Positions 1 through 64,000 of a stretch of DNA of 64,000 nucleotides are shown piece after piece. Below the pieces are notes generated by a model that made no database searches, was not told where the DNA came from, and saw only the letters and a list, made by a program, of their open reading frames with translations. Made by a program: the position numbers and the translations under genes. Every line of letters begins with the position of its first letter. The first letter of the stretch is position 1. The stretch is from Crossaster papposus. Taxonomy: Eukaryota > Echinodermata > Asteroidea > Velatida > Solasteridae. Location: the NCBI GenBank assembly GCA_037893245.1, contig JBAIAA010000009.1:3391824-3455823 (forward strand), given 5' to 3'.

Positions 1-3000
1 TTGCCAAATTTCTCACTGGAACAAACCTAAACTGAGAGACTCATGCGTCAGGACACTGGCGGCATATGCCTATGTGTCAATACACGTGTACATACAAACA
101 CATCAGAAAACATGGCTGCGAATGAGGATATTTTTCTCGACATATATCTGAGCTGCGAACCTCAACGTTGTTGGAGAATGAAGAGACATTCACCAGCTCC
201 ACATCTGAGCTAACATATCGCCAAAATTCTCACCGGAAGAGACCAAAAATTTGAGACTCATGCGTCAGGACACTGGCGGCATAGGCCTATGCGGCAATAC
301 ACTTGTACAAGCATAAACATAAGAAAACATGGCTGCGAATGAGGATAATTTGATGAACTTATATCTGAGCTGCGAACCTCAACGTTGTTCGAGAATGAAG
401 AGACACTCACCAGCTCGACATCCGAGCCAAAATATTGCCAAATTTCTCACTGGAAAAACAAACAAACTGAGAGACTCATGCGTCAGGACACTGGCGGCAT
501 ATGCCTATGTGGCACTACACGTGTACATACAAACACATCAGAAAACATGGCTGCAAATGAGGATATTTTTCTCAACATATATCTAAGCTGCGAGCCTCAA
601 CGTTGTTTGAGATTATAGAGACAACTCACCAGCTCGACATCCGAGCCAAAATATTGCCAAATTTCTCACTGGAAAAAACCCAAACTGAGAGACTCATGCG
701 TCAGGATACTGGCGACATAGGCCTATGTGGCAATACACGTTTACATACATACACATCAGAAAACATGGCTGCGAATGAGGATAATGTTCTCGACATATAT
801 CTGAGCTGCGAACCTCAACGTTGTTCGAGAATGAAGAGACACTCACCAGCTCGACATCTGAGCCAAAATATTGCCAAATTTCTCACTGGAACAAACCTAA
901 ACTGAGAGACTCATGCGTCAGGACACTGGCGACATATGCCTATGTGGCACTACACGTGTACATGCAAACACATCAGAAAACATGGCTGCGAATGAGGATA
1001 TTTTTCTCGACATATATCTGAGCTGCGAACCTCAACGTTGTTCGAGAATGAAGAGACACTCACCAGCTCGACATCCGAGCTAACATATCGCCAACAATTC
1101 TCACCGGAAGAGACCACAACTTTGAGACTCATGCGTCAGGACACTGGCGGCATAGGCCTATGCGGCAATACACGTGTACACGCATAAACATAAGAAAACA
1201 TGGCTGCGAATGAGGACATTTTTCTCGACATATATCTGAGCTGCGAACCTCAACGTTGTTCGAGAATGAAGAGACACTCACCAGCTCGAGATCCGAGCCA
1301 AAATATTGCCAAATTTTTCACTTGAAAAACAAACAAACTGAGAAACTCATGCGTCAGGACACTGGCGGCATATGCCTATGTGGCAACACACGTGTACATA
1401 CATACACATCAGAAAACATGGCTGCGAATGAGGATAATGTTTTCGACATATATCTGAGCTGCGAACCTCAACGTTGTTCGAGAATGAAGAGACACTCACC
1501 AGCTCGACATCTGAGCCAAAATATTGCCAAATTTTTCACTGGAACAAACCTAAACTGAGAGACTCATGCGTCAGGACACTGGCGGCATATGCCTATGTGG
1601 CAATACACGTGTACATACACACACATCAAAAAACATGGCTGCGAATGAGGATAATTTTATGAACTTATATCTGAGCTGCGAACCTCAACGTTGTTCGAGA
1701 ATGAAGAGACACTCGCCTGCTCGACATCTGAGCAAACAATATTTCCAAATTTCTCACTGGAAAAAACCCAAACTGAGAGACTCATGGGTCAGGATACTGG
1801 CGGCATAGGCCTATGTGGCAATACACGTGTACATACATACACATCAGAAAACATGGCTGCGAATGAGGATAATGTTCTCGACATATATCTGAGCTGCGAA
1901 CCTCAACGTTGTTGGAGAATGAAGAAACATTCACCACCTCCACATCTGAGCTAACATATCGCCAAAAATTCTCACCGGAAGAGACCACAACTTTGAGACT
2001 CATGCGTCAGGACACTGGCGGCATAGGCCTATGCGGCAATACACGTGTACACGCATAAACATAAGAAAACATGGCTGCGAATGAGGATAATTTGATGAAC
2101 TTATATCTGAGCTGCGAACCTCAACGTTATTCGAGAATGAAGAGACACTCGCCAGCTCGACATCTGAGCCAAAATATTTCCAAATTTCTCACTGGAAAAA
2201 AACAAAACTGTGAGACTCATGCGTCAGGACACTGGCAGCATAGGCCTCTGAGGCAATACACGTGTACATCCATACACATAAGAAAACATGGCTGCGAATG
2301 AGGACATTTTTCTCGACATATATCTGAGCTGCGAGCCTCAACGTTGTTCGAGAATGAAGAGATACTCACCAGCTCGACATCCGAGCCAAAATATTGCCAA
2401 ATTTATCACTGGAAAAAACCCAAACTGAGAGACTTATGCGTCAGGATACTGGCGGCATAGGCCTATGTGGCAATACAAGTGTACATACATACACATCAGA
2501 AAACATGGCTGCGAATGAGGATAATGTTCTCGACACATATCTGAGCTGCGAACCTCAACGTTGTTCGAGAATGAAGAGACACTCACCAGCTCGACATCCG
2601 AGCAAAAATATTGCCAAATTTCGCACTGGAACAAACTTAAACTGAGAGACTCATGCGTCAGGACACTGGCGGCATATGCCTATGTGTCAATACACGTGTA
2701 CATATAAACACATCAGAAAACATGGCTGCGAATGAGGATATTTTTCTCGACATATATCTGAGCTGCGAACCTCAACGTTGTTGGAGAATGATGAGACATT
2801 CACCACCTCCACATCTGAGCTAACATATCGCCAAAATTCTCACCGAAAGAGACCAAAACTTTGAGACTCATGCGTCATGACACTGGCGGCATAGGCCTAT
2901 GCGGCAATACACTTGTACACGCATAAACATAAGAAAACATGGCTGCGAATGAGGATAATTTTATGAACTTATATCTGAGCTGCGAACCTCAACGTTGTTC

Positions 3001-6000
3001 GAGAATAAAGAGACACTCGCCAGCTCGACATCTGAGCCAAAATATTTCCAAATTTCTCACTGGAAAAAAACCAAACTGTGAGACTCTTGCGTCAGGATAC
3101 TGGCGGCATAGGCCTATGAGGCAATACACGTGTACATACATACACATCAGAAAACATGGCTGCGAATGAGGATAATGTTCTCGACATATATCTGAGCTGC
3201 GAACCTCAACGTTGTTCGAGAATGAAGAAACACTCACCAGCTCGACATCCGAGCCAAAATATTGCCAAATTTCTCACTGGGAAAAAAACAAACTGAGAGA
3301 CTCAAGCGTCAGGATACTGGCGGCATAGGCCTATGAGGCAATACACGTGTACATACATACATACACATCAGAAAACATGGCTGCGAATGAGGATAATGTT
3401 CTCGACATATATCTGAGCTGCGAACCTCAACGTTGTTCGAGAATGAAGAGACACTCACAAGCTCGACATGTGAGCCAAAATATTGCCAAATTTCTAACTG
3501 GAACAAACCTAAACTGAGAGACTCATGCGTCAGGACACTGGCGGCATATGCCTATGTGGCAATACACGTGTACATACATACACATTAGAAAACATGGCTG
3601 CGAATGACGATAATTTTGTCGACTTATATTTGAGCTGCGAGCCTCAACGTTGTTCGAGAATGAAGAGACACTCACCAGTCCGACATCTGAGCAAAAATAT
3701 TGCCAAATTTCTCATTGAAAAAACCCCAAAAAACTGAGAGACTCATGCGTCTGGATACTGGCGGCATAGGCCTATGCGGCAATACACGGGTACATACATA
3801 CACATAAGAAAACATGGCGGCGAATGAGGATAATTTTCTCGACATATATCTGATCTGCGAGCCTCAAGGTTGTTCGAGAATGAAGAGACACTCACCAGCT
3901 CGACATCTGAGCCAAAATATTGCCAAATTTCTCACTGGAACAAACCTAAACTGAGAGACTCATGCGTCAGGACACTGGCGGCATATGCCTATGTGTCAAT
4001 ACACGTGTACATACAAACACATCAGAAAACATGGCTGCGAATGAGGATATTTTTCTCGACATATATCTGAGCTGCGAACCTCAACGTTGTTGGAGAATGA
4101 AGAGACATTCACCACCTCCACATCTGAGCTAACATATCGCCAAAATTCTCACCGGAAGAGACCAAAAATTTGAGACTCATGCGTCAGGACACTGGCGGCA
4201 TAGGCCTATGCGGCAATACACTTGTACAAGCATAAACATAAGAAAACATGGCTGCGAATGAGGATAATTTGATGAACTTATATCTGAGCTGCGAACCTCA
4301 ACGTTGTTCGAAAATGAAGAGACACTCGCCAGCTCGACATCTGAGCCAAAATATTTCCAAATGTCCCACTGGAAAAAAATCAATCTATGAGACTCATGCG
4401 TCAGGATACTGGCGGCATAGGCCTATGAGGCAATACACGTGTACATACATACACATCAGAAAACATGGCTGCGAATGAGGATAATGTTCTCGACATATAT
4501 CTGAGCTGCGAACCTCAACGTTGTTCGAGAATGAAGAGACACTCACCAGCTCGACATCCGAGCCAAAATATTGCCAAATTTCTCACTGGAAAAACAAACA
4601 AACTGAGAGACTCATGCGTCAGGACACTGGCGGCATATGCCTATGTGGCACTACACGTGTACATACAAACACATCAGAAAACATGGCTGCAAATGAGGAT
4701 ATTTTTCTCAACATATATCTAAGCTGCGAGCCTCAACGTTGTTTGAGATTATAGAGACAACTCACCAGCTCGACATCCGAGCCAAAATATTGCCAAATTT
4801 CTCACTGGAAAAAACCCAAACTGAGAGACTCATGCGTCAGGATACTGGCGACATAGGCCTATGTGGCAATACACGTTTACATACATACACATCAGAAAAC
4901 ATGGCTGCGAATGAGGATAATGTTCTCGACATATATCTGAGCTGCGAACCTCAACGTTGTTCGAGAATGAAGAGACACTCACCAGCTCGACATCTGAGCC
5001 AAAATATTGCCAAATTTCGCACTGGAACAAACCTAAACTGAGAGACTCATGCGTCAGGACACTGGCGACATATGCCTATGTGGCACTACACGTGTACATG
5101 CAAACACATCAGAAAACATGGCTGCGAATGAGGATATTTTTCTCGACATATATCTGAGCTGCGAGCCTCAACGTTGTTCGAGAATGAAGAGACATTCACC
5201 ACCTCCACATCTGAGCTAACATATCGCCAAAATTCTCACCGGAAGAGACCAAAACTTTGCGACACATGCGTCAGGACACTGGCGGCATAGGCCTATGTGG
5301 CAATACACGTGTACATACATACACATCAGAAAACATGGCTGCGAATGAGGATAATGTTCTCGACATATATCTGAGCTGCGAACCTCAACGTTGTTCGAGA
5401 ATGAGGAGACACTCACCAGCTCGACATCTGAGCCAAAATATTGCCAAATTTCTCACTGGAACAAACCTAAACTGAGAGACTCATGTGTCAGGACACTGGC
5501 GGCATATGCCTATGTGGCAATACACGTGTACATACAAACACATCAGAAAATATGCCTGCGAATGAGGATATTTTTCTCGACATATATAGGAGCTGCAAAC
5601 CTCAACGTTGTTGGAGAATAAAGAGACATTCACCACCTCCACATCTGAGCTAACATATCGCCAAAATTCTCACCGGAAAAGACCAAAACTTTGAGACACA
5701 TGCGTCAGGACACTGGCGGCATAGGCCTATGCGGCAATACACGTGTACACGCATCAACATCAGAAAACATGGCTGCGAATGAGGATAATTTTCTGAACTT
5801 ATATCTGAGCTGCGAACCTCAACGTTGTTCGAGAATGAAGAGACACTCCCCAGCTCTTCATCCGAGCCAAAATATTGCCAGATTTCTCACTGGAAAGACA
5901 AACAAACTGGGGGCTCATGCGTCAGTATACTGGCGGCATAGGCATATGTGGCAATACACGTGTACATACATACACATCAGAAAACATGGCTGCGAATGAG

Positions 6001-6168
6001 GATAATGTTCTCGACATATATCTGAGCTGCGAACCTCAACGTTGTTGGAGAATAAAGAAACTTTCACCACCTCCACATCTGAGCTAACATATCGCCAAAA
6101 ATTCTCACCGGAAGAGACCACAACGTTGAGACTCATGCGTCAGGACACTGGCGGCATAGGCCTATGCA
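1..6168. repeat. Satellite S1, array 1 (about 217-bp unit, about 28 copies)
   Basis: The landmark TCATGCGTCAGG recurs at 41, 258, 476, 694 and 911 and so on, giving a 217-218 bp period. Units differ by about 5-15 percent and fall into types: some read TTCGAGAATGAAGAGACACTC with an AGCTCGACATC segment, others TTGGAGAATGAAGAGACATTC with a CACCTCCACATC segment. Each unit holds two short palindromes, CATAGGCCTATG (or GGCATATGCC) and TACACGTGTA. Short open frames reading MAANEDN run through many units in both strands, but 217 is not a multiple of 3 and the frame shifts from unit to unit, so I treat the array as non-coding. The right edge is inside a unit, where element A begins. Confidence 0.95.
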
Positions 6169-6402
6169 CGCATACATGTAGACACTACCACACTGAGGGC
6201 ATACTTGTCATTCTATCCAATGGAGGACACTTGAGTGTGTGTGAATTACACCTATCAAAGTGAGGACACGACACTAAAATGCTGGTTGTCCATTGGTTTC
6301 ATATTGATGTGCATTCTAAAGTCATCAATGCGATTGCAAATTCTAAATAGTCAAGTACTCTGACGCATCCGTACATGTATGTGAACTGACGAAACACCCT
6401 GC

Positions 6403-6656
6403 TTAGCTTTGATGAAGCTTCATTTTGTTCCGACAAAAGTCTTTGATGTTCCTCCAGCTTCGTGTCTGCAGTGCCACAAGACAGGATGTTTCGATGTCTC
6501 GTTTGCCAGGAAGCTTCTTCAGCAGAAAGAATTTCTGCAAACCCTTCGTAACGTCTCCCTTCTCCTCGACAGTCCAGGGACGACGTTTCACTCGTCTCGA
6601 GTTGTTCAGAGATGCCAGACTTCCAGATGGAACACTGATAGGAGCCTGTCGAGTAC
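6403..6656 (-). CDS. Terminal exon E4: SANT/Myb-like DNA-binding tail
   Basis: The acceptor TTAG lies just above 6656 and the TAA stop is at 6403-6405. The exon encodes 84 residues. The spaced tryptophans (RPW, RSW) and the basic tail fit a SANT/Myb-like helix bundle, which recurs at the C-terminus of this invertebrate recombinase family. The same exon in copy B (18679-18932) differs by one visible codon (TSCLV against TFCLV). The opposite strand is also open for about 80 codons; I regard that as a shadow. Confidence 0.65.
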
Positions 6657-6789
6657 CTAATGTCAAATAGGAAACAAGTCGATATAAAACACAGATATTT
6701 AGGCACTTTTAATTCAGACAGCCCGATAGCCAGATGAACAAACAAATGGACAGACAGACAATTGTTTTTTTAAAGACAGCCCGACTTAA

Positions 6790-7023
6790 CCAGTTTGCGC
6801 CGGGATTATTTTAACATCGCCGAGCCCACGGGCGGGATTATTTTTTACGAAACTCGATCCAAAGCGGGTTCAGGCTGATAGTGCCGGGAAGCACACCCAC
6901 GCATTTCCGGCCTTGCGCGCTGCTGACATACATTTCCGAACTTAAACTTGGCGTGTGTATGCGTCATTCGTTTTGAATTTTAGAAAATGTTTGCGTTTAT
7001 ATACGTCATCCGGCGCGAACTGG
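6790..7023. mobile_element. TTAA-flanked MITE (piggyBac-like), in intron of copy A
   Basis: TTAA at 6786-6789 is followed by CCAGTTTGCGCCGG, and the other end reads CCGGCGCGAACTGG followed by TTAA at 7024-7027. A 14-bp TIR starting CC together with a TTAA target duplication is the piggyBac pattern. It is 234 bp and non-coding. The same insertion is in copy B at 19066-19299, so it is older than the A/B duplication. Confidence 0.8.
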
Positions 7024-7501
7024 TTAAAATACAGACACATAAAAGCCTAAACTTACTGTTTTCACTGGGCACATCACAGGAATTGTCACTGCTGTTATCG
7101 CTTTCCTCGTCACTAGTGAATCCTTCTGCAAGTCACAAAGAGCAGTTTTTGTTAGATTAATGCACACATACCTGACAGTTGGTTGTTGTCCTGCATGTAA
7201 ATTCAGAAAAGTGGACTCAACTCTTGTCAAATTTCTGTGGTCTGTTTCTTTCTATATTTCTGTATTTCTCTTTCTTGTTCTGTAATGCAGGAGCAATAGC
7301 AAAAGAAATGCACAAAAACACGTATACCATTTGTTATCATATATTGTGAACTGATAACAAAATGTTATTTCTTGCATTTCTTTCGCTGTTGAAGATGTAT
7401 TAGTGAATAGTAATTACTGATCAAATATTTTTCAACAAAAGCAATAATTAATGTCTTTCTTTTGCTGTTGAGTAAATAATTTAAAACAACTGTGTCCTTA
7501 C

Positions 7502-9267
7502 CACCAGTGACATGCAATTCATCCAGGGATTTGCCCTGCTGGGAAGGCAAGTTTCCCCTCTACAAGCTGAGAAAAAGCCTAGAAAGTTTGGTGACCCTCT
7601 GCACAGTATCTGGCAACTGGTAGTATTCACGATGGACACGCAAATCATGACCCATGAAGTTTGCAAGTGTTTCAAGTTGATGTTCCTTCAAGGCAATAAT
7701 TTGCGATGCGGTTGCCACGTGCTTACGAAGTTTTGTAGACCGGATGCTGGCAGCATTGTCAAGGCCCGTCATGTCTGCGTACACTCTTATACAGTCACAT
7801 CCTCTTATATGACCTGTACCTCCATAAGAACATCGTGCAAACAAGTAGATGTTGTCGTGGGCGACTCCAGCTTCATTTCTCTTTGCAATCAAAGCACTCA
7901 ACCACGCCACCACCTCATTGCTGAGAAGCACTGGAACAGTTCGACCCCTCTTGCCAACTATTTCGACAACTCTGAACATCTTGCACAGATGCCGTTCAAG
8001 ATCAGTCAGCAGGCATTCCCCGTTGACACTAGCTGTTGTGTGCTTCTGAAAGTCTTCTAGTTTCATCTTTGATACCTCCCCTTGCCTTCTGCGGTTGAAC
8101 ATAATAAGGTGGCACAGTGCGACTTCATTCAATCTCTTCCAAGCTGGTCCAATTTGTTCGCCCCGAGCATCCTGGACAAGTTCCACTTCTCTGTTGCCAG
8201 CTTCATGGAGGAACGCCGACATTTTCACAACATCAGCATTTGTCGGCAGAATTTTAGGTTTGTTGCGCTTTCCTTAGTACAGTGTTCTGTGTGCATGGGT
8301 GGATACACGGTCTCGCCAGGTCAGTTCGCACAACTGCAGAAATTCTTCAGCGTGTTGCGCTTTTTGCTTTTGGCCAGACTCTAGAGCATTTCCTTTAAGT
8401 ATGAGTGCACACTTCTTGATGGAATGTCCAATCTTTAAAGCTAGAGACGGAACATCATACAACTGCTTGTCTTCATTAAAGCCAGCAATACCGTGAATAG
8501 CCTTGATGATATCATTCAGGTAGTGGGGGTGGACAAATGCATTTGGCTGGTGTGTATTCTTGCGGAGTTGTATGACAAGACGACCCAATTCCCGTATCTT
8601 TTTTCGGATGTAGCCATGTTGATCTACATCGTGCCCGAGTTTCGCGTATTCCCGCTTGGCTACTTCCACAATCAAAGTGTCATTCTTGGCCAGCAGAGTC
8701 ACCTCATCTCTCTTCATCGGAATAAGAACCTGGTTTAACTGGAAAGACACACCGACAGGTGGAGGCTTTAACAAATCACTCTTGTGAGCAACACGTCTAC
8801 GCAGAGGAGTTGTGGTAGTGCTACCATGCGAGTGTGCAGGGAGTGCAGGTTTCAGTGGGCACTGGTGACGCCAGAGATCACTTCGCACATAATAGCCATA
8901 ACAATACATGCACGGTCCGTATGCATGTGGAGCTACCTTATGATTAGGCCTATATCCTACAATAAGTGCATCCCGGCCTTTCCGAAGGACTTGGCAATTG
9001 TGCCTATGATTACCAACATTGCGGATTTTCCACAGAAGTATCTTACGGGCACTTGGGTTGGTCTCAGACGCAATCTCTACAACTTCGCTCTCTTCTTTGT
9101 GACATGACTGGAGATGACGGGGCAACTTAGATTGAGGTACTTCACAGAAAAAGCAGAAGTGTTTCTTGTCCCATTTCCTGTGCCCACTTTCATTGCTGGT
9201 CTCCATGACCGTTATGTGACCGGTCTCAGTAGCCTCGGTTGATGATCTCTGTGACTCGGCACTTGAG
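7502..9267 (-). pseudogene. Core exon E2 of the recombinase gene, copy A
   Basis: The exon runs through METSNESGHRKW at 9206 downward. N-terminal part (9206-8277): two zinc-finger-like clusters, then a helical middle. C-terminal part (8228-7560): recombinase fold. Counting from MKMSAFLHEAG, the likely catalytic residues are R48 in NRRRQGEV, R168 in TKLRKHVAT, H194 in MGHDLR and the tyrosine nucleophile Y202 or Y203 in HREYYQL. The usual first His of the HxxR box is a Thr here (TKLR). In-frame codons continue upstream of the Met at 9206 to about 9380, fused to a second copy of E1. A 12-bp in-frame gap relative to copy B lies near 8530. Confidence 0.75.
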
Positions 9268-10140
9268 GCTTCATATGGAGCAGGACAAACGGCAGGTCCT
9301 GTACCAGAATCAGCCTGTGGGCCATCATCCCAACTGGAACTGCTTTGTAGACTGTCTGAACCATTTAAGTGCGAACTCCACCTGGCATAGAAATCAAATC
9401 AAAATCACATTTAATTTTAAACAAATAACAATTTCTTTGGGGAGGGGTGGGAGGGCGAGGGGAGGGCGAGGGGAGGGGGTGAAGGGGGGGGGGGGGGGGT
9501 GAAGGGGGGGTGAAGGGGGGGGGGGGGGGTGGTGCTTGCCCAAAACACTTTATTTACAAATTTGTTTCTTGCTTCTGGGCACCCAGAGTGAATATTTGAT
9601 AGGGTTCAGAAAACAAGTTCACTAATGAATCAAAATCTTACTACTTTCTATGTTGCCGGATGCAGAAAACGATTTAGAACGAGTGGAAAAAAACCCAAAC
9701 ACCACTGTTTTTTTTTTAGGGGTAGACGCATATGCCTAATTGCCTCGGACTAGTTGCCCCTCTGAAGGAGAGGGAGTGGGGAGGAGGGGGAGTGGGGAGG
9801 GGTGGGAGGGGTGGGGGGGGGGGGGGGGTGGGGGGGGGTGAAGGGGGGGGGGTGCTTGCAAAAAAACACTTGATTTATAAATTTGTTTCTGGCTTCTGGG
9901 CACCCAGAGTGAATATTTGGGTTCTGAAAACAAGTTGAGTGTGTGTGAATTACCTCATATGGAGAAGGGAAAACGGCAGGTCCTGTACCAGAATCAGCCT
10001 GGGGGCCATCATCCCAACTGGAACTGCTTTGTAGACTGTCTGAACCATTTAAGTGCGGACTCAAGAAACTCGGATGGGCCACCTGGCCTAGAAATCAAAT
10101 CAAAATCACATTTAATTTTAAACAAATAACAATTTCTTTG
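9258..10140 (-). repeat. Internal duplication of exon E1 and its flank in copy A
   Basis: The segment encoding SDSLQSSSSWDDGPQADSG occurs twice: at about 9275-9385 and 9954-10087. The right copy has a good acceptor (TTTCTAG) and donor (GAG|GTAATT). The left copy has lost the acceptor (CTAT) and reads straight into E2. Between them lie two G-rich runs, each followed by a CTTCTGGGCACCCAGAGTGAAT segment. Copy B holds only the right copy (27146-27279). Confidence 0.75.
9434..9533 (+). repeat. G-rich tract, quadruplex-capable
   Basis: About 100 bases made of GGGGAGGG, GGGCGAGG and long G runs with TGAA interruptions. A second tract of the same kind is at 9770-9854, and copy B has one at 27007-27044. 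Each stands next to the same GTGCTTGC segment, so they are copies of one ancestral tract. Lengths of the G runs may be sequencing-dependent. Confidence 0.85.
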
Positions 10141-10314
10141 GGTTATCTCTAAAATATACTATCCATTTTAACACCATCACAAGCAACAACATCCGCCCTT
10201 GATGTGCAACTTAACTGACGACATACCGGTATTTATCCTCTTCATAAAAAGATATGTAATTCAAATGAGAATTTGTGTCATGTGCATTCATTATATGACT
10301 TCTAAGACTTCTAA

Positions 10315-10352
10315 GGCACTTAGGGAGACACTAAAATGTCTCCCTAAGTGCC
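10315..10352. other. Perfect 16-bp hairpin in intron of copy A
   Basis: GGCACTTAGGGAGACA, a six-base loop CTAAAA, then the exact reverse complement. It is unchanged in copy B at 27507-27544. In A a further partial copy of one arm (GTCTCCCCAAGTGCC) follows at about 10398. Function unknown; it may be a remnant of a small inverted-repeat element. Confidence 0.8.
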
Positions 10353-10854
10353 ACTGTCTCTTTATTACCTAAAAACTTACGCTAGTTTGTCTCCCCAAGT
10401 GCCTATTTGGAAGAATTATTCTTCCTAACCTGTCTGTTGTTAATTAATGCATTCTACGGTACTTTTCTCACCTGGTGCTCAAATAGGCAGCGTGTCACAC
10501 CATCAGTGTACCGGACGCAGTACTTTCATGATAAGAAAGCCACAAATTCAACTAATTAAACTTTAAAGGGATTACATGCAATTGGGAGTGGAATGTTGAA
10601 AAGTATTTGTTGTTTACAGATCATATATATTTTTGGTTCTGAAGGGGGGGGGGGAATCAAGTTTAGAAAAAAATGGCATTGTTTATTTACATGTGGTACA
10701 TGTCATGGGGGGATGTAAGAGGGTATACAGCTGTCTTAATTTATGTGTGACAAATGGGATTCTACATTATGGATTACATTTCTTACCTACGGAACCCCTA
10801 ATGGGACATATGACGAATAGTAATCACCGTGACAAAATAAATTTAGTTTTGTAT

Positions 10855-11030
10855 TTCTTGCCCACGAAATCATTTCGTGCCCATGAAATCATTTCGTGCC
10901 CACGAAATCATTTCCCGTGCGCTCGAAAAAAATAATTTCATGAGCTCGAAATAATTTGTGTGCTCGAAATAATTTATTTTTTGTGCGCTTGAAATAATTT
11001 CCTGCGCTCGAAATCATTTTGTGCAATTGT
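10855..11030. repeat. Short-unit minisatellite (CGAAATAATTT-type)
   Basis: Repeats of GTGCCCACGAAATCATTTC and then GTGCGCTCGAAATAATTT type, with short palindromes such as CACGAAATCATTTCGTG. It lies in the intron between E0 and E1. Copy B holds a shorter version at about 28050-28200. Confidence 0.7.
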
Positions 11031-11154
11031 TAGAAATCGGTTAAGTAAATATGTTTTACAGCACGGTCTTGACGCAAGGTTAACGTGAACCCACAAATTA
11101 CAAGGGCATTCCATTTGTTTTCGTCATATGTCCTTTTAGAGGCTCCGCACTTAC

Positions 11155-11281
11155 CTTTGGTGAAGGAGATTATTACGGCAGGATACCATGATGAATCTGG
11201 AGGCCACAGTGCGATTACGTTCTCCCCTTCATGATGCTGGTGATTTGTCAAGGTTCCATCAAGACGACTACTTCGTTTCAT
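11155..11281 (-). CDS. First coding exon E0 of the recombinase gene, copy A
   Basis: It starts at ATG 11281-11279 and ends at donor AAAG|GTAAG. It encodes 42 residues ending in a Tudor/PWWP-like ALWPPDSSWYPAVIISFTK stretch. It ends in phase 1, and E1 opens with two bases in the matching phase after TCTAG. Copy B has ATA instead of the ATG (28451-28453). Whether a further 5' exon exists cannot be seen. Confidence 0.55.
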
Positions 11282-11782
11282 GTTTGTTATGGTAGTTCTG
11301 TCAGCCACACCTAGACTACACAACAATACAACAACAATATACCATTAAACTGATAATACAATTAAATATTAATAATTGTGGCTACTTATTTGTTTTATTA
11401 TTTATACAATAACTACAATTAACTATTTCTTGTTCGCACGGTGCTCAACAACTCATGCTTGCGTTGGAAAAATAAAGCAGTTAAATTTGGTTATAACTTC
11501 TATATTATTCTGAAATTAGGCATATTCACTTCCCATATCATCCTATAGACTAGATTAAGAGATCGAGGCCATGACTACAAATTACATTACAACGTAAATT
11601 AGCACGTCATATATGTCATACTCTGCTACATTCATACTCATAGCGAGTAACATGCAAGCTTCCAAATACAATTGCTCTACTTACCATTTATTTCAGCTCC
11701 ATGGTACACCTAGCTAGCTGCAAATGACCACGTCTTCGCATAAACTACAATATGCACTTAGGCCAAAACAACGTTATAATAG

Positions 11783-13070
11783 TTAAGACATGTCTGGGCT
11801 GGTTTAATTAGAGACATGTTGTCATGTAATGTACACATGTAATGTACATGTTTACATTTACGTCATTGTCACACGCGCAACCAACGGAGGGCGCTATGCC
11901 ATTCAGAGTAATCCCGTTTGCGGTTTTGTTGACGAGGTACAAAATGTGCATACTGCCTCACGTCAGGTCTTATGCGTCAACCGAGGACTCCTCCCAAACG
12001 CTTTGATATTTAACCAACAGTCAAAAACGGCCACAAAAGTGCCATTTTTCACAATATTTCATACCGAGGACGCGCTCGGTTTGCAAGGTGTCCTCAGTAT
12101 GTGAGTGTGTACTTACATAAAAGCCCTCCCTTTGCGGTATTGACATGTACACGCATAGACGTCGTCATGCACCTTGGATGACTGTGATATTTTCTCAGTC
12201 CGTACAGAATATTTATACAGTTTGAGCATCCTATCGAAGTATTCACTTCAAAAGGATTTAAATACCCCAACAATCTAGTATTGTAAAGTATTGTTAACCC
12301 ACTGTTGACCACTGCATATTGTCTGAATCCTGAAAAAAAAATCGCGTGGATTGGATCAGTAGTCGACTCGATAGACCACGATAAACCACGGAAATGTACC
12401 CATTTTCACGGAAATATATATTTCCTTGAAGTAACACGCGAAGGGGGGAAACGAAGGCCCCAAGCTCTAGCATATTTCGTAGGTCATGAATTTACAACTT
12501 TAGTTAATGATTTAAATGAACGATTGACCATACTGCATCTAAAGTAAGAATAGTCAAGTATAATTTTTGTTTTGTACCGACGGTCAACCCTTTCTGATTT
12601 TATTACCATTTTAGAGGTTCCAAACATGCATTAATGACGATTTTCAAGCATAAGAGTGTGATGGACCTGTACAATTTGTGCCTATATGGAAATTACTGGA
12701 AGGGACAATAATTAATGTACAAAATAGCCAAATTATTGAGGGTCTATCGTCTGGTCTACCGTCGGGATTACCGAGCACGGTCGACCACGATTCAATAGTG
12801 CCCTTTCGGGCTACGACGTGTGACATAACCATTACTTCAATCTGATTGGTTAAAACTTTTAAAAAACGTTGGCGGCGCTAGGGACATGCATGATCATTGA
12901 ATGAAATGACCCGAGCTGGTTCTTATTGTTATTATAACTAGATCTAGAGAAAACATGCAAATTGGTTTGCAAAACAGGTGACAGGTTCCCCCGCCACCCC
13001 AAATCCTCTCAAAAATTCCAAAAATTGGCTCGCTAGATATATAAAGCCCATACATATATAAAGCCCATGA
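11783..13070. other. Spacer, no gene recognised
   Basis: This is the left part of the 6.7-kb spacer X between the two recombinase elements. Open frames up to 91 codons are present on both strands without recognisable domains or splice structure. I see nothing else I can support here. Confidence 0.6.
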
Positions 13071-13071
13071 T

Positions 13072-14104
13072 TATACCAATCCCATCGGCAAAATCATTCG
13101 TAGGCATGGCATTTCATTTCATGAATACGCAGATGATATCCAGCTTTATGCTGAGTTTGACCCTAAATCTGAAGGTGATTGTCAACAGGTACTTGGCAAT
13201 TTATCATCTTGCGTTTTCATGATAAGTGAATGGATGTCTCAAAACATGCTGAAGCTTAACCAAGACAAGACTGAGTTCATTGTTTTCGCCAGTAATCATG
13301 TTGTTTCTAATCTCCCTGATCTCCACTTAAAATTGGGAGACGTATCCATTCCAGCTTCCACATCCATTAAGGACTTAGGAGTCACACTGGATTCTTCTTT
13401 GAATATGTCTCATCACGTTAGCTCTCTGTGCAAAACTGTTAACTTCCACATACGCAACCTGTGGCGTATTCGCCGATTTATTACACAGGATGCCTGCCAT
13501 CACGCTGTCAGAGGTCTGGTCCTGTCCCGTCTCGACTATGCGAACTCTCTTTTGCTAGGCGCTCGTGAAAAAGATCTCAAACGGTTACAGCGCCTACAAA
13601 ACAAGGCTGCTCGGCTGGTTTTCGCATGCGGCCGGGACCAGCCTTCTGAGGGCCTGCTGGCAGAGCTACATTGGCTCCCTGTTAAACAGAGGATAACCTT
13701 CAAAATCTTCACCCATGTGTACAAAATTCTCAACACTCAAGCTCCATCATATCTGGTTGACCTATTACATTCATATCATTCAAATATTCCTGATGCCTAC
13801 AGACACCGACTCCGCTCATCAGCTGATCAGACCCGGCTTTCTGTCCCTAGAAGTAGGAAGAAAGCCGGAGATAGTTCTTTCGCTGTGGTCGCTCCTCGCC
13901 TGTGGAATGAGCTTCCTACCTGTCTGAGAGAGGCGGTCTCGCTGCCTGTATTCAAACGTCTCCTTAAGACATTCTTGTTCCAAGTCCAATTGTAATCGTA
14001 TTGTGTCTGTTTCTCTTTTTGTTAATTTGTGTGGTTGTGTGTTAAGCGCTTTGTTCTTCGTAAGGCGCTATATAAATGCTTTGTATTATTATTATTATTA
14101 TTAC
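13072..14104 (+). mobile_element. 5'-truncated LINE (CR1/L2-like), 3' end of reverse-transcriptase ORF
   Basis: An uninterrupted frame from about 13072 to the stop at 13993-13995 encodes the C-terminal 307 residues of a non-LTR retrotransposon polyprotein. It holds the reverse-transcriptase active-site box YADDIQLY at 13126-13149, then NMLKLNQDKTEF, a SIKDLGVTLD segment and the C-terminal LWNELPTCLR motif. The 3' UTR has the GCGCTATATAA signature and ends in (ATT)n at 14085-14103. The endonuclease and 5' RT are missing, as in typical target-primed truncation. Relative to the nested LINE at 21900-25509 it is a related but distinct copy, and here the YADD box is intact. Confidence 0.9.
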
Positions 14105-14172
14105 ATTCGGGTCACTTGTGTCTACACGCTTAGAGAATTGCATTAACTGAAACTGTGGTCTTTGAAACCATC

Positions 14173-15786
14173 ATGGAGAACCTTCAATTACTTGGAACTC
14201 GCCAGGTACGTCAAGTATATTTAATAACATATAGCCAATGTGACGAAAGGCTTGTGCCAAATCGTGACGCCTTCGCACACATTGTAGTGGAAGCTTTCAT
14301 CAGTGTGACACACGATCCAATGTCAGTCGTTTGCTGGGCTTGCTGTAAAAAACCACACCAGCAAGGGGGTTTTCATTATCACATGGTGGTAAAACTTCGA
14401 CTTCCAAGACGCTGGCTACATGTACGACAATGTTTATCTACTGTGCATGGCATTAATGTAAACTTTTCGTCCAATCACACTAATTACTACAGTGCATGGC
14501 AGTATGTCGTCAAAGAAGACATTCTTTATATTCAGTCCCCCAACCATCCAGATTTGACCGGACCCCCTCAAACAGCAAGTGCTTCAGCTGCACGCAGTCA
14601 CCAAGACACCGTAGAGAGACCGACGAAGAAAAGGAAAACACGTTTAACTCCCTTTGATGTAAGCAAAATAGTGGAGTCAAATGACATTCGTACACGATTG
14701 GAGTTGCTAGCCTTTGCCCGTGAACAAGAACAGCTTGGAAAAACCGATCTCACACAGTTTATCGTCAACAGGGGCGACAAAGTCGTGCAACAGGTTCTTA
14801 AGGTAGACATGCACATATTGAAATATAGTTGGACTCGTAAACATCAATGTCCATTCAATTCAAATGTATTTTAACAACTTCCAAGACAAAAACAGGTAAT
14901 AAAAACAATTAGAATCCTGTATATAAACTGTTATTAACATAATATATAATACTGATGAAAGACAAATAGAAAATAGTGTTCAAATAAGTAAGTTGGTTAT
15001 ACCCCCTGCACACCTATTTCGAAAAAACAACTACCCCCCTCCCCTCCCCCAGTTAAAAAGTATTACTATAGTTTTAATAGTATATATTCTATTTGTTTCA
15101 ACCTTTTCTTAGACTGCCTGGGAACTACATGGGGCAACAGATTCACTTGAACGGTACAGAATGACGAGACTTCAAATCTTGGAGAGAGCTTTTTCTGACG
15201 ATGACTGCATTTGTCAGGGTGACTGGCTACGATGCGCCATTGAGATACTTCAGAGAAATGGGTTGATCAAATAGGGTTTTCTCAATGTGTGCAAACTCTT
15301 TTGGATAAAGGAAGGGGAAAATATAGAAATGTAATGCTAGTAGGGCCCGCTAATTGTGGAAAAACATTTTTATTGAATCCACTTAACCAAATATATAAAA
15401 CCTTCACTAATCCGGCTACAACTACATTTGCCTGGGTTGGTGCAGAGCAAGCTGAATTTATTTTTCTAAATGACTTTCGTTGGTCTCCCAAGATTTTGCC
15501 ATGGCAAGATCTTCTGTTATTACTAGAAGGAAAACTTGTACACTTACCAGCTCCCAAATCACACTTTGCTCAAGATCTCGTCTTGGATAAGGACACCCCA
15601 ATATTTAGCACATGTAAACCCCAACTCATCTTCATTCAGGGAGGTGTAGTGGATGAGCGTGAAACTGAGATGATGGCAGTTCGTTGGAAAGTTTTCCTAA
15701 TGCACTACCAGATACCTGAGGATAAACAGCAACGTGTACCTGCATGTACACGTTGCTTCGCCTCGCTAATCTTAAATAAGGACTAA
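14173..15786 (+). pseudogene. HUH endonuclease - SF3 helicase Rep-like protein (spliced, one frame break)
   Basis: Exon 1 is 14173-14802 (donor AAG|GTAGAC), exon 2 is 15113-15786 (acceptor TTCTTAG), both phase 0. From the ATG at 14173: motif I YLITYSQ at residues 16-22, motif II HYH at 68-70 (metal-binding His pair), motif III YVVK at 111-114 with the single nicking tyrosine. A basic PTKKRK stretch near residues 151-156 could be a nuclear signal. Exon 2 holds the SF3 core: Walker A GPANCGKT (about 15343), a Walker B-like FIFLNDF, and motif C TPIFSTCK. Such Reps nick one strand and unwind DNA for rolling-circle or rolling-hairpin replication. The frame is broken by a one-base shift near 15260, followed by TAG at 15274-15276, so this copy is dead or the base is an error. 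CRESS-virus, parvovirus-like or transposon (Replitron-like) origin are all possible. Confidence 0.8.
15728..15757. other. 12-bp-stem hairpin inside the Rep C-terminal codons
   Basis: AGCAACGTGTAC (15728-15739), loop CTGCAT, then the exact reverse complement (15746-15757). It overlaps the codons for QQRVPACTRC. A diverged copy of the same stretch, still with both arms, stands at about 16712-16760, beyond the TTAA elements. It could be a Rep recognition hairpin, but that is a guess. Confidence 0.65.
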
Positions 15787-15920
15787 TTAATAACAATTTG
15801 TAACAAGTAATGTAATCCCAGAGGATGAACATTACTACTATAAAACACAATCTTAAAACTTGTAAATGAAAGAAAAAACACCCAAGTGGGCCCCACGACT
15901 AAGTTGTTACCGATGTTTAA

Positions 15921-16686
15921 AGGTAGGATACACCATTGGTCATTGCTTGAATTATCATGAATGAGTAGATTTGGGGGGTTGTATTTAGAGTAAATATCGT
16001 TTAACTGGGCTGTCCGAAGTTTTAAAATCATGGATGCCGAGAAAAGCACGAAAAACCGCGTTGTTTTTTTCAACCGGCACAGAGCAGTTATTCTAATGTT
16101 ATCTTTGTATTTTCGCGCTCGCCGTCCGGCGATCGCGAATTTTTCATTATAAAATTATATTTTTAGGAAGAATTACAGGCAATCTAGCGCAATTATGTTG
16201 CTGGATGCCCAGAATCGACATTTAATTTACATTTACACGTTGCTTTTACATCCCAAGTTTTAAATAAGAATTTATATCATTGTGTCATTACTAAAACATT
16301 TAAAGGTAGTATACACCATTGGTAATTGCTTGAATTATCATTAATGGTTAGATTTGGGGGGTTGTATTTCAGAGTAAATATCGTCTAACTGACCTGTCCG
16401 AAGTTTTACAATCATATATACTAAGAAAAGCACAAAAACAGCGTTTGTTTTCAACCGGCGTCGAGCAGTTATTTCTTATGTTATTTTGGGGGTTTTCACG
16501 ATCACCGTCCGGTGATCGCGAATTTGTCTTTATAAAAATTTCAAGTTTTCGAAATAATTACAGGATATCCAGCGAAATTATTTGGCTGGATGCCTAGAAT
16601 CACTATTTACTATCAAATGAGTAAGATATTTCCTAATAATTCGCTAGTAAATATTTTTCGATATCTGCAAATGGTGTATCCTACCT
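15921..16686. mobile_element. TTAA-flanked MITE: one complete copy and one partial tandem copy
   Basis: TTAA at 16300-16303 is followed by AGGTAGTATACACCATTGG, and the element ends ATGGTGTATCCTACCT with TTAA at 16687-16690, giving a complete 383-bp element 16304-16686. A second copy of its left three quarters, in the same orientation, begins at 15921 after TTAA at 15917-15920 and lacks the right end. Non-coding. The target site resembles piggyBac or Kolobok-type elements. Similar TTAAAGG elements are common in echinoderm genomes, from memory. Confidence 0.8.
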
Positions 16687-16822
16687 TTAATGAACGGCAA
16701 TTTTCCTGTTGGAACAGCAACGTGTACAAACCATATGTACTCGTTGCTTTGCCTCATGAAGGTTAAATGATAATTTAAAAAAATGTTCAATAATTCATCG
16801 CTTTCCATGGTGGTTTCAAATA

Positions 16823-17035
16823 TGGGTCATTCAACCAGGTTGGACTACGATTTGTGACGTATCAAGTTGTTACATTTGTAAATGTGCCATCTATTATCCT
16901 TTCTATTGAAGCAGCAGAGATTGATTTAATTTAAATTTAAAGCACAACCTTACTTAAGGATAATAGATGGTACATTTACAGACGCAACAACTTGACGTCG
17001 TCACAAATCGTTGTGTAACCTGGTGGAATGACCCA
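16823..17035. mobile_element. TA-flanked foldback MITE (mariner-like)
   Basis: TA at 16821-16822 then TGGGTCATTCAACCAGGTT; the right end reads AACCTGGTGGAATGACCCA then TA at 17036-17037. The two arms, about 80 bases each, are imperfect reverse complements over almost their whole length, with an AT-rich centre near 16920-16950. It is 213 bp and non-coding. It lies within the right part of the Rep element. Confidence 0.8.
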
Positions 17036-17368
17036 TATACCGTACCGGAAAGAAAATGACCTGCTCTGTGAGAAGTTGACATGTTCCACTATTAACATAG
17101 TAAGCGTAATTTGTCTGAACAGTTTAACGCGCTTGCTCCTTGCCCAAAAGGCCCCCCCCCCCCTCCCCCCACACCCAAACAAAAATAAACAATCAATAAA
17201 TAAATCACTAAATAAATGAAAGGGCCTATGAAATACCAGAAATGTCCACCAAAATATAAACAAGTCATTAAAAGGTTGATTGTAAGACTCATTATTGGTT
17301 GCGACTTGTCAACTTTTCACAGAGCAGGTAACAAAAATTCTCTAAGCGTGTAGACACTTAAAACAATA

Positions 17369-17524
17369 TGTGACCTGGCCCAACAAAATGGGTATAAAGT
17401 CGCAACAATCCAAAAATGTATATATTTGTATATCTTAATAGAGCAAGAAAATAGTTTTCAAATCAAATCCGATAACTTAAAAAAATGATGCGACTTTCTA
17501 CTCATTTTGTGGTGCCATGTCACA
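17369..17524. mobile_element. Short inverted-repeat element (TGTGACCTGG type)
   Basis: The left arm TGTGACCTGGCCCAACAAAA continues as ATGGGTATAAAGTCGC, and the right arm is an imperfect reverse complement ending CATGTCACA. About 28 of 35 arm bases match. It starts 12 bases beyond the right terminal repeat of the Rep element. No target duplication is certain. Confidence 0.65.
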
Positions 17525-18444
17525 TGTTAAAGCCCCTATAACAATTTGTTAATTACCCGATTACAAACTGACAAAATTACAAGATGAAACGTTACTTGGT
17601 ATGAAGTTTATAATGGTATCAAACCTTTGTAGAAGTTTCCCTGCCTGAAATGCTCACATTGTAGAGAAAATGGCAAAACATTTACCGAAAAATTTTAGTC
17701 CTAAAAAATGCTGGCTACATTTGGTCTATTCTGATTCACTTGGAAAAACCATTTCACTTTTTTATTTTTTTTTTCAAAAATGTGAGCACTTACGGAGATG
17801 AAACTTTCACAAGGTTAGTTTCGGATGTGTATATAAACCATAGAGCTATATTAAATTACTAGAGCACTGGCTGGATGTACAAAGTGATGCGAGCTGGGCG
17901 CATCCATGTTTGTGCACAAACCTATGGAAACCTCAAACTTTTGTACGGCTATTTGCATTTGTATTCTATACAATGCGTTACCAAAACCAAAACGCATGAT
18001 CAGCAAATAATGTATACCCGCTGTAAATAAATTAATACAATAATGAAATAATAATTAAAAAATAAAATAATAATGAAATAAAAAAGTATTTTTCAAATAA
18101 CTAATTCCTTGTGTATTAATGTGTCCCTTGTAGCAAATGTAGTAAAAGGCACTTTCTATTTCTAAACAAACACCCCCCCCCCCCCCCCCCCAATACAATG
18201 TTGAACGACCGGGGTGCACAGGGGTTTGTACAGAAAGTCCACTCTCTCAACTCTCAACATTGTATTGGGGGGGGGGGGGGGGTGTGAATGATAAACTTGT
18301 AAAATTTCTACATTGTATTGGTGGCGAGGGGGAGTGGTGGCGGTATTTATAAATAGAAAGTGTGCATATTAAAACCTATCCCACAAGCGTTTCACAAGAC
18401 ACGTTCACACGGAATGTTTAATTGGATACATGCACCCACTCCAT
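17525..18444. other. Spacer with poly-C/poly-G inverted structure
   Basis: AT-rich sequence without a recognisable gene. At 18148-18366 nested inverted repeats occur: an outer pair GCACTTTCTATTT (near 18149) and AAATAGAAAGTG (near 18351), and an inner pair of C19 (18173-18191) followed by AATACAATGTTGA and TCAACATTGTATT followed by G16 (18267-18282). The whole could fold into a cruciform. Confidence 0.65.
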
Positions 18445-19065
18445 CATACATGTAGACACTACCACACTGAGGGCATACTTGTCATTCTATCCAATGGAGG
18501 ACACTTGAGTGTGTGTGTGAATTACACCTATCAAAGTGAGGACACGACACTAAAATGCTGGTTGTCCATTGGTTTCATATTGATGTGCATTCTAAAGTCA
18601 TCATTGCGATTGCAAATTCTAAATAGTCAAGTACTCTGACGCATCCGTACATGTATGTGAACTGACGAAACACCCTGCTTAGCTTTGATGAAGCTTCATT
18701 TTGTTCCGACAAAAGTCTTTGATGTTCCTCCAGCTTCGTGTCTGCAGTGCCACAAGACAGAATGTTTCGATGTCTCGTTTGCCAGGAAGCTTCTTCAGCA
18801 GAAAGAATTTCTGCAAACCCTTCGTAACGTCTCCCTTCTCCTCGACAGTCCAGGGACGACGTTTCACTCGTCTCGAGTTGTTCAGAGATGCCAGACTTCC
18901 AGATGGAACACTGATAGGAGCCTGTCGAGTACCTAATGTCAAATAGGAAACAGGTCGATATAAAACACAGATATTTAGGCACTTTTAATTCAGACAGCCC
19001 GATAGCCAGATGAACAAACAAATGGACAGACAGACAATTGTTTTTTTAAAGACAGCCCGACTTAA

Positions 19066-19299
19066 CCAGTTTGCGCCGGGATTATTTTAACATCGCCGAG
19101 CCCACGGGCGGGATTATTTTTTACGAAACTCGATCCGAAGCGGGTTCAGGCTGATAGTGCCGGGAAGCACACCCACGCATTTCCGGCCTTGCGCGCTGCT
19201 GACATACATTTCCGAACTTGAACTTGGCGTGTTTATGCGTCATTCGTTTTGAATTTTGGAAAATTGTTGCGTTTATATACGTCATCCGGCGCGAACTGG
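19066..19299. mobile_element. TTAA-flanked MITE (piggyBac-like), copy B
   Basis: The same insertion as at 6790-7023: TTAA, CCAGTTTGCGCCGG ... CCGGCGCGAACTGG, TTAA. It has a handful of base differences from the copy in A, including TGTGTATG against TGTTTATG. Confidence 0.8.
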
Positions 19300-19364
19300 T
19301 TAAAATACAGACACATAAAAGCCTAAACTTACTGTTTTCACTGGGCACATCACAGGAATTGTCA

Positions 19365-19727
19365 AATAATAATAATAATAATGCTAGTTCTTATATAGCG
19401 CTTTTAGACTCCCACAAATGTGGGTGTATCAAAGCGCTTTATTATTACCCCGGTCATTGGGCCCATGAAACACTCCAAATACCATCTCAGCTCCCTGGGG
19501 AGTATACAGCTCGATGCTGCCATTTCGGCGCAAAGCAGCTAAATCAACCACAATAACCATCTCTGCCCTCACAGGTACCCATTTACTCCTGGGTGGAGAG
19601 AAGCAATGAGTGACAAAGTGCCTTGCCCAAGGGCACACGCACCGTAGTCCCAGGCAGGACTCGAACCCACAACCTGCAGCTTTACCTACAGATTACAAAT
19701 TCAATGCTCCAGACCACGAGACCACGG
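19365..19727 (-). mobile_element. tRNA-derived SINE inserted in exon E3 of copy B
   Basis: Read on the minus strand, it begins with a tRNA-like head containing a box-A-like TGGTCTCGTGGTC and box B GGGTTCGAGTCC, followed by GCCTTGGGCAAGGCAC. It ends with a LINE-like 3' end AAAGCGCTATATAAGAACT and an (ATT)n tail. The empty site is preserved in copy A (GGAATTGTCACTGCTG at about 7080). At most a 2-bp duplication (CA) is seen. The 3' end resembles the tails of the LINEs in this window, suggesting shared retrotransposition machinery. Confidence 0.85.
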
Positions 19728-20896
19728 CACTGCTGTTATCGCTGTCCTCGTCACTAGTGAAGCCTTCTGCAAGTCACAAAGAGCAGTTTTTGTTAGATTA
19801 ATGCACACATACCTGACAGTTGGTTGTTGTCCTGCATGTAAATTCAGAAAATTGGACTCAACTCTTGTCAAATTTCTGTGGTCTGTTTCTTTCTATTTTT
19901 CTTTATTTCTCTTTCTTGTTCTGTAATGCAGGAGCAATAGCAAAAGAAATGCACAAAAACACGTATACCATTTGTTATCATATATTGTGAACTGATAACA
20001 AAATGTTATTTCTTGCATTTCTTTCGCTGTTGAAGATGTATTAGTGAATAGTAATTACTGATCAAATATTTTTCAACAAAAGCAATAATTAATGTCTTTC
20101 TTTTGCTGTTGAGTAAATAATTTAAAACAACTGTGTCCTTACCACCAGTGACATGCAGTTCATCCAGGGATTTGCCCTGCTGGGAAGGCAAGTTTCCCCT
20201 CTCCAAGCTGAGAAAAAGCCTAGAAAGTTTGGTGACCCTCTGCACAGTATCTGGCAACTGGTAGTATTCACGATGGACACGCAAATCATGACCCATGAAG
20301 TTTGCAAATGTTTCAAGTTGATGTTCCTTCAAGGCAAGAATTTGCGATGCGGTTGCCACGTGCTTACGAAGTTTTGTAGACCGGATGCTGGCAGCATTGT
20401 CAAGGCCCGCCATGTCTGCGTACACTCTTATACAGTCACATCCTCTTATATGACCTGTACCTCCATAAGAACATCGTGCAAACAAGTAGGTGTTGTCGTG
20501 GGCGACTCCAGCTTCATTTCTCTTCGCAATCAGAGCACTCAACAACGCCACCACCTCATTGCTGAGAAGCACTGGACCCAGCTAACAATCGGACGTTTTC
20601 TGAACGTTTTTTTAACGTTTTAAATTGTTTTTTTAAACGTTCAAAAAAAAACGTTTTGTAAACGTTTTTTTGTGGTAGGTTTTGGACGTTTAAAAAACGT
20701 TTTTATTGAACGTTTAAAAAACCAATTTAAAACGTTTAAAAAACCAATTTAAAACATTGTCTCGTATTCGTTTTCCAGACCACCTCTCCAGAAAACATTT
20801 AGACGTTTAGAAAACCTTTTAAGAACGTTTAGAAAACCTTTAAGAACGTCTAGAAAACCTTTTAAGAACGTTTAGAAAACCCTTTAAGAACGTCTA

Positions 20897-21541
20897 CACT
20901 GCAAAAACTGTGGTGTTAAATTGTACACCAATGGTGTAAAATTTGATTATTTCCTGGTGTTTATTTTGGGCATATTGTACATATTAACTGCATGGACAAA
21001 TTACGTAATGAAATATTACAAAGAACTGACTTATTACACATTACACATCCATATACAATAATAATCTATTCCTACTGAATACGTACTACACACATAGCCA
21101 TTGCCGTTGTTAGTTTTATACTACGCTTTTTTGTCCACGACGAAGTCGCAGCTAGTTTTTATGAATAATGTCAAAATTTGAAAACGAATAAAATGTAACG
21201 CGAATTTTTAACTATGTTTGCACAAAAATCAAAATTCAATCATGGAATCGTTTAAATAATTACATATTATGGTAAAATAAATGGGTTTTTGGACTAAATA
21301 CAACAATTTAACATCGACTATTGTTAACATATACCATAATTCCTTATCGACCAATCAGAGGGCTTTATTTCACACACGCATGCGCACTAGGTCAAATTTA
21401 ACACCAAAAGTACGTAACACCAGTACTTGATTTGAAACTAATACTTCAAGAATCATTTTACTTCATTTTAACACCAATGTTCATTCCAAAAGATTAAAAA
21501 AACATTGGTGTTAAAATTTTAACACCACAGTTTTTGCAGTG
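20897..21541. mobile_element. CACTG-type MITE (CACTA/EnSpm-like ends)
   Basis: A 24-bp perfect TIR starting CACTGCAAAAACTGTGGTG bounds 645 bp of AT-rich non-coding sequence. Internal ACACCAATGGTGT motifs recur near both ends. The CACTG terminus fits the CACTA/EnSpm group. Flanking duplication is not clear. It is nested in the AACGTTT element. Confidence 0.8.
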
Positions 21542-21899
21542 CCTTTTTAGGACGTCTAGAAAACCTTTAGACGTTTAAAAAACCTTTTAAGAACGTCTAG
21601 AAAACCTTTTAAAAACGTTCAAAAAACCTTTTAAGAACGTTCAGAAAACCTTTTAAGAACGTCTAGAAAACCTTTTAAGAACGTTCAGAAAACCTATTCA
21701 GAACGTTCAGAAAACCTTTCAAGAACATCCAACATAGCGTTTGAATATAAACGATGGCATGCACGCTGTACGTAGGCGGCCAGCCAGGCCGCGCCGGCGC
21801 ACCGCATGATATCGATGTCACAAAATATAACAATTACGTACATCAACGACGTCGACGACGACCATATGGGCCACACGATGAGGATGACGATCATGATCA

Positions 21900-24800
21900 T
21901 CATCATAATCATAATCACAGTAATACTGGCGCTGTTTTGCTGCTGCCACACACACATTTCTGCTCCCTAAATGTCATCTGTTTTGGGCTACTTTCTCTTT
22001 GTTTTTCACTTCAAAATTCGGATCATGTTGAGTTTATGTTTCAGAGCATCTCCTGATCAAGATTGGAGTGATTTTATCGTAATCTTCTAGGTGGATTTTT
22101 GATGTGTTTTTCTTGTACCTGGTTGTGACTTTCCTACATAGAACTTGTGCATCCATTATACACATTAGCCTTTTCGCTTTGTTGGCTATTGGAATGCAAA
22201 TAAGTGCTTTGTGCACCACCAACAGGATATGGTGAACAATAGATATGGATCAGTTCAGTGCCTACAGCCATTGAAATACACCAGGTCCCAGCTGCTTGCA
22301 TTAAGAAGTAAAGCTGTCAAACAAATACCTTTTGATGCTTATTGTGCTTTGAAGGACAATGGCTTGCTACATGTGAGGGGCAGGCGTGGAGGTGCCCACA
22401 TGCATAAATCAAAGCATGTACATGTACATGTACGAAATGTGAAAAGTAAATTGTCATCTGATAATCAAGCTACAACAACATGCAGGCATGAACTTGATGT
22501 TAGGCACTGGAACGTCCACTCTGCATGCAACAAAACTTGCTATGTGGCTGACTATGCTATCGAACATAATGTAGATGTTTTATTCTTGACTGAAACCTGG
22601 CTACGTGAGGGTGATAATGTTATAATAGGTGAACTTAAACCTCCGGGTTACTCATTCTTAAATGTCCCCCCGATCATCCGACGAGGATCATCATGGGGGG
22701 ATAGGGATTCTTTCTAAGAGTGAACTCAATCTGCAACTTGTTCCTGGTATTCTTCCAGATACACTAACCTTTGAACACGCTTTGGTATCCAACACTACAA
22801 GAGACATTCACTTTGTAGTTATCTACAGACCCCCTCCTTCAGCTAAAAATGGCTTACGTACTTCCTCATTCTTATCAGAGTTTGACAACTTTATTGATGC
22901 TGCAAGTCTGCTGCCAGGTATCCTTGTGCTGATGGGTGATATGAATATTCATTTTGATATTCCAGGGAAATCAGACGTGGCTTATGTTCTATCTTCACTC
23001 TCTGCAAATGGTCTTGTACAGAACATCTCGGGGCCAACACACAGGTTGGGACATACACTTGACCCTATCATCACTCGTGTTGATGGTGATAGTTTGATGA
23101 ACTACAAAGTTCACGTCAATCATATCTCTGATCACCACGTGGTATGTGCTTCTCTAAGAGTGTCTCATCCTGAGTTGATATCAACAAAAAAAACATACAG
23201 GAACTTCAAAGACATGGATCACTCTAAATTTGCCTCTGAGCTCGCGGCTAAACTTGATGTTCCTAAAGCTAATAATGGGACTGCTGATGAATGTCCTCTC
23301 AATAAGATCGTATCGGAATTCGACTCTGCCGTCCAGGAGACTCTTGACTCTACTGCTCCCATAAAGACAGTCACCATCAAGGCTCGTCGCAGGCCCAGGT
23401 GGTATAACTCGACAATAGGGGATTCACGCCGTGAACGCCGCCGATGTGAAAGGCGGTGGGGAAAACACAAGACCGATGTGAATTTGAGCGCTTTCCAAGC
23501 TGCAAAACTTCATGTCAAAAAGTGCATCACCATGGCCAAGTGTGAATACTTCACCTGTGCTCTTGAGGAGTGTACTCCAAAGACTGCCTTCCAAGTACTG
23601 AATAGGTTACTGAACACCAATGAAAAGGTTCTTCCTGTACATGACTTGCCAGCTGCATTAGCAGACAGATTTGCCAACTTCTTCACTGATAAAGTCTTGA
23701 AGATTCGGAATGAACTTGATGCCAACGACCCCGATCCAATGTTCACATCTTGCTGTAATCAGGGGATAGGTCTTCGGTTCCGAGAGTTCGCTGAAGTATC
23801 TGAGAGTGAAGTGGAGAATATCATCAAACGTTCATCCTCAAAGAGCTGCTCCCTTGACCCTCTACCAACATGGCTGTTGAAGAAACATCTGAGAGTTGTA
23901 CTTCCTGAACTTGTTCATCTTACGAACCAGGTTCTGTCTAGTGGTGTCTTTCCTACAGATCTCAAAGAGGCGCTAGTGTTACCAGTCATCAAGAAAGCGT
24001 CACTGGATAGAAATGATCTGCGGAGCTATCGCCCTGTATCAAACATACCATTTCGGTCTAAGATTATCGAGCGAATAATGCTTAGACAACTTACTGAGCA
24101 CATCCAGGATAATGGACTTGCTGAGCCTATGCAATCGGCATACAAAGAACACCATAGCACTGAAACAGCACTACTTAAGATTCAGACGGATTTACTTCAA
24201 GCCATTGACAGTCAGAAAGGAGTAATGATGGTGCTGCTTGACTTGTCCGCTGCGTTTGACACAGTGGACCATAAGATTCTGCTGAATCGTCTTGAAGACC
24301 ATTTTGGTATTACAGGTCTCGCTCTCAAGCTTATCCATTCATACCTTGAAGACCGGAACAGCCATGTTCTAATCTCTGGTCAGCTTTCGAAAGCTTGTAG
24401 ATTGCCACATGGAATTCCACAAGGTTCTGTCATCGGACCCTTGTTTTTCACCCTTTACATTCGTCCCATTGGTGATATTCTTCGGGCTCATGGAGTATTA
24501 TTTCACATGTATGCAGATGAAATTCAGATCTACGTGATGTTTGACCCAACTGATCCAGTTGCAATTGATGCTGCACTTGGCAGACTCAATAGCTGTATCA
24601 CTGAAATTCAGCGTTGGATGAATGCAAACAAGCTCAAACTCAACGATGGCAAGACTGAATTCTTTGTCTCTGCTTCACCGCATCATCGGTCATCCCATCT
24701 AATGAACGATGTCAAACTGATGATTGGTGAGAAATCCTTCCAACCATGTAAGTCCATCCGCAATCTGGGAGTAACACTTGAACCATCTGTGAACTTAAGT

Positions 24801-25509
24801 CTTCATGTCAACCTTCTCAGCAGAAGCATCAAGTACCACCTACGTAACCTGTGGAGGGTGAGGCGGTTTATTGATAAGTCAACATGCCACGCTGCGGCAA
24901 GGGCTCTTGTCCTTTCCAGACTAGACTACTGCAACAGTCTCTTCAGTGTTCTCAGCCAGAGGGACCTTGATCGCCTTCAGAGACTCCAAAACTCAGCAGC
25001 AAGGCTTGTCTTCGCTGCTCCTCTTCGGACTCACATACAACCTCTTCGACTTGAACTCCACTGGCTGCCTGTACGACAGAGAATAGCTTTTAAGATCCTA
25101 CTACTGGTCTACAAGTCTCTCAACCACCGATGTCCCCCGTACATAGCTGACTGCTTGGTTCGTCGTCCTCAAGTCCGACATACCCGCTCATCATCATCCA
25201 TCTGGCTCACTCAGCGTCTCTCTAAGAAACGTGCTGGTGAATTGTCTTTTCCATCGGTTGCTGCAAAACTGTGGAACCAACTACCTACTGCTGTGCAGTC
25301 GGCCTCATCTGTTGACCAGTTCAAGAAACTACTCAAGTCACATCTATTCTGCTAGAAATTACTTATTACCAGCCTACATATACTTTACTGATCTCTGAGA
25401 AGTGTCTAACTTTTGTTTTAAGTGGCCCAAACATTGTGGAGCGTGTGTGCAGCGCTTTGTAACTGCAAGGAAAAGGCGCTATATCAAATATCTTTTGGAT
25501 TGGATTTGA
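21900..25509 (+). mobile_element. Near full-length non-LTR retrotransposon (CR1/L2-like), nested
   Basis: It contains an endonuclease/reverse-transcriptase ORF (22211-25355) and a short 3' UTR with AAAAGGCGCTATATC. Both flanks are ATC/ATAATC microsatellite (about 21880-21930 and 25510-25560), so it sits in, or has generated, such a repeat. The exact 5' end is uncertain. No separate ORF1 is visible. It lies within the AACGTTT element, in the orientation opposite to the recombinase gene. Confidence 0.85.
22211..25355 (+). pseudogene. LINE polyprotein: AP endonuclease and reverse transcriptase (one frame break)
   Basis: The frame starts at about 22211 (MHHQQDMVN) and passes through the endonuclease: LFLTETWL, then GDMNIHFD, then ISDHHVV. 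It then runs through the RT: RSYRPVSNIPF, DLSAAFDTVDH, GIPQGSVIGPLFF and the catalytic box, here YADE instead of YADD (about 24509-24520). The thumb and C-terminal LWNQLPTAVQ follow. The frame shifts by one base in the C6 run at 22666-22671, splitting it into a 168-codon and an 897-codon frame. The Asp-to-Glu change hits the second catalytic Asp, so this copy is probably inactive even without the shift. Confidence 0.88.
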
Positions 25510-27506
25510 TAATCATCATCGATCATCATAATCATAATCATCATCATAATCACCATCATTAGGCTACTCAATTTAATCATCAAAATAATAATCATATTAA
25601 ATCATAATATTAAAAAACAATAATTAATTACAATTAGTTTTTATTTGACTTGGACGTAAAGAAAACGTTTTTTAAACGTCCAGAAAAAAATCGTCTTTTT
25701 CAAACGTTTCGTAAACGTTTTGTAAACGTTTTAAAAAAACCTTTGCTTTGGGGCAAATATTAGGTCAAAATTAGATGTTCTCCAAACGTTTTTTAAACGT
25801 TTGTTAAAAATCAAGACGTAGCGGACGTTTAAAAAACGTTTTTTAAACGTTTATTTAGGACGAAGACCTAGCGGGCCTAATTAAACGTTTAAATAACGTT
25901 TTTTAAACGTTTATTTAGGACAAAGACCTAGCGGACCTACTTAAACGTTTAAAAAACGTTTTTTAAACGTTTTGTGTTTGCTGGGGAACAGTTCGACCCC
26001 TCTTGCCAACTATTTCGACAACTCTGAACATCTTGCACAGATGCCGTTCAAGATCAGTCAGCAGGCATTCCCCGTTGACACTAGCTGTTGTGTGCTTCTG
26101 AAAGTCTTCTAGTTTCATCTTTGATACCTCCCCTTGCCTTCTGCGGTTGAACATAATAAGGTGGCACAGTGCGACTTCATTCAATCTCTTCCAAGCTGGT
26201 CCACTTTGTTCGCCCCGAGCATCCTGGACAAGTTCCACTTCTCTGTTGCCAGCTTCATGGAGGAACGCCGACATTTTCACAACATCAGCATTTGTCGGCA
26301 GAATTTTAGGTTTGTTGCGCTTTCCTTGGTACAGTGTTCTGTGTGCATGGGTGGATACACGGTCTCGCCAGGTCAGTTCGCACAACTGCAGAAATTCTTC
26401 AGCGTGTTGCGCTTTTTGCTTTTGGCCAGACTCTAGAGCATTTCCTTTAAGTATGAGTGCACACTTCTTGATGGAATGTCCAATCTTTAAAGCTAGAGAC
26501 GGAACATCATACAACTGCTTGTCTTCATTAAAGCCAGCAATACCGTGAATAGCCTTGATGATATCATTCAGGTAGTGGGGGTGGACAAATAATTCAAGTG
26601 ATGCATTTGGCTGGTGTGTATTCTTGCGGAGTTGTATGACAAGACGACCCAATTCCCGTATCTTGTTTCGGATGTAGCCATGTTGATCTACATCGTGCCC
26701 GAGTTTCGCGTATTCCCGCTTGGCTACTTCCACAATCAAAGTGTCATTCTTGGCCAGCAGAGTCACCTCATCTCTCTTCATCGGAATAAGAACCTGGTTT
26801 AACTGGAAAGACACACCGACAGGTGGAGGCTTTAACAAATCACTCTTGTGAGCAACACGTCTACGCAGAGGAGTTGTGGTAGTGCTACCATGCGAGTGTG
26901 CAGGGAGTACAGGTTTCAGTGGGCACTGGTGACGCCAGAGATCACTTCGCACATAATAGCCATAACAATATATGCACGGTCTGTATGCATGTGGAGCTAC
27001 CTTATGAGGTGAAGGGGGGGGGGGGGGGTGAAGGGGGGGGGGGGTGCTTGCAAAAAAACACTTGATTTATAAATTTGTTTCTGGCTTCTGGGCACCCAGA
27101 GTGAATATTTGGGTTCTGAAAACAAGTTGAGTGTGTGTGAATTACCTCATATGGAGAAGGGAAAACGGCAGGTCCTGTACCAGAATCAGCCTGTGGGCCA
27201 TCATCCCAACTGGAACTGCTTTGTAGACTGTCTGAACCATTTAAGTGCGGACTCAAGAAACTCGGAGTGGCCACCTGGCCTAGAAATCAAATCAAAATCA
27301 CATTTAATTTTAAACAAATAACAATTTCTTTGGGTTATCTCTAAAATATACTATCCATGTTAACACCATCACAAGCAACAACATCCGCCCTTGATGTGCA
27401 ACTTAACTGACGACATACCGGTATTTATCCTCTTCATAAAAAGATATGTAATTCAAATGAGAATTTGTGTCATGTGCATTCATTATATGACTTCTAAGAC
27501 TTCTAA

Positions 27507-27544
27507 GGCACTTAGGGAGACACTAAAATGTCTCCCTAAGTGCC
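27507..27544. other. Perfect 16-bp hairpin, copy B
   Basis: Identical to the hairpin at 10315-10352: GGCACTTAGGGAGACA, loop CTAAAA, reverse complement. It stands in the intron upstream of exon E1. Confidence 0.75.
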
Positions 27545-28964
27545 ACTGTCTCTGTGCTAGTTTGTCTCCACAAGTGCCTATTTGGAAGAATTACGCATTT
27601 CATTTGTATTCTTCCTAACCTGTCTGTTGTTAATTAATGTATTCTATGGTAATTTTCTCACCTGGTGCTCAAATAGGCAGCGTGTCACACCATCAGTGTA
27701 CCGGACGCAGTACTTTCCTGATAAGAAAGCCACAAATTCAACTAATTAAACTTTAAAGGGATTACATGCAATTGGGAGTGGAATGTTGAAAAGTATTTGT
27801 TGTTTACAGATCATATATATTTTTGGTTCTAAAGGGGGGGGGGAGGAATCAAGTTTAGGAAAAATGGCATTGTTTATTTACATGTGGTACATGTCATGGG
27901 GGGATGTAAGAGGGTATACAGCTGTCTTAATTTATGTGTGACAAATGGGATTCTACATTATGGATTACATTTCTTACCTACGGAACCCCTAATGGGACAT
28001 ATGACGAATAGTAATCACCGTGACAAAATAAATTTAGTTTTGGATTTCTTGCCCATGAAATCATTTCGTGCCCACGAAATCATTTCCCGTGCGCTCGAAA
28101 AAAATAATTTCATGAGCTCGAAATAATTTGTGTGCTCGAAATAATTTATTTTTTGTGCGCTTGAAATAATTTCCTGCGCTCGAAATCATTTTGTGCAATT
28201 GTTAGAAATCGGTTAAGTAAATATGTTTTACAGCACGGTCTTGACGCAAGGTTAACGTGAACCCACAAATTACGAGGGCATTCCATTTGTTTTCGTCATA
28301 TGTCCTTTTAGAGGCTCTGCACTTACCTTTGGTGAAGGAGATTATTACGGCAGGATACCATGATGAATCTGGAGGCCACAGTGCGATTACGTTCTCCCCT
28401 TCATGATGCTGGTGATTTGTCAAGGTTCCATCAAGACGACTACTTCGTTTTATGTTTGTTATGGTAGTTCTGTCAGCCACACCTAGACTACACAACAATA
28501 CAACAACAGTATACCATTAAACTGATTAAACTGATAAACTTACAATTAAATATTAATAATTGTGGCTACTTATTTGTTTTATTATTTATACAATAACTAC
28601 AATTAACTATTTCTTGTTCGCACGGTGCTCAACAACTCATGCTTGCGTTGGAAAAATAAAGCAGTTAAATTTGGTTATAACTTCTATATTATTCTGAAAT
28701 TAGTCATATTCACTTCCCATATCATCCTATAGACTAGATTAAGAGATCGAGGCCATGACTACAAATTACATTACAACGTAAATTAGCACGTCATATATGT
28801 CATACTCTGCTACAGTCATACTCATAGCGAGTAACATGCAAGCTTCCAAATACAATAGCTCTACTTACCATTTATTTCAGCTCCAGGGTACACCTAGCTA
28901 GCTGCAAATGACCACGTCTTCGCATAAACTACACTATGCACTTAGGCCAAAACAACGTTATAAT

Positions 28965-31900
28965 AGAGACACTCACCAGCTCGACATGCGAGCCAAAATA
29001 TTGCCAAATTTCTCACTGGAAAAAAACCCAAACTGATAGACTCATGCGTCAGGATACTGGCGGCATAGGCCTATGTGGCAATACACATACACATGTATGT
29101 ATGTATGTATGCACATGTATGTATGCACATACATACACATCAGAAAACATGGCTGCGAATGAGGATAATGTTCTCGACATATATCTGAGCTGCGAACCTC
29201 AACGTTGTTCAAGAATGAAGAGACACTCACCAGCTCGACATCTGAGCCAAAATATTGCCAAATTTCTCAATGGAACAAACCTAAACTGAGAGACTCATGC
29301 GTCAGGACACTAGCGGCATATGCCTATGTGGCAATACACGTGTATATACAAACACATCAGAAAACATGGCTGCGAATAAGGATATTTTTCTCGACATATA
29401 TCTGAGCTGCGAACCTCAACGTTGTTCGAGAATGAAAAGACACTCACCAGCTCGACATCCGAGCCAAAATATTGCCAGATTTCTCACTGGAAAAACAAAC
29501 AAACTGAGAGGCTCATGCGTAAGTATACTGGCGGCATAGGCCTATGTGGCAATACACGTGTACATACATACACATCAGAAAACATGGCTGCGAATGAGGA
29601 TAATGTTCTCGACATATATCTGAGTTGCGAACCTCAACGTTGTTGGAGAATGAAGAAACATTCACCACCTCCACATCTGAGCTAACATATCGCCAACAAT
29701 TCTCACCGGAAGAGACCACAACTTTGAGACTCATGCGTCAGGACACTGGCAGCATAGGCCTATGCGGCAATACACGTGTACACGCATAAACATAAGAAAA
29801 CATGGCTGCGAATGAGAATTTTTTGTCGACATATATCTGAGCTGCGAGCCTCAACGTTGTTCGAGAATGAAGAGACACTCACCAGCTCGACATCCGAGCC
29901 AAAATATTGCAAAATTTCTCACTTGAAAAAAAACAAACTGAGAGACTCATGCGTCAGGATACTGGCGGCATAGGCCTATGTGGCAATACACGTGTACATA
30001 CATACACATCAGAAAACATGGCTGCGAATGAGGATAATGTTCTCGACATATATCTGAGCTGCGAACCTCAACGTTGTTCGAGAATGAAGAGACACTCACC
30101 AGCTCGACATCTGGGCCAAAATATTGCCAAATTTCCCACTGGAACAAACCTAAACTGAGAGACTCATGCGTCAGGACACTGGCGGAATATGCCTATGTGG
30201 CAATACACGTGTACATACAAACACATCAGAAAACATGGCTGCGAATGAGGATAATTTTATGAACTTATATCTGAGCTGCGAACCTCAACGTTGTTCGAGA
30301 ATGGAGAGACACTCACCAGCTCGACATCTGAGCCAAAATATTTCCAAATTTCTCACTGGAAAAACAAACAAACTGAGGGGCTCATGCGTCAGTATACTGG
30401 CGGCATAGGCCTATGTGTCAATACACGTGTACATACATACACATCAGAAAACATGGCTGCGAATGAGGATAATGTTCTCGACATATATCTGAGCTGCGAA
30501 CCTCAACGTTGTTGGAGAATGAAGAGACATTCACCACCTCCACATCTGAGCTAACACATCGCCAAAATTCTCACCGGAAGAGACCAAAACTTTGAGACTC
30601 ATGCGTCAGGACACTGCCGGCATAGGCCTATGAGGCAATACACGTGTACATACATACACATCAGAAAACATGGCTGCGAATGAGGATAATGTTCTCGACA
30701 TATATCTGAGCTGCGAACCTCAACGTTGTTCGAGAATGAAGAGACACTCACCAGCTCGACATCTGCGCCAAAATATTGCCAAATTTCTCAATGGAACAAA
30801 CCTAAACTGAGAGACTCATGCGTCAGGACACTAGCGGCATATGCCTATGTGGCAATACACGTGTACATACAAACACATCAGAAAACATGGCTGCGAATAA
30901 GGATATTTTTCTCGACAAATATCTGAGCTGCAAACCTCAACGTTGTTCGAGAATGAAGAGACACTCACCAGCTCGACATCCGAGCCAAAATATTGCCAAA
31001 TTTCTCACTGGAAAAACAAACAAACTGAGAGGCTCATGCGTCAGTATACTGGCGGCATAGGCCTATGTGGCAATACACGTGTACATACATACACATCAGA
31101 AAACATGGCTGCGAATGAAGATAATGTTCTCGACATATATCTGAGTTGCGAACCTCAACGTTGTTGGAGAATGAAGAAACATTCACCACCTCCACATCTG
31201 AGCTAACATATCGCCAAAAATTCTCACCGGAAGAGACCACAACTTTGAGACTCATGCGTCAGGACACTGGCAGCATAGACCTATGCGGCAATACACATGT
31301 ACACGCATAAACATAAGAAAACATGGCTGCGAATGAGGATAATTTGATGAACTTATATCTGAGCTGCGAACCTCAACGTTGTTCGAAAATGAATAGACAC
31401 TCGCCAGCTCGACATCTGAGCCAAAATATTTCCAAATTTTCACTGAAAAAAACAACCTGTGAGACTAATGCGTCAGGACACTGTCGGCATAGGCCTATGA
31501 GGCAATACACGGGTACATCCATACACATAAGAAAACATGGCTGCGAATGAGGACAATTTTCTCGACATATATCTGGGCTGCGAGCCTCAACGTTGTTCGA
31601 GAATGAAGAGACACTCACCAGATCGACATCTGGGCCAAAATATTGCCAAATTTCTCACTGGAACAAACCTAAACTGAGAGACTCATGCGTCAGGACACTG
31701 GTGGAATATGCCTATGTGGCAATACACGTGTACATACAAACACATCAGAAAACATGGCTGCGAATGAGGATAATTTTATGAACTTATATCTGAGCTGCGA
31801 ACCTCAACGTTGTTCGAGAATGAAGAGACACTCACCAGCTCGACATTTGAGCCAAAATATTGCCAAATTTCTCACTGGAACAAACCTAAACTGAGAGACT

Positions 31901-34900
31901 CATGCGTCAGGACACTGGCGGCATATGCCTATGTGGCACTACACGTGTACATACAAACACATCAGAAAACATGGCTGCGAATGAGGATATTTTTCTCGAC
32001 ATATATCTGAGCTGCGAGCCTCAACGTTGTTCGAGAATGAAGAGACACTCACCAACTCGACATCTGAGCCAAAATATTGCCAAATTTCTCACTGGAACAA
32101 ACCTAAACTGAGAGACTCATGCGTCAGGACACTGGCGGCATATGCCTATGTGGCACTACACGTGTACATGCAAACACATCATAAAACATGGCTGCGAATG
32201 AGGATATTTTTCTCGACATATATCTGAGCTGCGAGCCTCAACGTTGTTCGAGAATGAAGAGACACTCACAAGCTCGACATCCGAGCCAAAATATTGCCAA
32301 ATTTCTCACTGGAAAAAAAACCAAACTGTGAGACTCATGCTTCTGGACACTGGTGACATGATAATGTTCTCGACATGTATCTGATCTGCGAAGCTCAACG
32401 TTGTTCGAGAATGAAGAGACACTCACCAGCTCGACATCTGAGCCAAAATATTGCCAAATTTCTCACTGCAACAAATCTAAACCGAGAGACTCATGCGTCA
32501 GGACACTGGCGGCATATGCCTATGTGGCACTACACGTGTACATACAAACACATCAGAAAACATGGCTGCGAATGAGGATATTTTTCTCGACATATATCTG
32601 AGCTGCGAGCCTCAACGTTGTTCGAGAATATAGAGACACTCACCAGCTCGACATCCGAGCCAAAATATTGCCAACTTTCTCACTGGAAAAAACCCAAACT
32701 GAGAGACTCATGCGTCAGGATACTGGCGGCATAGGCCTATGTGGCAATACACGTGTACATACATACACATCAGAAAACATGGCTGCGAATGAGGATAATG
32801 TTCTCGACATATATCTGAGCTGCGAACCTCAACGTTGTTCGAGAATGAAAAGACATTCACCACCTCCACATCTGAGCTAACATATCGCCAAAATTCTCAC
32901 CGGAAGAGACCAAAACTTTGAGACTCATGCGTCAGGACACTGGCGGCATATGCCTATGTGGCGATACACATGTACATACATACACATCAGAAAAAATGGC
33001 TGCGAATGAGGATAATTCTTTCGACTTATATTTGAGCTGCGAGCCTCCACGCTGTTCGAGAATGAAGAGACACTCACCAGCCTGACATCTGAGCAAAAAT
33101 ATTGTCAAATTTATCACTGGAAAAAATTACAAACTGAGAGACTCATGCGTCAGGATACTGGCGGCATAGGCCTATGAGGCAATACACGGGTACACGCATA
33201 AACATAAGAAAACATGGCTGCGAATGAGGATAATTTTATGAACTTATATCTGAGCTGCGAACCCCAACGTTGTTCGAGAATAAAGAGACACTCGCCAGCT
33301 CGACATCTGAGCCAAAATATTTCCAAATTTCACACTGGAAAAAAAAAAATGTGAGACTCATGCGTCAGGATACTGGCGGCATAGGCCTATGAGGCAATAC
33401 ACGTGTACATACATACACATCAGAAAACATGGCTGCGAATGACGATAATGTTCTCGACATATATCTGAGTTGCGAACCTCAACGTTGTTCGAGAATGAAG
33501 AGACACTCACCAGCTCGACATCCGAGCCAAAATATTGCCAAATTTCTCACTGGAAAAAAACCAAACTGTGAGACCCATGCTTCAGGACACTGGCGGCATC
33601 AGCCTATGCGGCAATACACGTGTACACGCATAAACATAAGAAAACATGGCTGCGAATGAGGATAATTTTATGAACTTATATCTGAGCTGCCAACCTCAAC
33701 GTAGTTCGAGAATGAAGAGACACTCGCCTAACATCTGAGCCAAAATATTGCCAAATTTCTCACTGGAAAAAAAACAAACTCTGAGACCCATGAGTCAGGA
33801 CACTGGCGGCATAGTCCTATGCGGTAATACACGTGTACATACATACACGTAAGAAAACATGGATGCGAATGAGGATATATATTGTATTTGAGATGTGAAC
33901 CTCAACGTTGTTCGAGAATGAAACGACACTCACCAGCTCAACATCTGAGCTAACATATCGCCACAATTCTCACAGGAAGAGACCAAAACTGTGAGACTCA
34001 TGCTTCAGGACACTGGCGGCATAGGCCTATGGGGCAATACACGTGTACATACATACACATAAGAAAACATGGCTGCGAATGAGGACAATTTTCACGACAT
34101 ATATCTGAGCTGCGAACTTCAACGTAGTTCGAGAATGAAGAGACACTCGCCAGCTCGACATCTGAGCCAAAATATTGCCAAATTTATCACTGGAAAAAAC
34201 CCAAACTGAGAGACTTATGCGTCAGGATACTGGCGGCATAGGCCTATGTGACAATACACGTGTACATACAAACACATCAGAAAACATGGCTGTGAATGAG
34301 GATAATGTTCTAGACATATATCTGAGCTGCGGACCTCAACGTTGTTCGAGAAGGAAGAGACACTCACCAGCTCGACATCGGAGCAAAAATATTGCCAAAT
34401 TTCGCACTGGGACAAACCTAAACTGAGAGACTCATGAGTCAGGACACTGGCGGCATATGCCTATGTGTCAATACACGTGTACATACAAACACATCAGAAA
34501 ACATGGCTGCGAATGATGATATTTTTCTCGACATATATCTGAGCTGCGAACCTCAACGTTGTTGGAGAATGAAGAGACATTCACCACCTCCATATCTGAG
34601 CTAACATATCGCCAAAATTCTCACCGGAAAAGACCAAAACTTGGAGACTCATGCGTCAGGACACTGGCGGCATTGGCATATGCGGCAATACACGTGTACA
34701 TACATACACATAAGAAAACATGGCTGCGAATGAGGACAATTTTCACGACATATATCTGAGCTGCGAACCTCAACGTAGTTCGAGAATAAAGAGACACTCG
34801 CCAGCTCGACATCTGAGCCAAAATATTGCCAAATTTATCACTGGAAAAAACCCAAACTGAGAGACTTATGCGTCAGGATACTGGCGGAATAGGCCTATGT

Positions 34901-35571
34901 GACAATACACGTGTACATACAAACACATCAGAAAACATGGCTGTGAATGAGGATAATGTTCTAGACATATATCTGAGCTGCGGACCTCAACGTTGTTCGA
35001 GAAGGAAGAGACACTCACCAGCTCGACATCGGAGCAAAAATATTGCCAAATTTCGCACTGGGACAAACCTAAACTGAGAGACTCATGCGTCAGGACACTG
35101 GCAGGATATGCCTATGTGTCAATACACGTGTACATACAAAACACATCAGAAAACATGGCTGCGAATGATGATATTTTTCTCGACATATATGTGAGCTGCG
35201 AACCTCAACGTTGTTGGAGAATGAAGAGACATTCACCACCTCCACATCTGAGCTAACATATCGCCAAAATTCTCACCGGAAGAGACCAAAACTTGGAGAC
35301 TCATGCGTCAGGACACTGGCGGCATAGGCCTATGCGGCAATACACTTGTACACGCATAAACATAAGAAAACATGGCTGCGAATTAGGATAATTTTATGAA
35401 CTTATATCTGAGCTGCGAACCTCAACGTTGTTCGAGAATGGAGAGACACTCGCCAGCTCGACATCTGAGCCAAAATATTGCCAAATGTCTCACTGGAAAA
35501 AAATAAACTGAGAAACTCATGCGTCAGGATACTGGCGGCATAGGCCTATGTGGCAATACACGTGTACATAC
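28965..35571. repeat. Satellite S1, array 2 (about 217-bp unit, about 30 copies)
   Basis: The same unit and orientation as array 1, with the same two classes. It starts with AGAGACACTCACCAGCTCGAC directly after copy B. One unit near 29085-29130 has an expanded TGTATG microsatellite where others have CATACATACACAT. A block of three units is duplicated in tandem at about 34150-34800 and 34801-35450. One unit near 32340 has lost much of its middle. The right end is cut by the LTR at 35572. Confidence 0.95.
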
Positions 35572-36894
35572 TGTGGCGGAACGCGACGTCGGCGGGGAGA
35601 CCTTCCGGGACAGATCTTATTGATCCCAGGACTCCAACCAACGCCTATTATCCCACAAAACTATTTATAACCTCACGAGGGGATGAGCGGCTATCCAGAC
35701 GCAAGGGGGACAATTATGAGCGGCGGACTTAGCCTAGGGGCAGTTCGTTTGGTGGAAATATACCACCGTTTTGTGATTGAGAGGGTAACTTGATGTAGTA
35801 TAATCGGAGCACTAATTAATTGGTCCTAATAGTCCTCACACACTGTAAATAAACCTCGGTGACAACAGATTTCAAGGACGAGTATGATTGGTCTTATTCT
35901 TCTTTGATCAAAGCCTTAATTATATTATAAGCAATCAATATATTTATACAATGATAATCCTGGCTTGTTACAACAAGGGGTCAACTGCACCTCCTATAAT
36001 AAACTTAGCTAGAAGTAGTCCTCACTGTGGTCAACTGCACCACTATAAATAACTTGGCTCCAAATAGTCCTCACTGTGGTCAACTGCACCACTATAAATA
36101 TAACAACTAATAACAATATAAGTCCTCACAGGTCTTTACTAGCAAATAAAGTAACACTTAAGGGGGGGGGGTACTTGCAATAACCCTCACACAGAATAAA
36201 TGAGCTCCACAATAACCAAAAATAATCCTCACTGAACAGAACGATCAGAATAACCCATGTTGGACTTTAGAAACAATAGACCAGGTAAACGTCTCTGGTG
36301 ACAGCTAGCTTAATGATCAGGGATGCACTCAACCGATGCCGCCTGGCATAGAACACGGCATGCAGACCCTTCAATCATTCTCAGCTCTGCTAAATCCCAA
36401 TCAACAGGTTACCCTAGCCCCGTCCCTTAAAGTCCCAGTGTTATCTGACTATCGGACCAGCTATTCAATCCACGAGGGTACCGCGCTACTATTCCAGCAA
36501 CAGTTACCCTCACACAACTACATAGATCGGTAATTATGCACAGACCAGGCTTCACTACCCTCGCACACACTAGTTCCCGCAATAAATGCAATAACAATAC
36601 ACGGTAAAGTATACAACTACACTTACCGAAGCTAACGTTGAAACCCTGTTTCGTGTCGTGAGGAATGGAATCGTGCAAGTAACAGACATAGGTCATGTAG
36701 CATAGCCACCATTTGCAAGAACTGCCCAAAGCTTCGACGAAGCCCGGACTAGAACCATACGCGCTGCTGATTGGTCGCGGCACACCACTGGATGGTCACC
36801 GACATACGCGGTGCGAACCACTGATTGGCCCCCACACTCAATGCATTAAAATACATGAATTAGACAAGTTTTAGTCTGACCCTGTTACGCCACA
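35572..36894 (-). repeat. 3' LTR of the Gypsy element (about 1.3 kb)
   Basis: Read on the minus strand, it starts TGTGGCGTAAC and ends GTTCCGCCACA, the TG...CA inverted ends of LTRs. It contains two and a half copies of a GTCCTCACTGTGGTCAACTGC repeat (about 36015-36110) and a G9 run at 36163. No second LTR is in the window, so age cannot be judged. Confidence 0.75.
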
Positions 36895-37334
36895 CAGGCC
36901 CCAGCTAAGCTTAGTCCGTCTCGGACTAAAAAGCTTAACAATTATAAGAAAACATGGCCAACTAATATTAAATAGTATACATTCATAAAATCTGTCACCT
37001 ATAATTCATAAGAAACAAAAGTAATGTGTGAGGTCTACCTTGGCAAATAGGCCCAATAGACCTCGCGTATAAGTTGTACCCTGCTATGACACGAATACAT
37101 TATCTAAATACCCTCACTACAATACTGTGAGGTCCTCTTATTTTATACTTGTAACAACTGAGGCTTACTATACCTCATGTTCAATAATACAAAATTATGC
37201 AAGTTTTACAATCCTAATTCTCCTGTGAGGTAGTCTGTTTTCCTTTTTATGGAAAACTAAATTTGTCAAAATTAGGTTTTTAGTTAATAAAAGCAGTAAT
37301 CAAGAATCAACGAGAATTATCAGATATTTTACAC

Positions 37335-37625
37335 CTAATTCTTAATTAGGCTCATTGAGAGTTCATATGTACAGGTTTCTCCCGATGGCGTCGTTCTACT
37401 TGCTGTTTTTGCTGAGGTTGTAGCAGTTGGCGTCCACAGGCCTCCGGTACAAGTTCTCCTCCACGACCGAAATCTTTGTCTTCTTGGCTGGGGTTCCGTC
37501 TCCGTCTCGGCACACTCCGTCATGTTCCAGGGGTGGCAGTACTTGTAATGCCCCTGGAGGTTGTCACACCGTCTGTCCTCGTAGCTACAGCTCCCACAAC
37601 AGAAGTACAATGGATGGCCGTGCAT
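37335..37625 (-). CDS. Small C2H2-like zinc-finger ORF downstream of integrase
   Basis: It encodes about 97 residues from ATG 37625. It has FCCGSCSYEDRRCDNLQGHYKYCH, a C-x2-C ... H-x4-H-type finger; the in-frame codons just upstream (LWRHLRLMHG) look like the end of a preceding finger. The C-terminal half is Arg- and Thr-rich. It lies 105 bases after the integrase stop, in another frame, inside the element. A role such as nucleic-acid binding is inference. It may begin at a splice acceptor rather than this ATG. Confidence 0.5.
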   Translation of the reverse strand: MHGHPLYFCCGSCSYEDRRCDNLQGHYKYCHPWNMTECAETETEPQPRRQRFRSWRRTCTGGLWTPTATTSAKTASRTTPSGETCTYELSMSLIKN

Positions 37626-37730
37626 CAATCTCAGATGTCGCCAGAGACCTAACTTAGAATTGAACGTCTACTAGCATTAGAAGCAACCCACAGCCATCGA
37701 TCGACGAACAAAACAACCAAAACAATTTGG

Positions 37731-38743
37731 TTAGTAGTGATAGTACCGATATCTTGCGGGAAATCTATGTTCCCTCTGGGGATACCGCCTTTGGGTTCTC
37801 CTAGGGCTAACTTCAACTACTTCCCCTTCCTCACTAATACTAGGATCTAGCATTTGAGCCTCAGGAGGCTCATTACCTATATCAGGCTCGACACTCAGTC
37901 GCATCTCTTGGCTTGGCATGGACTCCGGAACCTCGGACACTGGTTCCTCTACCAATGGTTCTTCTACCACTTGCGGCTGATACACCCACGCCTTCAAAGC
38001 TTCGCCGGTATACGGCTTTAGCCTGTCTCCGTGAACTACAACAGCCTTCTTTCCAGGCTTCAGCTGAATCCGATAGGTTACATCGGAGAGCCTCTTGACC
38101 ACCAAGTACGGTCCTATCCATCGAAGCTCGAGCTTCTGGGATCTCCTCTTTTTCTTGGACTTGTCGTACAGCCAGGCGAACTGGCCTTGTTTCAGGCCTT
38201 CGCCATGTACCATGCGATCATAATTTCGCTTTTGGTTCCTGGCACTCTGCCATAGGCACTCTCTGGCCCTGCCATGAGCCTCTTGCAGATTCTGCCGCAA
38301 CCTCTGAGCGAAATCCGTTGCTGTGGTGTCCTCCACTGTGGGACACTCAACCAGCAAATCAACGGGAAGCCTCGTTTCCCGTCCAAGCATCATCATGTTT
38401 GGAGACGCGCCATTTGACTCTTGGGGAGTGCACCGGTAAGCAAAACATGCGTACAGTAAACACTCATCCCAGTCACGCTGCCTCCTCCTCGGCTCAATCA
38501 TTACAGCCACCATGTTAACCAATGTCTTGTTGAAACGTTCAACCATCCCATCGGACTTCGGGTTGTACGCTGTGGTCCTCGTCTTGGAAATACCCAGGAC
38601 CTTACACATTTGGCCAAACACAGCCGATTCAAAGTTTGTCCCCTGATCGGAATGCAATTCCAAGGGAATGCCAAACCGACAGACAAACTCACTGACAAAC
38701 TTGTTCGCCACCGTCTCTGCCTTAGCATCAGGCAGAGCATACG
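37731..38743 (-). pseudogene. Ty3/Gypsy integrase, N-terminally truncated
   Basis: The frame is open from 38743 to the stop at 37731. Counting from MANKFVSEF (38711), the second catalytic Asp is D22 in HSDQG and the catalytic Glu is E58 in DGMVERFNKTL, exactly 35 residues apart. The first Asp and the HHCC zinc domain are lost beyond the junction. Residues 194-215 (LRWIGPYLVVKRLSDVTYR) form the GPY/F module, followed by VVHGDRLKPY and an acidic tail rich in Glu, ending HRFPARYRYYHY. The enzyme would insert retrotransposon cDNA. Truncated, so inactive alone. Confidence 0.92.
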
Positions 38744-39570
38744 TCAGTTATCCAATTGGAGGTACAGTGTTGGGGGAAGGCGGGGGTATTTGGCTAGTGT
38801 TTGAAGGAGGACATTGATGGTGTTGTTGCTGTCATGAGGAATCTCCTTTAGGTCTATGAATGCGTGCTGGCCTCTACCATGGACAATAACGCCTGTAATG
38901 TGGGTAGGGAGTTTCCACATGGAGCATAGGGAATTTGGGGAGATGAGTGGATTTTTGGTCCATGCCATCGATGATAATGGACATGTACCGATTTGGAGAT
39001 GATTTCGCTTTCTGTGAGTGTTTATAATATTTGCGTCTTTCGTTGCTGCAATAGAAAATAAATGGAAGTTGATAAGTGTCACAGGTATATTATATTACAT
39101 ATAGGTACCATAGGTCATTTTGATGGCTTCATATTTACATTTTTTTCCACTAGCTTGTGAATTAATGTAATGGGTGTACCACCAGAAAAGAAAGAACTTA
39201 CAAATTCTTACTAAATTAGTTGCAAGCAGAGGTCGTTTTTATCCTCTCCTATTTGTCTAATATGCCTAATAATAGGTTTCCAGTACATGTATGCATGTAT
39301 GCAGGGCAGTCTGCCATATAAATGCACAGTTGCTTATAAATGTTTATTTGTATTAGTTCTCTTGTACAGGTTAGAATGTTAAGTACTGTACGTGGAGAAT
39401 GATGTACACACATTCAATACATCACAATGTCAATTGTGTGATTGGTGATTTTTTGTCAAGGGCAGACAAGGCTAGACTAATGGAAATACAAAATAACTGA
39501 TCTGGTTGGTTGAAAAAATAGGTATTTTGGGGGGAACTCACATTTTCTGACTCAAATAATTGATTAACCA

Positions 39571-40030
39571 GTTTACACGGCACTGAAAGTTCCTTTCGCC
39601 AAAAAAGAATGCTACGCCACAAGTTACGCTGTGAGTGGTGCAAATATTTGGAATAATCTGCCCGAACAATTGCGAACATTGGACTCATTAAGCACATTTA
39701 AATCAGAGCTCCGACATGCCATCTGAGTGTTAGATATTATGCCAATTGCGCTGATCTACGGAGTTAGAACTTGGTTGCCACTATAATGTGGAGCCGGATA
39801 GGAATTTCCCCTTCTTATTTTTCACCTAAAAGGGTTTTTTATTTGGCGGGTTTTCGCCTATCTCGTAAATCAGAATTAGTATTAATGTTTAGAATTCCTG
39901 TAATATCCTTGTATTTATAATATGTACTGTTATTGTATTTGATGATGTATGCAGGGCCCCAATGAAAACCAGTTTTAAACTGTTTGGGCACACCCTGGGT
40001 AAAGAAATGGAATAAATAAATAAAAATAAA
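39571..40030 (+). mobile_element. 3' end of a LINE in an intron of the DUF7869-like gene
   Basis: A plus-strand frame from about 39572 to the TGA at 39724-39726 reads VYTALKVPFAKKECYATSYA, then SGANIWNNLPEQL, the typical C-terminus of a non-LTR retrotransposon polyprotein. The 3' UTR follows and ends with GGAATAAATAAATAAAAATAAAA at about 40010-40030. It is heavily 5'-truncated and lies antisense in the intron between exons 8 and 9. Confidence 0.7.
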
Positions 40031-43000
40031 ATAATAGCTAAAGGCAAATTTGATAATTGTATTTCATCCAAAATTATAAATTTGGATATTACTTGTTCTT
40101 TGCAATGTTTTGTTCTTTTCAACTTTCTTTACAAAACAAAATAACAATTCTTCACTTACTTTTGGAGTCTTAAGTGGCGATCACGTTTCTCGTACAATGC
40201 CTTTCTCTTGTCTTTGTCCAGAGTCTTTTCAAGAGACGTCTTGTATAGTGTGCACTTGTCACACTTGGCAAATCTGTTCTCCTAAAAATTAAATCAAAAT
40301 ATCTGTATTCATACGGTGTGTAACAGAATAGTTTGTCACAGAAACTGTTCTTACAAATCTATGAAATTTGATGTACACATGTTATTCCTTTAGAACATAT
40401 TGCAAAATCACTGTGGGTTATCTGTTATGCAAGACGTATGCATAAATTTGTATACATAGCGTATGTTTGTGAGTTTAATATGGACCATAGCCAAACAGAA
40501 AACATTTGTTTAAAAATTGTACATATGGTGTTTTTTCATTTAAAAAAAAAATATGTACTTTTAAACTTCAGGCAAAACAAAAAAGCACAAAAATCCCCTT
40601 AAACGAGAGCCCTAAAAATTCACTTTAACTACACCAAATGTAAACTTTTACTTGGTTGACGTGTAAAATACCTTGGGTATAGCAATGTGCCGAAAATCTC
40701 TTCTCCAGACCCGGAAAAACATTGCTTGCTTGCAGCCTTCTTGTCCCATGGCCTCCATGTCAGCTGTCATCATCTTATAAACATCTCCTTTGGTGAGGCA
40801 GGAGGGTAGATGAAGGTGGCCAGTATCCGGTAGTTTATCACCATGTTTATTGGCGTAACCCTCCAGCCAAGCCATTGACTGGGATGTCTTCTGATGAACA
40901 AGGCCCTTCTTGAGAGCATTCGGTCTGCAAAATTCTCTTGATCCAGCTACAATAAAAAAAAAGACATGTACAATGTATCAGGAATACATTTATTAAAGTT
41001 TTAGAACAGTATAAAGGAGATGTGGCAGACTTGTAAGTATAACATGCTGTGTGGCAGTAGTTCTCGGGGTAAACCAATAGGGAATGTGACATTAAAAATG
41101 CAACTTTTGGGGGGAGATGGGGGTGCGCGCACACGAGTCGTTTTGTGTACTTCTATATAATTTTTATTTTTTTCAAATCATAGGTCCCTGCATATACTTT
41201 CAAAAAATTGGGTAGCAACTAGCAAGTTGTAATTTTGTTGGAGTAGAGGGCACAATAATATTTGAAACTTGTGGGATCCTCATGCGAGTAACAATGTAAT
41301 GGCTAAAATTATCATCATTATTTATTTTTAATCTTACAATACATATACCACAAGGGAACCTGACTAGGTAAATTTGCATACACTTTAAAGTGAATACAGA
41401 AAACTGCGACCTCTGTAATACTGTACAGTACAGGTACAGTATTCCGGAGTATAGAGAAAACAGGAATTTTGTTTACCTTCAAATTTATTCCTAATCTGGT
41501 AAAACCTTGTCTTAGTAATACCAATCACTGTCCTCCATGCTGTGGAGCAAACCTCACTTGTTCCAATAAGGTACCTGAACTTGCAACATCCGTCCTCAAT
41601 GTCATGGTGGTTATTGAAGTAATCCAGTATCCACTGGCGCTGCTTATGGCTTGTACGTAGACGAAATGTTTCTCGAGCAGTACTTGCAGCAGCAAAGGTC
41701 ACATAATTAACACAGTAGTGCACACAACATCTTTTTTGCAAGGTTGTAGTAATGCAATTGACGATTGTTGATCCTATTGAATAAATGAATGTACACAATT
41801 TTAGTTCCAACAGTTACTCACTGAATATGAATCATTCTTAACCCCTTGCGGACAGCATATTATTGCCTGGCTTACATGCATACATTACTGTGATATCATA
41901 CCAACTAACAAATCCACAATTTTATTTACACTTTTTTGGGGTTGTAAGAAATTATCAAAGTTTAGCAAACAATCATTGTCTACACTTAAAACTTGACTGC
42001 AATGAAAAATAAATCAATAAAACAAACTTATTTCCCTACCTACATACATGTACATATACATGTACATGGATTTTTGTCAAGCTGTAACCATAAACACACC
42101 ATTTATTTTGTTTCGCCGGATTTGTATTCTCCTTTCAGGATTTTACGATTTTTTTCAGCCGACTGGCTGTGCCTAAAAATTAAGTCATTAAAATAAAGAC
42201 CTGAAATGTGCAATCTATCCATATTGTAGTTTCCTGTAGCGAAACTGCATTTAATTAAGCTAAATTGATCTCACCTCGACATAATGTTGTATCAACATCT
42301 TCATCAGAGCTGGTACTTCCATGCAAGTCTTCAAAGTGTACTCTTTTGGTATTTTTCTTGTTGACAGGCAACCTTGCATTGTTTTCTTTCTCTGAAAATA
42401 TTAAATAAAGGCACAAAGCTGCTGTAAAGTATAAATTATAGTCATCTTTTCTCTTAACAATGCAGTTTGTTCTTGTTATTTGGGAACAGAGATGTTGTGT
42501 TTCAGTGTGTAGATTGCTTTCAGCATCGTACAGTGCAGCCCATGAGTGAATTTAGCAGCCATAATGTCTGCCCGACACTGTGAGGCCAGAAGACGTAAAA
42601 ACCTTATGTTTGACGAAAAAATGTGTAAAGTAAAGAATAGGCCCCATTATCATTTGTTGTGATACGTGAAAAGGGGACCTATTGTACTTTTCACATTTTC
42701 CGTAAAAAAAAAAAAAAAATTCACATCTTCTGGTCTCACAGTGATATATAGTGCCGGACTGTTTGATTGACAAATTAAGAACTTTCATATGAAGAACACT
42801 TTGAAACAACATAAATTTATAACAGACAGTTGACATCCACGACAGTACAACATAATGCAATGCACAAACTACTTGTAACATAATACTTGTAGCATTTAAC
42901 ATGCTCGCTCGCTTTGAAGGGATATGCAACAATATTTTATTTTGACATATCATTTACAGATTGTAGATTGAAAAACATTAGCGAATGAGACAATTGTGTC

Positions 43001-43041
43001 AAAATAAAACCTAAAACATAGCACCACACTAAGGTCATTAC

Positions 43042-44130
43042 CCGAGTCATCAGCGCTAAATTCTGTCAAACAGTTTCCACCACCACTGTCGACTTCCGTT
43101 ATATACTGGTTCTCAGAGGGGCTAATGTTGTCAACCGTTGCTCTATCTGTAGAAATTCATAATATAATATTGCCAAAATTGCTATTGAAAATACAAATGT
43201 ATCCATAAAAAACTTAACAAGTAGCTACCAAACAAAGTAATTGTCTAATTGTCTAATTGTTACAAACAAAGTAATTAATAATCTATAAATGTAATGCATG
43301 CATTCTTTTCAATGGCAATGCTAAATAATACATACCCTGACTGGTCTGACAAATGTTCAATGTTCAATGTACATTGTAAATGCTTACATGTTTTGCAAGC
43401 TAAATTTGAATTATAGTATTATCTGTGTACGGAATTCTTTCCATTACTGTTTATGTGTTAACTAAAGCTACTGAAAGTTTGCATTGACAAAAGCAATGGT
43501 CACTGACAATACTGTACGGTTTTTTTCTAATGATTTGCGTGACTGCTGTTGACGAGCAGTTCATCCATTTGTTTTAAATGACCCTGGATTAGAAGCTGCA
43601 TTTGTACTCATTTGAGCAGTGCGTTTATAACAAACTTGCTTCTGTTGACATTTCTTTTACATCGTTTACACAGAAACATGGCTACCCAGATTAACCATAA
43701 TGTTACAGTATATGCTTCAAATCATGATCACCATCCTTAGACAGCACAGTTATTTACCTGAGTCATCAGCACTGAATTCAGTCAAATAGTTTCCACCACC
43801 ATCCTCACTGTCAACTTCTGTTATGTACTGGTTCTCAGTTATGTTTCCCTCTGTTGCTGTATCTGTTGTGGAAAAACAATTTTTTTTGAAGAAATGTATA
43901 AATTATTTGATTTTATCAAGGGAAATGTGATGATATACATGTGATAATTTACATGGTTCAAACCATGATCATTATTTTAAAAAGCACAGTAAATTCTTAC
44001 GTACCCGAGTCATCAGGGTCGAGTTCAGTCAAATAGTGTCCACCATCATCTCCATCATACTCGCAGTCGGCTTGGGTTACATTCTGGTTATCTGCAGGGG
44101 TTATACTACCGTTTCCCACTGTAGATGTAT
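43042..44130 (-). repeat. Three homologous tandem exons in the DUF7869-like gene
   Basis: Exons 44005-44130 (126 nt), 43758-43862 (105 nt) and 43042-43146 (105 nt) share the pattern D-[TR]-[SA]-T...N-Q-[YN]-[IV]-T-[EQ]...L-T-E-[FL]-[SD]-[AP]-D-D-S-G. Each is phase 1 at both ends, so copies can be added without breaking the frame. The introns around them share GAACCATGATCA-type stretches, supporting duplication of exon plus intron. The encoded acidic repeat has no assigned function. Confidence 0.8.
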
Positions 44131-44699
44131 CTAAGGGAAATTTAAAAACAAAGTTTGTTCAATTTGTGTTTATTATTACGTGGTCACCATTTTTAAAACA
44201 ATTGGGATTTCAGCTTATAATTTGGTCTTGAATATTACCGAAACACCTACCTAATAGTGAAACAGGGCTTTGATGGTAATCTATAATTTTGGTTAAGCTA
44301 AAATACTGCCAGAAAGACAAGTGATACTTTTTGGTAAAACAAATTTATATTTAGAAAATCAACGTGTGATATTTTTTAGATCTTTACCCAGGGTTCTGTC
44401 CATGGTGGTGCCGGAAACACCAACCAGCACTCGGGATCTCACGCCCACCACTGGCAACAATTTAATGTTGATTATTTTCAAACATTAAACAGTACTCAAT
44501 CCTACAAAATCAATATGATTTTGCACACACCCTAGGGAATTAGGGTCCGCACATGAAAAATGATTAAAGAAGGCCCACCTGGTGTGCTCTGGTCATCAGT
44601 ACTCTGGTCATCACTATCAACTTCAGTCAGCCACTCTGCAATTGCTTCAGGGTCAATGATCCTTGGTAGAGGTCTTGACCTTGTAAAAGACGATGTCAT

Positions 44700-45825
44700 A
44701 CTGTTTCACACTCTCCTTAATGTGGAATGACAAAAAAGAGGGAAAAAAGGTTATGAGGCATTTGATGACCAAAGCTTTGCAGGGCAGACCAATAGATCAG
44801 TACAAATGTCAGTACAAAGTCACTATATATGGATTTGAAAGAGTTGGAAAATATCAATGTCCATTGCCGCGGACTGGATGGTGTATATTTATGAAGTGTA
44901 GGGTACAATTGGGAAAATATTAACAGTTGGAAAAATATTAACAATTGCCAAAATATAAGTAGCGGGTCGTGTTTTACTGTACTGGGAAAATGAACTTGAA
45001 GGTCATGTTTCTAAAATAAATTAACAGCAAGGTATCAATAGTTGACAGAGACAACTATTAATAAAAGTAATAATTTAGACCAAATTAATCATTGTTCACA
45101 GACTAAAATTACACTAGCATGACTATAGTCCAAATTCATAATCTTGGAATGCCAACAAAGAACACAAGAATCTTCGGATATTCACTGACAGTGTCAGTTA
45201 CACTGTCAGTCTGTCACTGGTGCCATCATGTTTGTATTTGTGACAAATAAGTGAAATACTATTACCGTACTATTAGATACTAGCCCTAAAAATATAAGAC
45301 TAGTGCTCTCACTTCTCAGAGTTTTGGCAAATGTCGGCCTCCTCCAACATGTCTATTGCTAATGTTGGACATTACGTTAGTCATCGAAGGCCTACTGAAT
45401 TCAATTATAATTTTTCGTCATACATGTCATCTACAGTACTTCCAGAACTGTAAGGTTTTACTAACCTCTATTACAGTAAGCGCAGTTAAACTTGCTATTC
45501 CAGCACATGTAAATTACTGCGCTTAATGTTATGACTGTGCAAGGTTTGTAAAATAAGCCTACACAGTTCTATAACTAGTAGAATCATACATCAAAGAAAA
45601 CGGCATGCTAGTGACAGTACATCATTTTTAAGATGTTTAAAAATAAATTTACGACTTAAAAAACAATTAGTTATTAGTCTGGCACCGGACTCTCGCCAGA
45701 TCATGTCCAAATCTAAAAAAAACAAGGGATAACTAGTAAATAGAGTCCATGCAGTAACTCGGACTAGCTACGGACCAAATTTGACCCACCATTTAACACA
45801 TGTATGCTCCTTTAAAACTGCGGGG
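44700..45825. other. Upstream region of the DUF7869-like gene, no gene seen
   Basis: AT-rich sequence with short open frames only. It may hold the promoter and 5' UTR of the minus-strand gene starting at 44699, but I see no clear TATA or other element that decides this. Confidence 0.5.
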
Positions 45826-46428
45826 GTCAGACAAGTCGACCGTTAAGACAACTCGACTCGGGACAAGTCGACTGTTGAGACAACTTGACCGTATGTCCTA
45901 TAATTGGAAAGAAAAGCCGACCGTTGAGACAAGTCGACCGTTAATAGAAGTCAACTCGCATGTTGTTGGGATAGTACCGGGAATTTTGACGGCGGCTGGT
46001 CCCCGTTTGGCTGATCGCCGTTTGGGAGTTATGATACAAGAGTTTTTATTTTTGTTCGGGCCGGGTTGATATAAGGCTGGGGTTGCCGGCGGGCGAGATG
46101 ATAGGTTTAGCTGCTTTAGTTTAGGAAAATGATGGTGCTATCCCATTCAAACTAAGTACAAATTTAATTGAAAACTGGGTTAAAATACCTTGTAAACTGG
46201 GCATAAAATATCTGCCTTTTTTTGCATATAACACTAACAGAGCATATAACAACGATCTATAGCGCAGTGTGATTGTCCGTGCACATCGTTTGTTTTTGCT
46301 GGGCCTGCGTGCGCACTTATCCCGGTCAACGTAGTAGCCGTATCGTGCACGGCGGCATCGTTTGCCAGGCCTGTGTGCGCCATGCCGGTCAACTTGTCCG
46401 TAAAGTCTCAACGGTCGACTTGTCTGAC
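45826..46428. mobile_element. Inverted-repeat DNA element (GTCAGACAAGTCGACC ends)
   Basis: The ends are reverse complements over 24 bases with one mismatch, beginning GTCAGACAAGTCGACCGTT. The left part holds further ACAAGTCGACCGTT-type repeats (about 45840-45950). It is about 603 bp and non-coding. The target duplication is not clear. Confidence 0.7.
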
Positions 46429-46524
46429 ATTCAAAATTGCCCGGGCGTTTATACACTAATACTATTTATATTAAATACAAATTGTAGTGTTATAACATTT
46501 CTGAAAATATTTTTGGATAATAAG

Positions 46525-46908
46525 CCAATTTGGTATTCCAACTGCACATGCGCACATGAAGATTTGACGATTTTTCTTTCGATATAAACATTTCATCGAT
46601 TGCGTGCAAAAGCATAGCGGGGTACCAGCAAATTTCAAGAGATCGTCGTGTTTTAAAGTTACTAAGTAACATATTTTTGTTTACGTTTTGGTGTTTTCAG
46701 CCGCTTTGTGTGGCCAAACTTTTGTTCGAACAAATATTATTTATTTTTTTCGATTTCACAAGAAAATGTAAAAAATGCGGATTTGGTTACCACGTCCCCC
46801 ATAGCCTTGTGTGCATTTGTCTGCCGTGTTTGTATCACTTGACCTCTGAGAAAAATTGTTGAATCTTGTTGTGCACATGCGCAGTCGGAACTCCAAAGTG
46901 GCTCATAC
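46525..46908. mobile_element. Imperfect inverted-repeat element
   Basis: The left arm CCAATTTGGTATTCCAACTG and beyond, through CACATGCGCAC to TTTTTCTTTCG, pairs with the right arm ending CAGTCGGAACTCCAAAG. About 75-80 percent of 60 arm bases match by eye. The centre holds no recognisable gene. It could be an old MITE. Confidence 0.45.
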
Positions 46909-48390
46909 TGAATAGGGGGGACGGGGGTGTCCAAATTCCATTTAAGTTGTCGAAAAATTATAAGCAGGGTTTTCGAGTTTTAACCTACCTCTGAGAGTCT
47001 CACTCAGCTCACCGTGTTTACTTGTACTAGTTGTACCATGTAGTACTACTACGTACACCGTCCTAGCGTAGTGCAGTTTTGCCAGACCTCATTTTAACCA
47101 TTAAAGTTGAACGATGACTGCTTCAACTTCATCCACAGCCGCGATACAAATCGAAGAGCTCTATTATTCACAGTAAATTAATGAAGACTTGACGTTACGG
47201 CAGTTTTTTAAACCTTTTTAGGCACAAACATTAACGAAAAATAACGACAGCCAGCCCAACAATCCTGACTTCCACGCCGAAACCATTTCCAGATCTCGCG
47301 CGCAAAACATCGCATCAACGTCATTCAGTTCGTACAGTTTATTGGACAACTACATGCTGGTACTCTTGGCTTGATGTGACTGGTAACCTTTCCTGTTGTG
47401 CACCACGCATCGCTGTACCTTTTCGAATCCCTGGCTTCGTCTTCGTCTTTGGCTTAAGGCGATTTTTGATTTCCAACTGCAAGATCTCCAGCCACATTCT
47501 GACGCCTGTTGTACTTCAGAAACATTCAGAAGACTATTTCAATTTTCTTCCATTTCTATTTGCTTCTCAGTATTTCGGAATTCGAAGGCGAAGCCAAAGC
47601 CAAAGACGAAGCAACGGTTTCAAAAAGGCCCAATGCACAATCGTCGCGTCGGCCGCGTACGTACCCGGCCGTATGGATGTACGGTGTCATATGGATTGTT
47701 TATGCACTTTAGAGCAAAGGGGGGGGGAACATTTGACTGAGGTTAAACGCATGTTGTTATGGACGGCTCGCCCCTTCGTGACGTCATGCCGACCGCGAGA
47801 ATATCAGGCTCCCATAAAACCGGACCCTATTTTCCTATTATTGGTTAAACCCACAGACGTGCACGCCCATGTTTCTCTTAAGCATGCGCAGTACTACCAA
47901 TGAGTCAAGATTTCATGGAGCCTGAAATTCACGCTACATCTGTTAGTCCCGTCTTATTATTATCTGCCAATGCAATACAACGTGTACATGTACTGTACAT
48001 GACACGTACATGTACATGGGGTCGGGACCGCGTGAAGTACTTGTACATGATTGTGTACGAAGCTCACTGCACCGTGCGCACGTACTACAAGTCAAAGTCG
48101 GGTTGTCTTGACGGCCGAGTTGTTCGGGACTGAGTACCGTACTCCATAGTAGGCCCACGTACGAGCCGGTTTTGTTTAATACCATAAAACCACAATTTTA
48201 TTCCCAAAAAATAAAAATAATAAAAAATAACTTTTGGTCCAAAAGGTCAAAACAAGGCAAACACTAAAACTTTTCAACGAATACTTTTCTCTGAACTTTA
48301 TTTAACCTATTTATTAATAGGCCTAATTTAATATTATATTTCACTTAATTCACTGTTTGATTATTTTTTTTATCTAATTTTGTCTTGTAT
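46909..48390. other. Low-coding region between elements and satellite S2
   Basis: Overlapping open frames up to 175 codons at 47376-47903 lack recognisable domains. They overlap an inverted pair: TGGCTTCGTCTTCGTCTTTG (47432 on) with AGCCAAAGCCAAAGACGAAG (47592 on), which suggests a hairpin-type element. TGTACATGTAC palindromes cluster at 47980-48050. The last 200 bases are AT-rich. Confidence 0.5.
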
Positions 48391-51300
48391 AATACACTGA
48401 AAATAACGAATAATTCCTCAATTAATTTGGGTAAACATAATCCCATTTGTCTGAAAGTTGTTGTACTGACATGAATCTACAATCTGCTCACTCAGTCCAA
48501 ATTTTGTGTCGATTGCTCATTCACAACTGATATTAGGGCGGATGTTGACAACTTTCGTGCAAAAGGTTTCCCCCGACAACCAACTGGCAATTCTTAACAA
48601 ATTTTGGAATTTGATTGTGTAAAAAAGGACGGAATTTACGGAAATTTCCAGAGCACGAAAATATTCATCGTGCGATATCATACGCCAACTTTTGTAACAA
48701 TTGGCGCGTTGTAACAGATTTTATGGGTATTTTACCATGTTTTTAGTCAAAAAAATGATAAATACACTGAAAATAATGTATAATTCCTCAATTAATTTGG
48801 GTAAACATAATCCCATTTGTCTGAAAGTTGTTGTACTGACATGAATCTACAATCTGCTCACTCAGTCCAAATTTTGTGTCGATTGCTCATTCACAACTGA
48901 TATTAGGGCGGATTTTGACAACTTTCGTGCAAAAGGTTTCCCCCGACAACCAACTGGCAATTCTTAACAAATTTTGGAATTTGATTGTGTAAAAAAGGAC
49001 GGAATTTACGGAAATTTCCAGAGCACGAAAATATTCATCGTGCGATATCATACGCCAACTTTTGTAACAATTGGCGCGTTGTAACAGATTTTATGGGTAT
49101 TTTACCATGTTTTTAGTCAAAAAAATGATAAATACACTGAAAATAATGTATAATTCCTCAATTAATTTGGGTAAACATAATCCCATTTGTCTGAAAGTTG
49201 TTGTACTGACATGAATCTACAATCTGCTCACTCAGTCCAAATTTTGTGTCGATTGCTCATTCACAACTGATATTAGGGCGGATTTTGACAACTTTCGTGC
49301 AAAAGGTTTCCCCCGACAACCAACTGGCAATTCTTAACAAATTTTGGAATTTGATTGTGTAAAAAAGGACGGAATTTACGGAAATTTCCAGAGCACGAAA
49401 ATATTCATCGTGCGATATCATACGCCAACTTTTGTAACAATTGGCGCGTTGTAACAGATTTTATGGGTATTTTACCATGTTTTTAGTCAAAAAAATGATA
49501 AATACACTGAAAATAATGTATAATTCCTCAATTAATTTGGGTAAACAAAATCCCATTTGTCTGAAAGTTGTTGTACTGACATGAATCTACAATCTGCTCA
49601 CTCAGTCCAAATTTTGTGTCGATTGCTCATTCACAACTGATATTAGGGCGGATTTTGACAACTTTCGTGCAAAAGGTTTCCCCCGACAACCAACTGGCAA
49701 TTCTTAACAAATTTTGGAATTTGATTGTGTAAAAAAGGACGGAATTTACGGAAATTTCCAGAGCACGAAAATATTCATCGTGCGATATCATACGCCAACT
49801 TTTGTAACAATTGGCGCGTTGTAACAGATTTTATGGGTATTTTACCATGTTTTTAGTCAAAAAAATGATAAATACACTGAAAATAATGTATAATTCCTCA
49901 ATTAATTTGGGTAAACATAATCCCATTTGTCTGAAAGTTGTTGTACTGACATGAATCTACAATCTGCTCACTCAGTCAAAATTTTGTGTCGATTGCTCAT
50001 TCACAACTGATATTAGGGCGGATTTTGACAACTTTCGTGCAAAAGGTTTCCCCCGACAACCAACTGGCAATTCTTAACAAATTTTGGAATTTGATTGTGT
50101 AAAAAAGGACGGAATTTACGGAAATTTCCAGAGCACGAAAATATTCATCGTGCGATATCATACGCCAACTTTTGTAACAATTGGCGCGTTGTAACAGATT
50201 TTATGGGTATTTTACCATGTTTTTAGTCAAAAAAATGATAAATACACTGAAAATAATGTATAATTCCTCAATTAATTTGGGTAAACAAAATCCCATTTGT
50301 CTGAAAGTTGTTGTACTGACATGAATCTACAATCTGCTCACTCAGTCCAAATTTTGTGTCGATTGCTCATTCACAACTGATATTAGGGCGGATTTTGACA
50401 ACTTTCGTGCAAAAGGTTTCCCCCGACAACCAACTGGCAATTCTTAACAAATTTTGGAATTTGATTGTGTAAAAAAGGACGGAATTTACGGAAATTTCCA
50501 GAGCACGAAAATATTCATCGTGCGATATCATACGCCAACTTTTGTAACAATTGGCGCGTTGTAACAGATTTTATGGGTATTTTACCATGTTTTTAGTCAA
50601 AAAAATGATAAATACACTGAAAATAATGTATAATTCCTCAATTAATTTGGGTAAACATAATCCCATTTGTCTGAAAGTTGTTGTACTGACATGAATCTAC
50701 AATCTGCTCACTCAGTCCAAATTTTGTGTCGATTGCTCATTCACAACTGATATTAGGGCGGATTTTGACAACTTTCGTGCAAAAGGTTTCCCCCGACAAC
50801 CAACTGGCAATTCTTAACAAATTTTGGAATTTGATTGTGTAAAAAAGGACGGAATTTACGGAAATTTCCAGAGCACGAAAATATTCATCGTGCGATATCA
50901 TACGCCAACTTTTGTAACAATTGGCGCGTTGTAACAGATTTTATGGGTATTTTACCATGTTTTTAGTCAAAAAAATGATAAATACACTGAAAATAATGTA
51001 TAATTCCTCAATTAATTTGGGTAAACATAATCTCATTTGTCTGAAAGTTGTTGTACTGACATGAATCTACAATCTGCTCACTCAGTCCAAATTTTGTGTC
51101 GATTGCTCATTCACAACTGATATTAGGGCGGATTTTGACAACTTTCGTGCAAAAGGTTTCCCCCGACAACCAACTGGCAATTCTTAACAAATTTTGGAAT
51201 TTGATTGTGTAAAAAAGGACGGAATTTACGGAAATTTCCAGAGCACGAAAATATTCATCGTGCGATATCATACGCCAACTTTTGTAACAATTGGCGCGTT

Positions 51301-54300
51301 GTAACAGATTTTATGGGTATTTTACCATGTTTTTAGTCAAAAAAATGATAAATACACTGAAAATAATGTATAATTCCTCAATTAATTTGGGTAAACATAA
51401 TCCCATTTGTCTGAAAGTTGTTGTACTGACATGAATCTACAATCTGCTCACTCAGTCCAAATTTTGTGTCGATTGCTCATTCACAACTGATATTAGGGCG
51501 GATTTTGACAACTTTCGTGCAAAAGGTTTCCCCCGACAACCAACTGGCAATTCTTAACAAATTTTGGAATTTGATTGTGTAAAAAAGGACGGAATTTACG
51601 GAAATTTCCAGAGCACGAAAATATTCATCGTGCGATATCATACGCCAACTTTTGTAACAATTGGCGCGTTGTAACAGATTTTATGGGTATTTTACCATGT
51701 TTTTAGTCAAAAAAATGATAAATACACTGAAAATAATGTATAATTCCTCAATTAATTTGGGTAAACATAATCCCATTTGTCTGAAAGTTGTTGTACTGAC
51801 ATGAATCTACAATTTGCTCACTCAGTCCAAATTTTGTGTCGATTGCTCATTCACAACTGATATTAGGGCGGATTTTGACAACTTTCGTGCAAAAGGTTTC
51901 CCCCGACAACCAACTGGCAATTCTTAACAAATTTTGGAATTTGATTGTGTAAAAAAGGACGGAATTTACGGAAATTTCCAGAGCACGAAAATATTCATCG
52001 TGCGATATCATACGCCAACTTTTGTAACAATTGGCGCGTTGTAACAGATTTTATGGGTATTTTACCATGTTTTTAGTCAAAAAAATGATAAATACACTGA
52101 AAATAATGTATAATTCCTCAATTAATTTGGGTAAACATAATCCCATTTGTCTGAAAGTTGTTGTACTGACATGAATCTACAATCTGCTCACTCAGTCCAA
52201 ATTTTGTGTCGATTGCTCATTCACAACTGATATTAGGGCGGATTTTGACAACTTTCGTGCAAAAGGTTTCCCCCGACAACCAACTGGCAATTCTTAACAA
52301 ATTTTGGAATTTGATTGTGTAAAAAAGGACGGAATTTACGGAAATTTCCAGAGCACGAAAATATTCATCGTGCGATATCATACGCCAACTTTTGTAACAA
52401 TTGGCGCGTTGTAACAGATTTTATGGGTATTTTACCATGTTTTTAGTCAAAAAAATGATAAATACACTGAAAATAATGTATAATTCCTCAATTAATTTGG
52501 GTAAACATAATCCCATTTGTCTGAAAGTTGTTGTACTGACATGAATCTACAATCTGCTCACTCAGTCCAAATTTTGTGTCGATTGCTCATTCACAACTGA
52601 TATTAGGGCGGATTTTGACAACTTTCGTGCAAAAGGTTTCCCCCGACAACCAACTGGCAATTCTTAACAAATTTTGGAATTTGATTGTGTAAAAAAGGAC
52701 GGAATTTACGGAAATTTCCAGAGCACGAAAATATTCATCGTGCGATATCATACGCCAACTTTTGTAACAATTGGCGCGTTGTAACAGATTTTATGGGTAT
52801 TTTACCATGTTTTTAGTCAAAAAAATGATAAATACACTGAAAATAATGTATAATTCCTCAATTAATTTGGGTAAACAAAATCCCATTTGTCTGAAAGTTG
52901 TTGTACTGACATGAATCTACAATCTGCTCACTCAGTCCAAATTTTGTGTCGATTGCTCATTCACAACTGATATTAGGGCGGATTTTGACAACTTTCGTGC
53001 AAAAGGTTTCCCCCGACAACCAACTGGCAATTCTTAACAAATTTTGGAATTTGATTGTGTAAAAAAGGACGGAATTTACGGAAATTTCCAGAGCACGAAA
53101 ATATTCATCGTGCGATATCATACGCCAACTTTTGTAACAATTGGCGCGTTGTAACAGATTTTATGGGTATTTTACCATGTTTTTAGTCAAAAAAATGATA
53201 AATACACTGAAAATAATGTATAATTCCTCAATTAATTTGAGTAAACATAATCCCATTTGTCTGAAAGTTGTTGTACTGACATGAATCTACAATCTGCTCA
53301 CTCAGTCCAAATTTTGTGTCGATTGCTCATTCACAACTGATATTAGGGCGGATTTTGACAACTTTCGTGCAAAAGGTTTCCCCCGACAACCAACTGGCAA
53401 TTCTTAACAAATTTTGGAATTTGATTGTGTAAAAAAGGACGGAATTTACGGAAATTTCCAGAGCACGAAAATATTCATCGTGCGATATCATACGCCAACT
53501 TTTGTAACAATTGGCGCGTTGTAACAGATTTTATGGGTATTTTACCATGTTTTTAGTCAAAAAAATGATAAATACACTGAAAATAATGTATAATTCCTCA
53601 ATTAATTTGGGTAAACATAATCCCATTTGTCTGAAAGTTGTTGTACTGACATGAATCTACAATCTGCTCACTCAGTCCAAATTTTGTGTCGATTGCTCAT
53701 TCACAACTGATATTAGGGCGGATTTTGACAACTTTCGTGCAAAAGGTTTCCCCCGACAACCAACTGGCAATTCTTAACAAATTTTGGAATTTGATTGTGT
53801 AAAAAAGGACGGAATTTACGGAAATTTCCAGAGCACGAAAATATTCATCGTGCGATATCATACGCCAACTTTTGTAACAATTGGCGCGTTGTAACAGATT
53901 TTATGGGTATTTTACCATGTTTTTAGTCAAAAAAATGATAAATACACTGAAAATAATGTATAATTCCTCAATTAATTTGGGTAAACATAATCCCATTTGT
54001 CTGAAAGTTGTTGTACTGACATGAATCTACAATCTGCTCACTCAGTCCAAATTTTGTGTCGATTGCTCATTCACAACTGATATTAGGGCGGATTTTGACA
54101 ACTTTCGTGCAAAAGGTTTCCCCCGACAACCAACTGGCAATTCTTAACAAATTTTGGAATTTGATTGTGTAAAAAAGGACGGAATTTACGGAAATTTCCA
54201 GAGCACGAAAATATTCATCGTGCGATATCATACGCCAACTTTTGTAACAATTGGCGCGTTGTAACAGATTTTATGGGTATTTTACCATGTTTTTAGTCAA

Positions 54301-57300
54301 AAAAATGATAAATACACTGAAAATAATGTATAATTCCTCAATTAATTTGGGTAAACATAATCCCATTTGTCTGAAAGTTGTTGTACTGACATGAATCTAC
54401 AATCTGCTCACTCAGTCCAAATTTTGTGTCGATTGCTCATTCACAACTGATATTAGGGCGGATTTTGACAACTTTCGTGCAAAAGGTTTCCCCCGACAAC
54501 CAACTGGCAATTCTTAACAAATTTTGGAATTTGATTGTGTAAAAAAGGACGGAATTTACGGAAATTTCCAGAGCACGAAAATATTCATCGTGCGATATCA
54601 TACGCCAACTTTTGTAACAATTGGCGCGTTGTAACAGATTTTATGGGTATTTTACCATGTTTTTAGTCAAAAAAATGATAAATACACTGAAAATAATGTA
54701 TAATTCCTCAATTAATTTGGGTAAACATAATCCCATTTGTCTGAAAGTTGTTGTACTGACATGAATCTACAATCTGCTCACTCAGTCCAAATTTTGTGTC
54801 GATTGCTCATTCACAACTGATATTAGGGCGGATTTTGACAACTTTCGTGCAAAAGGTTTCCCCCGACAACCAACTGGCAATTCTTAACAAATTTTGGAAT
54901 TTGATTGTGTAAAAAAGGACGGAATTTACGGAAATTTCCAGAGCACGAAAATATTCATCGTGCGATATCATACGCCAACTTTTGTAACAATTGGCGCGTT
55001 GTAACAGATTTTATGGGTATTTTACCATGTTTTTAGTCAAAAAAATGATAAATACACTGAAAATAATGTATAATTCCTCAATTAATTTGGGTAAACATAA
55101 TCCCATTTGTCTGAAAGTTGTTGTACTGACATGAATCTACAATCTGCTCACTCAGTCCAAATTTTGTGTCGATTGCTCATTCACAACTGATATTAGGGCG
55201 GATTTTGACAACTTTCGTGCAAAAGGTTTCCCCCGACAACCAACTGGCAATTCTTAACAAATTTTGGAATTTGATTGTGTAAAAAAGGACGGAATTTACG
55301 GAAATTTCCAGAGCACGAAAATATTCATCGTGCGATATCATACGCCAACTTTTGTAACAATTGGCGCGTTGTAACAGATTTTATGGGTATTTTACCATGT
55401 TTTTAGTCAAAAAAATGATAAATACACTGAAAATAATGTATAATTCCTCAATTAATTTGGGTAAACAAAATCCCATTTGTCTGAAAGTTGTTGTACTGAC
55501 ATGAATCTACAATCTGCTCACTCAGTCCAAATTTTGTGTCGATTGCTCATTCACAACTGATATTAGGGCGGATTTTGACAACTTTCGTGCAAAAGGTTTC
55601 CCCCGACAACCAACTGGCAATTCTTAACAAATTTTGGAATTTGATTGTGTAAAAAAGGACGGAATTTACGGAAATTTCCAGAGCACGAAAATATTCATCG
55701 TGCGATATCATACGCCAACTTTTGTAACAATTGGCGCGTTGTAACAGATTTTATGGGTATTTTACCATGTTTTTAGTCAAAAAAATGATAAATACACTGA
55801 AAATAATGTATAATTCCTCAATTAATTTGAGTAAACATAATCCCATTTGTCTGAAAGTTGTTGTACTGACATGAATCTACAATCTGCTCACTCAGTCCAA
55901 ATTTTGTGTCGATTGCTCATTCACAACTGATATTAGGGCGGATTTTGACAACTTTCGTGCAAAAGGTTTCCCCCGACAACCAACTGGCAATTCTTAACAA
56001 ATTTTGGAATTTGATTGTGTAAAAAAGGACGGAATTTACGGAAATTTCCAGAGCACGAAAATATTCATCGTGCGATATCATACGCCAACTTTTGTAACAA
56101 TTGGCGCGTTGTAACAGATTTTATGGGTATTTTACCATGTTTTTAGTCAAAAAAATGATAAATACACTGAAAATAATGTATAATTCCTCAATTAATTTGG
56201 GTAAACATAATCCCATTTGTCTGAAAGTTGTTGTACTGACATGAATCTACAATCTGCTCACTCAGTCCAAATTTTGTGTCGATTGCTCATTCACAACTGA
56301 TATTAGGGCGGATTTTGACAACTTTCGTGCAAAAGGTTTCCCCCGACAACCAACTGGCAATTCTTAACAAATTTGGAATTTGATTGTGTAAAAAAGGACG
56401 GAATTTACGGAAATTTCCAGAGCACGAAAATATTCATCGTGCGATATCATACGCCAACTTTTGTAACAATTGGCGCGTTGTAACAGATTTTATGGGTATT
56501 TTACCATGTTTTTAGTCAAAAAAATGATAAATACACTGAAAATAATGTATAATTCCTCAATTAATTTGGGTAAACATAATCCCATTTGTCTGAAAGTTGT
56601 TGTACTGACATGAATCTACAATCTGCTCACTCAGTCCAAATTTTGTGTCGATTGCTCATTCACAACTGATATTAGGGCGGATTTTGACAACTTTCGTGCA
56701 AAAGGTTTCCCCCGACAACCAACTGGCAATTCTTAACAAATTTTGGAATTTGATTGTGTAAAAAAGGACGGAATTTACGGAAATTTCCAGAGCACGAAAA
56801 TATTCATCGTGCGATATCATACGCCAACTTTTGTAACAATTGGCGCGTTGTAACAGATTTTATGGGTATTTTACCATGTTTTTAGTCAAAAAAATGATAA
56901 ATACACTGAAAATAATGTATAATTCCTCAATTAATTTGGGTAAACATAATCCCATTTGTCTGAAAGTTGTTGTACTGACATGAATCTACAATCTGCTCAC
57001 TCAGTCCAAATTTTGTGTCGATTGCTCATTCACAACTGATATTAGGGCGGATTTTGACAACTTTCGTGCAAAAGGTTTCCCCCGACAACCAACTGGCAAT
57101 TCTTAACAAATTTTGGAATTTGATTGTGTAAAAAAGGACGGAATTTACGGAAATTTCCAGAGCACGAAAATATTCATCGTGCGATATCATACGCCAACTT
57201 TTGTAACAATTGGCGCGTTGTAACAGATTTTATGGGTATTTTACCATGTTTTTAGTCAAAAAAATGATAAATACACTGAAAATAATGTATAATTCCTCAA

Positions 57301-60300
57301 TTAATTTGGGTAAACATAATCCCATTTGTCTGAAAGTTGTTGTACTGACATGAATCTACAATCTGCTCACTCAGTCCAAATTTTGTGTCGATTGCTCATT
57401 CACAACTGATATTAGGGCGGATTTTGACAACTTTCGTGCAAAAGGTTTCCCCCGACAACCAACTGGCAATTCTTAACAAATTTTGGAATTTGATTGTGTA
57501 AAAAAGGACGGAATTTACGGAAATTTCCAGAGCACGAAAATATTCATCGTGCGATATCATACGCCAACTTTTGTAACAATTGGCGCGTTGTAACAGATTT
57601 TATGGGTATTTTACCATGTTTTTAGTCAAAAAAATGATAAATACACTGAAAATAATGTATAATTCCTCAATTAATTTGGGTAAACATAATCCCATTTGTC
57701 TGAAAGTTGTTGTACTGACATGAATCTACAATTTGCTCACTCAGTCCAAATTTTGTGTCGATTGCTCATTCACAACTGATATTAGGGCGGATTTTGACAA
57801 CTTTCGTGCAAAAGGTTTCCCCCGACAACCAACTGGCAATTCTTAACAAATTTTGGAATTTGATTGTGTAAAAAAGGACGGAATTTACGGAAATTTCCAG
57901 AGCACGAACATATTCATCGTGCGATATCATACGCCAACTTTTGTAACAATTGGCGCGTTGTAACAGATTTTATGGGTATTTTACCATGTTTTTAGTCAAA
58001 AAAATGATAAATACACTGAAAATAATGTATAATTCCTCAATTAATTTGGGTAAACATAATCCCATTTGTCTGAAAGTTGTTGTACTGACATGAATCTACA
58101 ATCTGCTCACTCAGTCCAAATTTTGTGTCGATTGCTCATTCACAACTGATATTAGGGCGGATTTTGACAACTTTCGTGCAAAAGGTTTCCCCCGACAACC
58201 AACTGGCAATTCTTAACAAATTTTGGAATTTGATTGTGTAAAAAAGGACGGAATTTACGGAAATTTCCAGAGCACGAAAATATTCATCGTGCGATATCAT
58301 ACGCCAACTTTTGTAACAATTGGCGCGTTGTAACAGATTTTATGGGTATTTTACCATGTTTTTAGTCAAAAAAATGATAAATACACTGAAAATAATGTAT
58401 AATTCCTCAATTAATTTGGGTAAACATAATCCCATTTGTCTGAAAGTTGTTGTACTGACATGAATCTACAATCTGCTCACTCAGTCCAAATTTTGTGTCG
58501 ATTGCTCATTCACAACTGATATTAGGGCGGATTTTGACAACTTTCGTGCAAAAGGTTTCCCCCGACAACCAACTGGCAATTCTTAACAAATTTTGGAATT
58601 TGATTGTGTAAAAAAGGACGGAATTTACGGAAATTTCCAGAGCACGAAAATATTCATCGTGCGATATCATACGCCAACTTTTGTAACAATTGGCGCGTTG
58701 TAACAGATTTTATGGGTATTTTACCATGTTTTTAGTCAAAAAAATGATAAATACACTGAAAATAATGTATAATTCCTCAATTAATTTGGGTAAACAAAAT
58801 CCCATTTGTCTGAAAGTTGTTGTACTGACATGAATCTACAATCTGCTCACTCAGTCCAAATTTTGTGTCGATTGCTCATTCACAACTGATATTAGGGCGG
58901 ATTTTGACAACTTTCGTGCAAAAGGTTTCCCCCGACAACCAACTGGCAATTCTTAACAAATTTTGGAATTTGATTGTGTAAAAAAGGACGGAATTTACGG
59001 AAATTTCCAGAGCACGAAAATATTCATCGTGCGATATCATACGCCAACTTTTGTAACAATTGGCGCGTTGTAACAGATTTTATGGGTATTTTACCATGTT
59101 TTTAGTCAAAAAAATGATAAATACACTGAAAATAATGTATAATTCCTCAATTAATTTGAGTAAACATAATCCCATTTGTCTGAAAGTTGTTGTACTGACA
59201 TGAATCTACAATCTGCTCACTCAGTCCAAATTTTGTGTCGATTGCTCATTCACAACTGATATTAGGGCGGATTTTGACAACTTTCGTGCAAAAGGTTTCC
59301 CCCGACAACCAACTGGCAATTCTTAACAAATTTTGGAATTTGATTGTGTAAAAAAGGACGGAATTTACGGAAATTTCCAGAGCACGAAAATATTCATCGT
59401 GCGATATCATACGCCAACTTTTGTAACAATTGGCGCGTTGTAACAGATTTTATGGGTATTTTACCATGTTTTTAGTCAAAAAAATGATAAATACACTGAA
59501 AATAATGTATAATTCCTCAATTAATTTGGGTAAACATAATCCCATTTGTCTGAAAGTTGTTGTACTGACATGAATCTACAATCTGCTCACTCAGTCCAAA
59601 TTTTGTGTCGATTGCTCATTCACAACTGATATTAGGGCGGATTTTGACAACTTTCGTGCAAAAGGTTTCCCCCGACAACCAACTGGCAATTCTTAACAAA
59701 TTTTGGAATTTGATTGTGTAAAAAAGGACGGAATTTACGGAAATTTCCAGAGCACGAAAATATTCATCGTGCGATATCATACGCCAACTTTTGTAACAAT
59801 TGGCGCGTTGTAACAGATTTTATGGGTATTTTACCATGTTTTTAGTCAAAAAAATGATAAATACACTGAAAATAATGTATAATTCCTCAATTAATTTGGG
59901 TAAACATAATCCCATTTGTCTGAAAGTTGTTGTACTGACATGAATCTACAATCTGCTCACTCAGTCCAAATTTTGTGTCGATTGCTCATTCACAACTGAT
60001 ATTAGGGCGGATTTTGACAACTTTCGTGCAAAAGGTTTCCCCCGACAACCAACTGGCAATTCTTAACAAATTTTGGAATTTGATTGTGTAAAAAAGGACG
60101 GAATTTACGGAAATTTCCAGAGCACGAAAATATTCATCGTGCGATATCATACGCCAACTTTTGTAACAATTGGCGCGTTGTAACAGATTTTATGGGTATT
60201 TTACCATGTTTTTAGTCAAAAAAATGATAAATACACTGAAAATAATGTATAATTCCTCAATTAATTTGGGTAAACATAATCCCATTTGTCTGAAAGTTGT

Positions 60301-63300
60301 TGTACTGACATGAATCTACAATCTGCTCACTCAGTCCAAATTTTGTGTCGATTGCTCATTCACAACTGATATTAGGGCGGATTTTGACAACTTTCGTGCA
60401 AAAGGTTTCCCCCGACAACCAACTGGCAATTCTTAACAAATTTTGGAATTTGATTGTGTAAAAAAGGACGGAATTTACGGAAATTTCCAGAGCACGAAAA
60501 TATTCATCGTGCGATATCATACGCCAACTTTTGTAACAATTGGCGCGTTGTAACAGATTTTATGGGTATTTTACCATGTTTTTAGTCAAAAAAATGATAA
60601 ATACACTGAAAATAATGTATAATTCCTCAATTAATTTGGGTAAACATAATCCCATTTGTCTGAAAGTTGTTGTACTGACATGAATCTACAATCTGCTCAC
60701 TCAGTCCAAATTTTGTGTCGATTGCTCATTCACAACTGATATTAGGGCGGATTTTGACAACTTTCGTGCAAAAGGTTTCCCCCGACAACCAACTGGCAAT
60801 TCTTAACAAATTTTGGAATTTGATTGTGTAAAAAAGGACGGAATTTACGGAAATTTCCAGAGCACGAAAATATTCATCGTGCGATATCATACGCCAACTT
60901 TTGTAACAATTGGCGCGTTGTAACAGATTTTATGGGTATTTTACCATGTTTTTAGTCAAAAAAAATGATAAATACACTGAAAATAATGTATAATTCCTCA
61001 ATTAATTTGGGTAAACAAAATCCCATTTGTCTGAAAGTTGTTGTACTGACATGAATCTACAATCTGCTCACTCAGTCCAAATTTTGTGTCGATTGCTCAT
61101 TCACAACTGATATTAGGGCGGATTTTGACAACTTTCGTGCAAAAGGTTTCCCCCGACAACCAACTGGCAATTCTTAACAAATTTTGGAATTTGATTGTGT
61201 AAAAAAGGACGGAATTTACGGAAATTTCCAGAGCACGAAAATATTCATCGTGCGATATCATACGCCAACTTTTGTAACAATTGGCGCGTTGTAACAGATT
61301 TTATGGGTATTTTACCATGTTTTTAGTCAAAAAAATGATAAATACACTGAAAATAATGTATAATTCCTCAATTAATTTGGGTAAACATAATCCCATTTGT
61401 CTGAAAGTTGTTGTACTGACATGAATCTACAATCTGCTCACTCAGTCCAAATTTTGTGTCGATTGCTCATTCACAACTGATATTAGGGCGGATTTTGACA
61501 ACTTTCGTGCAAAAGGTTTCCCCCGACAACCAACTGGCAATTCTTAACAAATTTTGGAATTTGATTGTGTAAAAAAGGACGGAATTTACGGAAATTTCCA
61601 GAGCACGAAAATATTCATCGTGCGATATCATACGCCAACTTTTGTAACAATTGGCGCGTTGTAACAGATTTTATGGGTATTTTACCATGTTTTTAGTCAA
61701 AAAAATGATAAATATACTGAAAATAATGTATAATTCCTCAATTAATTTGGGTAAACATAATCCCATTTGTCTGAAAGTTGTTGTACTGACATGAATCTAC
61801 AATCTGCTCACTCAGTCCAAATTTTGTGTCGATTGCTCATTCACAACTGATATTAGGGCGGATTTTGACAACTTTCGTGCAAAAGGTTTCCCCCGACAAC
61901 CAACTGGCAATTCTTAACAAATTTTGGAATTTGATTGTGTAAAAAAGGACGGAATTTACGGAAATTTCCAGAGCACGAAAATATTCATCGTGCGATATCA
62001 TACGCCAACTTTTGTAACAATTGGCGCGTTGTAACAGATTTTATGGGTATTTTACCATGTTTTTAGTCAAAAAAATGATAAATACACTGAAAATAATGTA
62101 TAATTCCTCAATTAATTTGGGTAAACATAATCCCATTTGTCTGAAAGTTGTTGTACTGACATGAATCTACAATCTGCTCACTCAGTCCAAATTTTGTGTC
62201 GATTGCTCATTCACAACTGATATTAGGGCGGATTTTGACAACTTTCGTGCAAAAGGTTTCCCCCGACAACCAACTGGCAATTCTTAACAAATTTTGGAAT
62301 TTGATTGTGTAAAAAAGGACGGAATTTACGGAAATTTCCAGAGCACGAAAATATTCATCGTGCGATATCATACGCCAACTTTTGTAACAATTGGCGCGTT
62401 GTAACAGATTTTATGGGTATTTTACCATGTTTTAAGTCAAAAAAATGATAAATACACTGAAAATAATGTATAATTCCTCAATTAATTTGGGTAAACAAAA
62501 TCCCATTTGTCTGAAAGTTGTTGTACTGACATGAATCTACAATCTGCTCACTCAGTCCAAATTTTGTGTCGATTGCTCATTCACAACTGATATTAGGGCG
62601 GATTTTGACAACTTTCGTGCAAAAGGTTTCCCCCGACAACCAACTGGCAATTCTTAACAAATTTTGGAATTTGATTGTGTAAAAAAGGACGGAATTTACG
62701 GAAATTTCCAGAGCACGAAAATATTCATCGTGCGATATCATACGCCAACTTTTGTAACAATTGGCGCGTTGTAACAGATTTTATGGGTATTTTACCATGT
62801 TTTTAGTCAAAAAAATGATAAATACACTGAAAATAATGTATAATTCCTCAATTAATTTGGGTAAACATAATCCCATTTGTCTGAAAGTTGTTGTACTGAC
62901 ATGAATCTACAATCTGCTCACTCAGTCCAAATTTTGTGTCGATTGCTCATTCACAACTGATATTAGGGCGGATTTTGACAACTTTCGTGCAAAAGGTTTC
63001 CCCCGACAACCAACTGGCAATTCTTAACAAATTTTGGAATTTGATTGTGTAAAAAAGGACGGAATTTACGGAAATTTCCAGAGCACGAAAATATTCATCG
63101 TGCGATATCATACGCCAACTTTTGTAACAATTGGCGCGTTGTAACAGATTTTATGGGTATTTTACCATGTTTTTAGTCAAAAAAATGATAAATACACTGA
63201 AAATAATGTATAATTCCTCAATTAATTTGGGTAAACATAATCCCATTTGTCTGAAAGTTGTTGTACTGACATGAATCTACAATCTGCTCACTCAGTCCAA

Positions 63301-64000
63301 ATTTTGTGTCGATTGCTCATTCACAACTGATATTAGGGCGGATTTTGACAACTTTCGTGCAAAAGGTTTCCCCCGACAACCAACTGGCAATTCTTAACAA
63401 ATTTTGGAATTTGATTGTGTAAAAAAGGACGGAATTTACGGAAATTTCCAGAGCACGAAAATATTCATCGTGCGATATCATACGCCAACTTTTGTAACAA
63501 TTGGCGCGTTGTAACAGATTTTATGGGTATTTTACCATGTTTTTAGTCAAAAAAATGATAAATACACTGAAAATAATGTATAATTCCTCAATTAATTTGG
63601 GTAAACATAATCCCATTTGTCTGAAAGTTGTTGTACTGACATATCTACAATCTGCATCACTCAGTCCAAATTTGTGTCGATTGCTCATTCACAACTGATA
63701 TTAGGGCGGATTTGACAACTTTCGTGCAAAAGTTTCCCCCGACAACAACTGGCAATTCTTAACAAATTTTGGAATTTGATTGTGGTAAAAAAGGACGAAA
63801 TTTAGGATAAATTTCCCGAGAGGCACGAAAATATTCATCGTGCGATATCCATACGCCAACTTTTTGTATACGATTGGCCGTTTGTAACAGATTTTATGGT
63901 ATTTACAATGTTGTAGTCCAAAAAAATGATAAATACACAGAAAATAATGTATAATTCCTCAATGAATGTGGGTAAACATAATTCCCATTTGTCTTGAAAG
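48391..64000. repeat. Satellite S2 (370-bp unit, about 42 copies)
   Basis: AATACACTGAAAATAATGTA recurs at 48391, 48761, 49131, 49501, 49871 and so on, exactly every 370 bases except for a one-base loss near 56370 and a one-base gain near 60961. Units differ at only a few sites. The first unit is the most diverged (AATAACGAATAATTCC; GCGGATGTTGAC). No open frame longer than 65 codons is found. Each unit holds two small hairpins and a TTGTAACA direct repeat. Size, homogeneity and lack of genes fit a recently homogenised, possibly pericentromeric satellite. The array is not finished at the window end. Confidence 0.97.
63640..64000. repeat. Degraded last S2 units, probable low-quality sequence
   Basis: From about 63640 the repeat suddenly shows a small insertion or deletion every 10-30 bases (ACATATCTAC for ACATGAATCTAC, CTGCATCACTC for CTGCTCACTC, lost bases in T and G runs), after 15 kb of almost perfect copies. 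This looks like unpolished long-read sequence at a contig edge rather than biological divergence. Confidence 0.7.

Follow-up and report, generated by a model that had tools for sequence, protein, structure and literature searches.

What kind of element carries a Rep gene that sits in an animal genome between the two arms of a perfect inverted repeat? The window, by which we mean the whole stretch of 64,000 nucleotides of Crossaster papposus DNA that was analysed, contains a gene joining an HUH endonuclease to an SF3 helicase, and the initial annotation took the 22-bp inverted pair around it for the possible ends of a transposon bounded by terminal inverted repeats (TIRs). Comparison of copies across the genome leads us to a different answer, in which the unit ends farther out, at a short core common to a neighbouring element that encodes a tyrosine recombinase, and in which the inverted pair is an internal feature of the unit.

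The Rep gene and its protein

The gene proposed in the annotation is borne out by the motifs, by the location of exon 1 and of the SF3 part, and by structure models that match both folds, with the intron read from the sequence.

14173 to 14802, forward strand: Rep exon 1, 210 codons, HUH endonuclease (HYH, YVVK), from sequence motifs, open reading frame and structure model
14803 to 15112, forward strand: putative intron (GT...AG), placed from the sequence; the open frames of several relatives end near there
15113 to 15786, forward strand: Rep exon 2 with the SF3 helicase (GPANCGKT), its frame broken in the window copy

The SF3 part occupies 15244 to 15786, and it is a frame change that breaks exon 2 in the window. 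In at least 12 of 20 fetched loci of the window's own family, which we call family A, the matched parts of both exons carry neither stop nor frame change in tblastn. AlphaFold2 models, made separately for the exon-1 domain and the SF3 domain, predict in Rep the two domains expected of an endogenous CRESS virus or parvovirus. The exon-1 model has a mean pLDDT of 84.6 and its structural matches are HUH domains of CRESS viruses (best 7vg8 and 9pqf), while the SF3 model, for which confidence was high in the best of five alone (83.6, the other four lying at 57-61), matches AAV Rep40/68, papillomavirus E1 and B19 NS1. Structure comparison with BFVD likewise places Rep with CRESS-virus Reps (geminivirus, Redondoviridae).

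In a large collection of proteins the SF3 part has 675 relatives (E <= 0.01) and the HUH exon 21. The closest SF3 relative among the best 120 of the 675 is an Asterias rubens protein at 76% identity, and the nearest named relatives of Rep, as of the recombinase described below, are sea-star proteins (Asterias, Acanthaster). Pfam gave no domain above cut-off on Rep, no viral relative was confirmed in IMG/VR contigs by word-pattern scans of limited reach, and neither the SF3 part in phage records nor the HUH part in plasmids found a relative. GTDB genomes gave one weak match, 34% over a short stretch of a Campylobacterales MAG. Between copies the Rep exons change more slowly than their surroundings, differing by about 1.0% against 2.1% upstream, 3.1% in the intron and 1.8% downstream (the last computed on 14 copies, the other parts on 21), and pN/pS over 21 copies is 0.47 for exon 1 and 0.32 for part of exon 2.

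Ends of the family-A unit

The following features delimit the unit in the window.

12150 to 18440, forward strand: family-A Rep unit, CACGCATAGACG ... GCACCCACT, from the junctions read in fetched loci, 20 on the left and 16 on the right
13056 to 14101, forward strand: insert in the window's unit; 13055 joins 14102 in other copies
14118 to 14139, forward strand: left arm of the inverted pair, 33 bp upstream of the Rep start codon
17336 to 17357, reverse strand: right arm of the inverted pair, complementary to the left arm at 22 of 22 bases
18433 to 18446, forward strand: right end of the Rep unit, CACCCACT, together with the 6-bp overlap CCATCA

Without its insert the unit is 5245 bp long (about 5.2 kb). 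The insert, which lies just ahead of the left arm and is missing from 19 of the 20 fetched loci, is presumably the 3' part of a LINE. Apart from Rep and this LINE-like piece, a stop-to-stop frame listing gave no coding frame above 123 aa in unit A, and we saw no recombinase of its own in the Rep unit.

The Rep unit is multicopy and by all appearances mobile. A 1.8-kb family-A probe, which began at 14100 and so sees few bases beyond the left arm, gave 41 scored matches of 94-100% identity in the 1.02-Gb genome; in 39 of them the first matched base is 14102 or lower, which places it outside the left arm, and no match begins at 14118. Twenty loci of 9.9 kb each were fetched for comparison, and homology persists outside the left arm in all 20 and outside the right arm in each of the 18 that extend to it (L019 and L020 end short of it); at L012 the match breaks at the outer base of the right arm and resumes 100 bases farther. 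The suggestion in the annotation that further loci would show a Rep gene bracketed by the same pair held in part: both arms equal the window's in 12 of the 17 in which both are readable (19 loci compared, L009 left out), but the copies extend past the arms.

How far they extend is seen at the junctions. All 20 left junctions read CACGCA-TAGACGTC (L026 is without a left end), and what lies to their left is the right end of the Crypton-like element X in 14, that of a divergent X2 in two, a Rep unit in three and host DNA in one, so that an X-type right end abuts 16 of the 20. To the right, 16 junctions lead to X or X2 in nine cases (after a 190-bp insert in three of these), to Rep in three and to other DNA in three, and one is truncated; some of these loci look allelic (the window with L009 and L015, which have the overlap CCATCA in common; L010 with L013; L027 with L028), so that locus counts are inflated and independent events fewer. 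The head-to-tail order of two A units is among the Rep-Rep junctions. The right-hand 6-bp overlap varies (CACGCA, CATACA, CACCCA, CATAGA, CACACA, CATGCA, CCATCA) next to a fixed inner sequence, which is the pattern expected from strand exchange within a 6-bp overlap. The solo host site, in L024, is core-like and reads ACATGTA-CACACA-CATGTAC.

Element X and its recombinase

The neighbour on both sides of the window's unit is X.

1 to 6166, no strand: 217-bp satellite array, at whose edge X starts, from self-comparison
6167 to 12149, reverse strand: left-hand copy of the Crypton-like element X, whose right end reads ...GGTATTGACATGTA, from comparison of copies and ends
7560 to 9398, reverse strand: tyrosine recombinase gene of X, with one internal in-frame stop in the window copy and open in other copies
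18447 to 28966, reverse strand: another copy of X (X'), cut short on its right side and interrupted by an insert at about 20577-25984, from copy and self-comparison

Judged by its sequence, X appears to be a Crypton-like tyrosine-recombinase element of 6-7.5 kb. The window copy is 96% identical to the X of L055 over 6167-10234 and 90% near the right end. The L055 copy, which lies between family-B units, has an open recombinase ORF of 685 aa, and that of L050, between A units, gives a stop-free recombinase match of 600 residues. Against the Phage_integrase profile, relatives of X reach E values as low as 1e-5, which falls short of the curated cut-off, the window piece has an E value of 0.064, and DUF3504 was not listed in the Pfam profile search. 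The relatives conserve the blocks FNRRRQGEVSKMK, STKLRKHVAT and FMGHD..VHREYY, which may be the catalytic boxes. No TIRs were seen on X; when its two ends are juxtaposed they form inverted arms around 6 bp, TTGACATGTA-Cnnnnn-TACATGTAGA. Some units of the 217-bp satellite contain the core-like GTACACGCAT.

Among the best 40 X places by score, a ranking biased toward long matches, 29 leave the family-A query at the right end of X, 10 continue into an A unit and one stops earlier. Of these we fetched 20, of which 19 leave the query at that end and one, L049, continues into an A unit. The right end of X falls at the same base in all 19 places read, and the DNA past it is neither A nor B in 18, of 15 kinds (L030 equals L037, and L041, L043 and L048 are alike), the remaining place (L045) carrying a family-B unit. 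X does not need Rep, which tells against the model proposed below.

A core shared by X and diverged Rep families

At the left junction of the window's unit, X and the Rep unit overlap in one short sequence.

12143 to 12155, forward strand: shared att core at the X/Rep-unit junction, ACATGTACACGCA

The SF3 protein was compared with the genome, and of the 150 matches scored among 335 candidates, 127 are without an internal stop. The matches fall into family A at 90-100% identity (43), family B at 77-79% (54), families C and D at about 55-62%, and 17 stop-containing matches that form a group at 59%. A family-B unit taken from L053, where the period is 5204 bp, was used as probe and gave 19 scored copies from 7845 first-look candidates, with 18 further rows, all 57-bp matches, set aside. 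All 19 copies start at one point and 16 end at one point (three end earlier), the start and end overlapping in the 13-bp core ACATGTACACGCA and lying 0.97 and 1.4 kb outside the arms. Each of the four family-B loci read on both sides has the order X-B-X, joined at the core; the order at C355 is B-X-B, with junctions at the same core, and thus the same X is joined at a single core by two Rep families that have diverged. B-B tandems also occur, in L053 and, as judged by spacing alone, at C146, where five B units stand about 5.2 kb apart. As in unit A, the listing for the B unit of L053 shows no further stop-to-stop frame of at least 150 aa. On the evidence of aligned copies, then, the true ends of the A and B units are short cores of tyrosine-recombinase type, common to element X.

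Families C and D differ in their partner. Each has an open piggyBac transposase (505 and 503 aa) outside the inverted pair, and no X-like recombinase is found in L051 and L052, which represent them; Rep units may thus use other partners, and this tells against X as the sole one. In family D, C61 and C592 match only from the piggyBac end onward, which makes a piggyBac composite possible there.

The internal inverted pair

An inverted pair recurs in all four families, matching at 22 of 22 bases in A, 25 of 25 in B, 20 of 20 in C and, more weakly, 17 of 18 in D. Its letters are unlike between the four, and its placement is similar, the upstream arm lying 33, 49, 22 and 41 bp before the Rep start in A, B, C and D, and the second arm 1-5 kb past the Rep stop; in family C the second arm recurs inside a tandem repeat of about 690 bp. 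In A and B the distance between the pair and the end of the unit is 0.92-0.97 kb on the left and 1.08-1.40 kb on the right. The perfect complementarity (100% over 22 nt) reported for the window exceeds chance. For each family we made 300 dinucleotide shuffles of the last 150 element bases before the start codon; in A no shuffle had a perfect inverted match longer than 13 to the remainder of the unit, against 22 observed, and in A, B and C none of 300 reached the observed length. Family D has no perfect pair; its longest perfect match is ordinary, being reached by 30 of 300 shuffles, and its 18-mer with at most one mismatch is reached by two of 300. The recurrence of the pair in four Rep families is no accident.

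Most likely it provides Rep with its own pair of cis-sites. Conservation of the arms in family A is no higher than elsewhere in the unit, where 33% and 47% of the 22-mers do equally well or better, we saw no base pattern shared by arms from different families, and the arms of A, B or C are absent from X (best 6-10 mismatches). Arms acting as tyrosine-recombinase sites that flip the Rep gene, as in the 2-micron plasmid, are not favoured, because the fetched A loci with both sides stand in one orientation and the arms of B to D are without the core. Arm A reads TCTA-CACGCT-TAGA, and CACGC also occurs in the att core.

A proposed model: the Rep unit as an integrative cassette

We propose a model that probably accounts for these loci, in which the Rep unit is a replicating cassette that relies on X's recombinase for excision and integration, with the inverted pair as the cis-sites of Rep. 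The Rep gene would lie within a 5.2-kb mobile cassette, an integrative Rep unit, that brings its own CRESS-like HUH-SF3 replicase. The recombinase of X would act in trans on the cores flanking a Rep unit, an X, or an X together with a Rep unit, releasing each as a circle. Rep would then act on the internal inverted pair, and rolling-circle copying of the circle would follow, which could also yield head-to-tail multimers. Reinsertion by the recombinase, mostly into the cores of a resident X or Rep unit, would produce the X-Rep-X and Rep-Rep orders, with a core-like host site used on rare occasions. Movement by the recombinase of X is suggested by ends that match those of X to the base, by the lack of a visible recombinase in the unit, by the core-like site in L024 and by the variable right overlap. 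More tentatively, and with somewhat less confidence than we place in the cassette itself, these elements may represent a two-part eukaryotic mobile system, in which HUH-SF3 replicon cassettes lacking a recombinase and a separate Crypton-like recombinase element use one att core, replication and integration being supplied by different elements that recombine with one another, and in which the cassettes may also pair with other integration machines, such as the piggyBac of C and D.

The adjacency could also mean that a single composite element of about 12 kb comprises both X and the Rep unit, its recombinase and Rep divergently transcribed, and that X-only copies derive from it by loss of Rep. 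The order of X and then Rep is indeed constant, and spacings repeat, from X to B at about 12.7 kb twice at C355 and 13.4 kb at C1253, and from X2 to A at about 12.06 kb at C792. We nevertheless hold this to be unlikely, because X by itself ends precisely on the right, with non-Rep DNA of 15 kinds beyond it in 18 of 19 places, because Rep-Rep junctions exist without an X between them, and because two Rep families join the same X.

Somewhat less probable again is an adjacency that arises from a common preference for TACATGTAC-rich DNA, the Rep unit integrating by an unseen route of its own such as HUH-mediated strand transfer. Junctions that are base-exact against the ends of X on both sides, and a variable 6-bp overlap confined to the right side in family A, argue against it, whereas the core-like target in the host DNA of L024 would suit it, as would the short direct terminal repeats ascribed to Replitrons in a review (PMC10741241).

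An endogenous CRESS- or parvovirus-like virus, integrated by chance beside X and amplified by tandem duplication of the host DNA, would share the CRESS-like HUH fold and the SF3 domain of the AAV, E1 and NS1 kind. It is improbable in our view, given that the frames listed include no other long one (above 123 aa in unit A, at least 150 aa in L053), that IMG/VR yielded no confirmed relative and phage records none for the SF3 part, that the core is precise and recurrent and the gene has an apparent intron, and that 127 of the 150 scored SF3 matches are free of internal stops. Finally, the TIR-bounded Rep transposon of the initial annotation, nested in other elements, is very improbable. In its favour are a pair that is perfect in A, B and C and nearly so in D, flanks that differ between families, and the L012 match, which stops at the outermost base of the right arm before picking up again 100 bases farther. 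Against it, the left arm is the starting point of none of the 41 matches of family A, neither arm marks a start or an end in any of the 19 copies of family B, homology extends to both sides in the fetched A loci, arm letters vary between families, and copies end 0.9-1.4 kb outside the arms rather than at inverted repeats with a target-site duplication (TSD).

Our preferred reading, a replicating cassette moved by the recombinase of X, is built from parts that are familiar, and to our knowledge it is the combination of an HUH-SF3 Rep unit with a Crypton att core that is new; the literature covered, which included few subscription papers, gave no description of it. Eukaryotic tyrosine-recombinase transposons are thought to move as circles, and how their copy number increases is not obvious. 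A replicase cassette sharing their att cores would offer an explanation of that increase, and would link CRESS-like Reps to transposons rather than to viruses. The same core, the unit orders and the inverted pair occur in more than one family, which makes the model checkable in the sequences of other species.

Comparison with known systems

Cryptons have been proposed to move as circles (Kojima & Jurka 2011, PMC3212892), and the words helicase and Rep protein do not occur in that paper. X appears to resemble them in encoding a tyrosine recombinase, in having no visible TIRs and in its short core-type ends, and differs in a domain below the Phage_integrase cut-off, in lacking DUF3504, in its size of 6-7.5 kb and in hosting Rep cassettes at its core. 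Replitrons reportedly go back to work by Craig in 2023. A review describes them as elements of 0.9-4 kb with an HUH transposase, whose direct terminal repeats measure 5-11 bp and whose TSDs measure 2-8 bp (PMC10741241). By that description, which concerns the elements rather than their proteins, the Rep unit would be like them in its eukaryotic HUH endonuclease, its ends without TIRs and its short terminal direct repeats, and unlike them in its length of 5.2 kb, its SF3 domain, the inverted pair in its interior and an overlap that it has in common with a second element. The cores of the Rep units measure 6 bp in A and 13 bp in B, and a TSD is inseparable from them.

With the Reps of CRESS-DNA viruses (geminivirus, Redondoviridae) the protein shares an HUH fold with HxH and YxxK followed by an SF3 helicase; unlike in those viruses, the gene is apparently spliced, the genome cassette has att cores, and inverted sites flank the gene. 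Helitrons, in which HUH is fused to an SF1 helicase, also have an HUH enzyme and form tandem copies, but the helicase part of Rep matches SF3 structures and the unit inserts at a core shared with X, so that we do not count it among them. In prokaryotic integrative plasmids, ICEs and satellites, a tyrosine integrase inserts the element, Rep copies the circle, and tandem integration occurs at shared att sites. The same division of labour between integrase and Rep would hold here, with the difference that in prokaryotes the two usually belong to one element, whereas in this animal genome they would lie on two separate modules.

Junctions and repeat surroundings of the Rep unit

At three genome loci that carry a family-A Rep unit (L018, L023 and L026), a 190-bp insert, AGTGGGTAAATGCC...AAAACAAAC, separates the right end of Rep from the left end of X, the Crypton-like tyrosine-recombinase element, and its junction position is identical in all three. 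The opening bases of this insert mirror the Rep right end, ACCCACT. In the window, where the Rep unit lies between X and its second copy X', self-comparison located the repeat arrays and the frame listing gave the long frame:

1-6166, 217-bp satellite array, left of the X-Rep-X' block
22662-25355, 897-aa stop-free frame within X'
29123-35571, 217-bp satellite array, right of the block
48391-64000, 370-bp tandem array

The satellite arrays flank the block on either side, and reading their units found GTACACGCAT, close in sequence to the att core common to X and Rep junctions, in some of them. Shifted self-matches of the 370-bp array are mostly >99% alike. The 897-aa frame is presumably a LINE ORF.

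Neighbours of the diverged Rep families, and SF3 fragments

The piggyBac transposase frames at L051 and L052, loci of families C and D, are open, 56% identical to one another and transcribed away from Rep, lying outside the inverted pair that flanks the Rep gene. The piggyBac-type ends of L051 also flank an SF3 fragment with two stops (5242-5790), which is a fossil; among the scored matches of the SF3 protein search of the genome are 17 at 59% identity with one or two stops. A weak SF3-like match (34%) lies at 3001-3171 of L064, from a Campylobacterales MAG.
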